Shown: positions 1 to 64,000 of the stretch, piece by piece | How the letters are laid out: every line of letters starts with the position of its first letter | Position numbering within the stretch: the first letter of the stretch is position 1 | Source of the DNA: Xanthomonas floridensis | GTDB taxonomy: Bacteria; Pseudomonadota; Gammaproteobacteria; Xanthomonadales; Xanthomonadaceae | Assembly: GCF_001642575.1 (NCBI RefSeq) | Contig: NZ_LXNG01000007.1 | Coordinates: 62,001-126,000 of the forward strand | Length of the DNA: 64,000 nt | Reading direction: 5' to 3' | Notes under the pieces: generated by a model | Seen by the model: only the letters and a program-made list of their open reading frames with translations | The model's database searches: none | Told to the model about the DNA's origin: nothing | Position numbers and translations under genes: made by a program

Positions 1-1
1 C

Positions 2-1027
2 CAGAACCGCACGCAGATCCATTCGGTCAATCCGGTCGATTTCGATTTCGCTTTCACGCAGGCCAGCCGAACCGTGGTCGCACCGTCGCAGCTGGCTGCT
101 GCGCTCGATGACGCCACCTTGCGTGATGCCGTCAAGGATGCGACACGTGCGGTGATCGTGGTCGGCGCGTTGGCCGAAAATCATCCGCAGGCGGCGGCGC
201 TGCGTGCAGCTGCACGTGATTTCGCTACTGCGACCGGCGCCTCGCTGTGCCGTATCCCGCAGGGTGCCAACGCGGTGGGCCTGGTGTCGCAAGGCGTGCT
301 GCCGACCGCACGCGATGTGGCCGGCATGCTGGCGCAGCCGCGTCAGGCCTATGTGTTGTACGGCATCGAGCCGGGTCTGGATTTTGCCGACGCCGCCGCT
401 GCGCGCAGCGCGCTTGCCGGTGCCAAGGTGGTTGCATTCAGCCAGTTCGCCTGCGCTTCGACGCGCGATGTGGCCGATGTGATCCTGCCGATCGGCGCAC
501 TGCCGGAAATCGACGCCTCGCTGACTAATCTCGATGGTCGCGTGCAGACGGCGCGTGCCGCAGGCCGCCTGCCGGTCGAAGCGCGCGAAGGTTGGCGTGT
601 GCTGCGTGCGCTGGGTGGCGAGCTGGGTCTGGCTGGTTTCGAGTTCATCGATCTGGTCGGCCTGCGTGCAGGCATGCAGAACCGCAATGTGCGCCCGATG
701 GCTTCGGCCCAGCCGCAGGCGACCAACGACGGGCTGGAGGTTGCGGCAACCGCTGCGATCTACCGCACCGATGCGGTAGTGCGTCGCGCCGCTGCGTTGC
801 AGTCGCATCCGCTCAACGTCGCGCCGTGCGTGGCGATGCATCCGGAGCAGGCTGCACAGCTGCAGGTTGGCGCAGGCCAGGTGGTCAAGGTCGGCACCGA
901 CGCCGGTAAGGCGACGTTGCCGGTGGTGCTGGACAAGCGCGTTGCACCGGGCACGGTGTGGATCGAATCCGGCCATGGCGCGACCGCGCCGCTTGGCGCC
1001 GGTCGCGTAACGGTGGTGGCTGCATGA
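2..1027 (+). CDS. nuoG: NADH-quinone oxidoreductase subunit G, C-terminal part (5' end outside window)
   Basis: The open frame runs in from the left edge, so only the last 341 residues are present. NuoG is the large peripheral-arm subunit of complex I. Its N-terminal part carries iron-sulfur clusters, and the C-terminal part seen here is a molybdopterin-oxidoreductase-like fold that no longer binds molybdenum. The visible segment has the usual alternation of nucleotide-binding-like strands (for example [12 protein letters not shown], then [14 protein letters not shown]) and a C-terminal molydop-binding-like barrel. The stop codon overlaps the nuoH start in an ATGA arrangement, which indicates translational coupling in the nuo operon. 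Family assignment rests on this neighbourhood and the protein pattern; the missing N-terminus cannot be judged. Confidence 0.93.
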
Positions 1028-2115
1028 ACGAATTGCTGTTGAACGTGGTCGATCCCCTGCACCAGTGGTTCCTCGGACTGGGCGATGGCGGCATCGTGCT
1101 ATGGACCGTGTTGAAGATCCTGTTGATCGCCGTGCCGGTGATTATCTCGGTGGCCTTCTACGTGGTCTGGGAGCGCAAGCTGATCGGCTGGATGCACGTG
1201 CGTCACGGGCCCATGTACGTGGGCATGGGCATCTTTCAGGCCTTCGCCGACGTGTTCAAGCTCCTGTTCAAGGAGATCCTGCAGCCGAGCAGTTCGCACA
1301 AGGCGATGTTCATCATCGCGCCGCTGTTGACGTTGGCTCCGGCGTTCGCGGCGTGGTCGGTGGTGCCTTTCGATGCGCAGCTGGTGCTGTCCAACGCCAA
1401 CGTCGGTCTGCTGTATCTGCTGGCGATGACCTCGCTGGGCGTGTACGGCATCATCCTCGCCGGCTGGGCGTCCAACTCCAAGTATGCGTTCCTGGGTGCG
1501 ATGCGCTCGGCCGCACAGGTGGTCAGCTACGAAATCGCGATGGGCTTTGCGTTGGTCGGCGTGATGATCGCTTCCGGCAGCGTCAACCTCAGCCAGATCG
1601 TGTTTGCGCAAGCGGGTAACTCCGGCTTCTTCGACTGGTTCCTGATTCCGCTGTTCCCGTTGTTCATCGTGTACTGGGTCTCCGGCGTTGCCGAAACCAA
1701 CCGCGCGCCGTTCGACGTGGTGGAAGGCGAATCGGAAATCGTCGCCGGCCACATGGTGGAATACTCGGGCGGTGCATTCGCGCTGTTCTTCCTGGCCGAA
1801 TACGCCAACATGATCCTGGTCAGCTTCCTGATCTCGATCTTCTTCCTCGGTGGCTGGCTGAGCCCGATCCAGGGCTGGGTCAACGCGGATATCTCGCCGT
1901 GGATCGACTGGCTGTGGAAGGGCGGTTGGCCGTGGCTGTTGATGAAGGTGTTCTTCTTCGCCAGCGCCTACATCTGGTTCCGTGCCAGCTTCCCGCGCTA
2001 CCGCTACGACCAGATCATGCGTCTGGGCTGGAAGGTGTTCATTCCGCTCACGATCGTGTGGATCGCAGTGACGGCATTGATGGTGTTTTACGGCGTGATC
2101 CAGAAGGGCGTGTAA
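1024..2115 (+). CDS. nuoH: NADH-quinone oxidoreductase subunit H
   Basis: NuoH (363 residues) is the membrane subunit at the junction of the peripheral and membrane arms of complex I and forms much of the quinone-binding cavity. The sequence has about eight hydrophobic helices, the family loop with [14 protein letters not shown] near residue 45, and the acidic loop with [19 protein letters not shown] near residue 220, both characteristic of NuoH/ND1. The start is taken as the ATG overlapping the nuoG stop, which gives the usual family length. A longer open frame begins upstream at 958 but would overlap nuoG by 70 bases and is not supported. Confidence 0.97.
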
Positions 2116-2118
2116 TTG

Positions 2119-2607
2119 ATGAACAAGATCACCCATTACTTCAAGAGCTTGCTCCTGCTCGAACTGCTCGGAGGCTTGTGGCTGACGTTGAAATACACGT
2201 TCAAGCCCAAGTACACCGTGCTGTATCCGATGGAGAAGTTTCCGCAGTCGCCGCGTTTCCGTGGCCTGCATGCGCTGCGTCGCTATCCCAATGGCGAAGA
2301 GCGCTGCATCGCCTGCAAGCTGTGCGAAGCGGTCTGCCCGGCATTGGCGATCACCATCGACTCGGCCAAGCGCGAGGATGGATCGCGCCGCACCACGCGC
2401 TACGACATCGACTTGTTCAAGTGCATCTTCTGCGGCTTTTGCGAAGAAAGCTGCCCGGTGGACTCGATCGTCGAGACGCACATCCTCGAGTACCACTTCG
2501 AGAAGCGTGGCGAGAACATTGTCAACAAGCCGCAGCTGCTGGCGATCGGAGACCGGCTAGAGGCCGAGATCGCCGAGCGTCGCGCTGCCGATGCCGCCTT
2601 CCGTTGA
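2119..2607 (+). CDS. nuoI: NADH-quinone oxidoreductase subunit I (2x[4Fe-4S])
   Basis: NuoI (162 residues) carries clusters N6a and N6b, which pass electrons towards N2 and quinone at the base of the peripheral arm. Two ferredoxin motifs are visible: [12 protein letters not shown] near residue 61 and [12 protein letters not shown] near residue 104. Each supplies three cysteines to one cluster and the fourth to the other. The N-terminal amphipathic stretch is typical of NuoI membrane attachment. The gene lies directly after the nuoH stop. An in-frame TTG three bases upstream could also initiate, but the ATG is preferred. Confidence 0.97.
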
Positions 2608-2614
2608 GGTCATG

Positions 2615-3274
2615 ATGGACTGGGTCTCTCTTGCGTTTTACGCCTTCTCCGCCATCGCGGTGGTGTCCGCCGGTGCGGTGATCAGCGTGCGTAACCCGGT
2701 ATATGCCGTGTTGTGCCTGATCCTCACCTTCTTCTCGATGGCCTGCATCTGGCTGCTGGTCGGTGCCGAGTTCCTCGGCGTCACTCTGGTGCTGGTCTAC
2801 GTCGGCGCGGTGATGGTGCTGTTCCTATTCGTGGTGATGATGCTGGACATCGACACCAGCCGGCTGCGCGAGGGCTGGGTCAAGTACATGCCGCTGGGCG
2901 TCATCGTTGCGGTGGCGATGCTGGCGCAGATGGTCACCTTGATCGGGGTCAAGTCGCGCACTGCCACGCCGTTCCCGGTCGACAATGCGGCAGCCCAGGC
3001 CGCCGACAGCTCGAACCTGACCTGGCTGGCCAAGAGCCTGTACACCGAGTTCCTGCTGCCGTTCGAATTTGCCGCGGTGATTCTGACCGTGGCCGTGGTC
3101 GCCGCAGTCATGCTGACCCTGCGCAAGCGCACCGGCATCAAGCTGCAGAACGCCGGCGAGCAGTCGCGGGTCAAGGCGGGTGATCGTCTGCGGATGGTCA
3201 AAATGGCGGTTGAAAAGCCGGTACAGGTTGCGCCGCAGGTCGACGCGGCCAGCGGACAGGAGGCGAAGTCTTGA
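2615..3274 (+). CDS. nuoJ: NADH-quinone oxidoreductase subunit J
   Basis: NuoJ (219 residues from the chosen start) is a membrane-arm subunit (ND6 homologue) with about five transmembrane helices. The central helix motif [16 protein letters not shown] near residue 62 is the conserved pi-bulge-containing helix of the family. The C-terminal 45 residues are hydrophilic. The frame is open further upstream (ATG at 2591 and 2612). The ATG at 2615 has a GAGG at 2606-2609 with 5-base spacing and gives the usual MDWVSLAFY start. The end overlaps nuoK by four bases. Confidence 0.95.
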
Positions 3275-3576
3275 TTACCTTGGGCCACCTGCTTGGACTG
3301 GGCGCGGTGCTGTTCTGCATCTCCCTGGCCGGCATCTTCCTCAACCGCAAGAACGTCATCGTATTGCTGATGTCGATCGAGTTGATGCTGCTGTCGGTCA
3401 ACGTCAACTTCATCGCGTTCTCGCGCGAGCTCGGCGACACCGCTGGTCAGTTGTTCGTGTTCTTCATCCTGACCGTTGCCGCCGCGGAGGCCGCCATCGG
3501 TCTTGCGATCCTGGTGACTCTGTTCCGTACGCGCCGCACGATCAATGTGGCCGAAGTCGACACGTTGAAGGGCTGA
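3271..3576 (+). CDS. nuoK: NADH-quinone oxidoreductase subunit K
   Basis: NuoK (101 residues) is the small three-helix subunit (ND4L) beside NuoJ in the proton-translocating arm. Two membrane glutamates important in the family are visible: one in [10 protein letters not shown] near residue 36 and one in [11 protein letters not shown] near residue 72. The start is a TTG overlapping the nuoJ stop (TTGA), preceded by AGGAGG at about 3258-3263, a strong ribosome site that supports this non-ATG start. Confidence 0.96.
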
Positions 3577-3583
3577 CCCGTAG

Positions 3584-5758
3584 ATGGAAATCACTCTCTC
3601 CAAGAGTCTGCTGATCGCAGTGGTGCTTGCACCGCTGGTCGGCAGCATCATCGCCGGCCTGTTCGGTCGTCAGGTGGGGCGCAAGGGCGCGCAGTACGTC
3701 ACCATCCTCGGCGTGGCGGTCAGCTGTGTGTTGTCGTGCCTGACCCTGTATCAGTTGGTGGAGCAGGGCGCCAGCCCGTTCAACCAGAACCTGTACACCT
3801 TCTTCGACGTCGGTAATTACTCCGCGCACGTCGGTTTCATGGTCGATCGCCTGACCGCGATGATGATGGTGGTGGTGACCTTCGTGTCGCTGCTGGTGCA
3901 CATCTACACCATCGGCTACATGGAAGAAGACCCGGGTTACCAGCGCTTCTTCAGCTACATCTCGTTGTTCACCTTCTCCATGCTGACGCTGGTGATGAGC
4001 AACAACTTCCTGCAGCTGTTCTTCGGCTGGGAAGCGGTGGGTCTGGTGTCGTACCTGCTGATCGGGTTTTGGTTCAAGCGCCCGACCGCTGTGTTCGCCA
4101 ACATGAAGGCGTTCCTGGTCAATCGTGTCGGCGACTTCGGCTTCATTCTCGGCATCGCCGGCGTGCTGCTGTGGTTCGGTTCGCTGGATTACTCCACCGT
4201 GTTCGCCAACGCGACCACCATGGCTGGCGCCAAGGTGCAGTTGTTCGCAGGCCACGAATGGAGCGTGATGACGCTGATCTGCATCTGCCTGTTCATCGGT
4301 GCGATGGGCAAGTCGGCGCAGGTGCCGTTGCACGTGTGGCTGCCGGACTCGATGGAAGGACCGACGCCGATTTCGGCGCTGATCCATGCCGCGACGATGG
4401 TGACCGCCGGCATCTTCATGGTCGCGCGCATGTCGCCGCTGTTCGAGCTGTCGGAAACCGCGCTGAACTTCATCCTGTTCATCGGTGCGACCACGGCCTT
4501 CTTCACCGGCCTGATCGGCATCGTGCAGAACGACATCAAGCGCGTGGTTGCGTATTCCACGCTGTCGCAGCTGGGCTACATGACTGTGGCGCTGGGCGTG
4601 TCGGCCTATTCGGCCGCCGTGTTCCATTTGATGACGCATGCCTTCTTCAAGGCGCTGCTGTTCCTGGCAGCCGGCTCGGTCATCATCGGCATGCACCACG
4701 AGCAGGACATGCGCAAGATGGGCGGCCTGCGCAAGTACATGAAGGTGACTTACTGGACCAGCGTGATCGGTACCCTGGCCCTGGTTGGTACGCCGTTCTT
4801 CTCGGGTTTCTACTCGAAGGACACCATCATCGAGGCCGCTGCGCACCATGCGCATGAGTCGCACAGCTGGATCGCGACCTACGGCTATTGGGCAGTGCTG
4901 GGCGGCGTGCTGGTCACCAGCTTCTACAGCTTCCGTCTGTTGTTCCTGACCTTCCACGGCAAGGAACGCTTCCGCGATGCCCATGCGCACGATGCCCATG
5001 GACACCACGACAGTGCGCACACTGATGCCGAAGAGCAGGTTCACGCGCACGACAGTCATGCGCATGACGTACATGCACACGATACGCACGGCCACGACGA
5101 GCACGTTCATGGGCACCATGGTGCCCACGAACCGCACGAGTCCAAGTGGGTGGTCACCCTGCCGTTGATCCTGCTTGCAATTCCGTCGGTGGCGATCGGC
5201 TTCTTCACCATCGGCCCGATGCTGTTCGGTACTGACTGGCAGGGCCACCACGCCGCGCATGCGCTGCAGGGTCAGGCGGTCTCGTTCTTCACCGGCATCG
5301 TCGATTTCTACGACCCGGCGCGCGATACCGTCGGTGCCCTGGCCGAAGAGTTCCACGGCCCGGTCGCATTTGCGTTGCACGGCATGATGGCGGCACCGTT
5401 CTTCCTGACCGTCGCCGGTCTGCTGCTCGCCGCGCTGTTCTATCTGTGGAAGCCGGAGCTGGCAACCAAGTCGCGCAAGGCGTTCGCGCCGATCGTTTGG
5501 CTGCTGGAAAACAAGTACGGCTTCGACAAGCTCTGGATCAATGGCTTCGCCGGTGGCGGTGTTGTCCTTGGCAAGGCGTCACGTGCAGTCGATACCCATG
5601 TGGTCGACGGTGCGGTCGTCAATGGTTCTGCCCGACTGATCGACCTGGCTGCAAATCTGCTGCGTCGCACGCAATCCGGTTTCCTCTATCACTACGCCTT
5701 CGCAATGATCATCGGTTTGATCGCCTTGTTGGCGGTACTGATGCATTTCTGGCGTTGA
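3584..5758 (+). CDS. nuoL: NADH-quinone oxidoreductase subunit L (with histidine-rich loop)
   Basis: NuoL (724 residues) is the distal antiporter-like proton-pumping subunit with a long lateral helix at the C-terminus. Conserved blocks are visible: the FFGWEAVGLVSYLLIGFW region with the key helix-5 glutamate near residue 149, the LHVWLPDSMEGPTPISAL segment near residue 248, and the lysine-bearing AYSTLSQLGYM region. About residues 465-522 form an exceptional hydrophilic loop very rich in histidine, alanine and aspartate (repeats of HAHD and HGHD), placed between transmembrane segments. The protein is longer than the E. coli subunit (about 613) largely because of this loop and the spacing after it. 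It sits in the nuo operon seven bases after nuoK. Confidence 0.97.
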   Translation: MEITLSKSLLIAVVLAPLVGSIIAGLFGRQVGRKGAQYVTILGVAVSCVLSCLTLYQLVEQGASPFNQNLYTFFDVGNYSAHVGFMVDRLTAMMMVVVTFVSLLVHIYTIGYMEEDPGYQRFFSYISLFTFSMLTLVMSNNFLQLFFGWEAVGLVSYLLIGFWFKRPTAVFANMKAFLVNRVGDFGFILGIAGVLLWFGSLDYSTVFANATTMAGAKVQLFAGHEWSVMTLICICLFIGAMGKSAQVPLHVWLPDSMEGPTPISALIHAATMVTAGIFMVARMSPLFELSETALNFILFIGATTAFFTGLIGIVQNDIKRVVAYSTLSQLGYMTVALGVSAYSAAVFHLMTHAFFKALLFLAAGSVIIGMHHEQDMRKMGGLRKYMKVTYWTSVIGTLALVGTPFFSGFYSKDTIIEAAAHHAHESHSWIATYGYWAVLGGVLVTSFYSFRLLFLTFHGKERFRDAHAHDAHGHHDSAHTDAEEQVHAHDSHAHDVHAHDTHGHDEHVHGHHGAHEPHESKWVVTLPLILLAIPSVAIGFFTIGPMLFGTDWQGHHAAHALQGQAVSFFTGIVDFYDPARDTVGALAEEFHGPVAFALHGMMAAPFFLTVAGLLLAALFYLWKPELATKSRKAFAPIVWLLENKYGFDKLWINGFAGGGVVLGKASRAVDTHVVDGAVVNGSARLIDLAANLLRRTQSGFLYHYAFAMIIGLIALLAVLMHFWR

Positions 5759-5778
5759 CCTGTACGGAATAAGAAAAC

Positions 5779-7281
5779 GTGTCGAACTGGCCTTTACTGT
5801 CTATCTTGATCTGGCTGCCGATTATCGGTGGCGCCCTGATCCTTGCGTTGCGCAACGCCGAGACTGCCCGCTGGGCATCCCTGGCGGTGGCGGTGGCGAC
5901 CTTTGTGCTGAGTCTGCCGCTGCTGGGCTACGACACGGCCAATGACGCGATGCAGTTCATCGAACTGCATGCCTGGATTCCGGCCTACAACATCGGCTAC
6001 AACCTGGGCGTGGATGGCATCGCGGTCGCCCTGATCGTGCTGACCACGCTGGTGACGGTGCTGGCGTTGATCGGCGCCTGGCGCTCGATCGACAAGCGCG
6101 TCAATCAGTACGTGGCTGCGTTCCTGATTCTGGAAGGCGTCACTGTCGGTATCTTCGCCGCCACCGACGCGATGCTGTTCTACGTGTTCTTCGAAGCCAT
6201 GCTGATCCCGATGTTCCTGATCATCGGCGTCTGGGGCGGCCCGCGGCGTATTTACGCGGCGATGAAGTTCTTCCTTTACACCTTCCTCGGCTCGGTGCTG
6301 ATGCTGGTGGGTCTGGTCTACCTGTACCTGAAGGGCGGCAGCTTCCAGCTGGCCGACCTGTACGCGCTGCAGCTGACCGCCAAGGAACAGGCCTGGATCT
6401 TCTTCGCATTCCTGATCGCCTTCGCGGTCAAGGTGCCGATGTTCCCGGTGCACACCTGGCTGCCGGACGCGCACGTGGAAGCGCCGACTGCCGGTTCGGT
6501 GATCCTGGCCGCGATCGCGCTGAAGATCGGTGGCTACGGCTTCCTGCGCTTCAACCTGCCGATCGTGCCGGATGCCAGCCATGAGTTCGCCTGGCTGGTC
6601 ATTACGCTCTCGCTGATCGCGGTGATCTACGTTGGCCTGGTGGCGTTGGTCCAGGACGACATGAAGAAGCTGGTGGCCTATTCGTCCATCGCGCACATGG
6701 GCTTTGTCACCTTGGGCACCTTCATCGCCTTCACCCTGGTGCGCGAGTACGGCAGTACCGACGCAGCACGCCTCGGCTTGCAGGGCGCGATGGTGCAGAT
6801 GATTTCGCACGGTTTCGTGTCCGGCGCGATGTTCTCCTGCATCGGTGTGCTGTATGACCGCATGCACACCCGTCGCATCGCCGATTACGGCGGTGTGGTC
6901 AACGTGATGCCGTGGTTCGCCACCTTCGCCATGCTGTTCTTCATGGCCAATGCCGGCTTGCCGGGTACCAGCGGTTTCGTGGGCGAGTTCATGGTGATCC
7001 TGGCCAGCTTCCAGAAGCACCCGTTGGTTGCCTTTGCCGCCGCCACCACGCTGGTGATCACTGCTGCCTATACGCTGTGGCTGTACAAGCGCGTGTTCTT
7101 CGGCGAAGTGGCCAATGCGCATGTGGCCGAGCTGAAGGACATCAACGGTCGCGAGGCCTTCGTGCTGGGGGTGTTCGCCGCTGGCGTACTGGCCCTGGGC
7201 CTGTATCCGAAGCCGCTGACCGATCTGATGGAACCGTCGATCGCCAAGCTGGCGACCCAGATTGCTGCGACCAAGCTGTAA
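5779..7281 (+). CDS. nuoM: NADH-quinone oxidoreductase subunit M
   Basis: NuoM (500 residues) is the second antiporter-like proton-pumping subunit (ND4). Fourteen or so hydrophobic helices are apparent. The helix-5 glutamate lies in FYVFFEAMLIPMFLIIGVWG near residue 140, and the discontinuous helix region reads FPVHTWLPDAHVEAPTAGSV near residue 230. The start is GTG at 5779. A TAAG-rich leader upstream gives only a modest ribosome site, but no other start gives the normal N-terminus. Spacing from nuoL is 20 bases, so it is co-transcribed. Confidence 0.96.
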   Translation: MSNWPLLSILIWLPIIGGALILALRNAETARWASLAVAVATFVLSLPLLGYDTANDAMQFIELHAWIPAYNIGYNLGVDGIAVALIVLTTLVTVLALIGAWRSIDKRVNQYVAAFLILEGVTVGIFAATDAMLFYVFFEAMLIPMFLIIGVWGGPRRIYAAMKFFLYTFLGSVLMLVGLVYLYLKGGSFQLADLYALQLTAKEQAWIFFAFLIAFAVKVPMFPVHTWLPDAHVEAPTAGSVILAAIALKIGGYGFLRFNLPIVPDASHEFAWLVITLSLIAVIYVGLVALVQDDMKKLVAYSSIAHMGFVTLGTFIAFTLVREYGSTDAARLGLQGAMVQMISHGFVSGAMFSCIGVLYDRMHTRRIADYGGVVNVMPWFATFAMLFFMANAGLPGTSGFVGEFMVILASFQKHPLVAFAAATTLVITAAYTLWLYKRVFFGEVANAHVAELKDINGREAFVLGVFAAGVLALGLYPKPLTDLMEPSIAKLATQIAATKL

Positions 7282-7317
7282 CGGCTTGCCGTCCGTTTTG
7301 ATTTTCAGGATTTGATG

Positions 7318-8778
7318 ATGACCACGCCAACGCTCGCGCCGTTGACCACCGCTGACCTGGCTCCGCTCGTACCGGAGCTGGTGCTGATCGGCGGCGCCTT
7401 TGCCCTGCTGATGCTCGACCTGTTCGTGAGCCAGCGGAACAAGGTCTGGACCCACCTGTTCTCCGTCGCCGTCCTGGCCGTGGTGCTGGCGTTGCTGGCG
7501 ACCGGAACAGGCGGGCAGGGCGAGATCTTCAGCGGCATGTTCGTGCGCGATACCGCCGCCGACGTGATGAAGACCGTCATCGTGCTCGTCAGCGGGTTGA
7601 GCCTGGTGTATGGCTGGACCTACCTGCGCGAGCGCAATCTCTATCAGGGCGAGATCCCGGTACTGGTGCTGTTTGCTACCGCCGGCATGATGTTGCTGGC
7701 CTCGGCCGGCAGCCTGCTGATGGTGTATCTGGGTCTGGAGTTGCTGGCGCTGTGTTCGTATGCGCTGGTTGCGTCCAATCGCGACAACGGGTTGGCGACC
7801 GAAGCGGCGATGAAGTATTTCGTGCTGGGTTCGCTGGCGTCGGGCCTGCTGCTGTACGGCATGTCGCTGGTCTACGGCGCTACCGGCACCTTGAGCCTGG
7901 CCGGCATCCACGATGCCATCGAAGGCTCGGGCGAGCGCACGCTGCTGCTGACCGGCACCATCTTCATGATTGCCGGCGTGGCCTTCAAGCTGGGCGCCGC
8001 GCCGTTCCATATGTGGCTGCCCGACGTCTACCAGGGTGCGCCTGCGCCGATCGCGCTGTTCATCAGCTCGGCTCCCAAGCTGGCTGCATTCGGTATGGCG
8101 TACCGCTTGCTTGAGGTGGGCATGGGGCCGTTGGCGCCGGAGTGGCATCTGCTGATCGGCGGTCTGTCGGCAGTGTCGCTGGTGATCGGCAACCTGATGG
8201 CCATTGCGCAGAGCAACCTCAAGCGCATGCTGGCCTACTCGACGGTTTCCCACATCGGCTTCCTGCTGATGGGTGTGGCCGGTGGCGGGGAAGAGGGCTA
8301 TTCGGCCGCGATGTTCTATGCAGTGAGCTACACCATCATGTCGACCGCTTCGTTCGGCGCCATCATCGCGTTGTCGCGCAATGGCTTCGAGGCCGAGAAC
8401 ATCGACGATTTCAAGGGCCTCAACGCGCGTAACCCGTGGATGGCCGGCCTGGTGCTGTGCATCATGGCGTCGCTGGCAGGCATTCCGCCGTTCCTCGGAT
8501 TCTGGACCAAGCTGGCCGTGCTCGGCGCCGCGGTGCGGGGCGACATGTTGTGGCTGGCCCTGGTCGGCGTGATCTGTGCAGTGATCGGTGCGTACTACTA
8601 CCTGCGTGTCATCAAGGTCATGTACTTCGACGAGCCGGTCGGCGAGCCGCTGCCTGCCAATAACGACCGCGTGCTGGGCACCGTGCTGGGCGTCAATGCG
8701 CTGGCCTTGCTTGCACTGGGCGTTGCGTGGAATCCGATCATGGTGTGGTGCCAGCGCGCGTTTGCGGGCCTCGCTTAA
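7318..8778 (+). CDS. nuoN: NADH-quinone oxidoreductase subunit N
   Basis: NuoN (486 residues from the chosen start) is the third antiporter-like subunit (ND2) and the last gene of the complex I operon. Conserved features include YLGLELLALCSYALVA near residue 137, FKLGAAPFHMWLPDVYQGAP near residue 223 and AYSTVSHIGFLLMG near residue 303. Three in-frame starts are adjacent (TTG 7312, ATG 7315, ATG 7318). AGGA at 7307-7310 favours the last with seven-base spacing, but 7315 is nearly as good. No clear rho-independent terminator follows; the next gene is a tRNA. Confidence 0.95.
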   Translation: MTTPTLAPLTTADLAPLVPELVLIGGAFALLMLDLFVSQRNKVWTHLFSVAVLAVVLALLATGTGGQGEIFSGMFVRDTAADVMKTVIVLVSGLSLVYGWTYLRERNLYQGEIPVLVLFATAGMMLLASAGSLLMVYLGLELLALCSYALVASNRDNGLATEAAMKYFVLGSLASGLLLYGMSLVYGATGTLSLAGIHDAIEGSGERTLLLTGTIFMIAGVAFKLGAAPFHMWLPDVYQGAPAPIALFISSAPKLAAFGMAYRLLEVGMGPLAPEWHLLIGGLSAVSLVIGNLMAIAQSNLKRMLAYSTVSHIGFLLMGVAGGGEEGYSAAMFYAVSYTIMSTASFGAIIALSRNGFEAENIDDFKGLNARNPWMAGLVLCIMASLAGIPPFLGFWTKLAVLGAAVRGDMLWLALVGVICAVIGAYYYLRVIKVMYFDEPVGEPLPANNDRVLGTVLGVNALALLALGVAWNPIMVWCQRAFAGLA

Positions 8779-9079
8779 GGGCAGCTGACAAAATTGCGCG
8801 ACCGCCGGGCTGTCGCGGCCGGTGCTCGGAATCCTCTCGTACCACGCCTACACTCCGGTTACTCGGCGCCGTCAGCACCGACCTGACGATCGCTCGCTAG
8901 GGTTTTGGTACGCGCTGTACGCGGCGCGCCTGCGCGTACTGCGGGGACATGGCGCCCGGCCGATGCATGGCCCACTGAATTAATGTCGTGATTGGTGTTT
9001 CGTTTTTGTTGCATTGCGGTTATCATTCGCCGCGACGTTGAACAGCCACCACGGTGTCCAACAGATGAAAAACTAGGGC
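8779..9079. other. Intergenic gap between nuoN and the initiator tRNA
   Basis: About 300 bases without a gene I can support. It contains several GC-rich inverted segments (for example around 8920-8945, GTACGCGCTGTACGCGGCGCG) but no strong hairpin followed by a T run. I see no coding signal. The promoter for the tRNA lies immediately downstream. Confidence 0.5.
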
Positions 9080-9108
9080 TTGCAATTGCCGCTCAAGTTC
9101 TTCATAAT
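9080..9108 (+). promoter_or_regulatory. Sigma-70-type promoter of the initiator tRNA
   Basis: TTGCAA at 9080-9085 and CATAAT at 9103-9108 are separated by exactly 17 bases, and the tRNA starts 12 bases after the -10 element. The same geometry is seen before the tRNA-Asn and tRNA-Val genes in this window, which strengthens the call. Confidence 0.75.
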
Positions 9109-9119
9109 TCCGCTTCTGC

Positions 9120-9196
9120 TGCGGGGTGGAGCAGTCTGGCAGCTCGTCGGGCTCATAACCCGAAGGTCGCAGGTTCAAATCCTGCCCCCGCTACCA
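9120..9196 (+). tRNA. tRNA-fMet (anticodon CAT)
   Basis: The 77-base cloverleaf ends with encoded CCA. The anticodon arm is TCGGG-CTCATAA-CCCGA: the three consecutive G:C pairs below the CAT anticodon are a hallmark of initiator tRNA. Bases 1 and 72 are T and T, so the acceptor stem has no 1:72 pair, also an initiator feature (C:A in E. coli). The T arm GTTCAAATC is intact. It is preceded by its own promoter and followed by terminators, so it is probably an independent transcript that could also read into rimP. Confidence 0.96.
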
Positions 9197-9268
9197 AGTT
9201 TCGAATTGTTGCTTTAACGCAGTGATTCAACTTCTTGGATCGTAAGGACGCATGTTCCCGTCTTTACG

Positions 9269-9294
9269 CCGACCCTGAGAGGTCGGGCTTTTTT
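9269..9294 (+). terminator. Rho-independent terminator after tRNA-fMet
   Basis: A six-pair stem (CCGACC 9269-9274 with GGTCGG 9281-9286) with a six-base loop is followed by GC and a run of six T. It lies 73 bases after the tRNA. Confidence 0.7.
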
Positions 9295-9298
9295 CACG

Positions 9299-9327
9299 CA
9301 AGGGGCCCATCGGGCCCCTTGTTTTTT
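9299..9327 (+). terminator. Strong second terminator hairpin before rimP
   Basis: A perfect ten-pair stem (CAAGGGGCCC with GGGCCCCTTG) and three-base loop, followed by six T (9322-9327). It lies only five bases after the first terminator. Tandem terminators here separate the tRNA from the rimP-nusA-infB operon or act as an attenuator in its leader. Confidence 0.8.
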
Positions 9328-9393
9328 CCGGAACCGGAAAGTTTGCTGCCGGTTGCCGGGGTTCTACTGGCAATCATCTGATCAGGGCAGTCT

Positions 9394-9984
9394 GTGAGCG
9401 AAAAAGCGACCGAAATCGCGAATCTGCTGAGTCCAACGGTTGAGTCCCTGGGCTTGGAACTGCTGGGCGTGGAATATCTTCCCGCTCCAGGTGGCGCGAC
9501 GTTGCGTCTCTACATCGATGTGCCGCTGGCCGAGCAGCCCGAGCGCGTGATCAACGTCGACGACTGCGAGCGCGTGAGCCGCGAAGTCTCGGCCCAGCTC
9601 GACGTCGAAGACCCCATCAGCGGCAACTACACCCTGGAAGTGTCCTCGCCGGGTGTCGATCGTCCCTTGTTCACTCTCGAGCAGTTCGCCCGCCATGCCG
9701 GCGAGTCGGCCAAGATCGTGTTGAAGCTGGCGCAGGATGGTCGGCGCCGCTTCCAGGGCCAGATCGTGCGAATCGAGCCCGCCGCGGACGCGGTGGTGTT
9801 CGCCATCGATGGCAAGGACGTGCAGATCGGCTTCGACAACATCGACAAGGCGCGCATCGTGCCGGATTGGGTTGCGCTGGGTCTGGCACCGCAAAAACCG
9901 AATAAGCCCGGCCCGAAAAAACCCGGGCACGACAAGAAGAAACCATCCAACGAGTCGGCGGCTGGCAAGCCGCGCGCGGAGTGA
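9394..9984 (+). CDS. rimP: Ribosome maturation factor RimP
   Basis: RimP (196 residues) binds the 30S subunit precursor and helps assembly of the S12-containing region. The N-terminal domain contains the family segment [17 protein letters not shown] and the motif [19 protein letters not shown] near residue 50, followed by [14 protein letters not shown] near residue 79. The C-terminal SH3-like domain ends near residue 165 and is followed by a basic lysine/proline-rich tail. The start is GTG. It is first in the conserved rimP-nusA-infB order, five bases before nusA. Confidence 0.94.
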
Positions 9985-9988
9985 CGAA

Positions 9989-11500
9989 ATGAGCAAGGAA
10001 CTTTTGCTGGTAGTGGATGCGGTGGCCAACGAAAAGGGCGTGCCGCGCGAAGTGATCTTCGATGCGATCGAGGCCGCCTTGGCCTCCGCAGCGAAGAAGC
10101 GCTATCCCGACCAGGACGTGCTGACCCGCGTGACCATCGATCACAAGGACGGTAACTACGAGACCTTCCGCCGCTGGGAAGTGGTGGCCGACGACGTGGT
10201 GATGGAGTCGCCGGACCGCCAGGTGCGCCTGATGGATGCCGTCGACGAAGCCGACGGCGTGGATGTGGGCGACTACATCGAAGAACAGATCGAAAACCCG
10301 GATTTCGGCCGTATCGCCGCCCAGGCTGCCAAGCAGGTGATCGTGCAGCGGGTGCGCGAGGCCGAGCGCCAGCAGGTGGTCGATGCGTGGAAGGATCGTG
10401 TTGGTGAGCTGATCACCGGTGTGGTCAAGCGCGCCGAGCGCGGCAACATCTTTGTCGATCTGGGCGGCAATGCAGAAGCCTTCATTCCGAAGGACAAGGG
10501 CATTCCGCGCGACGTGCTGCGCCCCGGCGACCGCGTGCGCGGCTACCTGGCCGAAGTGCGTTCGGAGCCGCGTGGCCCGCAGCTGTTCATCAGCCGCGCC
10601 GCGCCCGAATTCATGATCGAGCTGTTCAAGCTGGAAGTGCCGGAAGTGGGCCAGGGCCTGGTCGAGATCAAGGCCTGCGCACGCGATCCGGGCGACCGCG
10701 CCAAGATCGCCGTGATCGCGCACGACACCCGCACCGATCCGATCGGCGCCTGCATCGGCATGCGTGGTTCGCGCGTGCAGGCGGTATCCAACGAGCTCAA
10801 TGGCGAGCGCGTGGACATCGTGTTGTGGAACGAAAATCCGGCCAACTTCGTGATCAATGCGATGGCGCCTGCCGAAGTGCAGTCGATCATCGTCGATGAA
10901 GAAAAGCATTCGATGGACCTGGCCGTGGCCGAAGACCGCCTGGCCCAGGCGATCGGCAAGGGCGGCCAGAACGTGCGTCTGGCCAGCCGCCTGACCGGCT
11001 GGCAGCTCAACGTGATGACCGCTGACCAGGTGGCTGCCAAGTCCGAGGCTGAACAGGCATCGGCGCGTCAGCTGTTCATGGACCGGCTGGAAGTGGACGA
11101 GGAAATTTCCGCGATCCTGGTGTCCGAAGGCTTCAACACGGTCGAAGAAATCGCCTACGTCCCGGTTGGCGAACTGCTGGCGGTGGAAGGCTTCGACGAA
11201 GACATCGTCGAAGAACTGCGTGCCCGTGCCCGCGATGCGTTGCTCAACGCCGCGCTGGCCGAGGAAGAAGGCCTGGAAGGAACTCAGCCCACCGAGGACC
11301 TGCTGGCGCTGGAGGGGATGGACGAGGAGACGGCCTTTGCTCTGGCCGAGCACGGCGTGCGCACCAGCGAGGACTTGTCCGACCTGGCAGCGGACGAGAT
11401 CGTCGACTTCGGCATCGAGGGCATGACCCAGGAGCGCGCCGCGGCGCTGATCCTGGCGGCCCGCGCCGAGGAGATCGCCCGTTTGGAGCGCGGCGAATGA
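9989..11500 (+). CDS. nusA: Transcription termination/antitermination protein NusA
   Basis: NusA (503 residues) binds RNA polymerase and nascent RNA and modulates pausing, termination and antitermination. Order of domains: N-terminal polymerase-binding domain (1-125), S1 domain starting near residue 135 (GVVKRAERGNIFVDLGGNAEAF), KH1 and KH2 (about 200-345, with CIGMRGSRVQAV and AIGKGGQNVRLASR as GXXG motifs), then two C-terminal acidic repeats of helix-hairpin-helix type (from about 365). The full length with both acidic repeats matches the gammaproteobacterial form. The ATG at 9989 follows the rimP stop by four bases; a longer frame from 9737 overlaps rimP and is rejected. Confidence 0.96.
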   Translation: MSKELLLVVDAVANEKGVPREVIFDAIEAALASAAKKRYPDQDVLTRVTIDHKDGNYETFRRWEVVADDVVMESPDRQVRLMDAVDEADGVDVGDYIEEQIENPDFGRIAAQAAKQVIVQRVREAERQQVVDAWKDRVGELITGVVKRAERGNIFVDLGGNAEAFIPKDKGIPRDVLRPGDRVRGYLAEVRSEPRGPQLFISRAAPEFMIELFKLEVPEVGQGLVEIKACARDPGDRAKIAVIAHDTRTDPIGACIGMRGSRVQAVSNELNGERVDIVLWNENPANFVINAMAPAEVQSIIVDEEKHSMDLAVAEDRLAQAIGKGGQNVRLASRLTGWQLNVMTADQVAAKSEAEQASARQLFMDRLEVDEEISAILVSEGFNTVEEIAYVPVGELLAVEGFDEDIVEELRARARDALLNAALAEEEGLEGTQPTEDLLALEGMDEETAFALAEHGVRTSEDLSDLAADEIVDFGIEGMTQERAAALILAARAEEIARLERGE

Positions 11501-11595
11501 GCCGGCAATGAACCGCGCCCTGACCCCATCAGGGCTTAGAATCAGCGTTTCCCTTGCTCTGGGCGAGGGGGCGCCAACCAGATCATAGGATCCGA

Positions 11596-14304
<2,709 letters not shown>

Positions 14305-14448
14305 TGGAGATCGGGGCCTGCGGGCCCCGATTTACCGCGCTGGCGCATCGCGTCACGCAAGTTCTGCAAGGCGAGGGCGGCATGGCCGCCCGCGTTCGTT
14401 TTTGGCTTCGGTGCCATCTGGCCCTCCGAATCAACCAGGTCCACGACC

Positions 14449-14841
14449 ATGCCAACCAAATCATTCCATCGCACCGACCGCGTTTCGGCGCAAGTGCGTC
14501 GCGACCTCGGCACGATCGTGCACGCGGCCGTGCGCGACCACGGCCTGCCGTCGGTCAGCGTTTCCGATGTCGAGATCAGCCGTGACCTGGCGCACGCCAA
14601 GGTGTTCGTTACCGCGCTGCAGCAGGAGCGCTCGGCCGAAGCGGTCAAGGGGCTCAAGGAAATCGCCGGGCAGCTGCGCACGCAACTGGCACGCGCGATG
14701 AAACTGCGTCACGTGCCCGAGCTGCACTTCCACTACGACGACTCGGTCGACCGTGGCGAACGCATCGATAACCTGCTGCGTGACCTGGACGATGTCGGTC
14801 CGCAGGCCACGTCCAGCGATGAAGACGCCGAGCAGCGCTAA
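14449..14841 (+). CDS. rbfA: 30S ribosome-binding factor RbfA
   Basis: RbfA (130 residues) is a KH-like cold-shock factor that acts late in 30S maturation at the 16S rRNA 5' helix. The protein begins with the basic [23 protein letters not shown] helix and contains [16 protein letters not shown] core ([19 protein letters not shown]) and the C-terminal [18 protein letters not shown] motif, all typical. The last 15 residues are acidic. It lies 144 bases after infB with a short GC-rich inverted segment in between, and upstream of truB. Confidence 0.95.
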
Positions 14842-14921
14842 GCGCTGCGTTGGCTGGGCGAGATTGCTGCGCCCCTGAATTCTTGCGGACGCGCACCGCG
14901 TCCGATTCGAGCACCCATCTT

Positions 14922-15848
14922 TTGAAACCCCGCATCGTCTATCGCCCGCTGCACGGCATCCTGTTGCTGGATAAGCCGGCCGGGCTCAGTTCCAATACTG
15001 CATTGCAGGCTGCACGCCGTCTGTTGCGTGCCGAAAAGGGCGGCCACACCGGCAGCCTGGACCCGCTGGCCACCGGCTTGCTGCCGTTATGCCTGGGCGA
15101 GGCGACCAAGATCGCCGGCTTGCTGCTGGGTTCGGCCAAGGCGTACGACGCCGAGGTGGTATTGGGCGTCACCACCGATACCGACGATGCCGATGGCGAG
15201 CCGCTGCGCGCGCGTGCCGTGCCGGCGCTGAGGGAGGATACATTGCGCGCGGCTCTGGCCCCGTTCATCGGGCGCATCCAGCAGCAGGCTCCGATCTATT
15301 CCGCGCTCAAGCAGGGCGGTGAGCCGCTGTATGCCAAGGCACGCCGGGGCGAGGTGATCGAGGCGCCGGTGCGCGACGTCGAGGTGCATGCGATCGAATT
15401 GATCGGCTACCAGGCGCCGCGCCTGCAGTTGCGCGTGACCTGTGGCTCCGGCACCTACATCCGCAGCCTGGCCCGCGATCTGGGCGAAGTGCTCGGCTGC
15501 GGCGCGCATATCGCCTCGCTGCGCCGGCTCTGGGTCGAGCCGTTCCGGTCGCCCCAGATGATGACTCTTGAGGCGTTGAGCGCGGCATTGGAATCGGGCA
15601 CGCGGGCGGAGGATCTGCTGCTGCCGATCCAGGCCGGGCTGGCCAATTTTGCGCAGATCACCCTCGACCAGGCCCATGCGACCCGCTTCCGGATGGGACA
15701 ACGCTTGCGCGACGCGGCGTTTCCGGTCGGCCAGGTCGCCATTTTTGGTCCGGATGGAAGCCCGTCAGGCCTTGGCCTTGTTGACGCTGATGGTCGGCTC
15801 TCACCGCAGCGCTTGTTCAATGGACTGAACGAAACTCCAGGTTGTTAA
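14922..15848 (+). CDS. truB: tRNA pseudouridine(55) synthase TruB
   Basis: TruB (308 residues) makes pseudouridine 55 in the T loop of tRNAs. The catalytic aspartate lies in [14 protein letters not shown] near residue 47, preceded by the [11 protein letters not shown] motif. The RNA-binding C-terminal part resembles TruB domain 2/PUA-like. The start is chosen as the TTG at 14922, because the family starts just before [17 protein letters not shown]. The frame remains open upstream to 14850, so the start is uncertain by up to 24 codons. Confidence 0.92.
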
Positions 15849-15860
15849 GGTTTAGTCAAC

Positions 15861-15889
15861 TTGTCCCCGGCGTCCTGCGACGGTACAAT
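15861..15889 (+). promoter_or_regulatory. Putative promoter for rpsO
   Basis: TTGTCC at 15861-15866 and TACAAT at 15884-15889 with 17-base spacing, 115 bases before the rpsO start. The long leader leaves room for the S15 autoregulatory structure known in other gammaproteobacteria, though I did not identify the pseudoknot. Confidence 0.6.
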
Positions 15890-16004
15890 TTCGCGGCCCC
15901 GATCGGGGCACCTCAGCGCCAAGCGCGCTCATCCCTAGCAAACGGCGAGTCCGACGGTGCGTCATGCACGTTCCTGTCGACCACGCATCTATCGAGTAAA
16001 CATC

Positions 16005-16265
16005 ATGTCTGTCGACACCCAGAAAGTTATTGAAGACAACAAGCGCAGCGCCCAGGACACCGGTTCGCCGGAAGTGCAGGTCGCTCTGCTGACCGCACGT
16101 ATCGAGCTGCTGACCGGTCACTTCAAGACCCACAAGAAGGATCACCACAGCCGTCGTGGTCTGCTGCAGATGGTCAACCGTCGCCGCAGCCTGCTCGACT
16201 ACCTGAAGAAGAAGGACAACGACCGCTACAAGTCGCTGATCGAGAAGCTCGGCCTGCGCCGCTGA
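16005..16265 (+). CDS. rpsO: 30S ribosomal protein S15
   Basis: S15 (86 residues) binds the central three-way junction of 16S rRNA and organises the platform. The sequence shows the usual [32 protein letters not shown] and [13 protein letters not shown] segments with conserved rRNA-contacting His and Arg residues. The in-frame region upstream (from 15957) is not part of the family protein. It precedes pnp, as in many gammaproteobacteria, but here a strong terminator separates the two. Confidence 0.97.
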
Positions 16266-16277
16266 TCGAGTCCTACC

Positions 16278-16311
16278 ACCGCGGCGCAGCGATGCGCCGC
16301 GGTTTTGTTTT
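16278..16311 (+). terminator. Terminator between rpsO and pnp
   Basis: A perfect ten-pair stem (ACCGCGGCGC with GCGCCGCGGT) with a six-base loop, followed by TTTGTTTT. It lies 12 bases after the rpsO stop. Confidence 0.85.
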
Positions 16312-16432
16312 GGTCCTTCGCAAACGCGTCATCGCATCATCAAGTTCATGGGCCGGAGCCTCCCGGCCGCCCGTTCTCGGCATGGGTCGACGACGGTCCA
16401 ACGAAGACAGTTACACCTAAGGAAAAACCTCC

Positions 16433-18547
16433 GTGGCAAAAATCACCAAAACCTTCCAGTACGGCAAGCACACCGTCACTCTTGAGACGGGCGAAATCGC
16501 TCGCCAGGCAGGCGGCGCCGTCATCGTCAAGTTCGACGACACCGTACTGCTGGTCACCGCCGTCGCCGCCAAGAGCGCGCGCGAAGGGCAGGACTTCTTT
16601 CCCCTGACGGTCGATTATCAGGAGAAGTTCTACGCCGGCGGCCGCATCCCGGGCGGCTTCTTCAAGCGCGAAGGACGTGCGACCGAGAAGGAAACGTTGA
16701 TCTCGCGCCTGATCGATCGTCCGATCCGTCCGCTGTTCCCGGAGGACTACAAGAACGAAGTGCAGATCATCGCCACCGTGATGTCGATGAACCCGGACAT
16801 CGACGGCGACATCGCCGCGCTGATCGGCGCATCGGCCGCACTGTCGCTGGCCGGCACCCCGTTCAACGGCCCGATCGCTGCGGCGAAGGTCGGTTACAAG
16901 AACGGCGAATACATCCTCAACCCGACCGTGACCGAGCTGAAGGATTCGCAGCTGGAGCTGGTTGTGGCCGGTACCGCCAATGCGGTGCTGATGGTCGAAT
17001 CCGAAGCCGAACTGCTGTCGGAAGAAGTGATGCTGGGCGCTGTGACGTTCGGCCATCGCGAGATGCAGAAGGTCATCAACATCATCAACGAGCTGACCGT
17101 CGAAGCCGGCACCAAGCCGTCCGATTGGGTGGCTCCGGCCAAGAACGACGGCATGATCGCCGCGCTGAAGGAAGCGGTGGGCGATCAGCTCGCGTCGGCC
17201 TTCCAGGTGCGCGACAAGCTGCGGCGCCGCGATGCGATTTCGGCGATCAAGAAGGACGTGCTGGGTGCGCTGGCGCCGCGCGCCACCGTCGAAGGCTGGG
17301 TTGCCGGCGATCTGTCGAAGGAATTCGGCGAGCTGGAATACCAGACCATGCGTGGTTCGGTGCTGAGCACCAAGGTGCGTATCGACGGCCGTGCACTGGA
17401 TACCGTGCGTCCGATCAGCGCCAAGGCCGGCGTGCTGCCGCGTACCCATGGCTCGTCGCTGTTCACCCGCGGCGAGACCCAGGCGATCGTGATCACCACG
17501 CTGGGTACCGCACGCGACGGTCAGGTCATCGACGCGGTGTCGGGCGAGTACAAAGAGAACTTCCTGTTCCATTACAACTTCCCTCCGTATTCGGTGGGCG
17601 AGTGTGGTCGTTTCGGTGCGCCGAAGCGTCGCGAAATCGGCCACGGCCGTCTGGCCAAGCGCGGCGTGCTGGCCGTGATGCCGAGCCTGGAAGAATTCCC
17701 GTACACCATTCGCGTGGTCTCGGAAATCACCGAGTCCAACGGTTCTTCGTCGATGGCATCGGTCTGCGGCAGCTCGCTGGCACTGATGGACGCCGGTGTG
17801 CCGATCAAGGCGCCGGTCGCAGGTATCGCGATGGGTCTGGTGAAGGAAGGTAACGACTTCGTCGTCCTCTCCGACATCCTGGGTGACGAAGATCACCTCG
17901 GCGACATGGACTTCAAGGTGGCCGGTACTGCCGAAGGCGTGTCCGCGCTGCAGATGGACATCAAGATCGAAGGCATCACCGAAGAGATCATGAAGCAGGC
18001 GTTGCAGCAGGCCAAGGCCGGTCGTCTGCACATTCTCGGCGAGATGGCGCATGCACTGACCGCCCCGCGTCAGGAGCTGAGCGACTATGCGCCGCGCTTG
18101 CTGACCATCAAGATCCACCCGGACAAGATCCGCGAAGTGATCGGCAAGGGCGGCTCGACCATCCAGGCGATCACCAAGGAAACCGGTACGCAGATCGACA
18201 TCCAGGACGACGGCACGATCATCATCGCTTCGGTCAACGCGATCGCTGCGCAAGCTGCCAAGTCGCGCATCGAGCAGATCACCTCGGACGTGGAGCCGGG
18301 CCGCATCTACGAAGGCAAGGTCGCCAAGATCATGGACTTCGGCGCGTTCGTCACCATCCTGCCGGGCAAGGACGGCCTGGTGCACGTCTCGCAGATTTCC
18401 AGCGAGCGCGTGGAGAAGGTCGGCGACAAGCTGAAGGAAGGCGATCTGGTCCGCGTCAAGGTGCTGGAAGTGGACAAGCAGGGCCGTATCCGGCTGTCGA
18501 TCAAGGCAGTGGAAGAAGGCGAGGGCGTGCCGGCTTCGGCCGAGTAA
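16433..18547 (+). CDS. pnp: Polyribonucleotide nucleotidyltransferase (PNPase)
   Basis: PNPase (704 residues) is the trimeric 3'-5' phosphorolytic exoribonuclease of the RNA degradosome. Two RNase PH domains are visible (about 10-225 and 315-545); the second carries the phosphate-binding [19 protein letters not shown] region and the [19 protein letters not shown] metal-site motif near residue 483. They are followed by a KH domain ([15 protein letters not shown], about 565) and an S1 domain ([21 protein letters not shown] split over residues 622-645). The start is GTG at 16433 with AAGGA upstream. The 120 bases between the rpsO terminator and this start form its leader. Confidence 0.97.
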
Positions 18548-18570
18548 TCGCCACCGGTTGACGTGTCACG

Positions 18571-18597
18571 AAAAAGCGGGCTTCGGCCCGCTTTTTT
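18571..18597 (+). terminator. Terminator after pnp
   Basis: AAAAAGCGGGC, a short TTC loop and GCCCGCTTTTTT form a stem with a long T run 23 bases after the pnp stop. The A-run on the left side would let it work for minus-strand transcription too. Confidence 0.9.
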
Positions 18598-18629
18598 GTG
18601 GTCGGTTCGGAATAGCCCATGCCTTGTTT

Positions 18630-18714
18630 CTTCTCCCCTCGGGAGAAGGTGCCCGAAGGGACGGATGCGGGTGCGGGCGCAGCTTCGTGCAATTGAAACG
18701 GCGCCAGGGCTACG
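18630..18714 (+). repeat. Intergenic direct repeat, copy 1
   Basis: About 85 bases beginning with an inverted CTTCTCCC...GGGAGAAGG hairpin and running through GGTGCGGGCGCAGC and GAAACGGCGCCAGGGCT. It is nearly identical to 18819-18904. Such CTTCTCCC/GGGAGAAGG elements look like the dispersed non-coding repeats of Xanthomonas chromosomes. No coding potential is apparent. Confidence 0.75.
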
Positions 18715-18818
18715 CGTCCGCATCCTCTCACCCCACGCTCCGCGCGCCAGTGGCGCGCAAACGGTGCCTTCTCGCCCCGGCGGGAGAGGAGCGAGAGCGT
18801 GGCATCACGCTTCTGTTC

Positions 18819-18904
18819 CTTCTCCCACCGGGAGAAGGTGCCCCGAAGGGGCGGATGAGGGTGCGGGCGCAGCCTCGTGCAGTTGAAACGGCGCCAGGGC
18901 TTCG
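18819..18904 (+). repeat. Intergenic direct repeat, copy 2
   Basis: The second copy of the element at 18630-18714, in the same orientation, with a handful of differences (for example CTCC versus ACCG in the hairpin loop). The 104-base spacer between copies contains further GC-rich inverted segments. A related TCACCTCAACCCCCTCGCCC stretch follows and runs up to the stop of the minus-strand gene. Confidence 0.75.
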
Positions 18905-18960
18905 CCCCGTACCTCACCTCAACCCCCTCGCCCGCAGGGATAGAGGGGGCGACTTTTTCC

Positions 18961-20013
18961 TCACCCAGGCTGCTGCGTCGGCGCCGGCTGCGTTTCCGGG
19001 CGCGGCGGCACCACGCGTGGAAAACCTGGTGGCATCGTCTGCTCGGCAGGCGGTGCGGTGGGCGCAGGCAGTGGTTCGGTCGGCGGTGGCGCCAGCATCG
19101 CCGCATCGGGACGCAGCTTCAGCAGCGCAGCCCAGTCGCGACGATTGAAGTCGCACAGCTCTTCATGTGCCGGCGTGCATTCGCTGGCGACGCCAAGGCT
19201 GTCTTCGTTCTGGTCCTGCGCGTTGTCGGATTGCGGCGTCGGCAATACCACCCGGCCGGCGCGGTCCAGCGGCATCTTGCGCATCATCACCGTGTTGAAC
19301 ACATTGCCGCCGATCAGATACAGCGTGCGATCGCCGCCGACGTTGGCAGCCACCACCACATCGCAATGCGATTGCCATGGCATCGGTGCGCTACCGCCCA
19401 ATGCGGCCTTCAATCCTGCGTAGCCAAGCGCTACGCTGCGCCCGCGCAGCAGGCAGAGCAGATCGCCGGGTGCGGGCTTTTCGACGGCAGGGTCGGCGAA
19501 CTGGTACGGGCCGGTGGCACCGTCGTTGTATGCGCTGCGGATGTAGTCCAGATGGCGCGCGGAACGGTGGAATCCGCTCAGTCTGGCTTGTGTCATCACC
19601 CATGAAACGAAGGCGGCCGACCATGGATTGTCGATCAGGAACGCGCGGCAGTCGCTGGCGGTGTAGCGGGTGCCATCCAGTGCAGCGCAACTCGACGCGC
19701 CGGGACGTCCGCCCATCGAAGCAAGCGTGCCGCTATCGCGCCAATAGCCTGCCACGCGTTGCCAGGCAACGACACCGTGGTCGGCGAGATAGCCGGACTC
19801 GGCTTCGGTCACGCCCAGGCTGGCAAGGCGCCCTTTGGCATCGATGAACGGGTGTTGCCACAGACGATGCTCATTGCAGGCCGAGCGCACGATGGCGATC
19901 GCTGCGGGGCTGGTGCCGAAACGCGGTGGCACATCGCACACTTCTGCAGCCGCAGCGCCGCCTCCCCATCCTGCAAGCAACAGGCACATCCACGGCCAGG
20001 GTCTTACGGTCAT
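18961..20013 (-). CDS. Secreted DUF2272 family protein
   Basis: A 350-residue protein with an N-terminal signal peptide (hydrophobic CLLLAGWGGG, cleavage near AAAA-EVC). The central region (about 125-240) matches the DUF2272 pattern: NPWSAAFVSWVMTQA, then FHRSARHLDYIR and PAPGDLLCLLRGR, then SHCDVVVAAN. This Cys/His-containing layout resembles CHAP/NlpC-like hydrolases, with Ser-Ala-Ala in place of a nucleophile Cys in the first motif, so catalysis is uncertain. The last 45 residues are proline/alanine rich. It stands alone between nadC and the intergenic repeats. Function unknown; envelope location inferred from the signal peptide. Confidence 0.75.
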   Translation of the reverse strand: MTVRPWPWMCLLLAGWGGGAAAAEVCDVPPRFGTSPAAIAIVRSACNEHRLWQHPFIDAKGRLASLGVTEAESGYLADHGVVAWQRVAGYWRDSGTLASMGGRPGASSCAALDGTRYTASDCRAFLIDNPWSAAFVSWVMTQARLSGFHRSARHLDYIRSAYNDGATGPYQFADPAVEKPAPGDLLCLLRGRSVALGYAGLKAALGGSAPMPWQSHCDVVVAANVGGDRTLYLIGGNVFNTVMMRKMPLDRAGRVVLPTPQSDNAQDQNEDSLGVASECTPAHEELCDFNRRDWAALLKLRPDAAMLAPPPTEPLPAPTAPPAEQTMPPGFPRVVPPRPETQPAPTQQPG

Positions 20014-20076
20014 CGAACATCCTGCACGAAAGCAATCGCAGCAGGCTGCCAGAGCGGCCTGCGCGCAGACGTGAAA

Positions 20077-20958
20077 TCAGTGCGGTGGCGGGCCGAGTTT
20101 GAGCGACAGGTCCACCGCCTGCACATGCTTGGTCAACCCGCCGATGGAAATGCAGTCCACGCCGTCCTGTGCAATTGCGCGGATGCCGGCCAGGTCGACG
20201 CTGCCGGAGACTTCCAGCGGGATACGCTGATCCACCGGCAGCGCAGCAACGATGCGCACCGCCTCGCGACGCATGGCCGGGTCGAAGTCGTCGATGAGGA
20301 TGCGCGTGCAGCCCACCTGCAAGGCCTCGCGCAGCTGCACAAGCGTTTCCACCTCCACCACTAGCGGCAGCTGCGGTTGCTGCGCGCGTGCTGCATGCAC
20401 CGCCGCGCTCAGCGAGCCGGCGGCGCGGAGGTGGTTTTCCTTCAGCATCACCGTATCGAACAGACCGATGCGGTGGTTATCGCCGCCGCCGCAACGCACC
20501 GCGTATTTCTGCGCCATGCGCAGGCCCGGCAGCGTCTTGCGCGTGTCCAGGATGCGGGCGCCGGTGCCTGCCACTGCGGCCACATAGGCCGCGGTGGCGG
20601 TGGCGGTGGCGCAGAGCGTCTGCAGAAAGTTCAGCGACGTGCGTTCGGCACTGACCAAACTGCGGCTGCGGCCTTGCAGGATGGCCAGCACCGTGCCGGC
20701 ACTGACGTGCTGACCTTCGTGTACGTGCCAGTCGATGCGGACCTGTGGGTCGAGCGCACGATGGGTGGCATCGAACCAGGGTCGGCCGGCGATCACCGCA
20801 TCCTGCTTGCACAACAGATAGGCGCTGTCAGCTTGATCGGGCAGCAGCGCGGCAGTCACATCGCCAGTGCCGATGTCTTCGGCCAGCGCGCGCTCCACAT
20901 CGGCATCGACCAACGCCGCTGGCGGCGCCGCAGGCAGGGTACGCACGGAAGAACTCAC
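20077..20958 (-). CDS. nadC: Nicotinate-nucleotide pyrophosphorylase (quinolinate phosphoribosyltransferase)
   Basis: NadC (293 residues) converts quinolinate and PRPP to nicotinate mononucleotide, CO2 and pyrophosphate in de novo NAD synthesis. Visible motifs include EDIGTGDVTAALL near the N-terminus, RTSLNFLQTLCATAT, the substrate-binding TRKTLPGLR near residue 140, KYAVRCGGGDNHRIGLFD and EVSGSVDLAGIRAIAQDGVDCIS near the C-terminus. The start is the GTG that overlaps the stop of the upstream Trm112-like gene (GTGA), giving a normal family length. The open frame upstream belongs to another frame of that neighbour and is not used. Confidence 0.95.
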   Translation of the reverse strand: MSSSVRTLPAAPPAALVDADVERALAEDIGTGDVTAALLPDQADSAYLLCKQDAVIAGRPWFDATHRALDPQVRIDWHVHEGQHVSAGTVLAILQGRSRSLVSAERTSLNFLQTLCATATATAAYVAAVAGTGARILDTRKTLPGLRMAQKYAVRCGGGDNHRIGLFDTVMLKENHLRAAGSLSAAVHAARAQQPQLPLVVEVETLVQLREALQVGCTRILIDDFDPAMRREAVRIVAALPVDQRIPLEVSGSVDLAGIRAIAQDGVDCISIGGLTKHVQAVDLSLKLGPPPH

Positions 20959-21224
20959 TTTTCGGGGAAGTCGGCGATCTGCGCGGTGGCGATGGCCTCT
21001 TCGGCCAGCAACACCGGGATGCCGTCGTCGACGCGGAAGATCTGCTTGCGGTCGCGGGTGATCAACGCCTCGCGCAGTGGCTGCGCCTGTACGCTGCCGT
21101 CGGCGCGCTGCAGGGTTCCGCCGGCAATGGCGGTGTTGAGTGCTTCCAGACCCTTGCCATCCAGCAGCGAAAGCGGCTGACGGGTGTCGGGCGAGCACAG
21201 CAGGTCGAGCAGTTTGCGATCCAT
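20955..21224 (-). CDS. Trm112/UPF0434-family small protein (YcaR-like)
   Basis: An 89-residue protein of the Trm112-like family, whose eukaryotic members activate methyltransferases; bacterial members (YcaR) have no settled role. The N-terminal MDRKLLDLLCSPDTRQPL and the C-terminal DGIPVLLAEEA are family hallmarks. Of the zinc-binding cysteines of classical Trm112, only one is visible here (Cys10), so metal binding is doubtful. It overlaps nadC by four bases, so the two are translationally coupled, and is divergent from purE. Confidence 0.85.
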   Translation of the reverse strand: MDRKLLDLLCSPDTRQPLSLLDGKGLEALNTAIAGGTLQRADGSVQAQPLREALITRDRKQIFRVDDGIPVLLAEEAIATAQIADFPEK

Positions 21225-21231
21225 CGAAGTC

Positions 21232-21258
21232 TTGTCTTGCGTGGAGATTAGCTAGAAT
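21232..21258 (+). promoter_or_regulatory. Possible purE promoter
   Basis: TAGAAT at 21253-21258 is a good -10 element 25 bases before the purE start. The best -35 match, TTGTCT at 21232-21237, has short 15-base spacing. It lies in the only divergent gap between purE and the minus-strand Trm112-nadC pair. Confidence 0.35.
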
Positions 21259-21282
21259 ACGTCTTTACCGCAGGGCAGGGCC

Positions 21283-21786
21283 ATGACCTCCAACCACTCC
21301 GCGCCGCTGGTCGGCATCGTGATGGGCTCCCGTTCGGATTGGGACACCATGCAACACGCGGCTCAGAAGCTTGATGCACTGGGCGTGCCGTACGAAGTCA
21401 AGGTGGTCTCGGCGCACCGCACCCCGGATGTGTTGTTCACCTATGCCGAGCAAGCGGGCGAGCGCGGCCTGCGCGCGATCATTGCCGGCGCCGGCGGCGC
21501 CGCGCACCTGCCGGGCATGCTGGCCGCAAAGACTGCGGTACCGGTGCTGGGCGTGCCGGTGCAGTCCAAGGCGCTCAACGGCATGGATTCGCTGCTGTCG
21601 ATCGTGCAGATGCCGGCCGGCATTCCCGTGGCAACGTTTGCGATCGGCAACGCTGGCGCTGCGAACGCGGCCTTGTTTGCGGCGGCCATGCTGGCGCCCG
21701 AGCAGGCGCAGATCGGTCGGGCGCTGGCGCAGTTCCGCGCCAAACAGACCGACGACGTCATGGCCAGCGACGACCCGCGCCAATGA
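21283..21786 (+). CDS. purE: N5-carboxyaminoimidazole ribonucleotide mutase
   Basis: PurE (167 residues) interconverts N5-CAIR and CAIR in purine synthesis. The phosphate-binding GSRSDWDTM near residue 16, the catalytic-histidine motif SAHRTPD near residue 45 and the loop [15 protein letters not shown] near residue 72 are all present. The class I form is implied by the adjacent purK. The end overlaps the purK start by four bases (ATGA), so the two are coupled. Confidence 0.96.
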
Positions 21787-22928
21787 GCACGGTCGGCATT
21801 CTGGGTGGCGGCCAGCTGGCGCGCATGCTGGTCCTGGCGGGTGCTCCACTAGGCTTGCGCTTTGCAGTGTTCGACCAGGCCGACGACGCCTGCGCGGGGC
21901 AACTGGCGCCGCTGCAGGTGGGGGCCTTCGACGATGCCGCCGCGCTTGCCGCATTCGCCGCACCGCTGGACGTGATCACCTTCGATTTCGAGAACGTGCC
22001 GTCGGCCAGCGCGCAGCACCTGGCCGCGCAGCGGCCGGTGTTCCCACGTCCACAGGCGCTGGCGGTGGCGCAGGACCGGCTCAGTGAAAAGACCCTGTTT
22101 CGCGAGCTCGGCATTCCGGTGCCCGAATTTGCCGCAATCGATGACCGCGGCGGCCTGGATGCCGCGCTGGCGCGCATCGGCGCGCCCTGCGTGCTCAAGA
22201 CCCGCCGCTTCGGCTACGACGGCAAGGGCCAGTTCCGCATCAGGACGCTTGCCGATGCCGATGCCGCCTGGGACGCGCTGGGTGCGCAGGCCGAGCGGGT
22301 CGGGTTGATCCTGGAGGCCTTCGTGCCGTTTCAGCGCGAAGTCAGCGTGGTGGCGGTGCGTGGTCGCGATGGCGAATTCCGCGCCTGGCCGCTGACCGAG
22401 AACTGGCATGTGGATGGCGTGCTGTCGGCGAGTCTGGCGCCGGCCAGCGTGGATGCCGCCACGCGGGCGCTGGCCGAAACGCATGCGCGCGCAATCGCGC
22501 AAGCGCTGGACTACGTGGGCGTATTCGCGCTGGAGCTGTTCGTGCGCGATGGCGAACTGCTTGCCAACGAGATCGCCCCGCGCGTGCACAACTCCGGCCA
22601 CTGGACCATCGAGGGCGCCGAGACCTCCCAGTTCGAAAATCATGTGCGTGCGGTCCTTGGCCTGCCATTGGGCAGCACCGCGATGCGGGGGCATGCCTGC
22701 ATGTTGAACTGGCTGGGCAGCATGCCCGATGCGGGCGCATTCCTGGCTGTGCCGGGTGGGCACTGGCACGATTACGGCAAGCAGGCACGCGAAGGGCGCA
22801 AGGTAGGGCATGCCACCATGCGTGCCGATACGCCGCAGGCGCTGGTGACTGCGCTGGTGCAGGCAGGCAAGGCATTGCAGCGCGAGGCGCAGGTCGCGCC
22901 GGTTGTCGGGCGTCTGCAGGAGGGCTGA
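21783..22928 (+). CDS. purK: N5-carboxyaminoimidazole ribonucleotide synthase
   Basis: PurK (381 residues) is the ATP-grasp enzyme that makes N5-CAIR from AIR, bicarbonate and ATP. The N-terminal [12 protein letters not shown] dinucleotide-fold segment, the ATP-grasp core with [16 protein letters not shown] near residue 140 and the metal-binding [18 protein letters not shown] near residue 263 are clear. It acts directly before PurE in the pathway and overlaps purE. About 150 bases without a gene separate it from the convergent sodB-like gene. Confidence 0.96.
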
Positions 22929-23075
22929 GTCAACGCGTGACTGGCTGCTTGCGCTGCAATGCCCTCGTCCAGCGGCGCCGGCAGGCCCCGCAAGGACGTG
23001 CGTGCGCTGTTGCAGCGTGTCGGCTGCGCCACAAGCGGCCGTTGATTCGGCAACCGCTTCGATGGCCAGCTCAGG

Positions 23076-23654
23076 TCAACCCAATCGGCTGGCTACGAAA
23101 TCCCAGTTGATCAGTTTCCAGAACGCGTCCAGATAGTGCGCGCGGTCCTGCTGGTAATCCAGGTAATACGCGTGCTCCCAGATGTCGCAGGCCAACAGCG
23201 GCGTGTCCGGTCCGGTGAGCGGGGTGGAGGCGTTGGGCGTGGCAACGATGGCCAGGGTGCCGTCCGGGCGTTGCACCAGCCAGACCCAGCCCGAGCCGAA
23301 GGTGCGCAAGGCCACCCGATTGAATTCCTGCTTGAAATGCGCGAAATCGCCGAACGACTTGCCGATGCTGTCGGCCAGCCTGCCCAGCGGTTCGCCGCCG
23401 CCGCGAGGGCGTAGGCATTGCCAATAGAAATTGTGGTTCCACACTTGCGCTGCAAGATGGAACACGCTGCCCTGCGCCTGCCCGATGATCTCGTCCAGGG
23501 TCAGCTCTGCGAACTCACTGCCTTCGATGCAGGCGTTGAGTTGCTCGACTTCGCTGCGGTGGCACACATCATGGTGGGCTTGCAGTGTCGCGGCCGATAG
23601 ATGCGGCTCCAGGGCCGCGCGGGAGTAGGGCAGGGCAAGGTGTTCGATCGGCAT
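23076..23654 (-). CDS. Fe/Mn superoxide dismutase family protein (SodB-like, altered active-site periphery)
   Basis: A 192-residue protein that aligns without gaps to E. coli SodB over the N-terminal half. All four metal ligands of the family are present: His27, the His of AAQVWNHNFYW near residue 74, and Asp and His of CDIWEHAYYLDY near residue 157. However, the segment that reads YHYGKHHQTYV in E. coli reads AHHDVCHRSEV here, so the second-sphere His30 is Cys31 and the gateway Tyr34 is Glu35. Fe-type is suggested by AAQVWNH and FGSGWVWLV. It is a lone gene, convergent with purK and divergent from the glutaredoxin gene. Superoxide dismutase activity is plausible but not certain. Confidence 0.85.
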   Translation of the reverse strand: MPIEHLALPYSRAALEPHLSAATLQAHHDVCHRSEVEQLNACIEGSEFAELTLDEIIGQAQGSVFHLAAQVWNHNFYWQCLRPRGGGEPLGRLADSIGKSFGDFAHFKQEFNRVALRTFGSGWVWLVQRPDGTLAIVATPNASTPLTGPDTPLLACDIWEHAYYLDYQQDRAHYLDAFWKLINWDFVASRLG

Positions 23655-23774
23655 GGTGTGCAGGGCAGCGAAGGGAGTCCGGCGGCAGGTCGCGTGAAGG
23701 CTTACAATGCGCGCCTTTGCGGAAGTCTATCCGACCCGGCGGTCGGGCCTGCCGCTCCCAGTCAGGAGAGTTCA

Positions 23775-24095
23775 ATGCCGGTGATGGAACGGATCCAGGC
23801 CGAAGTCGAGCAGCACCCGATCGTGCTGTTCATGAAAGGCACCCCGCACTACCCGATGTGCGGTTTTTCCAGTCGCGCAGTGCAGGCCCTGGTGGCCGCC
23901 GGCGCCGACCAGCTGCGCACCGTCAACGTGCTGGAAGAACCGGAAATACGCGCCAACCTGCCGCGGTATTCGAACTGGCCCACATTCCCGCAGCTGTTCA
24001 TCCATGGCGAGCTGATCGGTGGCTGCGACATCACGCTGGAGCTGTTCGAGGCCGGCGAACTCAGGCGCATCGTCAGCGAGGCCTACCAGCCGTGA
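23775..24095 (+). CDS. grxD: Monothiol glutaredoxin (Grx4 type)
   Basis: A 106-residue CGFS-type glutaredoxin, which with BolA-like proteins and glutathione holds and transfers [2Fe-2S] clusters. The active-site motif CGFS near residue 30 follows VLFMKGTPHYPM, and the glutathione-binding NWPTFPQLFIHGELIGGCD is present near residue 67. AGGAGAG just upstream of the ATG at 23775 supports this start. The stop overlaps the GTG of the next gene (GTGA), so the next two genes are likely co-expressed. Confidence 0.94.
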   Translation: MPVMERIQAEVEQHPIVLFMKGTPHYPMCGFSSRAVQALVAAGADQLRTVNVLEEPEIRANLPRYSNWPTFPQLFIHGELIGGCDITLELFEAGELRRIVSEAYQP

Positions 24096-24832
24096 GTGCA
24101 GCGCAGTCCGCCCCTTCGGCCGGCCTGACCGGGCGTGTGGTGCTGATCACGGGCGCGGCCGGTGGCTTGGGCAGCGCCGCGGCGCGGGCGTGCGCGCAGG
24201 CCGGTGCCACCGTGGTGCTGTTGGGGCGCAAGTTGCGTCCGCTCGAACGTGTGTACGACACCGTTGCGGCGCTGGGCGCCGAACCATTGCTGTATCCGCT
24301 GGACCTGGCCGGCGCCACTCCGGACGACTATGCCGCGCTCGCGCAGCGCCTGCAGTCCGAGCTGGGCGGCGTGTCCGGCGTGCTGCACTGCGCGGCCGAC
24401 TTCGCCGGGCTGACGCCGGCCGAGCTGGCAGCGCCCGATGCCTTTGCACGCACCATCCATGTCAACCTCATCGCGCGTGCCTGGCTGACGCAGGCTTGCC
24501 TGCCGCTGCTGCGCCAGCAGGACGACGCGGCGGTGGTCTTCGTCGTCGACGACCCGGCGCGCGTCGGCCAGGCCTACTGGGGTGCCTATGGCGCTGCCCA
24601 GCATGCGCAGCGTGGTCTGCTGGCCAGCCTGCATCACGAAACCGCCGCTGGCCCGGTGCGTCTCCACGCCCTGCAGCCCGGCCCGATGCGCACCGCGCTG
24701 CGCGCGCGTGCCTTCACCCATCAGGAAGACGCCGACGCAGCGGACCCCGCGCGCTATGCCGCTGCCTGCGTCACCCTGTTGTCCATGGCAGGTGCTCCGC
24801 ACCGCGGTGCGATCTGGAGCCCTTCGGTATGA
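24092..24832 (+). CDS. Short-chain dehydrogenase/reductase-like protein (YciK-like, degenerate active site)
   Basis: A 246-residue Rossmann-fold protein with the SDR cofactor motif TGAAGGLG near residue 20. It resembles YciK-type proteins through the YWGAYGAAQHA segment. The catalytic Tyr166 is retained, but the YxxxK lysine is Gln170, the catalytic serine position is Asp153 (VVDDPARVGQ), and the usual NNAG loop reads CAADF. Enzyme activity as a normal SDR is therefore doubtful; a binding or structural role is possible. It is coupled to grxD upstream and to marC downstream by four-base overlaps. Confidence 0.82.
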   Translation: MSAAQSAPSAGLTGRVVLITGAAGGLGSAAARACAQAGATVVLLGRKLRPLERVYDTVAALGAEPLLYPLDLAGATPDDYAALAQRLQSELGGVSGVLHCAADFAGLTPAELAAPDAFARTIHVNLIARAWLTQACLPLLRQQDDAAVVFVVDDPARVGQAYWGAYGAAQHAQRGLLASLHHETAAGPVRLHALQPGPMRTALRARAFTHQEDADAADPARYAAACVTLLSMAGAPHRGAIWSPSV

Positions 24833-25428
24833 CCATTCTGTCGGCAGCCCTGCTGCTGTTCTTGATTCTCGACCCGCTGGGCAATATCCCGGTGTTCCTC
24901 AGCGTGCTCAAGCCGCTGCCGCCCAAGCGGCAACGCTTCGTGCTGGCGCGCGAACTGCTGATCGCCCTGTGCGTGCTGATGGCCTTCCTGTGGGGCGGCA
25001 AGTACGCGTTGGAGCTGATGCACCTGCGCCAGGAGTCGGTGGCGATCGCCGGCGGCATCGTGCTGTTCCTGATCGGCATCCGCATGATCTTCCCGCGCCC
25101 GGAAGGCCTGATGGGCGAGATCCCAGACGGCGAGCCCTTCATCGTGCCGCTGGCCATCCCGCTGGTGGCCGGCCCCTCGGGCATGGCAGCGGTGATGCTG
25201 ATGGGCAGCAACGAGCCCACCCGGCTCTGGGACTGGAGCCTGGCGCTGATGATCGCCTGGATCGGCGCCTCGTCGATCCTGGCCTCCGCACCGCTGCTGT
25301 ACAAGCTGCTGGGTCACCGCGCACTGACCGCCATCGAACGCCTGATGGGCATGTTGCTGGTGGCGATCTCGGTGCAGATGTTCCTGGATGGCCTGGGGAC
25401 GTATTTCAAGTTGCCGGTGTCGATTTAG
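24829..25428 (+). CDS. MarC family integral membrane protein
   Basis: A 199-residue inner-membrane protein with about six hydrophobic helices of the MarC/UPF0056 family (function unsettled; not a drug resistance factor despite the name). Family segments include LILDPLGNIPVFLSVLK near residue 12, AGGIVLFLIGIRMIF near residue 78 and PLAIPLVAGPSGMA near residue 105. The start overlaps the SDR-like gene (ATGA). It is the last gene of the grxD group. Confidence 0.93.
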   Translation: MTILSAALLLFLILDPLGNIPVFLSVLKPLPPKRQRFVLARELLIALCVLMAFLWGGKYALELMHLRQESVAIAGGIVLFLIGIRMIFPRPEGLMGEIPDGEPFIVPLAIPLVAGPSGMAAVMLMGSNEPTRLWDWSLALMIAWIGASSILASAPLLYKLLGHRALTAIERLMGMLLVAISVQMFLDGLGTYFKLPVSI

Positions 25429-26074
25429 GGTGCTGATGGAGTAGGGGCGTCGCACGTCTGGATGCGGGCGCTCCGGGGATGCGGATGTGCTGCGGGAGCA
25501 GCGGCGCATCTGGATGCAGTCGATCGCCTTGCCTTGTTCGCCGCGAGCGTCCAGATGGCGAGCCTATCTGGAAAGAGCAATAGCGGCCTGCCTGACCCAA
25601 CCAGCCGTGGCAGGGCGGGGCAATAAGGGGTGCACGCATCGACAAGGCGTCCCCCAGACCATTGTCGAGCACTGCGAGCTCCATGCACGCAGAAGGTTGC
25701 CAAGCCAGGTCTAGGCGACTTGTCACACTTGGCACCACTTCCCGGCTACTAGGTCTGCGCGCACCGGGACACACGAAAGACCCTCTCCCACGTCTGCCCG
25801 GTAAATCGGTGGAAGTCGAGACCTGCATCGCGTTCTCGTTGCGACCTTGCGCAATCTGGCGTCTGCGAAGCCGCATGTGCAGTTCATGTTGCACTGCGCG
25901 AACTTTGTCACGCCGCCGTCACAATCAAGCTTTAGCGTGTTAATCTGTTGTTAACCGTTGCGGCAGCAACCAGCCGCGCGGCGAGGGACCCCAGATCATC
26001 GGCAGCCCAACCCCGGGAACGGTTGGGCTGACTGCGCTTTTTGTCACTGCCCAACCTGTATCGAGGCCACCGAA
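25429..26074. other. Long upstream region of the TonB-dependent receptor, with a leader hairpin
   Basis: About 645 bases without a supported gene. The first 450 bases are GC-rich with no clear coding pattern. Near the receptor gene, 26004-26012 (AGCCCAACC) pairs perfectly with 26021-26029 (GGTTGGGCT) over an eight-base loop, followed eight bases later by five T. This may be a leader attenuator or simply an mRNA-stability hairpin. A ribosome site GAGG at 26063-26066 precedes the start by eight bases. No confident promoter was identified. Confidence 0.45.
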
Positions 26075-29000
26075 ATGACCCACCCCCGTTGTCTCCGCAT
26101 GTCCAAGCTCACGCTTGGCCTTGTCGCCGCGCTCGCCGCCGCTCCCGTATTTGCGCAGAGCACCTCCGCCGGCGTCGCTGGCCTGGTCACCAGCAGCGGC
26201 GGTCAGCCGGTGCCGAATGCCGAAGTCACGATCACCCACGTCGAATCGGGCACCGTCAGCCGTGCCACCACCGATGCCAGCGGACGCTACAACGCGCGCG
26301 GCCTGCGTGTGGGTGGGCCGTATACCATCACCATCACCAAGTCCGGCGAAGGCACCAAGACCGAAGAGGGCGTGTACCTGAACCTCAATCAGGTCAACAG
26401 CGTCGATGCTTCGCTGGGCGGCGATGTGACCACGCTGGGCGCGGTGCAGGCCATTGGTGGCGATTACGGCTCGGCACTGTTCAGCGCCAACAAGATGGGC
26501 ACCGGCACCAACGTGACCCGCGAGCAGATCGAATCGCTACCCTCGATCAACCGTAACCTGCAGGACTACGTACGTCTGGATCCGCGCGTGGCGCAGACCG
26601 ACAAGGCGCGCAACGAGATCTCGGTCGGTGGCCAGAACCCGCGCTTCAACCTGATCCGCGTGGACGGCATCAGCACCAACGATGCGTTCGGTCTGGAATC
26701 CAATGGGTTGCCGACGCCGCGTCAGCCATTCTCGATGGATGTCATCGACGAAATTTCCGTGGACGTCGCTAACTACGACGTCACCATCACCGGTGCGACC
26801 GGTGGCGTGATCAACGCGGTCACCAAGTCCGGTACCAACGAATTCCACGGGTCGGTCTACGGCACCTACCGCGAGAACGATTGGTCGGGCAAGAACCAGA
26901 ACGACATCCGCCCGCAGCTGTTCGACAACGAGACCACCTACGGCCTGACCCTGGGCGGCCCGATCGTCAAGGACAAGCTGTTCTTCTTCGCCAACTACGA
27001 AAAGTACAAGGGCAAGGGCGTGTTCACCGGTGCGTCCGGCTACGGTCCGATTGGTTCTGGCGAGAGCAATATCGTCCAGATCCCGCAGTCGGACATTGAT
27101 CGGATCATCGACATCTCACGTAATGTCTACGGTTTCGATCCGGGAACGCTTGCGCTGCCTGCGCTGGACTCCGATTCCGAGGAGAAGGGCATCAAGCTTG
27201 ACTGGAACATCTCCGACAAGCACCGTGCCTCGTTGCGTTACGGCGAGAGCGAGCAGAGCACTGCCAACCTCAACGGCTTCGGCAATCAGGCGCTGTCGCT
27301 GAATTCGTACCACTACGTCCGCGACTTCAGCCTCAAGACCTATACGGCCCAGCTCTTCAGCGATTGGACTGATACCTTCTCGACTGAAGCCAAGGTGTCC
27401 TACCGCGATTATTCGGCCGTGCGCACTGCCGCATCCCAGTTGCCGGCGATTGCAGTACGCATCGGTAACAACACCGTCAATCTAGGGACCGAGCAGAGCA
27501 CCCAGGCCAACGAACTGCGTACTGAAACGTGGAACGCCTTCTTCGCCGGCACGCTGTTCTTGAATGACCACACCGTCAAGTTTGGCTTCGATTACGAAGA
27601 CAACGACCTGTTCAATCTGTTCGGTCAACGTGTCTTCGGTTCTTACACCTTCAACTCGATTGCCGATTATGCGGCCAACCGCCCGCTGAACTACCGTTAC
27701 TCGCGCTCCAATAGCGGCAACATTGACGACATCGCCGCAGATTGGGGCATGCGCAACGTTGGCGTGTTTTTGCAGGATACCTGGGCCGTCAACAACAACC
27801 TGACGCTGACGTTCGGTGTGCGTTATGACGAGCCGATGGTCAAGAACAGCCCGGCCTACAACGCAACCGCCTCGACGCTGTTCGGCTTCCGTAACGACCA
27901 GACCATCGACGGAAACGGCCTATTCGAGCCGCGCTTCGGTTTCAATTACACCTTCGACAGCGATCGCCCCACTCAATTGCGTGGCGGCGTGGGCTTGTTC
28001 CAGGGCGCTGCGGCAACGGTGTGGCTGTCCAATCCGTACTCCAATACCGGCCTTGCGTACACCGATTACAACTTCTCCAGCCAGACGCTGGTGAACTCCA
28101 ATGGAATCCGCTTTACGCCTGACATCAACAACCAGCCGACCGGTAATGGCTCGGTGAATGGCGCCACGCAGTCTGTCGATTTCGTCGACAGCAAGCTGGG
28201 TCAGCCATCGGTGTGGAAGGCCAACTTGGCATTCGATACCGAACTGCCGTGGTACGGCATTGTGGCGTCTGCCGAAGCGGTGGTCACTCAAGTCAATGAG
28301 GCGATTTATTACCAGCAGCTCAATCTGGGCACCACCAGCCGCGTGGGCCAGGACGGCCGTAATCTGTACTGGAATACTGCAGGCTTGAATCCGGCTTGCT
28401 GGCTGGATGACGGCCGTAACCCGACCGGTGCCAGCGCTCCGGCGGCTTGTGTGCGTGGCACCGCTTCGGTGGTCGATGCGCGCGGCTCGCGCGATGGGCG
28501 CTTCAACGATGCGATCATCGCGCGTTCGACCGACAAGGGAGGCAGCGAGAGCTTCACCGTCGGCCTGAACAAGCCCTTCAATGGCGGTGACTGGTCGTGG
28601 GGTCTGTACTACACCTATACCGATGCAGATGAAGTCAGTGGCCTGACCAGTTCAACTTCGGGCTCGCAGCTGGGCAACACCGCAGTCTTCCAGGCCAATG
28701 AAAACGTCGCCTCGACCGCTGCGTATGAAGTCAAAAACAGCATCCTCGGTACGTTGAACTGGAAGCATGCGTTCTTCGGCGATTACGAGACCAAGTTGGG
28801 CCTGATCTACCAGGGCCGCAATGGTCGTCCGTATAGCTATACCTTCGACAACGACGCCAATGGCGATGGCCGCTTGAACGACCTGTTGTATATCCCGGCC
28901 GGCCGTGGCGATGTGCTGTTCGGTACCGCTCGGGAAGAGCAGGCGTTCTGGAACTACATCGAAGGCAACGAGTATCTGGCTGCCCGTCGTGGTCAGGTCG

Positions 29001-29320
29001 CCGAACGCAATGGCGCACGTAACTCCTGGATCAACCAGTTCGATCTGCACATCGAGCAGGAAATTCCGGGCTTCTTCAAGGACAACAAGGCCTCCCTCTG
29101 GCTTGACGTCATGAACGTGGGCAACCTGCTCAACAAGAAATGGGGTCGTGTCGAAGAGTACGGCTTCCCGGGCATGCGTGGCGTAGTGGAATACGGCGGT
29201 GTCGATGCAGCTACTGGCAAGTACGTGTACCGCTTCAATACGCCGGACCAATCCACGGTCTATGACGATCGCGGCATCTCCCGCTGGGCGCTGCAGCTGG
29301 GCTTCCGCTACCAGTTCTAA
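26075..29320 (+). CDS. Oar-like TonB-dependent outer-membrane receptor
   Basis: A 1081-residue protein with a signal peptide (LTLGLVAALAAAPVFAQS), then a carboxypeptidase-regulatory-like (CarboxypepD_reg) beta-sandwich at about residues 30-115 (GQPVPNAEVTITHVESG). A plug follows (about 135-270, with NLQDYVRLDPRVAQ and GGQNPRFNLIRVDGI) and then a long beta-barrel ending in the aromatic LGFRYQF. This is the Oar architecture of Xanthomonas and Myxococcus. Substrate unknown. The ATG at 26099 (MSKLT) is an alternative start that would also leave a usable signal peptide. A terminator follows immediately, so it is a single-gene unit. Confidence 0.92.
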   Translation: MTHPRCLRMSKLTLGLVAALAAAPVFAQSTSAGVAGLVTSSGGQPVPNAEVTITHVESGTVSRATTDASGRYNARGLRVGGPYTITITKSGEGTKTEEGVYLNLNQVNSVDASLGGDVTTLGAVQAIGGDYGSALFSANKMGTGTNVTREQIESLPSINRNLQDYVRLDPRVAQTDKARNEISVGGQNPRFNLIRVDGISTNDAFGLESNGLPTPRQPFSMDVIDEISVDVANYDVTITGATGGVINAVTKSGTNEFHGSVYGTYRENDWSGKNQNDIRPQLFDNETTYGLTLGGPIVKDKLFFFANYEKYKGKGVFTGASGYGPIGSGESNIVQIPQSDIDRIIDISRNVYGFDPGTLALPALDSDSEEKGIKLDWNISDKHRASLRYGESEQSTANLNGFGNQALSLNSYHYVRDFSLKTYTAQLFSDWTDTFSTEAKVSYRDYSAVRTAASQLPAIAVRIGNNTVNLGTEQSTQANELRTETWNAFFAGTLFLNDHTVKFGFDYEDNDLFNLFGQRVFGSYTFNSIADYAANRPLNYRYSRSNSGNIDDIAADWGMRNVGVFLQDTWAVNNNLTLTFGVRYDEPMVKNSPAYNATASTLFGFRNDQTIDGNGLFEPRFGFNYTFDSDRPTQLRGGVGLFQGAAATVWLSNPYSNTGLAYTDYNFSSQTLVNSNGIRFTPDINNQPTGNGSVNGATQSVDFVDSKLGQPSVWKANLAFDTELPWYGIVASAEAVVTQVNEAIYYQQLNLGTTSRVGQDGRNLYWNTAGLNPACWLDDGRNPTGASAPAACVRGTASVVDARGSRDGRFNDAIIARSTDKGGSESFTVGLNKPFNGGDWSWGLYYTYTDADEVSGLTSSTSGSQLGNTAVFQANENVASTAAYEVKNSILGTLNWKHAFFGDYETKLGLIYQGRNGRPYSYTFDNDANGDGRLNDLLYIPAGRGDVLFGTAREEQAFWNYIEGNEYLAARRGQVAERNGARNSWINQFDLHIEQEIPGFFKDNKASLWLDVMNVGNLLNKKWGRVEEYGFPGMRGVVEYGGVDAATGKYVYRFNTPDQSTVYDDRGISRWALQLGFRYQF

Positions 29321-29347
29321 AACGGGCTAGCGTGTCGAAGTAGTAAA

Positions 29348-29377
29348 AAACGGCCGGGGTCTCCCGGCCGTTTTCTT
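29348..29377 (+). terminator. Terminator after the TonB-dependent receptor
   Basis: AAACGGCCGGG, a short GTCT loop and CCCGGCCGTTTTC form a near-perfect stem followed by TTTT, 27 bases after the receptor stop. Confidence 0.88.
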
Positions 29378-29426
29378 TTGTGCGGGTGAGTACGCTAAAG
29401 TCTTCGACAGACGACAGGAGCAAGCT

Positions 29427-30812
29427 ATGGAACTCAGCAGTACGGCAGCACGGGCGCTGCCGGTAGTGGATGCGCGGATCTATCCGCGTGGTGGCCTGGA
29501 CGTGCTGTCCAAGGCGGAAGTGGCCCGGCTACGTGACGCCTCCAGTGGCGGTATGCACGAGTTGTTGCGTCGCTGCGCGCTGGCGGTACTGACCAGCGGC
29601 AGCGCCTCGGACGACCCGCGTGCTGCGCGCGACCTGTATCCGGATTTCGACATCCAGGTGAACCAGCAGGACCGCGGCATCCGCATCGATCTGATCAATG
29701 CTCCGGCGATGGCGTTCGTGGATGGCGAGATCATTCGTGGCGTGGCCGAGCTACTGTTCGCTGTGGTGCGCGACCTGGCCTACATGGCCATCGAACTGGA
29801 AGCGCAGCGCGGCGATCTGGATACCAGTGAAGGCATCACCAACGCGGTGTTCGGGCAGCTGCGCAATGCGCGCATCCTGCAGCCGTCGGACCCGAACCTG
29901 GTCGTGTGCTGGGGTGGGCATTCCATCTCGCGCGACGAATATCTGTACACCAAGCAGGTGGGCTATGAGCTCGGCCTGCGTGGCCTGGACATCTGCACGG
30001 GCTGCGGCCCGGGCGCGATGAAGGGCCCGATGAAGGGCGCCACCATTGCGCATGCCAAGCAGCGCAAGCACCACACGCGCTACATCGGCGTGACCGAGCC
30101 CGGCATCATCGCGGCTGAGTCGCCTAACCCGATCGTCAACCATCTGGTGATCATGCCGGACATCGAAAAGCGCCTGGAGGCGTTTGTCCGCATCGGTCAC
30201 GGCATCCTGGTGTTCCCGGGCGGCGTCGGCACGGCCGAGGAGATCCTGTACCTGCTCGGCATCCTGCTGCGCGAGGAAAATGCCAGCCTGCCGTTCCCGT
30301 TGATCCTGACCGGCCCGACCATCGCCGCACCGTACTTCGAGCAGATCGACCGCTTCATCCGCCTCACTCTAGGCGAGGCGGCCGCCTCCCGTTACGAGAT
30401 CATCGTCGGCGACCCGGTCGCCGTGGCACGCCGCATGGCCGAGGGCATCCACGAGGTGCGCGCGCACCGCAAGGACCAGAAGGATTCCTACTACTTCAAC
30501 TGGTCGGTGCATATCCCGCTCGAGTACCAGCAGCCGTTCGTGCCCAGCCACGAAGCCATGGCCGCCCTGGACCTGCACCACGGCCGCCCGGCACCTGCAC
30601 TGGCCGCCGACCTGCGCCGCGCCTTCTCCGGCATCGTCGCCGGCAACGTCAAGGAAGACGGCATGCGCCGCATCGAGGAGTTCGGTCCGTTCGAGATCCA
30701 TGGTGACCCGGACATCATGCAGGCCCTGGACGAACTGCTGCGCGGCTTCGTCGAGCAGCGCCGGATGAAGATCTCGGGGGATTACCGGCCTTGTTATTGG
30801 GTGGTGACTTAG
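29427..30812 (+). CDS. ppnN: Pyrimidine/purine nucleotide 5'-monophosphate nucleosidase (PpnN, LOG-type)
   Basis: PpnN/YgdH (461 residues) cleaves nucleoside monophosphates to ribose 5-phosphate and free base and is a (p)ppGpp target in E. coli. The LOG-type Rossmann domain shows VVCWGGHSISRDE, the TGCGPGAMKGPMKGA segment and the catalytic PGGVGTAEE motif near residue 272. N-terminal (about 1-145) and C-terminal (about 360-461) extensions match the long YgdH form and not the short cytokinin LOG form. CAGGAG precedes the ATG. Single-gene unit. Confidence 0.93.
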   Translation: MELSSTAARALPVVDARIYPRGGLDVLSKAEVARLRDASSGGMHELLRRCALAVLTSGSASDDPRAARDLYPDFDIQVNQQDRGIRIDLINAPAMAFVDGEIIRGVAELLFAVVRDLAYMAIELEAQRGDLDTSEGITNAVFGQLRNARILQPSDPNLVVCWGGHSISRDEYLYTKQVGYELGLRGLDICTGCGPGAMKGPMKGATIAHAKQRKHHTRYIGVTEPGIIAAESPNPIVNHLVIMPDIEKRLEAFVRIGHGILVFPGGVGTAEEILYLLGILLREENASLPFPLILTGPTIAAPYFEQIDRFIRLTLGEAAASRYEIIVGDPVAVARRMAEGIHEVRAHRKDQKDSYYFNWSVHIPLEYQQPFVPSHEAMAALDLHHGRPAPALAADLRRAFSGIVAGNVKEDGMRRIEEFGPFEIHGDPDIMQALDELLRGFVEQRRMKISGDYRPCYWVVT

Positions 30813-30920
30813 GCGCTGGTAGGCCAGCTCCTGGTTGGAAGGAAATGGCCTGCTCAGCCCTGGAATCAGGGCATAACCGATTCTCGTCGCTACGTCGACA
30901 CGCCCAAAATGACCGTTCGT

Positions 30921-30945
30921 CCCCCCAACGCTTGCTGTTGGGGGG
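30921..30945 (+). other. Strong hairpin in the leader of the minor pilin operon
   Basis: CCCCCCAAC and GTTGGGGGG pair perfectly over a seven-base loop between ppnN and fimT. No T run follows, so it is not a standard terminator; it may lie in the pilin-operon leader. The rest of the 176-base gap shows nothing recognisable. Confidence 0.4.
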
Positions 30946-30988
30946 GCGTCCGACGCATCTTGCGGGGGTCACGCTGGGGAGCGTTCCA

Positions 30989-31504
30989 ATGTCTTTTCGC
31001 CGATCTGCCGGCTTTACACTTGTTGAATTGATGATCGCAATTGTCGTGCTGGCAATCTTGCTCACGATTGCGTTTCCGAGTTTTCGCGGGGTCATTCGTT
31101 CCAATCGCGTAGCGAGCAGCACCAACGAAACCATCGGGTTGTTATCGCTTGCTCGCAGCGAGGCAATCAGGAATCGCCGGGGCGGCGGGGTGTGTGGAAG
31201 CGCGTCCGGAGCAGCCTGCGATAACAACTGGGGGGCGGGGATGCTCGCGTGGGCGGACACCGACGGTGATGGAGCCTTCAAGAACGGCGACACGGTCTTG
31301 CGTTTCGTCTCGATAGACAGGTCACTGGCGAGTTCCGGTCCCTCTGGTGCTGCCATAGCTTTCGATGGGCGCGGCCGCAGGCTCGCTGCCATCAACCAGC
31401 AAATTACATTGCAGCCAACCATGTGTGATGGGCAAGCATTGCGCCGCACGTTGACAGTTAACGGTGCCGGCCAGATCACTTCTCAGAAAGGTGCCTGCCA
31501 ATGA
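30989..31504 (+). CDS. fimT: Type IV pilus minor pilin, FimT/GspH type
   Basis: A 171-residue prepilin with a short basic leader cut at G^FTLVELMIAIVVLAIL (prepilin peptidase site, Glu5 present), then the N-terminal helix and a GspH/FimT-type beta domain. Cysteines near residues 70, 76, 147 and the C-terminal CQ end suggest disulfides. It is probably a minor pilin that primes type IV pilus assembly. It is the first gene of a fimT-pilV-pilW-pilX-pilY1-pilE set, with a four-base-class overlap into pilV. The frame is open further upstream to 30791, but only this start gives a prepilin leader. Confidence 0.9.
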   Translation: MSFRRSAGFTLVELMIAIVVLAILLTIAFPSFRGVIRSNRVASSTNETIGLLSLARSEAIRNRRGGGVCGSASGAACDNNWGAGMLAWADTDGDGAFKNGDTVLRFVSIDRSLASSGPSGAAIAFDGRGRRLAAINQQITLQPTMCDGQALRRTLTVNGAGQITSQKGACQ

Positions 31505-31980
31505 TGTATCGCCGAAAGCTTGCTTTACGCTCGCGGTCCCATGGCTTCAGCCTTCTTGAGGTGTTGATTGCCATTGTCGTTCTTGCATTTGGTTTGCTGG
31601 GGTTTGCACTGTTGCAGACGGCCAACGTCCGGTTTGTGCAGAGCGCCAACTACCGTACCCAGGCAACCAATCTCGCTTACGACTTGCTCGACCAGATGCG
31701 CAGCAATCGTTTTCAGTCGGCTTGGTACACCGACGCGACCTTTTCTGCCAACACGGTGACAGTCGCAGGTTGCAGCCGTCCGCTTGGAGCCGACCTCGCC
31801 ATTTCCAGCAATATCACACGCTGGAAATGCCAAGTTGTGCAGGCATTGGGCGAGGGTGCTAGTGCCACCGTGCTCAATGCCAATGGCCAAGTGACTGTAG
31901 GCATCAGTTGGGGCGACCAGCGTTGGGATGCAAGCAATCCTAATGCACTCACCACCTTCACCTTGGTATCTCAATTATGA
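31501..31980 (+). CDS. pilV: Type IV pilus minor pilin PilV
   Basis: A 159-residue prepilin with leader ending SHG^FSLLEVLIAIVVLAFGLLGFALLQ, the extended hydrophobic helix with AFGLLG being typical of PilV. The overlap ATGATG with the fimT stop indicates coupling. PilV is part of the minor-pilin priming complex with FimU/FimT, PilW, PilX and PilE. It overlaps pilW by four bases. An internal ATG three bases downstream could also initiate. Confidence 0.9.
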   Translation: MMYRRKLALRSRSHGFSLLEVLIAIVVLAFGLLGFALLQTANVRFVQSANYRTQATNLAYDLLDQMRSNRFQSAWYTDATFSANTVTVAGCSRPLGADLAISSNITRWKCQVVQALGEGASATVLNANGQVTVGISWGDQRWDASNPNALTTFTLVSQL

Positions 31981-33143
31981 CCGGCCGCTTCTCATCAAGG
32001 CACGCCACCGCCGGCATCAGCCTGATTGAAATGATGATCGCCATGGTGATCGGCCTAGTGTTGATGCTGGGAGTGATCCAGGTCTTCTCGGCATCCCGTA
32101 CTGCATCCATGCTCGCCGAAGGTAATGCTCGGGCCCAGGAGAATGGGCGGTTTGCCCTGGAATTCCTGCAACGCGATATTCGAATGGCAGGGCATTTCGG
32201 TTGCGTCAATGATCAGGCACACTTCGTCCGAGGCGAAGGCGATCCGGTTGTCACCACCGGCGCTGCAACCGGGTCGGGCCATCCACTGGACTTCACTGTA
32301 AGCATCCAAGGCTATGAGGCTCCCAACACAAAGCCGCCAGGCACATTGACGCTCGGGGCCAGCTGGGCCGTGCCGGCGAACCTGCCGACAGCGATCTCCA
32401 AACTCAATCCTCGTGGTGGAAGCGATATCCTCGTCTTGCGCTATCTGGCGCCAGAAAGCGTGCCGATCACAGCATTGACCTCTGGTAGTAACAGCGTCGT
32501 TGGCTTTGACGCCAACGCAGGCGCACGTTTGACCGAAGGTGGGCAGACAGCGCCAAACCTGTTCGGCATCGCAGATTGCAGCCATGCAACTGTATTCAAG
32601 GGTGTCTATGCCAGTGGCAAAGTCACCGCCAGTGGTACGAATCTATCCAGTTATTCCACCAGGCCTAGTGGTCAGGCATTGATTTATCGGGCCGAGTCGC
32701 TGGTTTACTACGTTGGAACATCTGCAACATCAGGCGAACCTGCTCTGATGCGTGCGCGCTCCAATGGTGTAGACGATTATGCTTCGCCGGAGGAGCTAGT
32801 CGAAGGTATCGAGAATCTGCAGTTGCTGTTTGGTCTTGATCAAACTCAAAACATGTCTACTACTGCGCCGCCTCTGGGAAATATCAATACTCAGGCAATA
32901 GCGAGCGATGTCTCTGTCGGAGCTGATGCTGCGGCAGCTGCTCAATGGAGGCGGGTCGGACAGGTTCAGGTTGGCATACTGGCACGCAGTCCATCACCTT
33001 CAACGGCGGAAAGACCCGCAAGCGCCTTGCGTAATCCTAGTGCACTAGGAGTGTCGTTTGCGCCGGCGGCACAGGCCGACGGGCGGTACAGAATGACTTA
33101 CGAGTCTACGATCGCATTGCGTAATCGACTGTTCGGAAACTAA
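31977..33143 (+). CDS. pilW: Type IV pilus minor pilin PilW
   Basis: A 388-residue prepilin with leader ending TAG^ISLIEMMIAMVIGLVLMLGVIQVF, the PilW-type start (SLIEMMIAM...GLV). The first segment is followed by RTASMLAEGNARAQENGRFALEFLQRDIRMAGHFGC, a strongly conserved PilW region, and a large beta-rich C-terminal domain. Four-base ATGA overlap with pilV. It belongs to the same priming complex. Confidence 0.92.
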   Translation: MTGRFSSRHATAGISLIEMMIAMVIGLVLMLGVIQVFSASRTASMLAEGNARAQENGRFALEFLQRDIRMAGHFGCVNDQAHFVRGEGDPVVTTGAATGSGHPLDFTVSIQGYEAPNTKPPGTLTLGASWAVPANLPTAISKLNPRGGSDILVLRYLAPESVPITALTSGSNSVVGFDANAGARLTEGGQTAPNLFGIADCSHATVFKGVYASGKVTASGTNLSSYSTRPSGQALIYRAESLVYYVGTSATSGEPALMRARSNGVDDYASPEELVEGIENLQLLFGLDQTQNMSTTAPPLGNINTQAIASDVSVGADAAAAAQWRRVGQVQVGILARSPSPSTAERPASALRNPSALGVSFAPAAQADGRYRMTYESTIALRNRLFGN

Positions 33144-33146
33144 CTC

Positions 33147-33656
33147 ATGAATGCAACCATTCGTTTGCGTCCTATATCGTTCCGCCAGCGTGGTGCAGTG
33201 CTGTATGTCGCCCTGATCATGTTGATCTTGTTGGCATTGATCGGCATCGCGGGAATGCAGGTGGCGGGAATGCAGGAAAAGATGGCATCCAATTATCTGG
33301 CAACCAACATCGCTTTCCAGAATGCGGAAGGTGTGACGCGACGAAGCGAGCGTGCCATCGAGGCAATCGCCAATCGCACGGATGCGCCAGCTGGCGCACC
33401 ATTGGTCGATACCGATATTCAGCAAAACTGTGATGTTGCCTTCGATCCGGTCGCTTGGGGTCGCAGCAAGGCGACAACCGTCAACCAGGCGGTCAATGTG
33501 CGTCGAATTGACTCCTGCATCATTGGTGGGGGATCGCTTGCGATGGGGGAGCCACTGGACCCCGTAACACCGGTCTATCAAATCACCACGTTCGCCAACG
33601 ATGCCGCGACGGATGCCTCGTCATCCGCATCGATCGACACAATTTTCAAGCTCTGA
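33147..33656 (+). CDS. pilX: Type IV pilus assembly protein PilX
   Basis: A 169-residue protein with an N-terminal basic segment, QRGAVLYVALIMLILLALIGIAGMQ and then MQEKMASNYLATNIAFQNAE, the PilX N-terminal pattern (PilX family members have QRG-type cleavage with a less canonical leader). The remainder is a hydrophilic soluble domain. It lies three bases after pilW and ten bases before pilY1, matching the usual pilX-pilY1 pairing. Confidence 0.88.
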   Translation: MNATIRLRPISFRQRGAVLYVALIMLILLALIGIAGMQVAGMQEKMASNYLATNIAFQNAEGVTRRSERAIEAIANRTDAPAGAPLVDTDIQQNCDVAFDPVAWGRSKATTVNQAVNVRRIDSCIIGGGSLAMGEPLDPVTPVYQITTFANDAATDASSSASIDTIFKL

Positions 33657-33666
33657 GGCTGCCGAC

Positions 33667-36600
33667 ATGTCCCGTCGCATTTTTCGAACCGCTGTCGTCT
33701 CCGCGATCGTGCTTGCCGCAGCTGGCGGCTACTTCGTCTACAGTCTAATTGCTGCGCAAGGGCAAGGTGCCTTGGCGCAGTCTCCGCTGAATAACGCGAC
33801 ATCCATTCCACCGGCTTTCATCATGGCGGTCGATGACTCAAACTCGATGACGTTTGAGCGCATCTTCAAGGGTGGAGATGGGCGGTTACGCTGGAATGGT
33901 ACGAGTTTCTTTAGCTCTGCTGGTGTATTCTCTGAAGTGGGTGGGAGTTGTCAGTATCAAGTTGGCAGGAATACGTTTAATTACAACGACTGCTATCTTT
34001 ATCTCTTTCCATTTCCTGATTATAACTCTTCATATGACCCTGGCGTGGCTATCCCGCCGCTTGATCAATTCGGTTTTGCGAGGTCGTCAGCATATAATTC
34101 AGGTTATTATGATCCAAGTATCACTTACGATCCGTGGAGCCTAGCCGTAGGCAATTCTACCAACAAGGGTTTGTGGCCGGCCGCTGATTTTGATAGAGCA
34201 AGAGCAGATTCGCGCGATCCCCAAGTTTACGGAGGGAGTGATAGCGACATAAAGATGAGTAAGTACAACACTATTGTGAGTCTTGGCACTCGCAGAGAGA
34301 GTGCAGACGACAGCCCGTTTAGGTTTATGGCTGGAATGACGATTCCTGCTCAGACACGGTATCGCACATCAGCAAATACCAGGGTGTGTAATACCAGTAA
34401 CAATAATGGGCTCGCTGGGACAAATGGGTTTTGGATAACGCTTAATTCTAGCGTTTCAGTGGTTGCCGATTGCTCTGTACAGATTTCCTATATCCCTGCA
34501 ACGTTCTATCTGCCAGCAGCGGCGCCTGCGCCTCCTGGATACCTGGCTAGCGATGTGAATCGCCCGATCATCGCGAATGCTTGTGGTCCTGGCTGCAATT
34601 TGCGCCGTTATCAGATATTGCAGGCAAATTACGACCCGGCCACAACTGCGTATGATGACGCGAAGAAAAATTTTGCGAACTGGTTCCAGTATCATCGAAA
34701 TCGGATTCTTTCCATTATCGGGTCTGAATCACGAGCATTGGCTGCCGTTGATAAAATGCGGGTTGGTTACTTTACCATCAACAATCTGTCCCCGGTAACC
34801 ATGTTCAACATCGACGACGATGCTTCACGAACTTCATTGTTCGAGCAGATTTATCGTCTCGAGCCCAGCGGTGGTACGCCAAATCGTAGTGCCGTCGATT
34901 ATCTTGGGAAGCAATTTTCACGAACCGGGGATGGTGCACCTGTGTTGCGTGCATGTCAGAAGAATGGCGGCATGCTATTCACCGATGGCTATACAAATAC
35001 TAGTAATACCGTCAGTGGGTATGGTAACGCCGACTCTGCTGGTACGGTGGATTTTCCTAATGCGCCATTCGCTGATGCTTACAGCAATACGATTGCCGAT
35101 ATCGCTGCGACCTATTACTCGGGTACTTCTACTCCACTGGTGACTGGTCCAAGTTTTCCCGCAGGCCTGGTGCCCGTGGACGATAAGTGCGCAACGCTCT
35201 CTAAAACGTCCGCTGATTGGAAGCGACTGGACTGCCAGAAGGATCTGCATATGAATTTCTATGCGATCACGCTGGGGGCTCAGGGCAATATATATGAGGT
35301 CAATCAGGCAGCCACTACCGATCCCTACGCAAATGCTCCTGACTGGAATTCCAATGGTAATCCGAGTTCCGATGATGATGGTCGTGTCATTGACGAGCTT
35401 TGGCATGCGACCGTTAACAGCCGTGGCCAGTTCATCAATGCCAAGAGTCCTGCGGAAGTAACTGGTGCTATGCGACGTGTGCTTTCGGCTGCTAGCGCCG
35501 CCAATTCGCCTTCCGGAACCTTGGCATTGACGGGCGCGCGCATTGGGGCTGGTTCATTGACGGTTTCGCCAGAATACGAGATCAAGAACAATGGAACCGA
35601 TTGGTCCAGTAAGCTGAAAGCTAGTCAGGCCTCGGTTGATCCAGTGACGCGAGAGGCACGCTTTACGCCATTCTGGGAAGCTTCTGAACAGATGCCGGCG
35701 CCTGCTGCTCGCAATGTCTTCTTTAACGATGGCAGTACTGTGCGTAAGTTCGACGACACGACCGTCAGTCTCAGCGGTCTTTGTGGGCTCTCTCAAACAC
35801 TGTATCCCGGTCAAGCGCTTTGCTCAACGCAGGACCTGACCGATCTTGGGGCGACCGCTGCAACCGCGGCCAGTTATTTACTGGGTGATCGAAGCGGTGA
35901 GATCCAGCAGAAGGGCAAATTGCGCGATCGCAGCACGGTACTCGGCGACATCATCAACTCCGCGCCGTTGATCAGCGCGCCTGTCGATGACTACGGATAC
36001 CGTGCTTTGGGTGGAACACTGGGAACAAGCTATACCAATTACTTGAATGCCAAGCGTACCAATCAAGGCTACATGGTATACGCGGGCGCAAATGACGGCA
36101 TGCTGCATGCCTTCGACGGGGGTATGAATGGGAGTGGTACCGTCACCGGTGGTGGCGGACGTGAGCGCTTTGGATATATTCCGGCGACCTCCTATGGCCA
36201 CATGGGTAATCTGCTGCTGCCTTATCAATCCAACAAAGGATCTGCTCAACCGTTCGATCATCGCTATTTTGTCGATGGTCCGCTTGCGGTGGGAGATACC
36301 TACTACAACAACAGCTGGAAGACGACATTGGTTGGTACGACTGGTGCCGGCGGCCGTGGCGCGTTTGCGCTGGATGTGAGCAGCCCGGGCGCCTTCGGTG
36401 TTGGGAGCCGCTTGTGGGAGATTAACGATCTCAGTGGTGATGCAACCGTGCGTTCCAATATCGGACACGTGCTCGGCAAGCCCGTCATTGTTCCGGTACG
36501 CGCTGCCAATGGCTCGGTGAGTTGGAAGGCGATCTTCGGTAACGGCTATGACAGCGCTGGCGGCAAGGCGGTATTGTTCGTGGTTGATATCGGGACGTCT

Positions 36601-37590
36601 TCAACCCCGGTCGTCCGTATGATTGAGGCAACGGAGCCGGGGAACGCGATCAGTGGTCGGAACGGGCTGGGCAATATCATTGTCCTGGACCGCGTGGACA
36701 ATCTAACGATCGATCAGGCCACGGGTATGCCGGCTCGGACACGGGATGGCTATGCCGACACGGTTTATGCGGCCGATCTTCGTGGCGCTGTCTGGAAGTT
36801 CGATCTTAACTCGACCGCAGCCTCGGTGACCGTGCCTGTATTCACCACGGGTACGTACACCGAAGGTGGGCGGACCTACCGTCAGCCCATTACTGGTGGA
36901 CTGCAGGCCGCTTCCGGTGAAAATGGGGGGGTTCTCGTGCTGTTTGGCACAGGTAGCTTTTCGTTCAACGACGACAGCCTGTCAAGTTCTACCCAACACA
37001 TCCAAAGCCTGTACGGTTTTACAGATCAGGTTGATGGCGTGATCACTACGGCGCTGACGAGGGCGAACCTCACACCCTATTCGGTCGCGACTGCTGCGAG
37101 CGGCACGACGCGCAGCTTACAGGTAGGTGCTGCGCCGACAACAACGCTTGGTTGGTATGTGGATTTGCCTGCCGGTGAGCGGTTCGTGGGTTATCCGGAA
37201 CTCGTTTCGGGAATTCTCTTCATGCCCACCTATGCGCCACTTGCTGCAAGTAGCGGCTGCAGCACCGATGGTGTGAACTGGTTGTTTGGTTTGAACCCGC
37301 GTACCGGTGTAGGTGCATTGTCGGGCGTTCGAATGGGGGGGGTCAGTGGTTCTACCCTTGCCACTGGTTCTGCCGGTATTTCGCTAAACACTGGCGGAAA
37401 CGCCCCTGTCAAGGATGTGGGTGTATCGGTCGTGCCCCGTCTTGAACCCAAAGTCAATCCAAAAGATGGCTCGGCCGCGCCAGCGGTCCCGGCAGGTGCC
37501 GGTTGCTGGATGGTCGTCAACGTGGCGGGTGCCGCACCCATGTACGTTCCTTATCCATGTGGCCGCCAATCCTGGCGCCAGATCCAGTGA
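33667..37590 (+). CDS. pilY1: Type IV pilus tip adhesin/assembly factor PilY1
   Basis: A 1307-residue protein with a signal sequence, then an N-terminal variable part with the MIDAS-like AVDDSNSM near residue 52 (von Willebrand A-like start). The C-terminal PilY1 beta-propeller carries YMVYAGANDGMLHAFDGG near residue 798, HRYFVDGPLAVGD, GRGAFALDVSSPG and DTVYAADLRGAVWKFDL. PilY1 sits at the pilus tip and links pilus function with adhesion and surface sensing. The N-terminal half, coding from about 33850 to 35200, is visibly AT-richer than its neighbours, suggesting exchange of the variable region. The upstream in-frame start at 33601 overlaps pilX and is rejected. Confidence 0.93.
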   Translation: MSRRIFRTAVVSAIVLAAAGGYFVYSLIAAQGQGALAQSPLNNATSIPPAFIMAVDDSNSMTFERIFKGGDGRLRWNGTSFFSSAGVFSEVGGSCQYQVGRNTFNYNDCYLYLFPFPDYNSSYDPGVAIPPLDQFGFARSSAYNSGYYDPSITYDPWSLAVGNSTNKGLWPAADFDRARADSRDPQVYGGSDSDIKMSKYNTIVSLGTRRESADDSPFRFMAGMTIPAQTRYRTSANTRVCNTSNNNGLAGTNGFWITLNSSVSVVADCSVQISYIPATFYLPAAAPAPPGYLASDVNRPIIANACGPGCNLRRYQILQANYDPATTAYDDAKKNFANWFQYHRNRILSIIGSESRALAAVDKMRVGYFTINNLSPVTMFNIDDDASRTSLFEQIYRLEPSGGTPNRSAVDYLGKQFSRTGDGAPVLRACQKNGGMLFTDGYTNTSNTVSGYGNADSAGTVDFPNAPFADAYSNTIADIAATYYSGTSTPLVTGPSFPAGLVPVDDKCATLSKTSADWKRLDCQKDLHMNFYAITLGAQGNIYEVNQAATTDPYANAPDWNSNGNPSSDDDGRVIDELWHATVNSRGQFINAKSPAEVTGAMRRVLSAASAANSPSGTLALTGARIGAGSLTVSPEYEIKNNGTDWSSKLKASQASVDPVTREARFTPFWEASEQMPAPAARNVFFNDGSTVRKFDDTTVSLSGLCGLSQTLYPGQALCSTQDLTDLGATAATAASYLLGDRSGEIQQKGKLRDRSTVLGDIINSAPLISAPVDDYGYRALGGTLGTSYTNYLNAKRTNQGYMVYAGANDGMLHAFDGGMNGSGTVTGGGGRERFGYIPATSYGHMGNLLLPYQSNKGSAQPFDHRYFVDGPLAVGDTYYNNSWKTTLVGTTGAGGRGAFALDVSSPGAFGVGSRLWEINDLSGDATVRSNIGHVLGKPVIVPVRAANGSVSWKAIFGNGYDSAGGKAVLFVVDIGTSSTPVVRMIEATEPGNAISGRNGLGNIIVLDRVDNLTIDQATGMPARTRDGYADTVYAADLRGAVWKFDLNSTAASVTVPVFTTGTYTEGGRTYRQPITGGLQAASGENGGVLVLFGTGSFSFNDDSLSSSTQHIQSLYGFTDQVDGVITTALTRANLTPYSVATAASGTTRSLQVGAAPTTTLGWYVDLPAGERFVGYPELVSGILFMPTYAPLAASSGCSTDGVNWLFGLNPRTGVGALSGVRMGGVSGSTLATGSAGISLNTGGNAPVKDVGVSVVPRLEPKVNPKDGSAAPAVPAGAGCWMVVNVAGAAPMYVPYPCGRQSWRQIQ

Positions 37591-37602
37591 CGGAGATATC
37601 CA

Positions 37603-38052
37603 ATGTCGCTAAGCCTGTCTCGTTCCTTCCTTCATCGGTTATCTCGGCGTGCCGAGGGCAATGGATTCACCTTGATCGAGTTGATGGTGGTCGTCGCTAT
37701 CGTCGGGATTCTGGCGGCAGTGGCTTATCCTTCCTACGCTGAACATATCCGCAAATCGCGCCGCGCGCAGGCCAAGGCGGATCTGGTTGAATACGCGCAA
37801 CTGGCCGAGCGCTCGCACACGACGAACAACACCTATGCGAGTTTTCTTTTCGGCAACGGCTCGACGACCATCCAGTCGCCGCGTGAGGGTGGTACTGCCC
37901 ATTACACCATCAGGTTCGTTGGTAACCAGTCCACTTTCACGATAACTGCCACGCCGCAGGGCGGCCAGGCCAGGGATGCGTGCGGCACGATGACGTTGAA
38001 CCAAGCGGGCGTGAAGACGCCGAGTGCGACCACTACCCAAGGCTGTTGGTAG
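37603..38052 (+). CDS. pilE: Type IV pilus minor pilin PilE
   Basis: A 149-residue prepilin with leader ending NG^[24 protein letters not shown], an ideal class III signal, then the helix [15 protein letters not shown] and a C-terminal disulfide pair (Cys of [10 protein letters not shown] and the terminal GCW). It is the last gene of the minor-pilin operon and matches the minor pilin PilE of the PilVWXE set, not a major pilin. Twelve bases after pilY1. A promoter for tRNA-Asn follows. Confidence 0.92.
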
Positions 38053-38067
38053 CTTAAGCTTGGGGTG

Positions 38068-38096
38068 TTGCACTATCGAAAGCTTGCATCTAGAAT
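38068..38096 (+). promoter_or_regulatory. Promoter of tRNA-Asn
   Basis: TTGCAC at 38068-38073 and TAGAAT at 38091-38096 with 17-base spacing; the tRNA starts 11 bases later. Confidence 0.75.
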
Positions 38097-38106
38097 ACGC
38101 CTCCCC

Positions 38107-38183
38107 GCCCGAATAGCTCAGCCGGTTAGAGCACTTGACTGTTAATCAGGGGGTCGTTGGTTCGAGTCCAACTTCGGGCGCCA
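38107..38183 (+). tRNA. tRNA-Asn (anticodon GTT)
   Basis: Acceptor stem GCCCGAA pairs with TTCGGGC, discriminator G, encoded CCA. The anticodon loop is CTGTTAA in the arm TTGACTGTTAATCAGG, giving GTT (Asn). D-arm AGCTCAGCCGGTTAGAGC and T-arm GTTCGAGTCC are intact. It is followed by a strong terminator eight bases after CCA. Confidence 0.96.
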
Positions 38184-38190
38184 AGATGTT

Positions 38191-38226
38191 GAAGAGGCCG
38201 CGACTAGTCGCGGCCTCTTCGTTTTC
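38191..38226 (+). terminator. Terminator after tRNA-Asn
   Basis: GAAGAGGCCGCGAC and GTCGCGGCCTCTTC form a perfect 14-pair stem with a two-base loop, followed by GTTTTC. Its symmetry would also terminate transcription arriving from the minus-strand fimT-like gene. Confidence 0.88.
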
Positions 38227-38236
38227 TGGCGGAGGC

Positions 38237-38779
38237 TCAGTGCATCGGGCAATTGGTTGGCTGCTTGTAGCGGACGGATCGCGTTCGTCCTGAGTTGTTG
38301 ACGATTACGTCCGCAAGACGATGCGCGCCGGCACACAGGCTGATCGTGATGTTGGAGCCGCTGTTGCGGCCGTTTGGAAGGAAGCGCACCACAGGTCTGC
38401 CAATCGTTCCGGTGATGCTGATGTTGTCGCTTGCTGCATAGCGCTCGACTCGCAAGATGGAGTCTGCGCCTGCGGGGTGCCCATTGCGTAGGGGATCCTG
38501 GAAAAGGATCCATCCTTGGCTCCAGTTCTTGTCCGATCGGCAACTCGCCCCATCGGCCGATGGGCAGATGCTGACAGGCAGCCGCTGCGTGACCGCCAGA
38601 CTCCTGGCGGTCGCCAGATGCGCGGTGAGCAGGTGGACCCGCGCCTGTGCGCGCTGCCATTCGATCAGCGCCCTGAAGCTGGGCAGGCCGATGGTCGTCA
38701 GGATCCCGATGATCGCCATCACGATCAGTGACTGAAGCGCGGTGTACCCTTTTTGGCACGAACGAGTCGCTGCTTGCAT
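38237..38779 (-). CDS. Orphan FimT/GspH-type pseudopilin
   Basis: A 180-residue protein of the GspH/FimT family with leader ending QKG^YTALQSLIVMAIIGILTTIGLPSF. The prepilin motif is intact except that position +5, normally Glu, is Gln. The C-terminal domain has paired cysteines (ICPSADGASC and LCAGAHR, NCPMH). It is encoded opposite to the pilin operon, beyond tRNA-Asn. The start at 38779 gives a ten-residue leader; an in-frame ATG at 38824 would add 15 residues. It is probably a minor pilin variant, possibly for DNA uptake or pilus priming. Confidence 0.8.
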   Translation of the reverse strand: MQAATRSCQKGYTALQSLIVMAIIGILTTIGLPSFRALIEWQRAQARVHLLTAHLATARSLAVTQRLPVSICPSADGASCRSDKNWSQGWILFQDPLRNGHPAGADSILRVERYAASDNISITGTIGRPVVRFLPNGRNSGSNITISLCAGAHRLADVIVNNSGRTRSVRYKQPTNCPMH

Positions 38780-38920
38780 TCGTCCTGCTCCTGCATTGGA
38801 GCAAGCAGTCTCTAAGGTGATCACATCTCAGGTAACGTCTGTCCCTACGTGGCGGGATGTCAGATTTTTACCAAAGGTGACCTCCGTTTTTTCGTGCAGC
38901 CTTCCCCCGAGATCCGCTCC

Positions 38921-40942
38921 ATGACCGATCGTTTTGAGCTCGTATCCCCGTATTCCCCAGCCGGCGACCAGCCGGCGGCCATTGACAAGCTGGTGGCCAA
39001 CTTCGAGGCTGGCCTGGCCAAGCAGACCTTGTTGGGGGTGACCGGCTCGGGCAAGACCTACACCATCGCCAATGTCGTGCAGCAGGTGCAAAAACCCACC
39101 TTGGTGATGGCGCCGAACAAGACGCTGGCGGCGCAGTTGTACGGCGAATTCAAGTCGTTCTTTCCGAACAATGCGGTCGAGTACTTCGTCAGCTATTACG
39201 ATTATTACCAGCCTGAGGCCTACGTGCCGTCGTCTGATACCTTCATCGAGAAGGACAGTTCGATCAACGAGCACATCGAGCAGATGCGCCTGTCGGCGAC
39301 GAAGACGCTGCTATCGCGTCGCGACTCGCTGGTGGTTGCGACGGTGTCAGCCATCTACGGCCTGGGCGCGCCCGAAGATTACCTGTCGCTGCGCCTGATC
39401 CTGTCGATCGGCGAGCATATCGACCAGCGTCAGTTGATCCGGCATCTCACCGACCTGCAGTACACCCGCAACGAATTCGAGCTCAGCCGCGGCGCGTTCC
39501 GCGTGCGCGGGGAGGTGGTGGACGTGTTTCCGGCCGAGTCGGATACCGAGGCCTTGCGGATCGAGTTGTTCGATGGCGACGTCGAGCAGCTGACCCTGTT
39601 CGATCCGTTGACCGGCGAAACCCTGCGCAAGCTGCAGCGCTATACCGTGTACCCAAAGACGCACTACGCCACCACGCGCGAGCGCACGCTCAGCGCCGTC
39701 GATACCATCAAGGAGGAGTTGAAGGAGCGCCTGGAGCAGCTGTACTCCCAGAACAAGCTGGTGGAAGCGCAGCGCCTGGCGCAGCGCACCCAGTTCGATC
39801 TCGAGATGATGGCTGAAGTAGGCTTCTGCAACGGCATCGAGAACTACTCGCGGCACCTCACCGGCAAGGCGCCGGGCGAGCCGCCGCCGACCCTGTTCGA
39901 CTACCTGCCGCCGGACGCGTTGCTGGTCATCGACGAGTCCCACGTCACCATTCCGCAGATCGGCGCGATGTACAAAGGCGACCGCTCGCGCAAGGAGACG
40001 CTGGTGGAATTTGGCTTCCGGCTTCCGTCGGCGCTGGACAACCGGCCGCTGCGCTTCGAGGAGTGGGAGGCGCGTTCGCCGCGTAGCATCTATGTCTCCG
40101 CAACGCCGGGGCCTTATGAATTGCGCGAGTCTGCCGGCGAGATCACCGAGCTGGTAGTGCGGCCGACCGGCCTGATCGATCCGGTGGTCGAGATCCGCCC
40201 GGTCGGTACCCAGGTCGATGACCTGATGTCCGAGGTGCACGAGCGCATCAAGCTCGGTGATCGTGTGCTGGTCACCACACTGACCAAACGCATGGCCGAA
40301 AATCTCACCGAATACCTGGGCGAGCACGGCATCCGCGTGCGCTACCTGCACTCGGATATCGACACGGTCGAGCGTGTGGAAATCATCCGCGACCTGCGCC
40401 TGGGCAAGTTCGACGTGCTGGTTGGCATCAACCTGCTCCGCGAAGGTCTGGACATGCCGGAGGTGTCGCTGGTGGCGATCCTGGATGCGGACAAGGAGGG
40501 CTTCCTGCGCTCGACCGGCTCGCTGATCCAGACCATCGGCCGCGCCGCACGCAATCTGCGCGGCAAGGCGATCCTGTATGCCGACAAGATCACCCGTTCG
40601 ATGCAGGCCGCGATCGACGAGACAGATCGCCGTCGCGAGAAGCAAGTCGAGTACAACCTTGAGCACGGCATCACGCCCAAGTCCGTGGCACGCCCGATCT
40701 CCGACATCATGGAGGGCGCGCGCGAGGATGCGGCCGAGAAGAAGGCCGGCAAAGGGCGCTCGAAATCGCGCCAGATTGCCGAAGAGACCCCCGACTATCG
40801 CGCGATGAAGCCTGCGGAGATTGCCGGCAAGCTCAAGAGCCTGGAGCAGAAGATGTACCAGCATGCCAAGGATCTGGAGTTCGAGGCAGCGGCGCAGATT
40901 CGCGACCAGATCCAGAAGTTGAAGGCCGCCAGCCTGGGGTAG
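38921..40942 (+). CDS. uvrB: Excinuclease ABC subunit B
   Basis: UvrB (673 residues) is the damage-verifying helicase-like subunit of nucleotide excision repair. Walker [15 protein letters not shown] lies near residue 39; the beta-hairpin region [21 protein letters not shown] is near residue 93; DESH motif II is in [17 protein letters not shown] near residue 336. Helicase motifs V-VI ([28 protein letters not shown]) and the C-terminal UVR coiled coil ([13 protein letters not shown]) that contacts UvrC are intact. The ATG at 38921 gives the standard length; upstream in-frame codons from 38849 are not conserved family sequence. Confidence 0.97.
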
Positions 40943-40973
40943 GGCGAAGTGGCGCACAAAGCGCTGGGAGGGC

Positions 40974-41002
40974 TTGTGGTCGGTAAAACCCTGCGCTAGA
41001 AT
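40974..41002 (+). promoter_or_regulatory. Promoter of tRNA-Val
   Basis: TTGTGG at 40974-40979 and TAGAAT at 40997-41002, 17-base spacing, 37 bases before the tRNA. Confidence 0.65.
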
Positions 41003-41038
41003 GCGCGCCCTGCACAGCGCAATGCTGACGCAGGATTC

Positions 41039-41113
41039 GGGCGGTTAGCTCAGCGGTAGAGCACTACCTTGACATGGTAGGGGTCACAGGTTCGAACCCT
41101 GTACCGCCCACCA
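41039..41113 (+). tRNA. tRNA-Val (anticodon GAC)
   Basis: Acceptor GGGCGGT pairs with ACCGCCC, discriminator A, encoded CCA (75 bases). The anticodon arm CTACC-TTGACAT-GGTAG gives GAC (Val). It lies 97 bases after uvrB and marks the left edge of the type IV secretion region. Confidence 0.95.
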
Positions 41114-41711
41114 CTCCAAGTCCAGATGGTACGGCGACTTGAGTGGTTACAGGATCAGCAGCGACGCCTGCCCACTGACGTTAAAGTGATTTCCTCAGAA
41201 GACTTGGCAGCCTCGGCGCGCGCGTAGTCAGGTCACCGGCAAGTAATTCCGCTCGCTTTGCCTTACCGAAATGCAGTTGACAGAGAGTCGTGCCGCCGCC
41301 GGTCGTGCCGGCTGCGCAATGAGCCAGGGGGGGGCATTACATGCAGATGTCCTGCGTAGCGCGAGCCGGTGGCGCTGGCATGTGGAGTGTCCCCTGGCGC
41401 GGATTGGCCAGTGGTGGCGCAACCTAATTTGCGTGACGCCATCGCCTGATGCCTGGCCGAAGTCTGTTGGCGTGCGATACCGCGCAATGGCTCGGAGTAT
41501 GTGATAAGGGCATGCAATGCTGGCAACAGCGGAGCCGTTCGCCAGCGCATGTTCGTCTGCCGCCGCATCGGCGAAGGGCCACAAAAGTTCCAACTGAGCG
41601 CTCGAAGTAGGGTCGCTCGACGTGTGAAGTCATCGGGCCGCCGAAACCGCTTTCTCCGTCACACGTCTTGCTTTAGCATCGCCTCCGCGCTGACGGAAAG
41701 GAAGGCTGGCG
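41114..41711. other. Gap between tRNA-Val and the type IV secretion locus
   Basis: About 600 bases with no gene I can support. Short frames exist but none shows a recognisable protein pattern or ribosome site. No integrase remnant and no repeated copy of the tRNA-Val 3' end was found inside the window. A purine-rich GAAAGGAAGG near 41695 is the ribosome site of the next small gene. Confidence 0.5.
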
Positions 41712-41954
41712 ATGGACGAGTATCAGCACACTGTGCTGACCAGAGGGGGGTATCGCATCGTGGCGATCACGCGCGACGAGGTTTATGCTCCCGACGCGGT
41801 GGTCGCGTATGCGGTCGTGACCGATGCGGGGACGCGAATCACGCCGGATCTTTCCTTGGATCAAGCCAAGGTGTGGATCGATTCGCTCGTCGAAAGCGAG
41901 AGCGGAGGGCGCAAGACGGACCTGATTGACCACAGACCCGTCGTCCGTCGATAG
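41712..41954 (+). CDS. Conserved-looking small hypothetical protein upstream of virD4
   Basis: An 80-residue acidic protein, not recognised. A strong ribosome site (GGAAAGGAAGG) stands about eight bases before the ATG. The predicted layout is beta-beta-beta-helix: GGYRIVAITRDE, VVAYAVVTDAGTRI, LSLDQAKVWIDSLVESE. No signal peptide or membrane segment. It ends 36 bases before virD4 in the same direction, so it may be the first gene of the secretion transcription unit. Cytoplasmic accessory or regulator are guesses only. Confidence 0.6.
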   Translation: MDEYQHTVLTRGGYRIVAITRDEVYAPDAVVAYAVVTDAGTRITPDLSLDQAKVWIDSLVESESGGRKTDLIDHRPVVRR

Positions 41955-41990
41955 ATCGCCGTCCAGATGCAAGCCTAAGGAGAAGGGCAC

Positions 41991-43658
41991 ATGTCCAAAG
42001 CCAAAATTATTGCGATTGCCACTGCGGTGGCAGTGCTCGCCGGATATCTGTTGTCCGGCTATGTGACCCTGCTGCTGCTGCGGCTCGATACAGGCCTGTA
42101 TAGCTGGGACACCTATTACCGCTACTTCAGCGCGCTGGGCTTGCCGCAAGTTGCTCCCTATGCGACCAAGATCAAGATGGCCGGTGCCATCGGCTTCGGC
42201 GTTTCGGCGCTCGTCTGGATCATCGGTATTGCTCTCGCGCTTAAGCCCAGGGCGCCCGCGCTGCACGGCGACGCGCGCTTTGCCGGGGCTGCCGATCTCT
42301 CCAAACACGGCCTATTCAAGCCAAGCGGTAACGGCATCGTCGTCGGTAAGTTCAACGGCAAGTTGGTGCGTCTGAGCGGACAGCAATTTGTGATCCTCGC
42401 CGCGCCGACGCGCTCAGGCAAGGGCGTCGGCGTCGTCATCCCCAACCTGCTTGAGTACCAGGAGTCGATCGTTGTCCTGGACATCAAACAGGAAAACTTC
42501 GATCTGACCAGCGGCTGGCGCGCCAGCCAGGGCCACGAGGTCTTTCTCTTCAATCCGTTTGCGGAAGATCGGCGTACCCATCGCTGGAATCCCCTGACTT
42601 ACGTGTCGAACGATCCCGCATTCCGGGTTTCGGACCTGATGAGTATCGCGGCCATGCTGTATCCGGATGGGTCGGACGATCAAAAATTCTGGGTCAGCCA
42701 GGCGCGCAATGCGTTCTTGGCCTTTGCCCTGTATCTGTTCGAGAACTGGGATGAGGAGCTGTCGCTCGGTTTCCCGGGCGGAGCAGGGGCGCCCACGCTT
42801 GGAGGAATTTACCGCCTGTCGTCGGGTGACGGTACCGATCTCAAGAAGTACCTGAAGTCGCTGTCCGAGCGCAGGTTCTTGAGCGGCAATGCCAAGTCGG
42901 CTTTTTCCAACATGCTGTCACAGGCGGATGAGACCTTCGCGTCAATCATGGGCACCCTGAAGGAGCCGCTCAACGCGTGGATCAACCCCGTGCTGGATGC
43001 GGCCACCAGTGCTGACGACTTCATGTTGACGGATCTGCGCAAGAAGAAGATGACGGTCTACATCGGCATCCAACCGAACAAGCTCGCCGAGAGCCGCCTG
43101 ATCATCAACCTGCTTTTCAGCCAGATCATCAACCTCAACACCCGCGAGCTGCCCAAGTCCAACCCCGAGCTCAAGTACCAGTGCTTGCTGCTCATGGACG
43201 AATTCACCTCGATCGGCAAAGTCGATATCATTGCGACGGCAGTAGCCTACATGGCCGGCTACAACATCCGTCTGTTGCCCATCATCCAGAGCATGGCGCA
43301 GCTGGACGCGACCTATGGCAAGGACCTGTCGCGCACCATCATCACCAACCACGCCCTGCAGATCCTGTACGCACCGCGCGAACAGCAGGACGCGAACGAC
43401 TACTCGGAGATGTTGGGCTACACCACCATCAAGAAGAAGAACATCACCCGCGGCAGGGAGACTACCCACAGCGTGTCCGAAGAGCGGCGTGCACTGATGC
43501 TTCCCCAGGAGCTCAAGGCGATGGGGAACGAGAAGGAAGTCTTTCTGTATGAAGGCATTCCGCATCCCGTGAAATGCGAAAAAATCAAATACTATGAGGA
43601 CAAATATTTCACATCGCGTCTGCTACCTAAGGCAGTTGTGCAGCCTATTCAGTTTTGA
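41991..43658 (+). CDS. virD4: Type IV coupling protein VirD4
   Basis: VirD4 (555 residues) is the hexameric inner-membrane ATPase that recruits substrates to the T4SS; in the Xanthomonas system it binds effectors carrying the XVIPCD domain. Two N-terminal transmembrane segments (about 7-30 and 63-84), Walker A APTRSGKGVG near residue 139 and Walker B CLLLMDEF near residue 400 are visible. AAGGAG stands upstream of the ATG. The C-terminus ends without a large acidic tail. It is separated by 339 bases from virB7, so the virB genes may have their own promoter. Confidence 0.96.
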   Translation: MSKAKIIAIATAVAVLAGYLLSGYVTLLLLRLDTGLYSWDTYYRYFSALGLPQVAPYATKIKMAGAIGFGVSALVWIIGIALALKPRAPALHGDARFAGAADLSKHGLFKPSGNGIVVGKFNGKLVRLSGQQFVILAAPTRSGKGVGVVIPNLLEYQESIVVLDIKQENFDLTSGWRASQGHEVFLFNPFAEDRRTHRWNPLTYVSNDPAFRVSDLMSIAAMLYPDGSDDQKFWVSQARNAFLAFALYLFENWDEELSLGFPGGAGAPTLGGIYRLSSGDGTDLKKYLKSLSERRFLSGNAKSAFSNMLSQADETFASIMGTLKEPLNAWINPVLDAATSADDFMLTDLRKKKMTVYIGIQPNKLAESRLIINLLFSQIINLNTRELPKSNPELKYQCLLLMDEFTSIGKVDIIATAVAYMAGYNIRLLPIIQSMAQLDATYGKDLSRTIITNHALQILYAPREQQDANDYSEMLGYTTIKKKNITRGRETTHSVSEERRALMLPQELKAMGNEKEVFLYEGIPHPVKCEKIKYYEDKYFTSRLLPKAVVQPIQF

Positions 43659-43997
43659 TGTGACGCAGGCCCCAATTTTGTGCTGTACTGAGCATATTTT
43701 GCCGAAATTTTAACTAATGCTTGACGTGGCTTCGCAGTCAGTGCAGATTTGCAAGGCGCACGTGATGTGCAGTCGGGACGGCGTCGGGAACGGCGCCTTC
43801 GGGGTACAACATGGAACGTTTTCGATGATTTTCAATGAAACCAGCATCTTCCGCCGCCACCGTCTTTTGGGGGCTTCGACTGTTTGTGTCGGGCCACAAG
43901 CGTTGGGCTGCGGAAGGCAGTTCTGGGTTCATGTCGAGCCAATGGCAGATGTGAATCCTTTTGGCGAAAGCCTTCACTCCCGCCATGGAGATGTAGC
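43659..43997 (+). promoter_or_regulatory. Long leader/regulatory gap between virD4 and virB7
   Basis: No gene is supported in these 339 bases. A weak promoter-like TTGACG at 43721-43726 is visible without a convincing -10 partner. GGA triplets, the core of CsrA/RsmA sites, occur at 43776, 43787, 43813, 43912 and 43987. The last one overlaps the GGAG ribosome site seven bases before the virB7 GTG. In X. citri, CsrA repression of the T4SS through the virB7 5' leader has been reported; here that is inference from the leader length and GGA spacing. Confidence 0.5.
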
Positions 43998-44426
43998 GTG
44001 AGGCAAGCGCAATTCCTAAAAATATGTGTGATGTCGGGTGCAGTCATCTTGCTCAGCGCCTGCGCGACCAAGGCTGCTCCTGATTTCGGTGGACGATGGA
44101 AGCCGGTCAATCGGTTTGCCAAGACAACTATGGAGATCCCGCTCTATAAGTCCTACGTCTATCAAGCAACGCCGATGGATGGAACATTGAAGGCAATGCT
44201 TGAGCGGTGGGCCAAGGACTCAAGCATGGAGCTGGATTACAAGATCCTTTCGGACTACACCCTATACGGCGCAGTGTCCGAGATCGCCAGTACAAACGTG
44301 AGCGAGGCTGCGTCTAGTCTGAGCACGGTGTATGCAGCGCAAGGAGTTTCCGTGTCGGTTGCGGGCAACAAGATTGTCGTACAGCCGGCCGCCTCCTCTG
44401 TGTCCGGACCTGCATTGAATCAATAA
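43998..44426 (+). CDS. virB7: VirB7 outer-membrane core lipoprotein (N0-domain type)
   Basis: VirB7 of Xanthomonadales (142 residues here) is much larger than the Agrobacterium protein, because a globular N0-like domain follows the lipidated N-terminus. The lipobox LLSAC places the lipid on Cys22. The next segment FGGRWKPVNRF is the VirB9-binding stretch. The C-terminal half (DGTLKAMLERWAKDSSMELDYKI and GVSVSVAGNKIVV) has the STN/N0 pattern. The start is GTG at 43998 with GGAG seven bases upstream; the internal ATG at 44031 would leave too short a signal peptide. Confidence 0.9.
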   Translation: MRQAQFLKICVMSGAVILLSACATKAAPDFGGRWKPVNRFAKTTMEIPLYKSYVYQATPMDGTLKAMLERWAKDSSMELDYKILSDYTLYGAVSEIASTNVSEAASSLSTVYAAQGVSVSVAGNKIVVQPAASSVSGPALNQ

Positions 44427-44493
44427 ATTTATTCCGTCGCCTCTCTGTTAGGGGCTGGCCTGACGATAGCATTTGGTAATCAACGGATAACCC

Positions 44494-45417
44494 ATGTTCC
44501 GTAAGAAGGAAACTGCGGGGGCCAAGGTGGAGCAATCCGTCGCCAAGGCCGTCAGTTATGAGATCACTGTGGCCGACATGGCTCGCAAGAGTGAGCGACG
44601 TGCCTGGATGGTCGCTGGTTGCTCGGTTGCATTGTCAATCGTGCTGGCAGGCGGGTACTTTTACATCCTCCCGCTGAAAGAGAAGATTCCTTTCCTGGTG
44701 ATGGCAGATGCTTACACCGGCACTGCCACTGTTGCGCGACTGACTGGCACTTTTCAGGGTGAAAAAATCACCACTAATGAAGCCGTCAATCGAAGTAACG
44801 TCGCTCAGTATGTATTGGCACGTGAGTCTTATGATTCACAGTTGATGGGTTTGAGGGATTGGGATCTCGTCTTCTTGATGTCCTCCGATCCCGTCGCTGC
44901 ATCGTATCGCCAACTCTATGCGAGGGCGAACCCTGCTAATCCTTTCGTCATGTACGGCCGAGAGAAGGCAATCAGGGTCAAGATTCTTAGCTTGACACCC
45001 TTGGATGCGCGGCCGGACGGCGGATTTAGCGGTGCATCGGTGCGTATCCAAAGGAATCTTTTCGACAAACGGACAGGCACAAGCAAGTACCTGGACAGCC
45101 GAATCATCACCATGCGTTTCACCTATCGCAATGATGTGGCGTTCTCCGAGCAGGACAGGGTGCTGAATCCGTTGGGCTTCCAGGTGTCTGATTATCGGGC
45201 CGATACCGATTATTCGAAGGGTGTGCCTGTGCCGACAGATGACGCCCAAGCACTTGGAGCGCCGGCAGACCAGGCAGCGCCAATGGACCCTGCTGAGCTT
45301 CCGGCCGACGCGGCAGAGCAAATGCCAGCGATCGGATCTGGTGCAACTCAAACAGTGCAGCCAGAGATGGCCGAGCCGATTTCCATTGGAACTGCTGAGG
45401 GAGCAAGCAACCGATGA
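44494..45417 (+). CDS. virB8: VirB8 inner-membrane assembly factor
   Basis: VirB8 (307 residues) is a bitopic inner-membrane protein that nucleates the T4SS inner membrane complex. A cytoplasmic basic N-terminus is followed by one transmembrane helix (about 40-62) and the NTF2-like periplasmic domain (SYDSQLMGLRDWDLVFLMSSDPVAASYRQ split over about 110-140, and ITMRFTYRNDVAFSEQDRVLNPLGFQVSDY near 205-235). The last 65 residues are a proline/alanine-rich acidic extension not found in short VirB8 proteins. It overlaps virB9 by four bases. Confidence 0.94.
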   Translation: MFRKKETAGAKVEQSVAKAVSYEITVADMARKSERRAWMVAGCSVALSIVLAGGYFYILPLKEKIPFLVMADAYTGTATVARLTGTFQGEKITTNEAVNRSNVAQYVLARESYDSQLMGLRDWDLVFLMSSDPVAASYRQLYARANPANPFVMYGREKAIRVKILSLTPLDARPDGGFSGASVRIQRNLFDKRTGTSKYLDSRIITMRFTYRNDVAFSEQDRVLNPLGFQVSDYRADTDYSKGVPVPTDDAQALGAPADQAAPMDPAELPADAAEQMPAIGSGATQTVQPEMAEPISIGTAEGASNR

Positions 45418-46187
45418 GTAGTGGACGTAAATATGGGCTTGCAGTGGCCCTCCTTGTTGCATTTGCCGCGTCGCCGGTCGCCGTGCAGGCGCAGGCGGTC
45501 GATTATTACGACTATAAACCAGATCAGATCTATCAGGTCCGGACCGGTTTGGGTATCACGACGCAGATTGAATTAAGTCCGAACGAAAAGATTCTTGACT
45601 ACAGCACTGGATTCAGCAGTGGCTGGGAATTGACTCGCCGGGGTAATGTCTTCTATTTGAAGCCGAAGAATGTCGACGTGGATACGAATCTGATGATTCG
45701 CACGGAGATGAATTCCTATATCTTCGAGTTGAAAGTTGTTGCGACCGACTGGCGCCAGCTCGAGCAGGCGCGTCGAGAAGGCGTGCAGTATAAAATTGCA
45801 TTCACCTATCCTGGCGATACGCAGTTCGCAGTCGCGCAGAAGGCGGTGGAAGAAGAGGTCAAGCCGCTGCTGAGTAGCGAGCTCGCAAAGGATCGTCAGT
45901 ATTATTTCGACTACTCCTACTCAACGCGAAACAAGAAAAAAGCCTGGTTGATACCAGTTAGTGCATACGATGATGGTCGCTTCACCTACTTGAAGTTGAA
46001 TCCGTCTCCTGAGTTCCAGACTGGTAGCTTCCCCGCAGTGTTCGGCCGTGAGCAGGAGCATGGTGAAGACTTCGTGGTGAACACTACCGTCGAAGGGAAT
46101 ACGTTGGTCGTGCATGGGACCTACCCTTATCTGGTCATCCGTCACGGTGATAACGTGGTCGGGCTGCGAAGGAATGCGAAGAAATGA
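45414..46187 (+). CDS. virB9: VirB9 outer-membrane core subunit
   Basis: VirB9 (257 residues) is a periplasmic/outer-membrane core protein forming a ring with VirB7 and VirB10. The signal peptide ends near VAVQAQA. The N-terminal beta domain includes DQIYQVRTGLGITTQIEL, and the C-terminal domain includes FTYLKLNPSPEFQTGSFPAVFG and LVVHGTYPYLVIRHGDNVVGL, both family signatures. Four-base overlaps on both sides show tight coupling with virB8 and virB10. Confidence 0.95.
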   Translation: MSSGRKYGLAVALLVAFAASPVAVQAQAVDYYDYKPDQIYQVRTGLGITTQIELSPNEKILDYSTGFSSGWELTRRGNVFYLKPKNVDVDTNLMIRTEMNSYIFELKVVATDWRQLEQARREGVQYKIAFTYPGDTQFAVAQKAVEEEVKPLLSSELAKDRQYYFDYSYSTRNKKKAWLIPVSAYDDGRFTYLKLNPSPEFQTGSFPAVFGREQEHGEDFVVNTTVEGNTLVVHGTYPYLVIRHGDNVVGLRRNAKK

Positions 46188-47446
46188 GTCCAAATACTTC
46201 TAACAATGACCAAGGTCGTGAGCAGGTCGATCCGGCCTCCGGTACTCACGAGGAAGCACTGGGTTCTAATCCCTACTACAATCGTGCGCAGGGCGATGCG
46301 CCTAATCTGGATGCCGCCGCGCCGACGTTACGAAGCGCTGAAGACCAGCGCCTGAACAGGAAGGCGTTGGTGTTCTTGGCGGGCATCGTGGCTTTGCTTA
46401 TCTTGATGGGGTTTCTGGTGCTTCGGAAGTCTCGCGACGACGAGCAGCCTCCCAAGAAGGAGACGCAGGTGGCGCGTACCGCCACTCCGACGATTCCTAG
46501 TCTGCAGAGCGACCCGGAGCCGGTGCAGCAGACCCGCGAGCCGGATGCGATCGATGTGCTGCCTGCGCTCCCCAGTTCTGCTCCCCAGCAGGTCAATTAT
46601 CAGCCGATGCCGGAGGCGCCAGAGCGTGACCGTGGGCCTACGCTGCTTGAACGCCGGATGGCGTCCACCGGGATGGGTTCGGGTGGTCAGAATACTGGTA
46701 GTGACGGCGGGGCTGATCAGCCACCGCAACCTTCCGATGAAATGTACCGCCAGTTGATGTCACGCGCGTCGGGCGGCGAACCGCAGCCTGAAAGCAGCCA
46801 GTCCAGGCGGGGTCCGGATGTCGATGATGTTTCCAGCGCTAGTTTCATCAATCACCCAGACGCCCTGCTGGTCAGGGGTACGTACCTGCGCTGCGTGCTT
46901 GAGACGCGGATCATCACGGATGTACCGGGATTTACGTCCTGCCTATTGACCGAGCCCGTCTATTCCATCAACGGACGCAGTCTTCTGCTGCCGAAGGGTT
47001 CCAAGATTTACGGCAGCTATGGTGGCGGTCCGACTGGTAAGCGCGTGTCTGTCATCTGGGATCGCATCACCACGCCGAATGGAATCGATGTTGCGATGTC
47101 CAGCCCCGGTGTCGACCAGTTGGGCGGTGCAGGACATCCCGGGCAGTACAGTGCGCACTGGGGCAGTCGCATCACGTCCGCGCTGATGATCAGTATGCTT
47201 GCTGATATCTTCAAGTACGCGGCTGCTGAGAACGGCCCCGAGACGACGACGATTACGGGCAATGGTTTGGCGATTCAGCAGCCCTACGAAAGTTCCACTG
47301 CACGAACCATGGAGCGCCTGGCAGGTGAGGCGCTCAATGAAAACATGCGTCGGCCGCCGACGGTTACCATTAATCAGGGTGTCGTGGTGAACGTGTACGT
47401 TGCAAAGGATGTTGATTTTACTGCCGTGCTTGCGCGGCGCCGCTGA
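46184..47446 (+). CDS. virB10: VirB10 core subunit spanning both membranes
   Basis: VirB10 (420 residues) spans the envelope: a short cytoplasmic N-terminus, one inner-membrane helix (about 62-83), a proline-rich periplasmic linker (about 95-215), and the C-terminal TrbI-like beta-barrel (about 225-415). The barrel has LLVRGTYLRCVLETRIITDVPG, the GSKIYGSYGGGPTGKR loop and the antenna-helix region ALMISMLADIFKYAA. In X. citri the purified VirB7-VirB9-VirB10 core is a fourteen-fold ring. It overlaps virB9 and is 12 bases before virB11. Confidence 0.95.
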   Translation: MSPNTSNNDQGREQVDPASGTHEEALGSNPYYNRAQGDAPNLDAAAPTLRSAEDQRLNRKALVFLAGIVALLILMGFLVLRKSRDDEQPPKKETQVARTATPTIPSLQSDPEPVQQTREPDAIDVLPALPSSAPQQVNYQPMPEAPERDRGPTLLERRMASTGMGSGGQNTGSDGGADQPPQPSDEMYRQLMSRASGGEPQPESSQSRRGPDVDDVSSASFINHPDALLVRGTYLRCVLETRIITDVPGFTSCLLTEPVYSINGRSLLLPKGSKIYGSYGGGPTGKRVSVIWDRITTPNGIDVAMSSPGVDQLGGAGHPGQYSAHWGSRITSALMISMLADIFKYAAAENGPETTTITGNGLAIQQPYESSTARTMERLAGEALNENMRRPPTVTINQGVVVNVYVAKDVDFTAVLARRR

Positions 47447-47458
47447 CGGATAGATGTG

Positions 47459-48490
47459 ATGGACGCCGAGTCCAAGATTGCCGACGTATCGAGTGAGTTC
47501 CTACGCTACCAGTACGAAGTGCTGGGAATTCATGAGTACATGACCTCCAAGGACGTGACGGAAATCTGTATCAACCGTCCTGGAGAGCTCTATCTTGAAA
47601 CGGCGTCTGGCTGGCAGCGGGTTGAGGTGCCGAGCCTGACCTTCGAACGCGCACGGCAGTTCTGCACTGCCGTGGTCAATGAAAGCAACACGGGGCAGCG
47701 AATCACCGATGCTGACCCCGTGGTTTCACTGACGTTTCCCACAGGTCAGCGCGCTCAATTTGTGATTCCACCGGCATGCGATGCGGGCAAGGTGTCGATC
47801 ACCATCCGCCTTCCGTCCAAGCACATGAAGACGCTCGCCCAGTATCAGGAGGATGGCTTCTTTGATCAGATCCTTGAGACCGGTCATAGCCTGACTGAGC
47901 AGGATCGCGAGCTGCTGGAGCTGCGACACACCCGCAATTACGCTGAATTCTTCAGGCGCGCCGTCCTTTACAAGAAGAACATTGTCGTCTCGGGTGCAAC
48001 CGGTAGTGGCAAGACCACGTTCATGAAGTCGCTGGTGCATCATATTCCCGAGAACGAGCGCCTCGTCACGATCGAAGACGCCAGGGAACTGTTCCTGACG
48101 CAGCAAAACACCGTCCATCTCCTCTATTCGAAGGGTGGGCAAAGTGCAAGCAACGTGTCGGCCAAGAGCTGCATGGAGGCGTGTCTGCGCATGAAGCCAG
48201 ACCGAATCATTCTGGCCGAGTTGCGGGGCGATGAGGCGTTTTATTTCATCCGAAATTGCGCATCTGGTCACCCTGGTTCGATCACGAGTTGCCATGCCGG
48301 CAGCCCGGAACAGACGTGGGACCAGTTGGCGCTGATGGTCAAGGCTTCCAACGAAGGCTCAGGTCTGGAGTTTGCGATCATCAAGCGCTTGCTGATGATG
48401 ACGATTGACGTGGTGGTGCACATCAAGGCACATGCTGGCCGGCGTTACATCACGGGTATCGACTTCAATCCTGAGCGCGCCTTCAGTTGA
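47459..48490 (+). CDS. virB11: VirB11 traffic ATPase
   Basis: VirB11 (343 residues) is a hexameric cytoplasmic ATPase that works with VirB4 and VirD4. The N-terminal domain begins with the EVCIN-type segment DVTEICINRPGELYLE. Walker A GATGSGKT lies near residues 179-186, the Asp box is ERLVTIEDARELFL, Walker B is CLRMKPDRIILAELRGDEAF and the His box is GHPGSITSCHAGSPEQ. A GTG directly before the ATG could also initiate. The gene is separated by 41 bases from virB1. Confidence 0.96.
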   Translation: MDAESKIADVSSEFLRYQYEVLGIHEYMTSKDVTEICINRPGELYLETASGWQRVEVPSLTFERARQFCTAVVNESNTGQRITDADPVVSLTFPTGQRAQFVIPPACDAGKVSITIRLPSKHMKTLAQYQEDGFFDQILETGHSLTEQDRELLELRHTRNYAEFFRRAVLYKKNIVVSGATGSGKTTFMKSLVHHIPENERLVTIEDARELFLTQQNTVHLLYSKGGQSASNVSAKSCMEACLRMKPDRIILAELRGDEAFYFIRNCASGHPGSITSCHAGSPEQTWDQLALMVKASNEGSGLEFAIIKRLLMMTIDVVVHIKAHAGRRYITGIDFNPERAFS

Positions 48491-48531
48491 TGTCAGGTGA
48501 TGGCTGTAACTTTGAGCTGATGAGGTGAATC

Positions 48532-49458
48532 ATGCTTCCTGGAATTGAAATGGCTGCGTGTGCGGACATGGCAGTCCCCATGTCGGTCATGCAACACGTG
48601 GTGAACGTTGAGTCTTCCAGCAACCCCTACGCGATTGGCGTTGTGGGTGGGAGGCTCGTGCGTCAGCCGAAGACAATGGGGGAGGCACTGGCAACGGTCA
48701 AGATGCTGGAGGACAAGGGCTACAACTTTTCCGTGGGCCTGGCCCAGGTCAATCGCTATAACTTGGCCAAGTACGGTCTCGGGTCCTACGAGAAAGCATT
48801 TCACCAGTGCTCCAACCTCCAGGCAGGCTCGAAAATTCTGGCGGAATGCTATTCACGGTCCGGCAATGACTGGGGTAAATCGTTCAGCTGTTACTACTCG
48901 GGGAACTTCGTCACCGGTTATCGACATGGCTATGTGCAAAAAATCTACGCGTCCATTCAAGGCCAACGGGGCGCGGAAGCCGCAGTACCCATCCCCGTTG
49001 TGAGCACGGGGCGGTCGCCGGCACCCCGTCAGGCGCCGGCCCTTCAGAACGTGCAAATAGAGCGTAGAATCGTAGATCAGGACACAGGCGAGAGGGTGCA
49101 GGGAATGGCACAAAGGGCACAATTCGTACCCCAGCGTAACGGCGATTCGGCACTTGTGATCGCGCCTGCGAGCGTCTCCGAATACGCCCGGGGAGCGTTG
49201 GTCAGGACAGCCGATGCGGCGCTTGCGAATGTTGTTACCGGTGCGCTGACCAAGCGTGGCGGTCCAAGCCAGGGCGATGCTGCCGCTGAACCAATGGCCG
49301 AAATGCAGCGCGAGTCAGCAGGTAGTGCGACCGGTCCATCGGGCCCGGTGATGCTGCGTCCCTGGGGAGAAAAGTCGACCGTCGCGCGCCCGACCGGGCA
49401 GGCAAACCCTCCAGCGTTGCCTACCGCATCAAATGTAGATACCGCATTCGTTTTTTGA
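48532..49458 (+). CDS. virB1: VirB1 lytic transglycosylase
   Basis: VirB1 (308 residues) opens peptidoglycan for T4SS assembly. The SLT-type fold is visible: catalytic Glu27 in VNVESSSNPYAIGV, then YNFSVGLAQVNRYNLAKYG and CSNLQAGSKILAECY and YYSGNFVTGYRHGYVQKI. The C-terminal 150 residues are low-complexity (proline, alanine, glutamine) and end in TAFVF. I do not see a convincing signal peptide at the N-terminus, so export may be unusual or the true start may differ. Confidence 0.93.
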   Translation: MLPGIEMAACADMAVPMSVMQHVVNVESSSNPYAIGVVGGRLVRQPKTMGEALATVKMLEDKGYNFSVGLAQVNRYNLAKYGLGSYEKAFHQCSNLQAGSKILAECYSRSGNDWGKSFSCYYSGNFVTGYRHGYVQKIYASIQGQRGAEAAVPIPVVSTGRSPAPRQAPALQNVQIERRIVDQDTGERVQGMAQRAQFVPQRNGDSALVIAPASVSEYARGALVRTADAALANVVTGALTKRGGPSQGDAAAEPMAEMQRESAGSATGPSGPVMLRPWGEKSTVARPTGQANPPALPTASNVDTAFVF

Positions 49459-49528
49459 CGATTGCAACCCCAACGGCCGGCAGTGCCAGCCAGTAGTTGT
49501 CGCTAGACCATCATCAAGGAGATTGACA

Positions 49529-49918
49529 GTGAAGTTGAATAACCAAGACATCGCAAATGCACGTCGTACGCTCAAGACCATTGCTTATGCCGTCGCGTCG
49601 GTTGCCCTGTTTGCTTCGGGTGCTGCACTGGCGACAGGTGGTACCACGTACGGCGGCACGGACAAGAGAGTCTGTGGCTTTTTCGAAGACATCAATGGCT
49701 TGCTCAGCATGGCGTCGATTGCAGTTGTGACCATCGCCGTGATCTTCTCGGGTTACCAGATCGCATTTGCCCACAAGCGTATTGGCGATGTTGCTCCCAT
49801 CCTGATCGGCGGCGTTTTCATCGGTGCTGCCGGGCAGATTGCGACGATGCTGATCGGCGAGGACGGCGAGAAGTGCACCGCAATGGTGACGCAGCTCAGC
49901 CAGTACATGAATGCATAA
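49529..49918 (+). CDS. virB2: VirB2 major pilin
   Basis: VirB2 (129 residues) is the pilin-like subunit. A long leader with hydrophobic core (TIAYAVASVALFASGAALAT) is followed by CGFFEDINGLLSMASIAVVTIAVIFSGYQIAFA, a short basic loop HKRIG and a second helix VAPILIGGVFIGAAGQIATMLI. The start is the GTG at 49529, which has AAGGAG at 49516-49521 with seven-base spacing; the in-frame TTG at 49523 is too close to that site. It overlaps virB3 by eight bases. Confidence 0.92.
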   Translation: MKLNNQDIANARRTLKTIAYAVASVALFASGAALATGGTTYGGTDKRVCGFFEDINGLLSMASIAVVTIAVIFSGYQIAFAHKRIGDVAPILIGGVFIGAAGQIATMLIGEDGEKCTAMVTQLSQYMNA

Positions 49919-50219
49919 GAACGTCGTCTTCAGAGGTTGCACCCGCCCGGCAATGTTCATGGGTGTCCCGTACTTGCCGTTCTTCATCATCGTGGGCGGG
50001 ACATTCCTGCTGTCCCTGTACACCAGGATGTGGGTCATGGCGGCAATTCCTCTTGAGATCTTTGTCCTGCGGCAGATGGCGCGCCGTGATGAGATGATTT
50101 TCCGGATGCTTGGGCTGAAGGTCCAGTTTCAGTTGAAGGTCAGGAATGTTGGCAATCACGCAGGGAACTGGGTGTTTTCGCCTAACAACTATCGTCGAAC
50201 ACCCGCGCCGAAAGATTGA
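49911..50219 (+). CDS. virB3: VirB3 inner-membrane protein
   Basis: VirB3 (102 residues) is a small inner-membrane protein associated with VirB4. It starts NVVFRGCTRPAMFMGVPYLPF, the family pattern, with two hydrophobic helices (about 18-35 and 40-55) and a basic C-terminal region RRDEMIFRMLGLKVQF. It overlaps virB2 (ATGCATAA) and precedes virB4 by 80 bases. Confidence 0.93.
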   Translation: MHKNVVFRGCTRPAMFMGVPYLPFFIIVGGTFLLSLYTRMWVMAAIPLEIFVLRQMARRDEMIFRMLGLKVQFQLKVRNVGNHAGNWVFSPNNYRRTPAPKD

Positions 50220-50299
50220 AGCAGGCAACGAACCGGCAGCTGGTCTGCCGGTTCGCTGCATGGAAGATCCTTGGTTACGTGTTTTCAATGGAATAAAGC

Positions 50300-52741
50300 A
50301 TGTTCAGTCCAGATGCGCCAATTGGTGACTTCATTACGCTGTCATCCCATGTTGCACCTGCGGTCATCAAGACCACGGGCGGCGATTTCCTGATTACATG
50401 GCATTTGGAAGGGTTGCCTTTCGTCGGCCGTGAAGACTGGGATCTGGAACACAAGCACAACACCTTCAACCGTCTGCTGCAGACCCTGCGTGCCCCTGAT
50501 TTCGTGAACGTTGCATTCTGGGTTCACGATGTGCGCCGCAAACGTCGCCTCAAGAGCAAGAGCTCGTTTCGGCAACGCTTCAACCAGGATCTGTCTGACG
50601 AGTATTTTGAAATGCTCTCGGCGCAGCGGATCATGCAGAACGAGCTGTACCTGACCATGATTTACCGCCCCGTGGTGGCGGGCAAGCGTTTCGTGGAAAA
50701 ATCAACCAACGTCGAGAAGTTGCAGGCTGAGCAAAATCAGGCGATTGCCAAGCTGATGGAAATGGCGGGCAATGTTGAAGCCGTGATTCGCGACTATTCT
50801 CCGTATCGTCTTGGCATGTACGAGGCAAAGAATGGGGTCGTCTTTTCCGAGGCGCTCGAGTTCTTTGGTTATCTCATCAACCGCATCGACGAGCCGGTTC
50901 CGGTGCTTTCTGCGCCGATCAAGGACTATCTGCCGGTCAGCCGGCACACGTTTTCGCCGAAGACGGGCGATTTCCTGGTGACGACACCGAACGGAGGCAA
51001 CCACTTCGGGGCAATCCTGAATATCAAGGAATACGCTGAGGCGACCTTCCCAGGCATCCTCAATGGCCTCAAATACCTTGATTTCGAGTATGTGATCACC
51101 CATTCCTTCAGCCCGATGGGGCGGCAGGATGCCTTGAAGGTACTGGATCGCACCAAGGGCATGATGATTTCCTCTGGCGACAAGGCCGTCAGTCAGATCG
51201 TGGAACTGGACCAGGCGATGGATCAGCTGTCGTCGGGCAATTTTGTGTTGGGTGAATACCACTTCCTGGTAGCCATCTATGCCGATAGCCAGGAGCGTCT
51301 TTCTCAGAATATTGCGGCAACACGCGCGGAGTTGTCGAACGCAAGTTTCGTTTCTGCCAAGGAAGATATTGCAATCGCATCGTCCTTCTATTCTCAGCTG
51401 CCCGGAAACTGGCGCTACAGGACGCGGCTGGCCAATATCAGTTCGCTGAACTTCCTTGGCTTGTCGCCGCTGCATAACTTTGCTACCGGCAAGCAACATA
51501 ATAATCCCTGGGGGGACTGCGTCACGACGCTGCAGACCACCAACGGCCAGCCCTACTATTTCAATTTCCACGCGACCCATCCTTCGGAGAACTCGTTGGG
51601 GGAAAAGGCAATCGCCAATACGATGGTGATCGGCAAGTCCGGTACCGGTAAGACTGCGCTGATCAACTTCCTGTTGAGTCAGGTGCAGAAATACGAGCCG
51701 TCGCCGACGATCTTCTTCTTCGACAAGGACCGAGGTGCGGAAATCTTCGTGCGTGCCTGTGGTGGAAACTATCTTGTGCTCGAAAACGGTCAACCTACCG
51801 GCTTCAATCCGTTCCAGTGCGAGCGCTCGGAAGAGAATGTCCAGTTCCTTGCGGACCTGATCAAGGTGCTGGCTGGCAAGCGTGAGTACACCTCGCGCGA
51901 GGAAGAGGATATCTATCGGGCGGTCGAGAACATGCTCGATACCCCGATGCACCTGCGCAGCATGAGCAATTTTCAGAAGAGCCTCCCCAACATGGGGGAC
52001 GACGGTTTGTACGCGCGTATGCGGCGCTGGACGTCGGGCAATTCGCTTGGTTGGGTGTTCGACAATCCGGTTGACACGATCGACCTGAGTCGCGCGAACA
52101 TCATCGGCTTCGATTACACCGACGTGATCGATAACCCTGAAGTTCGCGTGCCGGTCATCAATTATCTGCTGCATAAGCTTGAATCGCTGATCGATGGGCG
52201 CCCTCTCATTTACGTAATGGATGAGTTCTGGAAGATTCTGGACGGCGAGGGTGGCCTGAAGGAATTTGCCAAGAACAAGCAGAAGACCATTCGTAAGCAA
52301 AACGGTATGGGTATCTTCGCCACGCAAAGCCCTGAAGACGCTTTGAAGAGCGACATCGCCGCGGCCCTGATCGAGCAGACTGCCACGCTGATCCTGCTGC
52401 CCAATCCGAACGCGAGCAGGGAAGACTACATCGAAGGCCTGAAGCTGACTGATGCAGAATTCCAGGTCGTTACGGCCTTGGACGAACGGTCACGCTGCTT
52501 CCTGGTAAAACAGGGGCACGCGTCGAGTGTATGTCAGCTCAATCTGCGCGGCATGGATGATGCACTGTCGGTGATTTCCGCATCGACCGATAATATCGAG
52601 ATCATGCATCGGGTGATTCAGGACGCAGCGCTCAAGCGTGGCGTCCATATCAGTGAACTTTCACCTGAAGAATGGCTCGACACGTTTTATGAGAAGCGTA
52701 AAGGCTCGCGCAGTAAAAAACAGCAGGTCATTGCCGCCTGA
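50300..52741 (+). CDS. virB4: VirB4 ATPase
   Basis: VirB4 (813 residues) is the largest T4SS ATPase and drives pilus biogenesis and substrate transfer. The N-terminal CagE/TrbE-type domain (about 1-400) is followed by a RecA-like ATPase domain with Walker A GKSGTGKT near residues 445-452, Walker B PLIYVMDEFWKIL near residue 637 and the downstream arginine/Gln region KQNGMGIFATQSPEDAL. No transmembrane fusion with VirB3 is seen. It is a single intact frame in the normal position between virB3 and virB5. Confidence 0.96.
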   Translation: MFSPDAPIGDFITLSSHVAPAVIKTTGGDFLITWHLEGLPFVGREDWDLEHKHNTFNRLLQTLRAPDFVNVAFWVHDVRRKRRLKSKSSFRQRFNQDLSDEYFEMLSAQRIMQNELYLTMIYRPVVAGKRFVEKSTNVEKLQAEQNQAIAKLMEMAGNVEAVIRDYSPYRLGMYEAKNGVVFSEALEFFGYLINRIDEPVPVLSAPIKDYLPVSRHTFSPKTGDFLVTTPNGGNHFGAILNIKEYAEATFPGILNGLKYLDFEYVITHSFSPMGRQDALKVLDRTKGMMISSGDKAVSQIVELDQAMDQLSSGNFVLGEYHFLVAIYADSQERLSQNIAATRAELSNASFVSAKEDIAIASSFYSQLPGNWRYRTRLANISSLNFLGLSPLHNFATGKQHNNPWGDCVTTLQTTNGQPYYFNFHATHPSENSLGEKAIANTMVIGKSGTGKTALINFLLSQVQKYEPSPTIFFFDKDRGAEIFVRACGGNYLVLENGQPTGFNPFQCERSEENVQFLADLIKVLAGKREYTSREEEDIYRAVENMLDTPMHLRSMSNFQKSLPNMGDDGLYARMRRWTSGNSLGWVFDNPVDTIDLSRANIIGFDYTDVIDNPEVRVPVINYLLHKLESLIDGRPLIYVMDEFWKILDGEGGLKEFAKNKQKTIRKQNGMGIFATQSPEDALKSDIAAALIEQTATLILLPNPNASREDYIEGLKLTDAEFQVVTALDERSRCFLVKQGHASSVCQLNLRGMDDALSVISASTDNIEIMHRVIQDAALKRGVHISELSPEEWLDTFYEKRKGSRSKKQQVIAA

Positions 52742-52794
52742 GTTCAGGGAAGTTGCGTACTTCGATCGATTGAAAGGGAAGCTGGAGAATAAAA

Positions 52795-53619
52795 ATGAAT
52801 GTACAGACTGAACGCGCTAAAAAAACCCATTCTGTCCGGTCCAAGCTACGAACGCTGGTATTGGTCGCTGGCTGCACGGTATGCTTGAATGGCCAGGCTG
52901 TTACATTCATCGATCCTGCGAACCTGGTTGAAAATTTCACGCAGCGGGTTCAGTCCGCGTGGCAGTTTGCCAAAGATAATTCGCAATATGCGAAAGAGGC
53001 GCAATACTTCATCGACCAGGCACAGCGGTGGAAGCGACAGTACGATGCGGCGATGGCCTTTATTAATTTGCGAGCCTTTCGTTCGTTGCTGCCCGACGGC
53101 GTAAAGCTGGAAAAGGTTGATGAAGAATACATGGTGAAAGAGCGGTGTGGTGGCGATGCCCCTAGCGTATTTAGTGTTTCCGGACTGAAAGAGATTATCA
53201 AGAACACAGTCCAGGAGGCTATGAATAGCGAGGATATCGATAAGCAGCAGAAAAAAACTTGTGCTTATATCCAGATGTTAAAAAACAAGCAGTACAATGA
53301 ATCAATGGATTTCCTTTATAGCACGATGCCGGCCTTTCAGGACCGGCTGGATGGTATTGTGAATGGCGCCATTGGCAATAAAAAGCCAGGCGAAGTTTCG
53401 GCAATGATGTTCGAGCTGAAAGCTCTTTCCAATGCGATGGATATCCAGATGTCGACGTGGACGGCTCGCAATCAGGCGTATCAGAGCTACATCGTTTTGA
53501 TGGAGGACAAGCAGAAGTCGCTGGCGACGCAGGCGCTTAGGGGCAAAGAGGTGCTGCTGGGTACCGTTGTGAAGAATCTTGCCTTACGTGCTGCGTTGAA
53601 GAACGAGCAAACCAAGTAA
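52795..53619 (+). CDS. virB5: VirB5-type minor pilus protein
   Basis: A 274-residue protein in the virB5 position. The N-terminal signal segment (LRTLVLVAGCTVCLNGQAV) is followed by TFIDPANLVENFTQRVQSAW, a helical core with KEAQYFIDQAQRWKRQYDAAM, and a C-terminal helix. The helix-rich layout with VDPxN near the start is the VirB5/TrbJ style. A conserved cysteine pair (near residues 121 and 148) may form a disulfide. The gene is somewhat AT-richer than virB4. Assigned mainly by position and helical pattern. Confidence 0.85.
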   Translation: MNVQTERAKKTHSVRSKLRTLVLVAGCTVCLNGQAVTFIDPANLVENFTQRVQSAWQFAKDNSQYAKEAQYFIDQAQRWKRQYDAAMAFINLRAFRSLLPDGVKLEKVDEEYMVKERCGGDAPSVFSVSGLKEIIKNTVQEAMNSEDIDKQQKKTCAYIQMLKNKQYNESMDFLYSTMPAFQDRLDGIVNGAIGNKKPGEVSAMMFELKALSNAMDIQMSTWTARNQAYQSYIVLMEDKQKSLATQALRGKEVLLGTVVKNLALRAALKNEQTK

Positions 53620-53683
53620 AGGTCTATCGGAAATTTGGCTGAAGTTTTCGCTTCGGCATCGTTGGAATTAAGGAACGTGTCTC

Positions 53684-54829
53684 ATGGTTATGGACATCGC
53701 TAGTACAGTTTCCGGTTGGCTGCCCACAATGCGTGTGGCCGATGGTGGCTCGATAGGAGATTTCTTCTTCTTTCAGGCCATTATCGAGTATCTTCGGATC
53801 GAAATTTACAACTTCGGCCTCGAGACGATGCGTCGGTTGATGGTCTGGGTTGGTGGAATAGCCTTGACATTGATGACGTTATGGATCTTGCTGCAGGGCT
53901 ATCTGATCATTACCGGCAAGACCAGGGACTCGATGATGTCCTTGGTCACTGGCATGGCGCGCGGTGCGCTTGTAGTCATGGTCGCCTCCTCGATGGGGAT
54001 GTTCGGCCAGGATCTGCATCAGTTTTTGGCGGTGAACGTTCCCCAGGAAATCACGGGGCTGATCACCGGCAACGAGGATGAAACGGCAGAGCAGCAGATC
54101 GACCAAAGCCTGGCCTGGATGCAGGTTGCGCTGACCACGATCGACGCCCTGCAAGTGGTGGATGATAAGGGACTGCAAGAAGAAAAAGCCACCGCGATGT
54201 GGATGACGGGCATCGGCACCGGTGGACCGGCGCTGACGGCTGCTGCCATGTTGTTGCTGTATCAGGTGGCCATTGCGATGTTCGTCGGTTTTGGTCCGCT
54301 GTTCATCCTGTGCCTGCTCTTCGACCAGACCAAGCAGCTGTTCCAGAAGTGGCTGCTTTACGGGATCGGCACGATGTTCTCGATGGGCGTGCTGGCCGCG
54401 ATGGTGTCGATCTGCATGAAGATGGTGGTCAAGGTTGCCGGATCGCTCTGGGCGGTCAAGGGGCTTGGCATATTGTTGCAAACCGATTTCACGAACGGCA
54501 TCACAAGCCAGGCCATGCAAACGGGCGGGATGGGCGTATTGTTGACGCTCCTGATCCTGACAACTCCGCCGATGGCAGCTTTCTTCTTCCAGGGCACGCT
54601 GGGCAGCTTCATGGCGTATTCGCAGATTGGTGGCGCTACATCGGCCGGCGGATCGCCTGGGCCGCAGGGGCAGGCGCCGGGGTCGTACACCCCCAGTGCT
54701 CCTAGAAATCAAAGTAGTACGGCTGATAGCGATGTAGGAAGATCTACTAATCCAGTCATCAGGTCGGGTTCTCCCGAGCCGGGCGCTCAGCCTGGTATGC
54801 GTGCAAGCGGAAATTTTGAGCGCGGATAA
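53684..54829 (+). CDS. virB6: VirB6 polytopic inner-membrane protein, full-length copy
   Basis: VirB6 (381 residues) is the polytopic inner-membrane channel component. About six hydrophobic helices lie between residues 45 and 310, including AMFVGFGPLFILCLLF and the last one MGVLLTLLILTTPPMAAFFFQG. The C-terminal domain continues SFMAYSQIGGATSAGGSPG-PQGQAPGSYTP (ending at residue 337), then an unusual 44-residue low-complexity tail (SAPRNQSSTADSDV ... ASGNFERG). Only this copy is complete; the 3' part is repeated with different tails eight more times downstream. The stop is four bases before a DUF4189 gene, so tail and partner are translated together. Confidence 0.95.
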   Translation: MVMDIASTVSGWLPTMRVADGGSIGDFFFFQAIIEYLRIEIYNFGLETMRRLMVWVGGIALTLMTLWILLQGYLIITGKTRDSMMSLVTGMARGALVVMVASSMGMFGQDLHQFLAVNVPQEITGLITGNEDETAEQQIDQSLAWMQVALTTIDALQVVDDKGLQEEKATAMWMTGIGTGGPALTAAAMLLLYQVAIAMFVGFGPLFILCLLFDQTKQLFQKWLLYGIGTMFSMGVLAAMVSICMKMVVKVAGSLWAVKGLGILLQTDFTNGITSQAMQTGGMGVLLTLLILTTPPMAAFFFQGTLGSFMAYSQIGGATSAGGSPGPQGQAPGSYTPSAPRNQSSTADSDVGRSTNPVIRSGSPEPGAQPGMRASGNFERG

Positions 54830-54833
54830 CTAC

Positions 54834-55331
54834 ATGAAATTGATCAAATATTTTTCTTATTTGGCGATGCTGCTTCCTTTTCACGCCATGGGCGAGGGCC
54901 GCTGTCCGCCTGGCTTCGTTCCAATCGGTGGTCAAGGCGCAGAGGGATGTGCTCCGATTGGGGGCAGTAGTACTTCAATGCCACAGCCCACGGGTCATTG
55001 GGAAAAAAGATGGGGAGCTATTGCATTAGAAGATGGTGAAGGGGGAGCGGTAGGCGTTTCGGCCGGAAAAAAAAGCCGGAGAGATGCAGTTGGCGAAGCT
55101 GTTAATTTGTGTGAGAAGACCGGAGTGAGTTGTAAAACTTTCGTGTATTTTAATCAATGTGCCGCATTGGCATGGCCTGGTCGCCCCGAGCACGGGAGGA
55201 TTATTAGGCAGGGTGCAGAAAAGCTGCAACAAGCCGAATCCCTTGCCTTGGAGAAATGCAATAATGGTGGCGATAATGACTGTAAAATAGTGTACTCGGC
55301 TTGCTCTTATCCGGAATTTAGAAGGTATTAG
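54834..55331 (+). CDS. Secreted DUF4189 protein, copy 1 (partner of full-length VirB6)
   Basis: A 165-residue periplasmic-type protein: signal peptide to about residue 19 (YLAMLLPFHAMG-EG), then the array-wide motif CPPGFVPIGGQGAEGCAPI, a variable linker, and a DUF4189 domain starting at WEKRWGAIALED. Eight cysteines at conserved places suggest four disulfides. The class with YFNQCAALA resembles copy 7 (61432). The ATG at 54834 lies four bases after the virB6 stop. The usual second motif position GGQG and the C-terminal YSACSYPEFRRY are intact. Function unknown; a role tied to the VirB6 tail is inferred from linkage. Confidence 0.85.
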   Translation: MKLIKYFSYLAMLLPFHAMGEGRCPPGFVPIGGQGAEGCAPIGGSSTSMPQPTGHWEKRWGAIALEDGEGGAVGVSAGKKSRRDAVGEAVNLCEKTGVSCKTFVYFNQCAALAWPGRPEHGRIIRQGAEKLQQAESLALEKCNNGGDNDCKIVYSACSYPEFRRY

Positions 55332-55502
55332 AAGTCCGTTAGTTATTTTTTGGTCTGCGACAAATTGAATTATTTTTTGTGCTGCGCTGAAAAAGCTAAT
55401 TGCCTAGTTGGCTGTTGCCATATAAAAAGCATGTAAAGAAGATGGACGGGTATGCTTTGCTCCTAATCTCAGAGATGTTGCGGGTAGCCGCCTTCTCTTC
55501 CG

Positions 55503-56283
55503 GATCACCGGCAACGAAGATGAAGCGGCGAAGTAGCAAATCGACGAAAGCCTTGCCTGGATGCAAGTTGAAGTGACTACAATCGATTCGCTGCAGGTTG
55601 TCGCCGATGAAGGGCTGCAGCGAGAGAAGGCATAGCAATGTGTTTCACGGGCCTTGGTACCGGCGGTCCGGCGCTGCCATGTTGTAGCTTTACCAGATCG
55701 CCATTGCGATCTTTGTTGGTTTTGGTCCGCTGTTCATCCTGTGCCTGCTCTTCGAACAGATCAAGCAACTGTTCCAGAAGTGGCTGCTTTACGGGATCGG
55801 CACGATGTTCTCGATGGGCGTGTTGGCTGCCATGGTGTTGATCTGCATGAAGATGGTGGTCAAGGTTGCCGGATCGCTATGGGCGGTCAAGGGGCTTGGC
55901 ATATTGTTGCAAACCGATTTCACGAACGGCATCACAAGCAAGGCCATGCAAACGGGCGGGATGGGCGTATTGTTGACGCTCCTGATCCTGACAACTCCGC
56001 CGATGGCAGCATTCTTCTTCCAGGGCACGCTGGGCAGCTTCATGGCGTACTCGCAGATCGGTGGCGCTACATCGGCCGGCGAATCGCCTGGGCCGCAGGG
56101 GCAGGCGCCGGGGTCTTATACTCCACCAGCACCCGCCAGAGAGTCCCAATCCACGGTCGACTCTTCTGCAGGGGGATATCGTGCTGCACTGCCTAGTTCA
56201 GGACCTTCTTTCGACCCAAGCGTATCTCCGGTGCAATGGCACAAGCCCCAACATCAAACGACATGAAGCGTTCTCGCGAGTAA
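55503..56283 (+). pseudogene. virB6 3' fragment, unit 1 (frameshifted, tail type 'NDMKRSRE')
   Basis: Homology to virB6 begins at GATCACCGGCAACGA (virB6 54061) and runs to the tail. The 5' part carries in-frame stops (for example TAG at the position of an expected Gln codon) and indels. From 55805 there is an open segment MFSMGVLAAMVLICMKMVV to PGSYTP, then the tail PPAPARESQS. A single missing base near 56229 (CTCCGGTGC, where the copy at 63.5 kb reads CTCCTGGTGC) shifts the frame, so the native end NDMKRSRE followed by TAA at 56281 is read out of frame. It is not a functional VirB6. Confidence 0.88.
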
Positions 56284-56322
56284 CTATCTAAATACGAGCG
56301 CTATGGACGATCTAGGTGATTT

Positions 56323-56823
56323 ATGATTAAAGCTATCCTTTTTTTCTTTCTACTCCTATTGGCTTTTGAGTCGTTTGCGGAGGGTAATTGCCCTCCAGGA
56401 TATTACCCAATCGGAGGGCAGGGCGCCGCGGGTTGTGCGCCTATACCTCAGGGTGGAGGGGCTGGTGCGAACTCAGCACCGAGGGCAACGGGTAAATGGC
56501 TTAAAACGTGGGGGGCAGTTGCAGGTCGAAAGGATGGTGGTGACTTAGGTACCGCGTCCGGTAAGTTGAGTAAGCGTGACGCGGCCAAGTCTGCATTGGA
56601 TATGTGCGGTGGCGAGTCTCGTGGGTGCAAAATTATATACACCTATAGGAACGGTTGTATCGGAATGTCGCAAGTGGTTGGTGGAGGGGTTTATGCTTTT
56701 GCAGGAGGGGGGGATTTGCAGGATGCGAAGCGAAACGCAGACAATACTTGCAAGAAGTTATCTGGCAAATCTTGTGAGGTGCTTTATTCAGATTGTACAG
56801 ACCCTGTATTTAAAAGTTTTTAA
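56323..56823 (+). CDS. Secreted DUF4189 protein, copy 2
   Basis: A 166-residue protein: signal peptide LLLLAFESFA-EG, then CPPGYYPIGGQGAAGCAPI, linker, and the DUF4189 domain WLKTWGAVAGRKDGG with SKRDAAKSALDMCGG and the class motif RNGCIGMSQVVGGGVYAFAGG. Eight conserved cysteines. It is almost the same protein as the truncated copy 9 at the right window edge and is closely related to copy 5 (59629). The spacer after its tail is also nearly identical to that of unit 8. It lies 39 bases after the intended tail stop. Confidence 0.85.
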   Translation: MIKAILFFFLLLLAFESFAEGNCPPGYYPIGGQGAAGCAPIPQGGGAGANSAPRATGKWLKTWGAVAGRKDGGDLGTASGKLSKRDAAKSALDMCGGESRGCKIIYTYRNGCIGMSQVVGGGVYAFAGGGDLQDAKRNADNTCKKLSGKSCEVLYSDCTDPVFKSF

Positions 56824-56853
56824 TGGGTTTATTTCTGTATTCTAATTGACTAG

Positions 56854-57384
56854 AGCCTGGCCTGGATGCAGGTTGTGCTGGCCACGATCGACGTACTGCA
56901 AGTGGTGAATTCTTGGTCCTTAGTTTCGACAATATTGATTTATAGTCATTATTGTTGCTGTCAATCCTGCATGAAGATGGTCGTGAAGGTCGCCGGATCG
57001 CTTTGGGCGGTCTAGGGGCTTGGCATATTGTTGCAAACCGATTTCACGAACGGCATCACAAGCCAGGCCATGCAAACGGGCGGGATGGGCGTATTGTTGA
57101 CGCTCCTGATCCTGACAACTCCGCCGATGGCAGCATTCTTCTTCCAGGGCACGCTGGGCAGCTTCATGGCGTACTCGCAGATCGGTGGCGCTACATCGGC
57201 CGGTGGATCGCCTGGGCCGCAGGGGCAGGCGCCGGGGTCTTATACTCCGAGTGCACCTACCGGGACCTCACAACAAGCGTCTAGTGAGGCAACTCGGGCT
57301 TCGGGGCAGCGCTGGGGAGGATCTGGAGTGGATCAGTTTGAACCCTCTGGAGCACGTGCTGCACCGCGCGAATATAACGTATAG
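56854..57384 (+). pseudogene. virB6 3' fragment, unit 2 (internal deletion)
   Basis: Two virB6-matching pieces are joined. 56854-56908 matches the segment around virB6 54107-54162, then a non-virB6 AT-rich junction (TTGGTCCTTAGTTTCGACAATATTGATTT) follows, and from 56967 the homology to virB6 54412 onward resumes. A TAG at 57013-57015 replaces the Lys codon of VKG. The remaining reading frame ends in a 44-residue tail (SAPTGTSQQASSEAT ... REYNV) that differs from every other unit. The junction is shared with unit 3. Confidence 0.87.
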
Positions 57385-57392
57385 GTCGCATA

Positions 57393-57884
57393 ATGAAGAA
57401 ATTACTATACAACGGTTCGGTGGCTTTAATTTTTTCACTTCCAGGAATCTGTTTCGCTGAAGGCTCCTGTCCGCCGGGTTACTATCCAATAGGTGGCCAG
57501 GGTGTTTCCGGCTGCGCACCCATGGGGGGCAACTCAGGGCAGGAAGCTAGACCCACCGGAGAGTGGAGTACGCGTTGGGGAGCGCTGGCTAGAGACAAAG
57601 CAGATACCGTCGTTGGCGTGTCTGTACGTGAAAAATCGAAGTCGGCAGCTCGTAAGAATGCTATTGCAGAGTGTCAAAAGTTAGGCGGTGAACACTGCGA
57701 GGCAACAGTGACATACAAGAACGCTTGTATAGCAGTAGCTGAGTCTACTGCTGCCAATAAGTCGAATACGTCTATTTCTTCAACGAAGGCTGAAGCAGAG
57801 AAGCTGACGCTGGCTACATGTGCGGAGACCGACTGCAAAATCGTTTACTCGGATTGCAGTAGCGCTTCTTTTAACAGATTCTAG
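57393..57884 (+). CDS. Secreted DUF4189 protein, copy 3
   Basis: A 163-residue protein with signal peptide LIFSLPGICFA-EG, motif CPPGYYPIGGQGVSGCAPM, and the DUF4189 domain WSTRWGALARDKADTVVGV with KSKSAARKNAIAECQ and YKNACIAVAEST. Eight conserved cysteines and the C-terminal YSDCSSASFNRF. It follows the unit 2 tail stop by eight bases. The WGALARD subfamily also contains copies 4 and 6. Confidence 0.85.
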   Translation: MKKLLYNGSVALIFSLPGICFAEGSCPPGYYPIGGQGVSGCAPMGGNSGQEARPTGEWSTRWGALARDKADTVVGVSVREKSKSAARKNAIAECQKLGGEHCEATVTYKNACIAVAESTAANKSNTSISSTKAEAEKLTLATCAETDCKIVYSDCSSASFNRF

Positions 57885-58013
57885 GTCCATGCGTTTTTTG
57901 GTTGGCTTTTGAATTTAAGGTGCCATCTTGGAATCGGGAAATGCGCTTAGTTGCATGCTTGGTCCTTAGTTTCGACAATATTGATTTGTAATCAATTATT
58001 GTTGCTGTCGATC

Positions 58014-58419
58014 CTGCATGAAGATGGTGGTCAAGGTCGCCGGATCGCTCTGGGCGGTCAAGGGGCTTGGCATATTGTTGCAAACCGATTTCACGAACGG
58101 CATCACAAGCCAGGCCATGCAAACGGGCGGGATGGGCGTATTGTTGACGCTCCTGATCCTGACGACCCCGCCGATGGCAGCATTCTTCTTTCAGGGCACG
58201 CTGGGCAGCTTCATGGCGTACTCGCAGATCGGCGGCGCTACATCGGCCGGCGGATCGCCTGGGCCGCAGGGGCAGGCGCCGGGGTCGTACACTCCGCCTA
58301 GGCCGATTGAGTCCCTTGGCTCGAATGATTTTGGAAATAATCGGCAAGTTATTGGATCTTCCCCTATTCAACAACAAAATAGCGGCAGTCGAGCTTCTGA
58401 AAGAAGCCAGAATTCGTAG
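58014..58419 (+). pseudogene. virB6 3' fragment, unit 3
   Basis: Homology starts at CTGCATGAAGATGG (58014), preceded by the same AT-rich junction as unit 2 (57959-58013). The reading frame is open from ATG 58018 (MKMVVKVAGSLWAVKG) through PGSYTP to a 40-residue tail (PPRPIESLGSNDFG ... ERSQNS). Intact as a short frame of 133 residues, it contains only the last VirB6 transmembrane segments and cannot be a full VirB6. It may or may not be translated. Confidence 0.87.
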
Positions 58420-58427
58420 AGATCCTT

Positions 58428-58931
58428 ATGAAAATTTTATTTCAGCTAGGTTTGTTGCTTATCCTCTTTTCATGTGCTTGGCCGGTGCTCGCTGAAGGCA
58501 ATTGCCCCCAGGGCTATTATCCCATAGGAGGTCAAGGTGTCTCGGGATGCGCACCTATTAATAGCCAAGGTGCAAACTCTTCGCCTCAGCCTACTGGTGA
58601 GTGGAAAACTCGTTGGGGAGCTCTAGCAAGAGATGAGATCACGCAAACGCTCGGGGTCGCGGCAGGGGAAAAATCTAAATCAGCTGCGCGCCATGCTGCT
58701 ATCGATTTTTGCAGTCAAGATGGCGCTAAGGCTTGCAAAATCGTATTTGTTTACAAGAGCGCTTGTGTTGCTGTCGTTGAGTCTCAGTCTGCTGCGAACT
58801 CAAGCGTAATCTCCGCGCCGGACAGTAAGCAAGCTCTTAAAATGGCTACTGAAAAGTGTGAGGGGCGCGGTGTTTCAGATTGCAAGCTAACTTATTCGGC
58901 TTGCAGTGATCCGGAATTCAAAGCGTACTAA
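58428..58931 (+). CDS. Secreted DUF4189 protein, copy 4
   Basis: A 167-residue protein with signal peptide LLLILFSCAWPVLA-EG, motif CPQGYYPIGGQGVSGCAPI (Pro to Gln at the third position), and the DUF4189 domain WKTRWGALARDEITQTLGV with KSKSAARHAAIDFCSQ and YKSACVAVVES. Eight conserved cysteines and C-terminal YSACSDPEFKAY. Eight bases after its tail stop. AT-rich spacer of about 120 bases follows. Confidence 0.85.
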   Translation: MKILFQLGLLLILFSCAWPVLAEGNCPQGYYPIGGQGVSGCAPINSQGANSSPQPTGEWKTRWGALARDEITQTLGVAAGEKSKSAARHAAIDFCSQDGAKACKIVFVYKSACVAVVESQSAANSSVISAPDSKQALKMATEKCEGRGVSDCKLTYSACSDPEFKAY

Positions 58932-59049
58932 AGTAATTTGCTATAAAAATTTCACGCGTCAATGCTATTTAAATAATTCAATTAATATCTATCTAAATTT
59001 TAAACGGCAGTAATAAATTAATTTGATTGCGTTAGATTAAATCAATCAA

Positions 59050-59590
59050 ATCTTTCAGAAATCGTTGCTCTATGGCACCGGTACGGTGTTCCTGATGGGG
59101 GCTCGCCGCATGATGTCGATCTCAATGGAGATGCTCGCCAAGGTCGTTGGCTCGCTATGGGCAGTGAAAGGTGTCACAGAGGTCGGGTAGTGCAGAGGCT
59201 GGGCGTAGCGTTAGGCATGGATTTAACTAGCGGCATTATAAGCTACGCCATGCAAACGGGCGGGATGGACGTATATTGTTGACGCTCCTGATCCTGACGA
59301 CCCCGCCGATGGCAGCATTCTTCTTTCAGGGCACGCTGGGCAGCTTCATGGCGTACTCGCAGATCGGTGGCGCTACATCTGCCGGTGGATCGCTTGGGCC
59401 GCAGGGGCAGGCGCCGGGGTCTTACACTCCATCTAGTCCTGCTAGAGAGAGTGGACCGTCGGCTTCCTCGTCGGCACCGGAAGTGCGAGCTACATCGCCA
59501 AATTCAGGAGCGTATTCGGGGTCTAGCACGTCTTCCGGCATGATGGCTCAAGCGCCAACTTCAAATGATATGAGCCGTTCTCGTGGGTAA
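59050..59590 (+). pseudogene. virB6 3' fragment, unit 4 (mosaic: diverged 5' part, conserved 3' part)
   Basis: The 5' part (59050-59270) is a strongly diverged virB6-like copy: TTTCAGAAATCGTTGCTCTATGGC corresponds to the FQKWLLYG segment and CTCGCTATGGGCAGTGAAAGG to SLWAVKG, with stops and indels. From about 59276 the sequence is nearly identical to virB6 (LTLLILTTPPMAAFFFQGTLG) through PGSYTP, then a roughly 52-residue tail ending TSNDMSRSRG. The sharp change in similarity inside one copy suggests gene conversion of the 3' block. The tail end is closely like units 1 and 8. Confidence 0.85.
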
Positions 59591-59628
59591 AAGTTTAACT
59601 TCAACCATTCGTGCTTTAGGGTGCCATC

Positions 59629-60123
59629 ATGGTTAAGATTTTCCTGCTATTATTTTTTGTTTTTCTATCTTCTGAATCACTGGCGGAAGGCAACTGCCCT
59701 CCGGGATATTATCCAATTGGGGGGCAAGGCGCTGCCGGTTGCGCTCCTATACCCCAAAGTGGCGCAGGCTCAGGTACGGCACCGAGAGCGACCGGTAAGT
59801 GGATAAAAACTTGGGGGGCAATCGCTATGGCACCCGATGGCACGATGGGCACCTCGTCGGGTAAGTTGAGTAAACGTGACGCCGTGAAATCTGCCATAGA
59901 CTCCTGTGCAGATGGTTCGGAGGGGTGCATGATCAAATACACATTTAGAAACGCTTGTATTGGTATGTCGCAGGTCATTGGAGGGGGCATCTACACTATT
60001 GAGGGCGGGCCCGATCTGCTAGCTGCTCAGCAGAACTCTGACAACTCCTGTAAGCAAAAGTCGGGTAACTCCTGTAAGTTGGTGCATTCCGTCTGTTCAG
60101 AGCCATTTTTTAAGCGTTTCTGA
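59629..60123 (+). CDS. Secreted DUF4189 protein, copy 5
   Basis: A 164-residue protein with signal peptide LLFFVFLSSESLA-EG, motif CPPGYYPIGGQGAAGCAPI and the DUF4189 domain WIKTWGAIAMAPDGTMGT, SKRDAVKSAIDSCAD and RNACIGMSQVIGGGIYTIEGG. It is the same class as copies 2 and 9, and its tail (ending NDMSRSRG) matches theirs, so tail and partner class agree. C-terminal HSVCSEPFFKRF. 38 bases after the tail stop. Confidence 0.85.
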   Translation: MVKIFLLLFFVFLSSESLAEGNCPPGYYPIGGQGAAGCAPIPQSGAGSGTAPRATGKWIKTWGAIAMAPDGTMGTSSGKLSKRDAVKSAIDSCADGSEGCMIKYTFRNACIGMSQVIGGGIYTIEGGPDLLAAQQNSDNSCKQKSGNSCKLVHSVCSEPFFKRF

Positions 60124-60326
60124 GTTGGGATTCTGGGGTTAATCAGACCGGCATGGTCTATGAATTTCTCATTCTGTATAGTAAAATTAAATTTTTCATT
60201 TTTACTCAGTCGGAAGAAAAATTTTATACGTCCAAGACAGCTATCTGCTAAATATCTAGCGACTTGCAGGGCTGGGTTCGGCGCCACGAATGCTGATACA
60301 CTGTACTTCAGTGTGAGCTCAGCCCG

Positions 60327-60611
60327 TTGTTGACGCTCCTGATCCTGACGACTCCGCCGATGGCAGCATTCTTTTTCCAGGGCACGCTGGGCAGCTTCAT
60401 GGCGTATTGGCAGATCGGTGGCGCTACATCGGCCGGTGGATCGCCGGGGCCGCAGGGGCAGGCGCCGGGGTCTTATACGCCTGCTGCGCCGTCTAGCACA
60501 GTTAGTAGCACTGAAAACTTACGAGCCGCAGATACGCGTGTGGCTAGTTCGAGTGCGCCTCAAGCACAAGTGTCAGGCGGGCGTGCGTCAAATAGAAATT
60601 CCGGTGAATAA
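60327..60611 (+). pseudogene. virB6 3' fragment, unit 5
   Basis: A short virB6 piece that begins at TTGTTGACGCTCC and codes the last transmembrane segment, then SFMAYWQIGGATSAGG (Ser to Trp change) and PGSYTP, then a 42-residue tail (AAPSSTVSSTEN ... SNRNSGE). The tail stop (60609-60611) is one base before the next ATG, the tightest junction in the array. About 200 bases of AT-rich unrelated sequence separate it from copy 5. Confidence 0.87.
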
Positions 60612-60612
60612 T

Positions 60613-61101
60613 ATGAAGCAAATTAGGTTTTTATTGATTTTTACTATCTTTTTGTTTGGGCAGACGGCTTTTGCCGAGGGCAATTGTCCACCTGGCTACT
60701 ATCCGATTGGAGGGCAGGGCGTTTCAGGCTGCGCGCCAATGAGCTCAGGTTCGTCGGGGTCCCCTCAACCAACCGGGCAGTGGGACACCAGGTGGGGAGC
60801 GCTAGCAAGAAGCAAGGATAATTCAGTCTTAGGCGCCTCCGATAGCGAGAAAAAAAAATCCTCTGCCAAGAAAAGGGCCTTGGATCTCTGCGTTCAGACT
60901 GGTGGAGAGGAGTGCAAGATAACGTTAGTGTACAAGAACAGCTGTGTAGCCCAGGCTCAGTCTCGGACATTAGAGCGGCTTAATACATTTCTACATAAAT
61001 CTGCAGCGCTCGCTGAAGAAAGTGCTCTTAAGGAATGTGCTCACCAAGATTGTCGGATTACTTATTCGGCATGTAGTTTGGCCGAGTTTAGACGGTATTG
61101 A
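60613..61101 (+). CDS. Secreted DUF4189 protein, copy 6
   Basis: A 162-residue protein with signal peptide FLLIFTIFLFGQTAFA-EG, motif CPPGYYPIGGQGVSGCAPM and the DUF4189 domain WDTRWGALARSKDNSVLGA with KKKSSAKKRALDLCVQ and YKNSCVAQAQS. Eight conserved cysteines, C-terminal YSACSLAEFRRY. It is in the WGALAR class with copies 3 and 4. The start at 60613 follows the tail stop after a single base; the frame is open upstream but that sequence is the tail region in another frame. Confidence 0.85.
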   Translation: MKQIRFLLIFTIFLFGQTAFAEGNCPPGYYPIGGQGVSGCAPMSSGSSGSPQPTGQWDTRWGALARSKDNSVLGASDSEKKKSSAKKRALDLCVQTGGEECKITLVYKNSCVAQAQSRTLERLNTFLHKSAALAEESALKECAHQDCRITYSACSLAEFRRY

Positions 61102-61219
61102 TAACGTCTTTCGCAGCATAGTTTTTTAATAATATTAATTGCAGGATCTTCTGGTTTGTTCCCGAGTGCTCAGGGTGGCGGGGGTTTTCTTTAGTCAACG
61201 ACGTGTTGCAACTTTACTA

Positions 61220-61375
61220 ATGGCGTACTCGCAGATTGGCGATGCGGCCTCGGCTGGCGGATCGCCTGGGCCGCAGGGGCAGGCACCGGGGTCTTATACG
61301 CCAGCACAAAGCGTCAATACTTCTCCTTCCACTCAGCAAAGTAACGATGTGCGAATGGGAGGAGGAGGTACATAG
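61220..61375 (+). pseudogene. virB6 3' fragment, unit 6 (minimal)
   Basis: Recognisable homology is limited to MAYSQIGDAASAGGSPG-PQGQAPGSYTP and a 23-residue tail (AQSVNTSPSTQQSNDVRMGGGGT). Upstream, GTTTTCTTTAGTCAACGACGTGTTGC looks like a decayed remnant of the FFFQGTLG segment. It lacks the last transmembrane segment. The tail is followed by 56 bases before the next gene. Confidence 0.82.
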
Positions 61376-61431
61376 CCACAAACCAGCAACGCCGATGCTG
61401 GATCGAAGGCTGCCCATCGTGATTTAAGATC

Positions 61432-61938
61432 ATGAAAATGAAGCTACTTCCACTCGTTGTATTATTTCTCCTGATGGCGAGCAATGTTTATGCCGAGGGT
61501 CAGTGTCCCCCGGGCTATTACCCTATTGGGGGCCAAGGAGCTGCAGGATGTGCACCAATTAGTGGAGGAGGAAGTAGTCCTGGATTGCCTCAAGCTACAG
61601 GCGAGTGGGAGAAGCGCTGGGGAGCCTTCGCTATAGATGCAGCTGTAGGAGTTCTCGGCGCGTCTGCTCGGAATAAAAGTAAGTCCGATGCCAAGCGTGC
61701 AGCCTTACAAGACTGCCTGGGATTGGGTGGCAAGACCTGCAAGGTTAATTTCGTATACTATAATCAGTGCGCTGCCGTAGCACGTTCGTTAGATGGGGGA
61801 GGTAGCACGATACAGGGAGCGAAGTCAGTAGAAGAGGCAAAAAAGCTTGCGCTGGAAGCTTGTGAATCTAAGTCAAAAATTAAAAGTTGCGAGCTTGTCT
61901 ATACAGAATGTAGCATGTCAGAATTTCGGCGATACTAG
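61432..61938 (+). CDS. Secreted DUF4189 protein, copy 7
   Basis: A 168-residue protein with signal peptide LLPLVVLFLLMASNVYA-EG, motif CPPGYYPIGGQGAAGCAPI and the DUF4189 domain WEKRWGAFAIDAAVGVLGA with KSKSDAKRAALQDCLG and YYNQCAAVARSLDGGG. Eight conserved cysteines; C-terminal YTECSMSEFRRY. It is closest in class to copy 1 (YxNQCAA). AT-rich spacer of about 190 bases with no gene follows (61939-62127). Confidence 0.85.
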   Translation: MKMKLLPLVVLFLLMASNVYAEGQCPPGYYPIGGQGAAGCAPISGGGSSPGLPQATGEWEKRWGAFAIDAAVGVLGASARNKSKSDAKRAALQDCLGLGGKTCKVNFVYYNQCAAVARSLDGGGSTIQGAKSVEEAKKLALEACESKSKIKSCELVYTECSMSEFRRY

Positions 61939-62127
61939 TCGGGTTTTTTAGATTCTTGAGTTGGGTGTACGGGTGGTTTTTAGTATTGAGCTATATTTAA
62001 AGTTTATGAAATTAATAATTTTCAAGTGACTGTCTGTTAGCATGTTCGATGCCCACTACGTGGTGAGTTATGGGGGCGCCACGATCTGCTTTAGGCGCAA
62101 AGGTGTCGGTAGGGCAGCGCCCCAGCT

Positions 62128-62712
62128 GCTGCCATGTTGTTGCTGTACCAGGTTGCCATTGCGATGTTCGCCGGTTTTGGTCCGCTGTTCATCCTGTGCC
62201 TGCTCTTCGACCAGACCAAGCAACTGTTCCAGAAGTGGCTGCTTTACGGGATCGGCATGATGTTCTGGATGGGCGTGTTGGCTGCCATGGTGTCGATCTG
62301 CATGAAGATGGTGGTCGAAGTTGCCGGATCGCTCTGGGCGGTCAAGGGGCTTGGCATATTGTTGCAAACCGATTTCACGAACGGCATCACAAGCCAGGCC
62401 ATGCAAACGGGCGGGATGGGCGTATTGTTGACGCTCCTGATCCTGACGACTCCGCCGATGGCAGCTTTCTTCTTCCAGGGCACGCTGGGCAGCTTCATGG
62501 CGTATTCGCAGATTGGTGGCGCTGCATCGGCCGGCGGATCGCCTGGGCCGCAGGGGCAGGCGCCGGGGTCTTATACTCCCGCCAGATTAAGCGGGGGCGA
62601 GAGGCAGCAGCAAGATGCTAACGTAGGTAACCCTAGCGTGCTGACGGGTGCTCGCACAACAGGTCAACAATCTGAGCCTAGCGAATCTGGGAAACGTGGT
62701 CTAGGAGCATGA
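62128..62712 (+). pseudogene. virB6 3' fragment, unit 7 (long open copy)
   Basis: The longest well-kept fragment after unit 1. From GCTGCTGCCATGTTGTTG (virB6 54238) it is open for 192 residues and has almost the same sequence as VirB6 over MLLLYQVAIAMFAGFGPLFILCLLF through PGSYTP. It then carries a 43-residue tail (ARLSGGERQQQDANV ... GKRGLGA). The upstream 62042-62127 stretch is partly decayed. Because no stop interrupts it, this cassette looks ready for recombination into virB6. The tail stop is three bases before the next gene. Confidence 0.87.
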
Positions 62713-62715
62713 TGA

Positions 62716-63213
62716 ATGAAAAAATTAACGATCTTCTTCTTTATATTACTTTTAGTCCCAATTCCAGTCTTAGCTGAAGGCAACTGTCCGCCGGGTTATT
62801 ATCCGATTGGTGGGCAGGGCGCGGCTGGATGTGCGCCTATTAGTTCCGGACAAACGAGCGGAGTCCCGCAGGCTACTGGCGAATGGCAAACGAGATGGGG
62901 GGCTATTGCTGTAGATGATGCGGGTCTTCGTATAGGCGTTTCATCTGGTGAATCCTCAAAAAGAGCAGCGCGTAAGTTGGCTGCGTCTAGATGTACTGAG
63001 GGTGGCGGAAGTGGTTGTAAAGCTATCATTGACTATAAGAATGGTTGTATTGCAATGGCTGGCTCTGCAAAGGCGAATAGGTCTTCCAGTTACCAGGCTG
63101 ACTCAATTAAGCGTGCTGAACAGCTCGCAATGGAAGTTTGCGGGAAAAAATATGACGACTGCAAAGTGATTTATTCAGAATGCAGTCAGGCGAATTTTAG
63201 GAAATATAAATAG
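62716..63213 (+). CDS. Secreted DUF4189 protein, copy 8
   Basis: A 165-residue protein with signal peptide FFFILLLVPIPVLA-EG, motif CPPGYYPIGGQGAAGCAPI and the DUF4189 domain WQTRWGAIAVDDAGLRIGV with SSKRAARKLAASRCTE and YKNGCIAMAGSAKANR. Eight conserved cysteines; C-terminal YSECSQANFRKYK. It follows the unit 7 tail stop by three bases. A frame-shifted ATG at 62712 is not used. Confidence 0.85.
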   Translation: MKKLTIFFFILLLVPIPVLAEGNCPPGYYPIGGQGAAGCAPISSGQTSGVPQATGEWQTRWGAIAVDDAGLRIGVSSGESSKRAARKLAASRCTEGGGSGCKAIIDYKNGCIAMAGSAKANRSSSYQADSIKRAEQLAMEVCGKKYDDCKVIYSECSQANFRKYK

Positions 63214-63303
63214 AGTTCGCGCTTCTTTTAGATAGTTACTTTGAATGGCTTGAATTTGCTCATGCCGCGAAGAAGCCCAACATTAGCGGGAATTTTATGA
63301 TAG

Positions 63304-63336
63304 GCCTCGGGTCTTATACGCTGCCGGCGACGGCCA
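63304..63336 (+). pseudogene. Remnant of a further virB6 tail junction
   Basis: GCCTCGGGTCTTATACGCTGCC resembles the junction coding PGSYTP (GCCGGGGTCTTATACGCCTGC in unit 5). It is followed by about 80 bases without an intact tail before unit 8 begins. It appears to be a decayed cassette whose DUF4189 gene is gone. Confidence 0.5.
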
Positions 63337-63415
63337 AAGAAGTTTCATCTTCAGTTGTCGTCAGCATAGTGAATTCGAGCTGCCTCGCCTAACTCTGGGC
63401 GTGACCAACATGCGG

Positions 63416-63617
63416 TATGCCTGGGCCGCAGGGGCAGGCGCCGGGGTCTTATACTCCACCAGCACCCGCCAGAGAGTCCCAATCCTCGGCTTCCCCGTCC
63501 TTACCGGAATATCGCGCTGCACTGCCTAGTTCAGGACCTTCTTCCGCCCCAAGCGTATCTCCTGGTGCAATGGCACAAGCCCCAACATCAAACGACATGA
63601 AGCGTTCTCGCGAGTAA
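63416..63617 (+). pseudogene. virB6 3' fragment, unit 8 (minimal block, tail type 'NDMKRSRE')
   Basis: Homology to virB6 is reduced to about 40 bases (GPQGQAPGSYTP), then a tail of about 52 residues (PPAPARESQS ... MAQAPTSNDMKRSRE) followed by TAA. The tail and the 40-base spacer after it are nearly the same as unit 1, where the frame has been lost. Here the frame is intact. No start codon with a ribosome site is apparent, so it is probably silent. Confidence 0.82.
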
Positions 63618-63656
63618 CTATCTAAATACAAGCGCTATGGGCAATCTAGGTGATTT

Positions 63657-64000
63657 ATGATTAAAGCTATCATTTTTTTCTGTCTATTCTTATTGGCCTT
63701 TAGATCGTTTGCAGAGGGTAATTGTCCTCCAGGATATTATCCCATCGGAGGACAGGGCGCCGCGGGTTGTGCGCCTATACCTCAGGGTGGAGGGGCTGGT
63801 GCGAACTCAGCACCGAGGGCAACGGGTAAATGGATTAAAACGTGGGGGGCAGTTGCAGGTCGAAAAGATGGTGGCGACTTAGGTACTGCATCCGGCAAGT
63901 TGAGCAAGCGTGACGCGTCCAAGTCTGCGTTGGATATGTGCGGTGGCGAGTCTCGTGGGTGCAAAATTATATACACCTACAGGAACGGTTGTGTCGGAAT
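63657..64000 (+). CDS. Secreted DUF4189 protein, copy 9 (truncated by window edge)
   Basis: The first 114 residues are present. Signal peptide FFCLFLLAFRSFA-EG, motif CPPGYYPIGGQGAAGCAPI, linker and the beginning of the DUF4189 domain WIKTWGAVAGRKDGGD with SKRDASKSALDMCGG. The visible part differs from copy 2 at only about eight residues (for example Ile/Leu changes and Phe to Cys in the signal peptide), so the two are a recent duplication. The array continues beyond the window. Confidence 0.85.
   Translation, partial: MIKAIIFFCLFLLAFRSFAEGNCPPGYYPIGGQGAAGCAPIPQGGGAGANSAPRATGKWIKTWGAVAGRKDGGDLGTASGKLSKRDASKSALDMCGGESRGCKIIYTYRNGCVG

What the first reader, a model, noticed from the sequence alone, without database searches (positions are those of the whole stretch)
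54600..64000. A VirB6-tail/DUF4189 cassette reservoir behind a type IV secretion locus
Directly seen: full-length virB6 plus a DUF4189 gene, followed by eight more units, each made of a 3' fragment of virB6 with a different tail and then a different DUF4189 gene. The fragments keep high similarity to virB6 but lack a start and most of the protein. Established layout: orphan Rhs and CDI modules keep a shared core followed by variable tips and partner genes, and recombine into the expressed locus. Inference: this T4SS can exchange its VirB6 C-terminus together with a periplasmic partner. Exclusion specificity in SXT/R391-type conjugation depends on a TraG (VirB6-like) C-terminal part and a small Eex partner, so a self/non-self or exclusion role in a bacteria-killing T4SS is a testable idea.
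Basis: partly seen in the sequence, partly recalled or inferred. Interest (0 to 1): 0.95.

Follow-up and report, generated by a model that had tools for sequence, protein, structure and literature searches.

The report
Swappable T4SS tail and partner cassettes
Behind the genes of a secretion machine of the bacteria-killing type, this Xanthomonas genome carries a row of cassettes, each with a different end-piece of the VirB6 protein and a different small partner gene, and related bacteria carry some of these kinds of pairs behind a complete virB6 gene; the pairs are predicted to be self-recognition tags that would keep kin from killing each other.

Summary
Confirmed, and wider than reported. 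A full virB6 and DUF4189 gene are followed in the window by eight units of virB6 3' fragment, own tail and own DUF4189 gene; a last fragment lies past the window, before an XAC2610-family gene and an XVIPCD effector. In 151 of 167 fetched loci with full-length virB6 a DUF4189 gene starts within 200 bp, and arrays recur across the family. In 16 of 17 independent pairs of units the VirB6 core differs little at silent sites while DUF4189 is near saturation: tail and partner were exchanged as a unit. Orphan DUF4189 genes are under purifying selection, so 'silent' is doubtful for them. Best mechanism, inferred: an exclusion (kin-recognition) pair, which would fill a gap stated in print, that X. citri does not kill siblings lacking eight effector/immunity pairs. 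Against it: a tree-aware test for tail-DUF4189 residue contact was negative, and the membrane side of the tail is unsettled.

The parts
41991..53619 (+). virD4 and virB operon ahead of virB6 (VirD4, VirB8, VirB9/CagX, VirB10/TrbI, VirB11, VirB1-like SLT, VirB2/TrbC, VirB3, VirB4; 52795-53619 taken as VirB5 by position, no Pfam hit)
   Evidence: Pfam scan; ORFs
53684..54829 (+). full-length virB6 (unit 1)
   Evidence: VirB6/TrwI relative in PDB
54683..54826 (+). variable C-terminal tail of the full-length VirB6
   Evidence: column entropy rises to about 3 bits after residue 340 across 120 relatives; no predicted structure
54831..55331 (+). DUF4189 gene of unit 1, behind the complete virB6
55503..56266 (+). 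unit 2 virB6 3' fragment with its tail
56323..56823 (+). unit 2 DUF4189 gene
56845..57384 (+). unit 3 virB6 3' fragment; its tail is 92% identical to that of a full-length VirB6 of another X. campestris (P0005)
57393..57884 (+). unit 3 DUF4189 gene
57995..58419 (+). unit 4 virB6 3' fragment; tail 74% and 72% identical to full-length VirB6 proteins P0006 and P0004
58428..58931 (+). unit 4 DUF4189 gene; a 96% identical protein is known from X. campestris (P0133)
59044..59590 (+). unit 5 virB6 3' fragment with its tail
59629..60123 (+). unit 5 DUF4189 gene
60318..60611 (+). unit 6 virB6 3' fragment with its tail
60613..61101 (+). unit 6 DUF4189 gene
61181..61375 (+). unit 7 virB6 3' fragment with a short tail
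61432..61938 (+). unit 7 DUF4189 gene
62125..62712 (+). unit 8 virB6 3' fragment with its tail
62716..63213 (+). unit 8 DUF4189 gene
63411..63617 (+). unit 9 virB6 3' fragment with its tail
63657..64000 (+). unit 9 DUF4189 gene, cut by the window end (complete in L020:10657-11157)

Best explanation
The locus is a cassette array in which the C-terminal tail of VirB6 and the DUF4189 gene directly behind it are exchanged together between genomes, and the pair is predicted to be an exclusion (self-recognition) module that would keep a bacteria-killing T4SS from injecting kin. Shown by comparison: complete virB6 genes with almost the same core carry different tails and different DUF4189 genes; the same pairs occur orphaned in one genome and behind a complete virB6 in another; orphan DUF4189 genes are kept by selection. 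Inferred: a new pair enters by homologous recombination in the virB6 core and pushes the older pair downstream as a 5'-truncated copy; DUF4189, exported by a signal-peptide-like N-terminus, sits in the periplasm of the target and recognises a T4SS whose VirB6 tail is its match, blocking transfer; extra DUF4189 genes in the array widen the set of attackers that are recognised. Untested: the binding of tail and DUF4189, the blocking, and the place of contact.
For: Adjacency: DUF4189 starts within 200 bp of the virB6 stop in 151 of 167 fetched loci with full-length virB6 (some places were fetched twice). Co-occurrence in 297 family genomes: VirB6 129, DUF4189 118, both 111. Exchange: 16 of 17 independent pairs of units with core pS <= 0.35 have DUF4189 pS >= 0.55 (three of the 17 pairs lie within one genome); in 107 pairs with core identity >= 0.95 DUF4189 is below 0.6 in 87. 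Orphan to complete: 28 of 197 intact orphan DUF4189 genes match (>= 85%) one behind a complete virB6 in another genome; in 10 of the 13 that keep a virB6 fragment the tail is also >= 88% identical, and in 25 of 25 whose host unit was at hand the host's own DUF4189 is only 40-79% identical to it. Linkage: within groups of like core, tail and DUF4189 identity correlate (rho 0.50, 0.37, 0.64 at three cuts, 0 of 500 permutations each, pairs with DUF4189 >= 0.8 dropped); tail class needs 8 changes on the DUF4189 tree against 13 on the core tree, n = 76. Selection: pooled pN/pS of orphan-orphan DUF4189 pairs 0.24, 13 pairs. Tails end in a shared motif in 62 of 96 complete and 44 of 95 orphan units, 1.8% of shuffles. 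In print: wild-type X. citri does not kill siblings lacking eight effector/immunity pairs, and the authors name a still uncharacterised protection; no deletion listed there names XAC2611 (PMC10933484: abstract, section 7, passages). XAC2611, between virB6 and the XAC2610/XAC2609 pair on one transcript (PMC7286519 passages), is most likely the DUF4189 gene: its published forward primer is found in the DUF4189 gene of L170. Eex/TraS target VirB6-like TraG and IncP/IncN/IncW exclusion genes abut virB6 homologues (PMC11493245 passages); RP4 exclusion proteins protect E. coli from killing by the RP4 T4SS (PMC11045733 passages).
Against: No tool here shows binding or exclusion. A residue-level test first looked positive (z 7.8 at one Tyr/Phe site) but not on a tree: 4 of 7 and 3 of 10 losses fall in the expected tail class, p = 0.10 and 0.49. 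Tail and DUF4189 are neighbours, so joint inheritance alone gives much of the correlation. The side of the membrane is unsettled: reporter work cited in PMC6536674 puts the VirB6 C-terminus in the cytosol, the R388 structure puts most of VirB6 in the stalk base (PMC9259494 passages). A periplasmic partner also meets the cell's own VirB6, so self and non-self contact must be told apart. Three of 13 orphan/complete matches have unlike tails (40-58%). In other Xanthomonas the repeated unit also holds effector and immunity genes, so the exchange may serve those. Most DUF4189 proteins lack a lipobox-like site (34 of 315 have one), unlike TrbK. Only 2 of the 9 units of this array with intact DUF4189 have the end motif even in its looser form.
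Confidence: 0.5

Rival explanations
1. DUF4189 is a partner of VirB6 in the same cell: an assembly, gating or stalk-lining factor that must fit the tail. Tail and partner are replaced together because mismatches work badly, and the orphans are leftovers of earlier replacements.
For: Constant adjacency, co-occurrence with VirB6, joint inheritance, export signal and a VirB6 that lies largely in the stalk base in R388 (passages).
Against: It does not explain why orphan DUF4189 genes without any virB6 fragment (162 of 397 distinct units, 101 intact) are kept under purifying selection, nor the pressure to diversify both parts.
Confidence: 0.22
2. The site is a recombination hotspot for effector/immunity (X-Tfe/X-Tfi) modules; the tail and DUF4189 vary because they lie at the edge of the exchanged segment, and DUF4189 is at most one more effector-type immunity gene.
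For: In L184 and L188 each unit is virB6 or its 3' part, DUF4189, a lipoprotein-like gene and an XVIPCD effector; here the array ends in such a pair.
Against: Eight of the nine DUF4189 genes of this array have no effector next to them; arrays in Stenotrophomonas often hold DUF4189 genes with sub-kilobase spacing; tails keep an end motif far above shuffles; in print the immunity proteins are not what stops fratricide.
Confidence: 0.17
3. Antigenic or receptor variation: tail and DUF4189 change to escape a phage, predator or plant recognition of the T4SS.
For: Cassette replacement of an exposed part with a conserved core resembles such systems (from general knowledge).
Against: A VirB6 tail at the inner-membrane base is a poor surface target, and orphan partners would not need to be kept intact.
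Confidence: 0.06
4. Neutral tandem duplication with decay, or an assembly artefact.
For: Five of 11 virB6 fragment matches have stops; one in-genome pair of fragments (units 2 and 9) drifts at dN/dS 0.96 over 48 codons; 14 of the 110 fragment-linked and 61 of the 162 fragment-less DUF4189 genes are broken.
Against: In the same units 2 and 9 the DUF4189 genes are at dN/dS 0.16; pooled pN/pS of orphan pairs 0.24; the same layout in independent genomes, several of them single-contig.
Confidence: 0.03

Closest known systems
Orphan Rhs / CDI C-terminal modules (recalled; not searched here)
   Same: A full gene followed by 3' pieces that share its core, each with its own tip and its own partner gene; the same tip orphaned in one genome and joined to a full gene in another.
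   Different: The exchanged tip is a short tail of a channel subunit without a toxin domain, and the partner is not a known antidote; orphan partners often stand alone.
Entry exclusion of conjugative T4SSs (Eex or TraS with TraG; TrbK of RP4; Eex next to virB6 in IncN/IncP/IncW)
   Same: A small exported or membrane protein coded beside a VirB6 homologue; allelic specificity set by a VirB6-like protein (passages in PMC11493245 and PMC8923210); protects from a lethal T4SS (PMC11045733 passages).
   Different: DUF4189 is unrelated by Pfam, mostly without a lipobox, with about eight cysteines; here it stands downstream of virB6, in tandem arrays, in an effector-delivering system. Exclusion itself is untested.
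X-Tfi immunity proteins (XAC2610 family)
   Same: Exported small proteins of the X-T4SS locus kept as orphan or paired genes.
   Different: XAC2610-family genes sit beside an effector; DUF4189 genes sit beside virB6 or its tail.
DUF4189 / Rv1813c fold
   Different: The mycobacterial protein is a secreted factor studied in host cells (passages); no T4SS link is described there. Foldseek alone gave no match at E <= 0.001.

Membership tests
Bacteria-killing X-T4SS | VirB/VirD4 set with an XVIPCD effector and XAC2610-type gene nearby | tested here: met
   Pfam hits for VirD4, VirB1-4, B6, B8-B11; X-Tfes_XVIPCD E 6.4e-31 and XAC2610_fam E 2.9e-21 in L020
Bacteria-killing X-T4SS | kills other bacteria | not testable with these tools
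   needs competition assays
Orphan Rhs/CDI-type module array | full gene followed by 3' copies of its core, each with a different tip and partner gene | tested here: met
Orphan Rhs/CDI-type module array | same module orphan in one genome, on a complete gene in another | tested here: met
   28 of 197 intact orphans; tail of unit 3 on full-length P0005
Orphan Rhs/CDI-type module array | tip is a toxin domain and partner its antidote | tested here: not met
   only TrbL/VirB6 in Pfam; tails of 27-56 residues in the array, no predicted structure in 311-379 (model mean pLDDT 56)
T4SS entry exclusion (Eex/TrbK/TraS) | gene beside a VirB6 homologue | tested here: met
   151 of 167 loci
T4SS entry exclusion (Eex/TrbK/TraS) | inner-membrane protein or lipoprotein related to a known Eex | tested here: not met
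   only DUF4189 in Pfam for the eight proteins scanned, no NCBIfam hit for the two scanned; lipobox-like site in 34 of 315 intact proteins
T4SS entry exclusion (Eex/TrbK/TraS) | allelic pairing with a variable part of the VirB6-like protein | tested here: inconclusive
   joint inheritance shown; residue-level contact not supported on the tree
T4SS entry exclusion (Eex/TrbK/TraS) | blocks transfer into the cell that makes it | not testable with these tools
   needs competition or transfer assays
X-Tfi immunity protein | gene next to its cognate X-Tfe | tested here: not met
   eight of the nine DUF4189 genes here are followed by a virB6 fragment and DUF4189, the ninth by a virB6 fragment
DUF4189 / Rv1813c fold | DUF4189 profile and the two-lobed fold | tested here: met

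The most novel reading that the evidence does not exclude
A killing T4SS carries an exchangeable identity code: the VirB6 tail is the tag, DUF4189 the receptor in the target, and the array is a growing record of tags that the lineage has worn or met. It is the unknown mechanism by which X-T4SS bacteria avoid killing their own kin, and the first case of a secretion-channel subunit that is re-specified by cassette replacement.
Probability: 0.35. Interest if true: 0.95.

Novelty: new variant of a known kind. Interest (0 to 1): 0.86.

Why it matters
A published open question, how X-T4SS bacteria avoid fratricide without relying on immunity proteins (PMC10933484, section 7 and passages), gets a concrete candidate pair that single deletions can test. 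It would also show that a channel subunit, not only effectors, can carry the self/non-self specificity of a killing machine, with the alleles archived beside it. DUF4189 next to virB6 has been left as a hypothetical gene in the papers seen here; my library searches found no paper joining DUF4189 with type IV secretion and three papers with the word DUF4189 at all.

Tried and rejected
Residue-level co-variation of the tail end motif with DUF4189: strong before, absent after allowing for the tree; not used as support. Plasmid search for DUF4189 beside conjugative T4SSs: three records, all alphaproteobacterial; no gene annotated as T4SS in the two stretches shown; no help for the exclusion idea. 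VirB6 model too poor (mean pLDDT 56) to place the tail; no fold search made with it. PADLOC: no hit for the three proteins scanned. First run of the tail/DUF4189 matrix had a wrong anchor and gave core = 0; repeated. Foldseek against the PDB found nothing at E <= 0.001. Rows dropped: 35 of 118 intact units behind complete virB6 lacked the anchor used; pairs outside dS 0.03-0.7; P0008 (286 aa, starts inside the core) not counted as full-length; one search listed the best 120 of 1414 proteins. Literature absence rests in one open-access library; papers beyond those cited by call were seen as listings only, and Rhs/CDI and T6SS orphan modules are recalled.
Full report
What is there. The window holds a VirB/VirD4 secretion locus (Pfam hits for VirD4, VirB1-4 and VirB8-11) ending in a complete virB6 at 53684-54829 and a DUF4189 gene at 54831-55331. 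Eight further units follow: a virB6 3' fragment with its own tail, then a DUF4189 gene. The genome has nine DUF4189 matches and twelve VirB6 matches, all in this array on one contig. Past the window come a last virB6 fragment with tail, a C-terminal remnant of a DUF4189 gene, an XAC2610-family gene and an effector with an XVIPCD domain. The ORFs after it read as a virB4 piece and a transposase.

How different the units are. The nine DUF4189 proteins are a median 44% identical (38-92%), the ten tails a median 34% (21-66%). Across 120 relatives listed of 1414, VirB6 is conserved to about residue 334 and then rises to about 3 bits of entropy per column. The AF2 model of VirB6 is poor (mean pLDDT 56) and shows no structure in 311-379.

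How general it is. In the genus, 31 of 35 genomes have DUF4189 and 33 of 35 a VirB6 match. In 297 genomes of the family VirB6 is found in 129, DUF4189 in 118, both in 111 (Fisher p 1.3e-52, not corrected for kinship). In 191 loci as fetched (some places twice) there are 397 distinct DUF4189 units: 125 behind a complete virB6 (118 intact), 110 behind a virB6 fragment (96 intact), 162 with no fragment (101 intact); 151 of 167 loci with full-length virB6 have DUF4189 within 200 bp. Of the 16 without, L079, L105, L176 and L203 are cut by a contig end; the rest were not examined.

Exchange of tail and partner. Both are found. In 107 pairs of units with core identity 0.95 or more, DUF4189 is below 0.6 in 87 and 0.8 or more in 5. 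At silent sites, 16 of 17 independent pairs with core pS up to 0.35 have DUF4189 pS of 0.55 or more; medians over 52 pairs are core 0.14, DUF4189 0.75, and the upstream gene taken as VirB5 0.35 (31 pairs; it exceeds twice the core in 8 of 31) (83 of 118 units used; three of the 17 pairs lie in one genome each). Fast protein evolution does not give such a jump at silent sites; replacement by a diverged allele does. Of 197 intact orphan DUF4189 genes 28 match (85% or more) one behind a complete virB6 in another genome; for 25 of them the host's own unit is at hand, its DUF4189 is 40-79% identical to the orphan, and the two VirB6 cores are about 0.9 or more alike in 15. Of the 13 that keep a virB6 fragment, the tail is also 88% or more identical in 10 and 40-58% in 3. 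For this window, the unit 3 tail is 92% identical to that of a full-length VirB6 of another X. campestris (P0005), against 55% for the next; unit 4 reaches 74% (P0006) and 72% (P0004); the other orphan tails have no counterpart among the listed full-length proteins. Whether their DUF4189 partners came along in those strains could not be seen. These are differences between species representatives; switching within a species was not observed.

Tail goes with DUF4189 rather than with its own protein. Within groups of like core, tail and DUF4189 identity correlate (rho 0.50, 0.37, 0.64 at three cuts; 0 of 500 permutations reach it; recent shared cassettes dropped). The end-motif class of 76 tails needs 8 changes on the DUF4189 tree (shuffled 17.8, minimum 13) and 13 on the VirB6-core tree (shuffled 17.9, minimum 14). 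The core tree is thus also better than shuffles, but less so. Neighbouring genes are inherited together anyway, so this shows a unit of exchange, not binding. A search for matching residues looked strong on pairs and failed on a tree: 4 of 7 (p 0.10) and 3 of 10 (p 0.49).

Orphans are kept. Pooled pN/pS of DUF4189 is 0.24 for 13 independent orphan-orphan pairs, 0.19 for 13 complete-orphan pairs and 0.13 for 3 complete-complete pairs. In this genome units 2 and 9 have DUF4189 at dN/dS 0.16 and virB6 fragments at 0.96 over 48 codons. Other within-locus virB6 pairs range from 0.06 to 1.20, mostly below 0.6, so the fragments do not all drift freely. Shine-Dalgarno-like sites stand before 34 of 116 DUF4189 genes behind complete virB6, 29 of 89 fragment-linked and 39 of 92 fragment-less orphans, and about 9% of random positions. 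Pairs may have diverged before they became orphans, so this is not proof of expression. Many orphans are broken too (14 of 110 and 61 of 162).

Mechanism. The best reading is an exclusion pair. VirB6-like proteins are the donor target of exclusion in SXT/R391 and F, and exclusion genes abut virB6 homologues in IncP, IncN and IncW (PMC11493245 and PMC8923210 passages). RP4 exclusion proteins protect E. coli from killing by the RP4 T4SS (PMC11045733 passages). For X-T4SSs, wild-type X. citri does not kill siblings lacking eight effector/immunity pairs, and the authors point to a still-to-be-characterised protection (PMC10933484, abstract, section 7 and passages). The target strains listed there are dvirB7, the XAC2609/XAC2610 double mutant and the eight-pair mutant; no deletion listed names XAC2611. 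XAC2611 lies between virB6 and XAC2610 on one transcript (PMC7286519 passages) and is most likely the DUF4189 gene, since its published forward primer occurs in the DUF4189 gene of L170 (one of 210 loci). The link to fratricide is my inference.

Rival readings. A same-cell partner fits adjacency and joint exchange but not the kept lone orphans. A ride-along with effector/immunity modules has real support: in L184 and L188 the unit includes a lipoprotein-like gene and an XVIPCD effector. Against it, eight of nine DUF4189 genes here have no effector beside them. Decay alone is contradicted by selection and by recurrence across genomes.

Limits. The VirB6 C-terminus is cytosolic in the reporter work cited in PMC6536674, while most of VirB6 lies in the stalk base in R388 (PMC9259494 passages), so where a tail could meet DUF4189 is open. 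Loci for Xanthomonas were chosen from VirB6 and DUF4189 matches, others from VirB6 matches only.

Noticed in passing
L183 and L184 (overlapping stretches of one genome): Four virB6 copies with full-length match; the three in L184 have the same core but different tails, each followed by its own DUF4189 gene and, in the units read, an immunity-like gene and an effector; virB5 and part or all of virB4 are repeated as well.
   Followed up: partly
L134:11042-20900 (Stenotrophomonas sp. BIGb0135): Ten DUF4189 matches in a row behind a more distant virB6, of a type without the usual N-terminal cysteine motif.
   Followed up: partly
L209 (Rhizobium plasmid pMK-2, 8213-9995): Three annotated DUF4189 genes in tandem with no gene annotated as T4SS in the 18 kb shown.
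   Followed up: no
L020:14323-15858: Right end of the array region: a piece that reads as virB4 and IS3-like transposase ORFs, suggesting that larger duplications once reached back into virB4, as in L184.
   Followed up: no
L079/L203, L157, L159, L176, L182, L195-L201: Several draft contigs begin or end inside virB6 or the array, so short-read assemblies probably undercount it.
   Followed up: no
Seven family genomes (G035, G087, G139, G246, G267, G273, G307): DUF4189 without a VirB6 match; whether these are lone protective genes was not examined.
   Followed up: no
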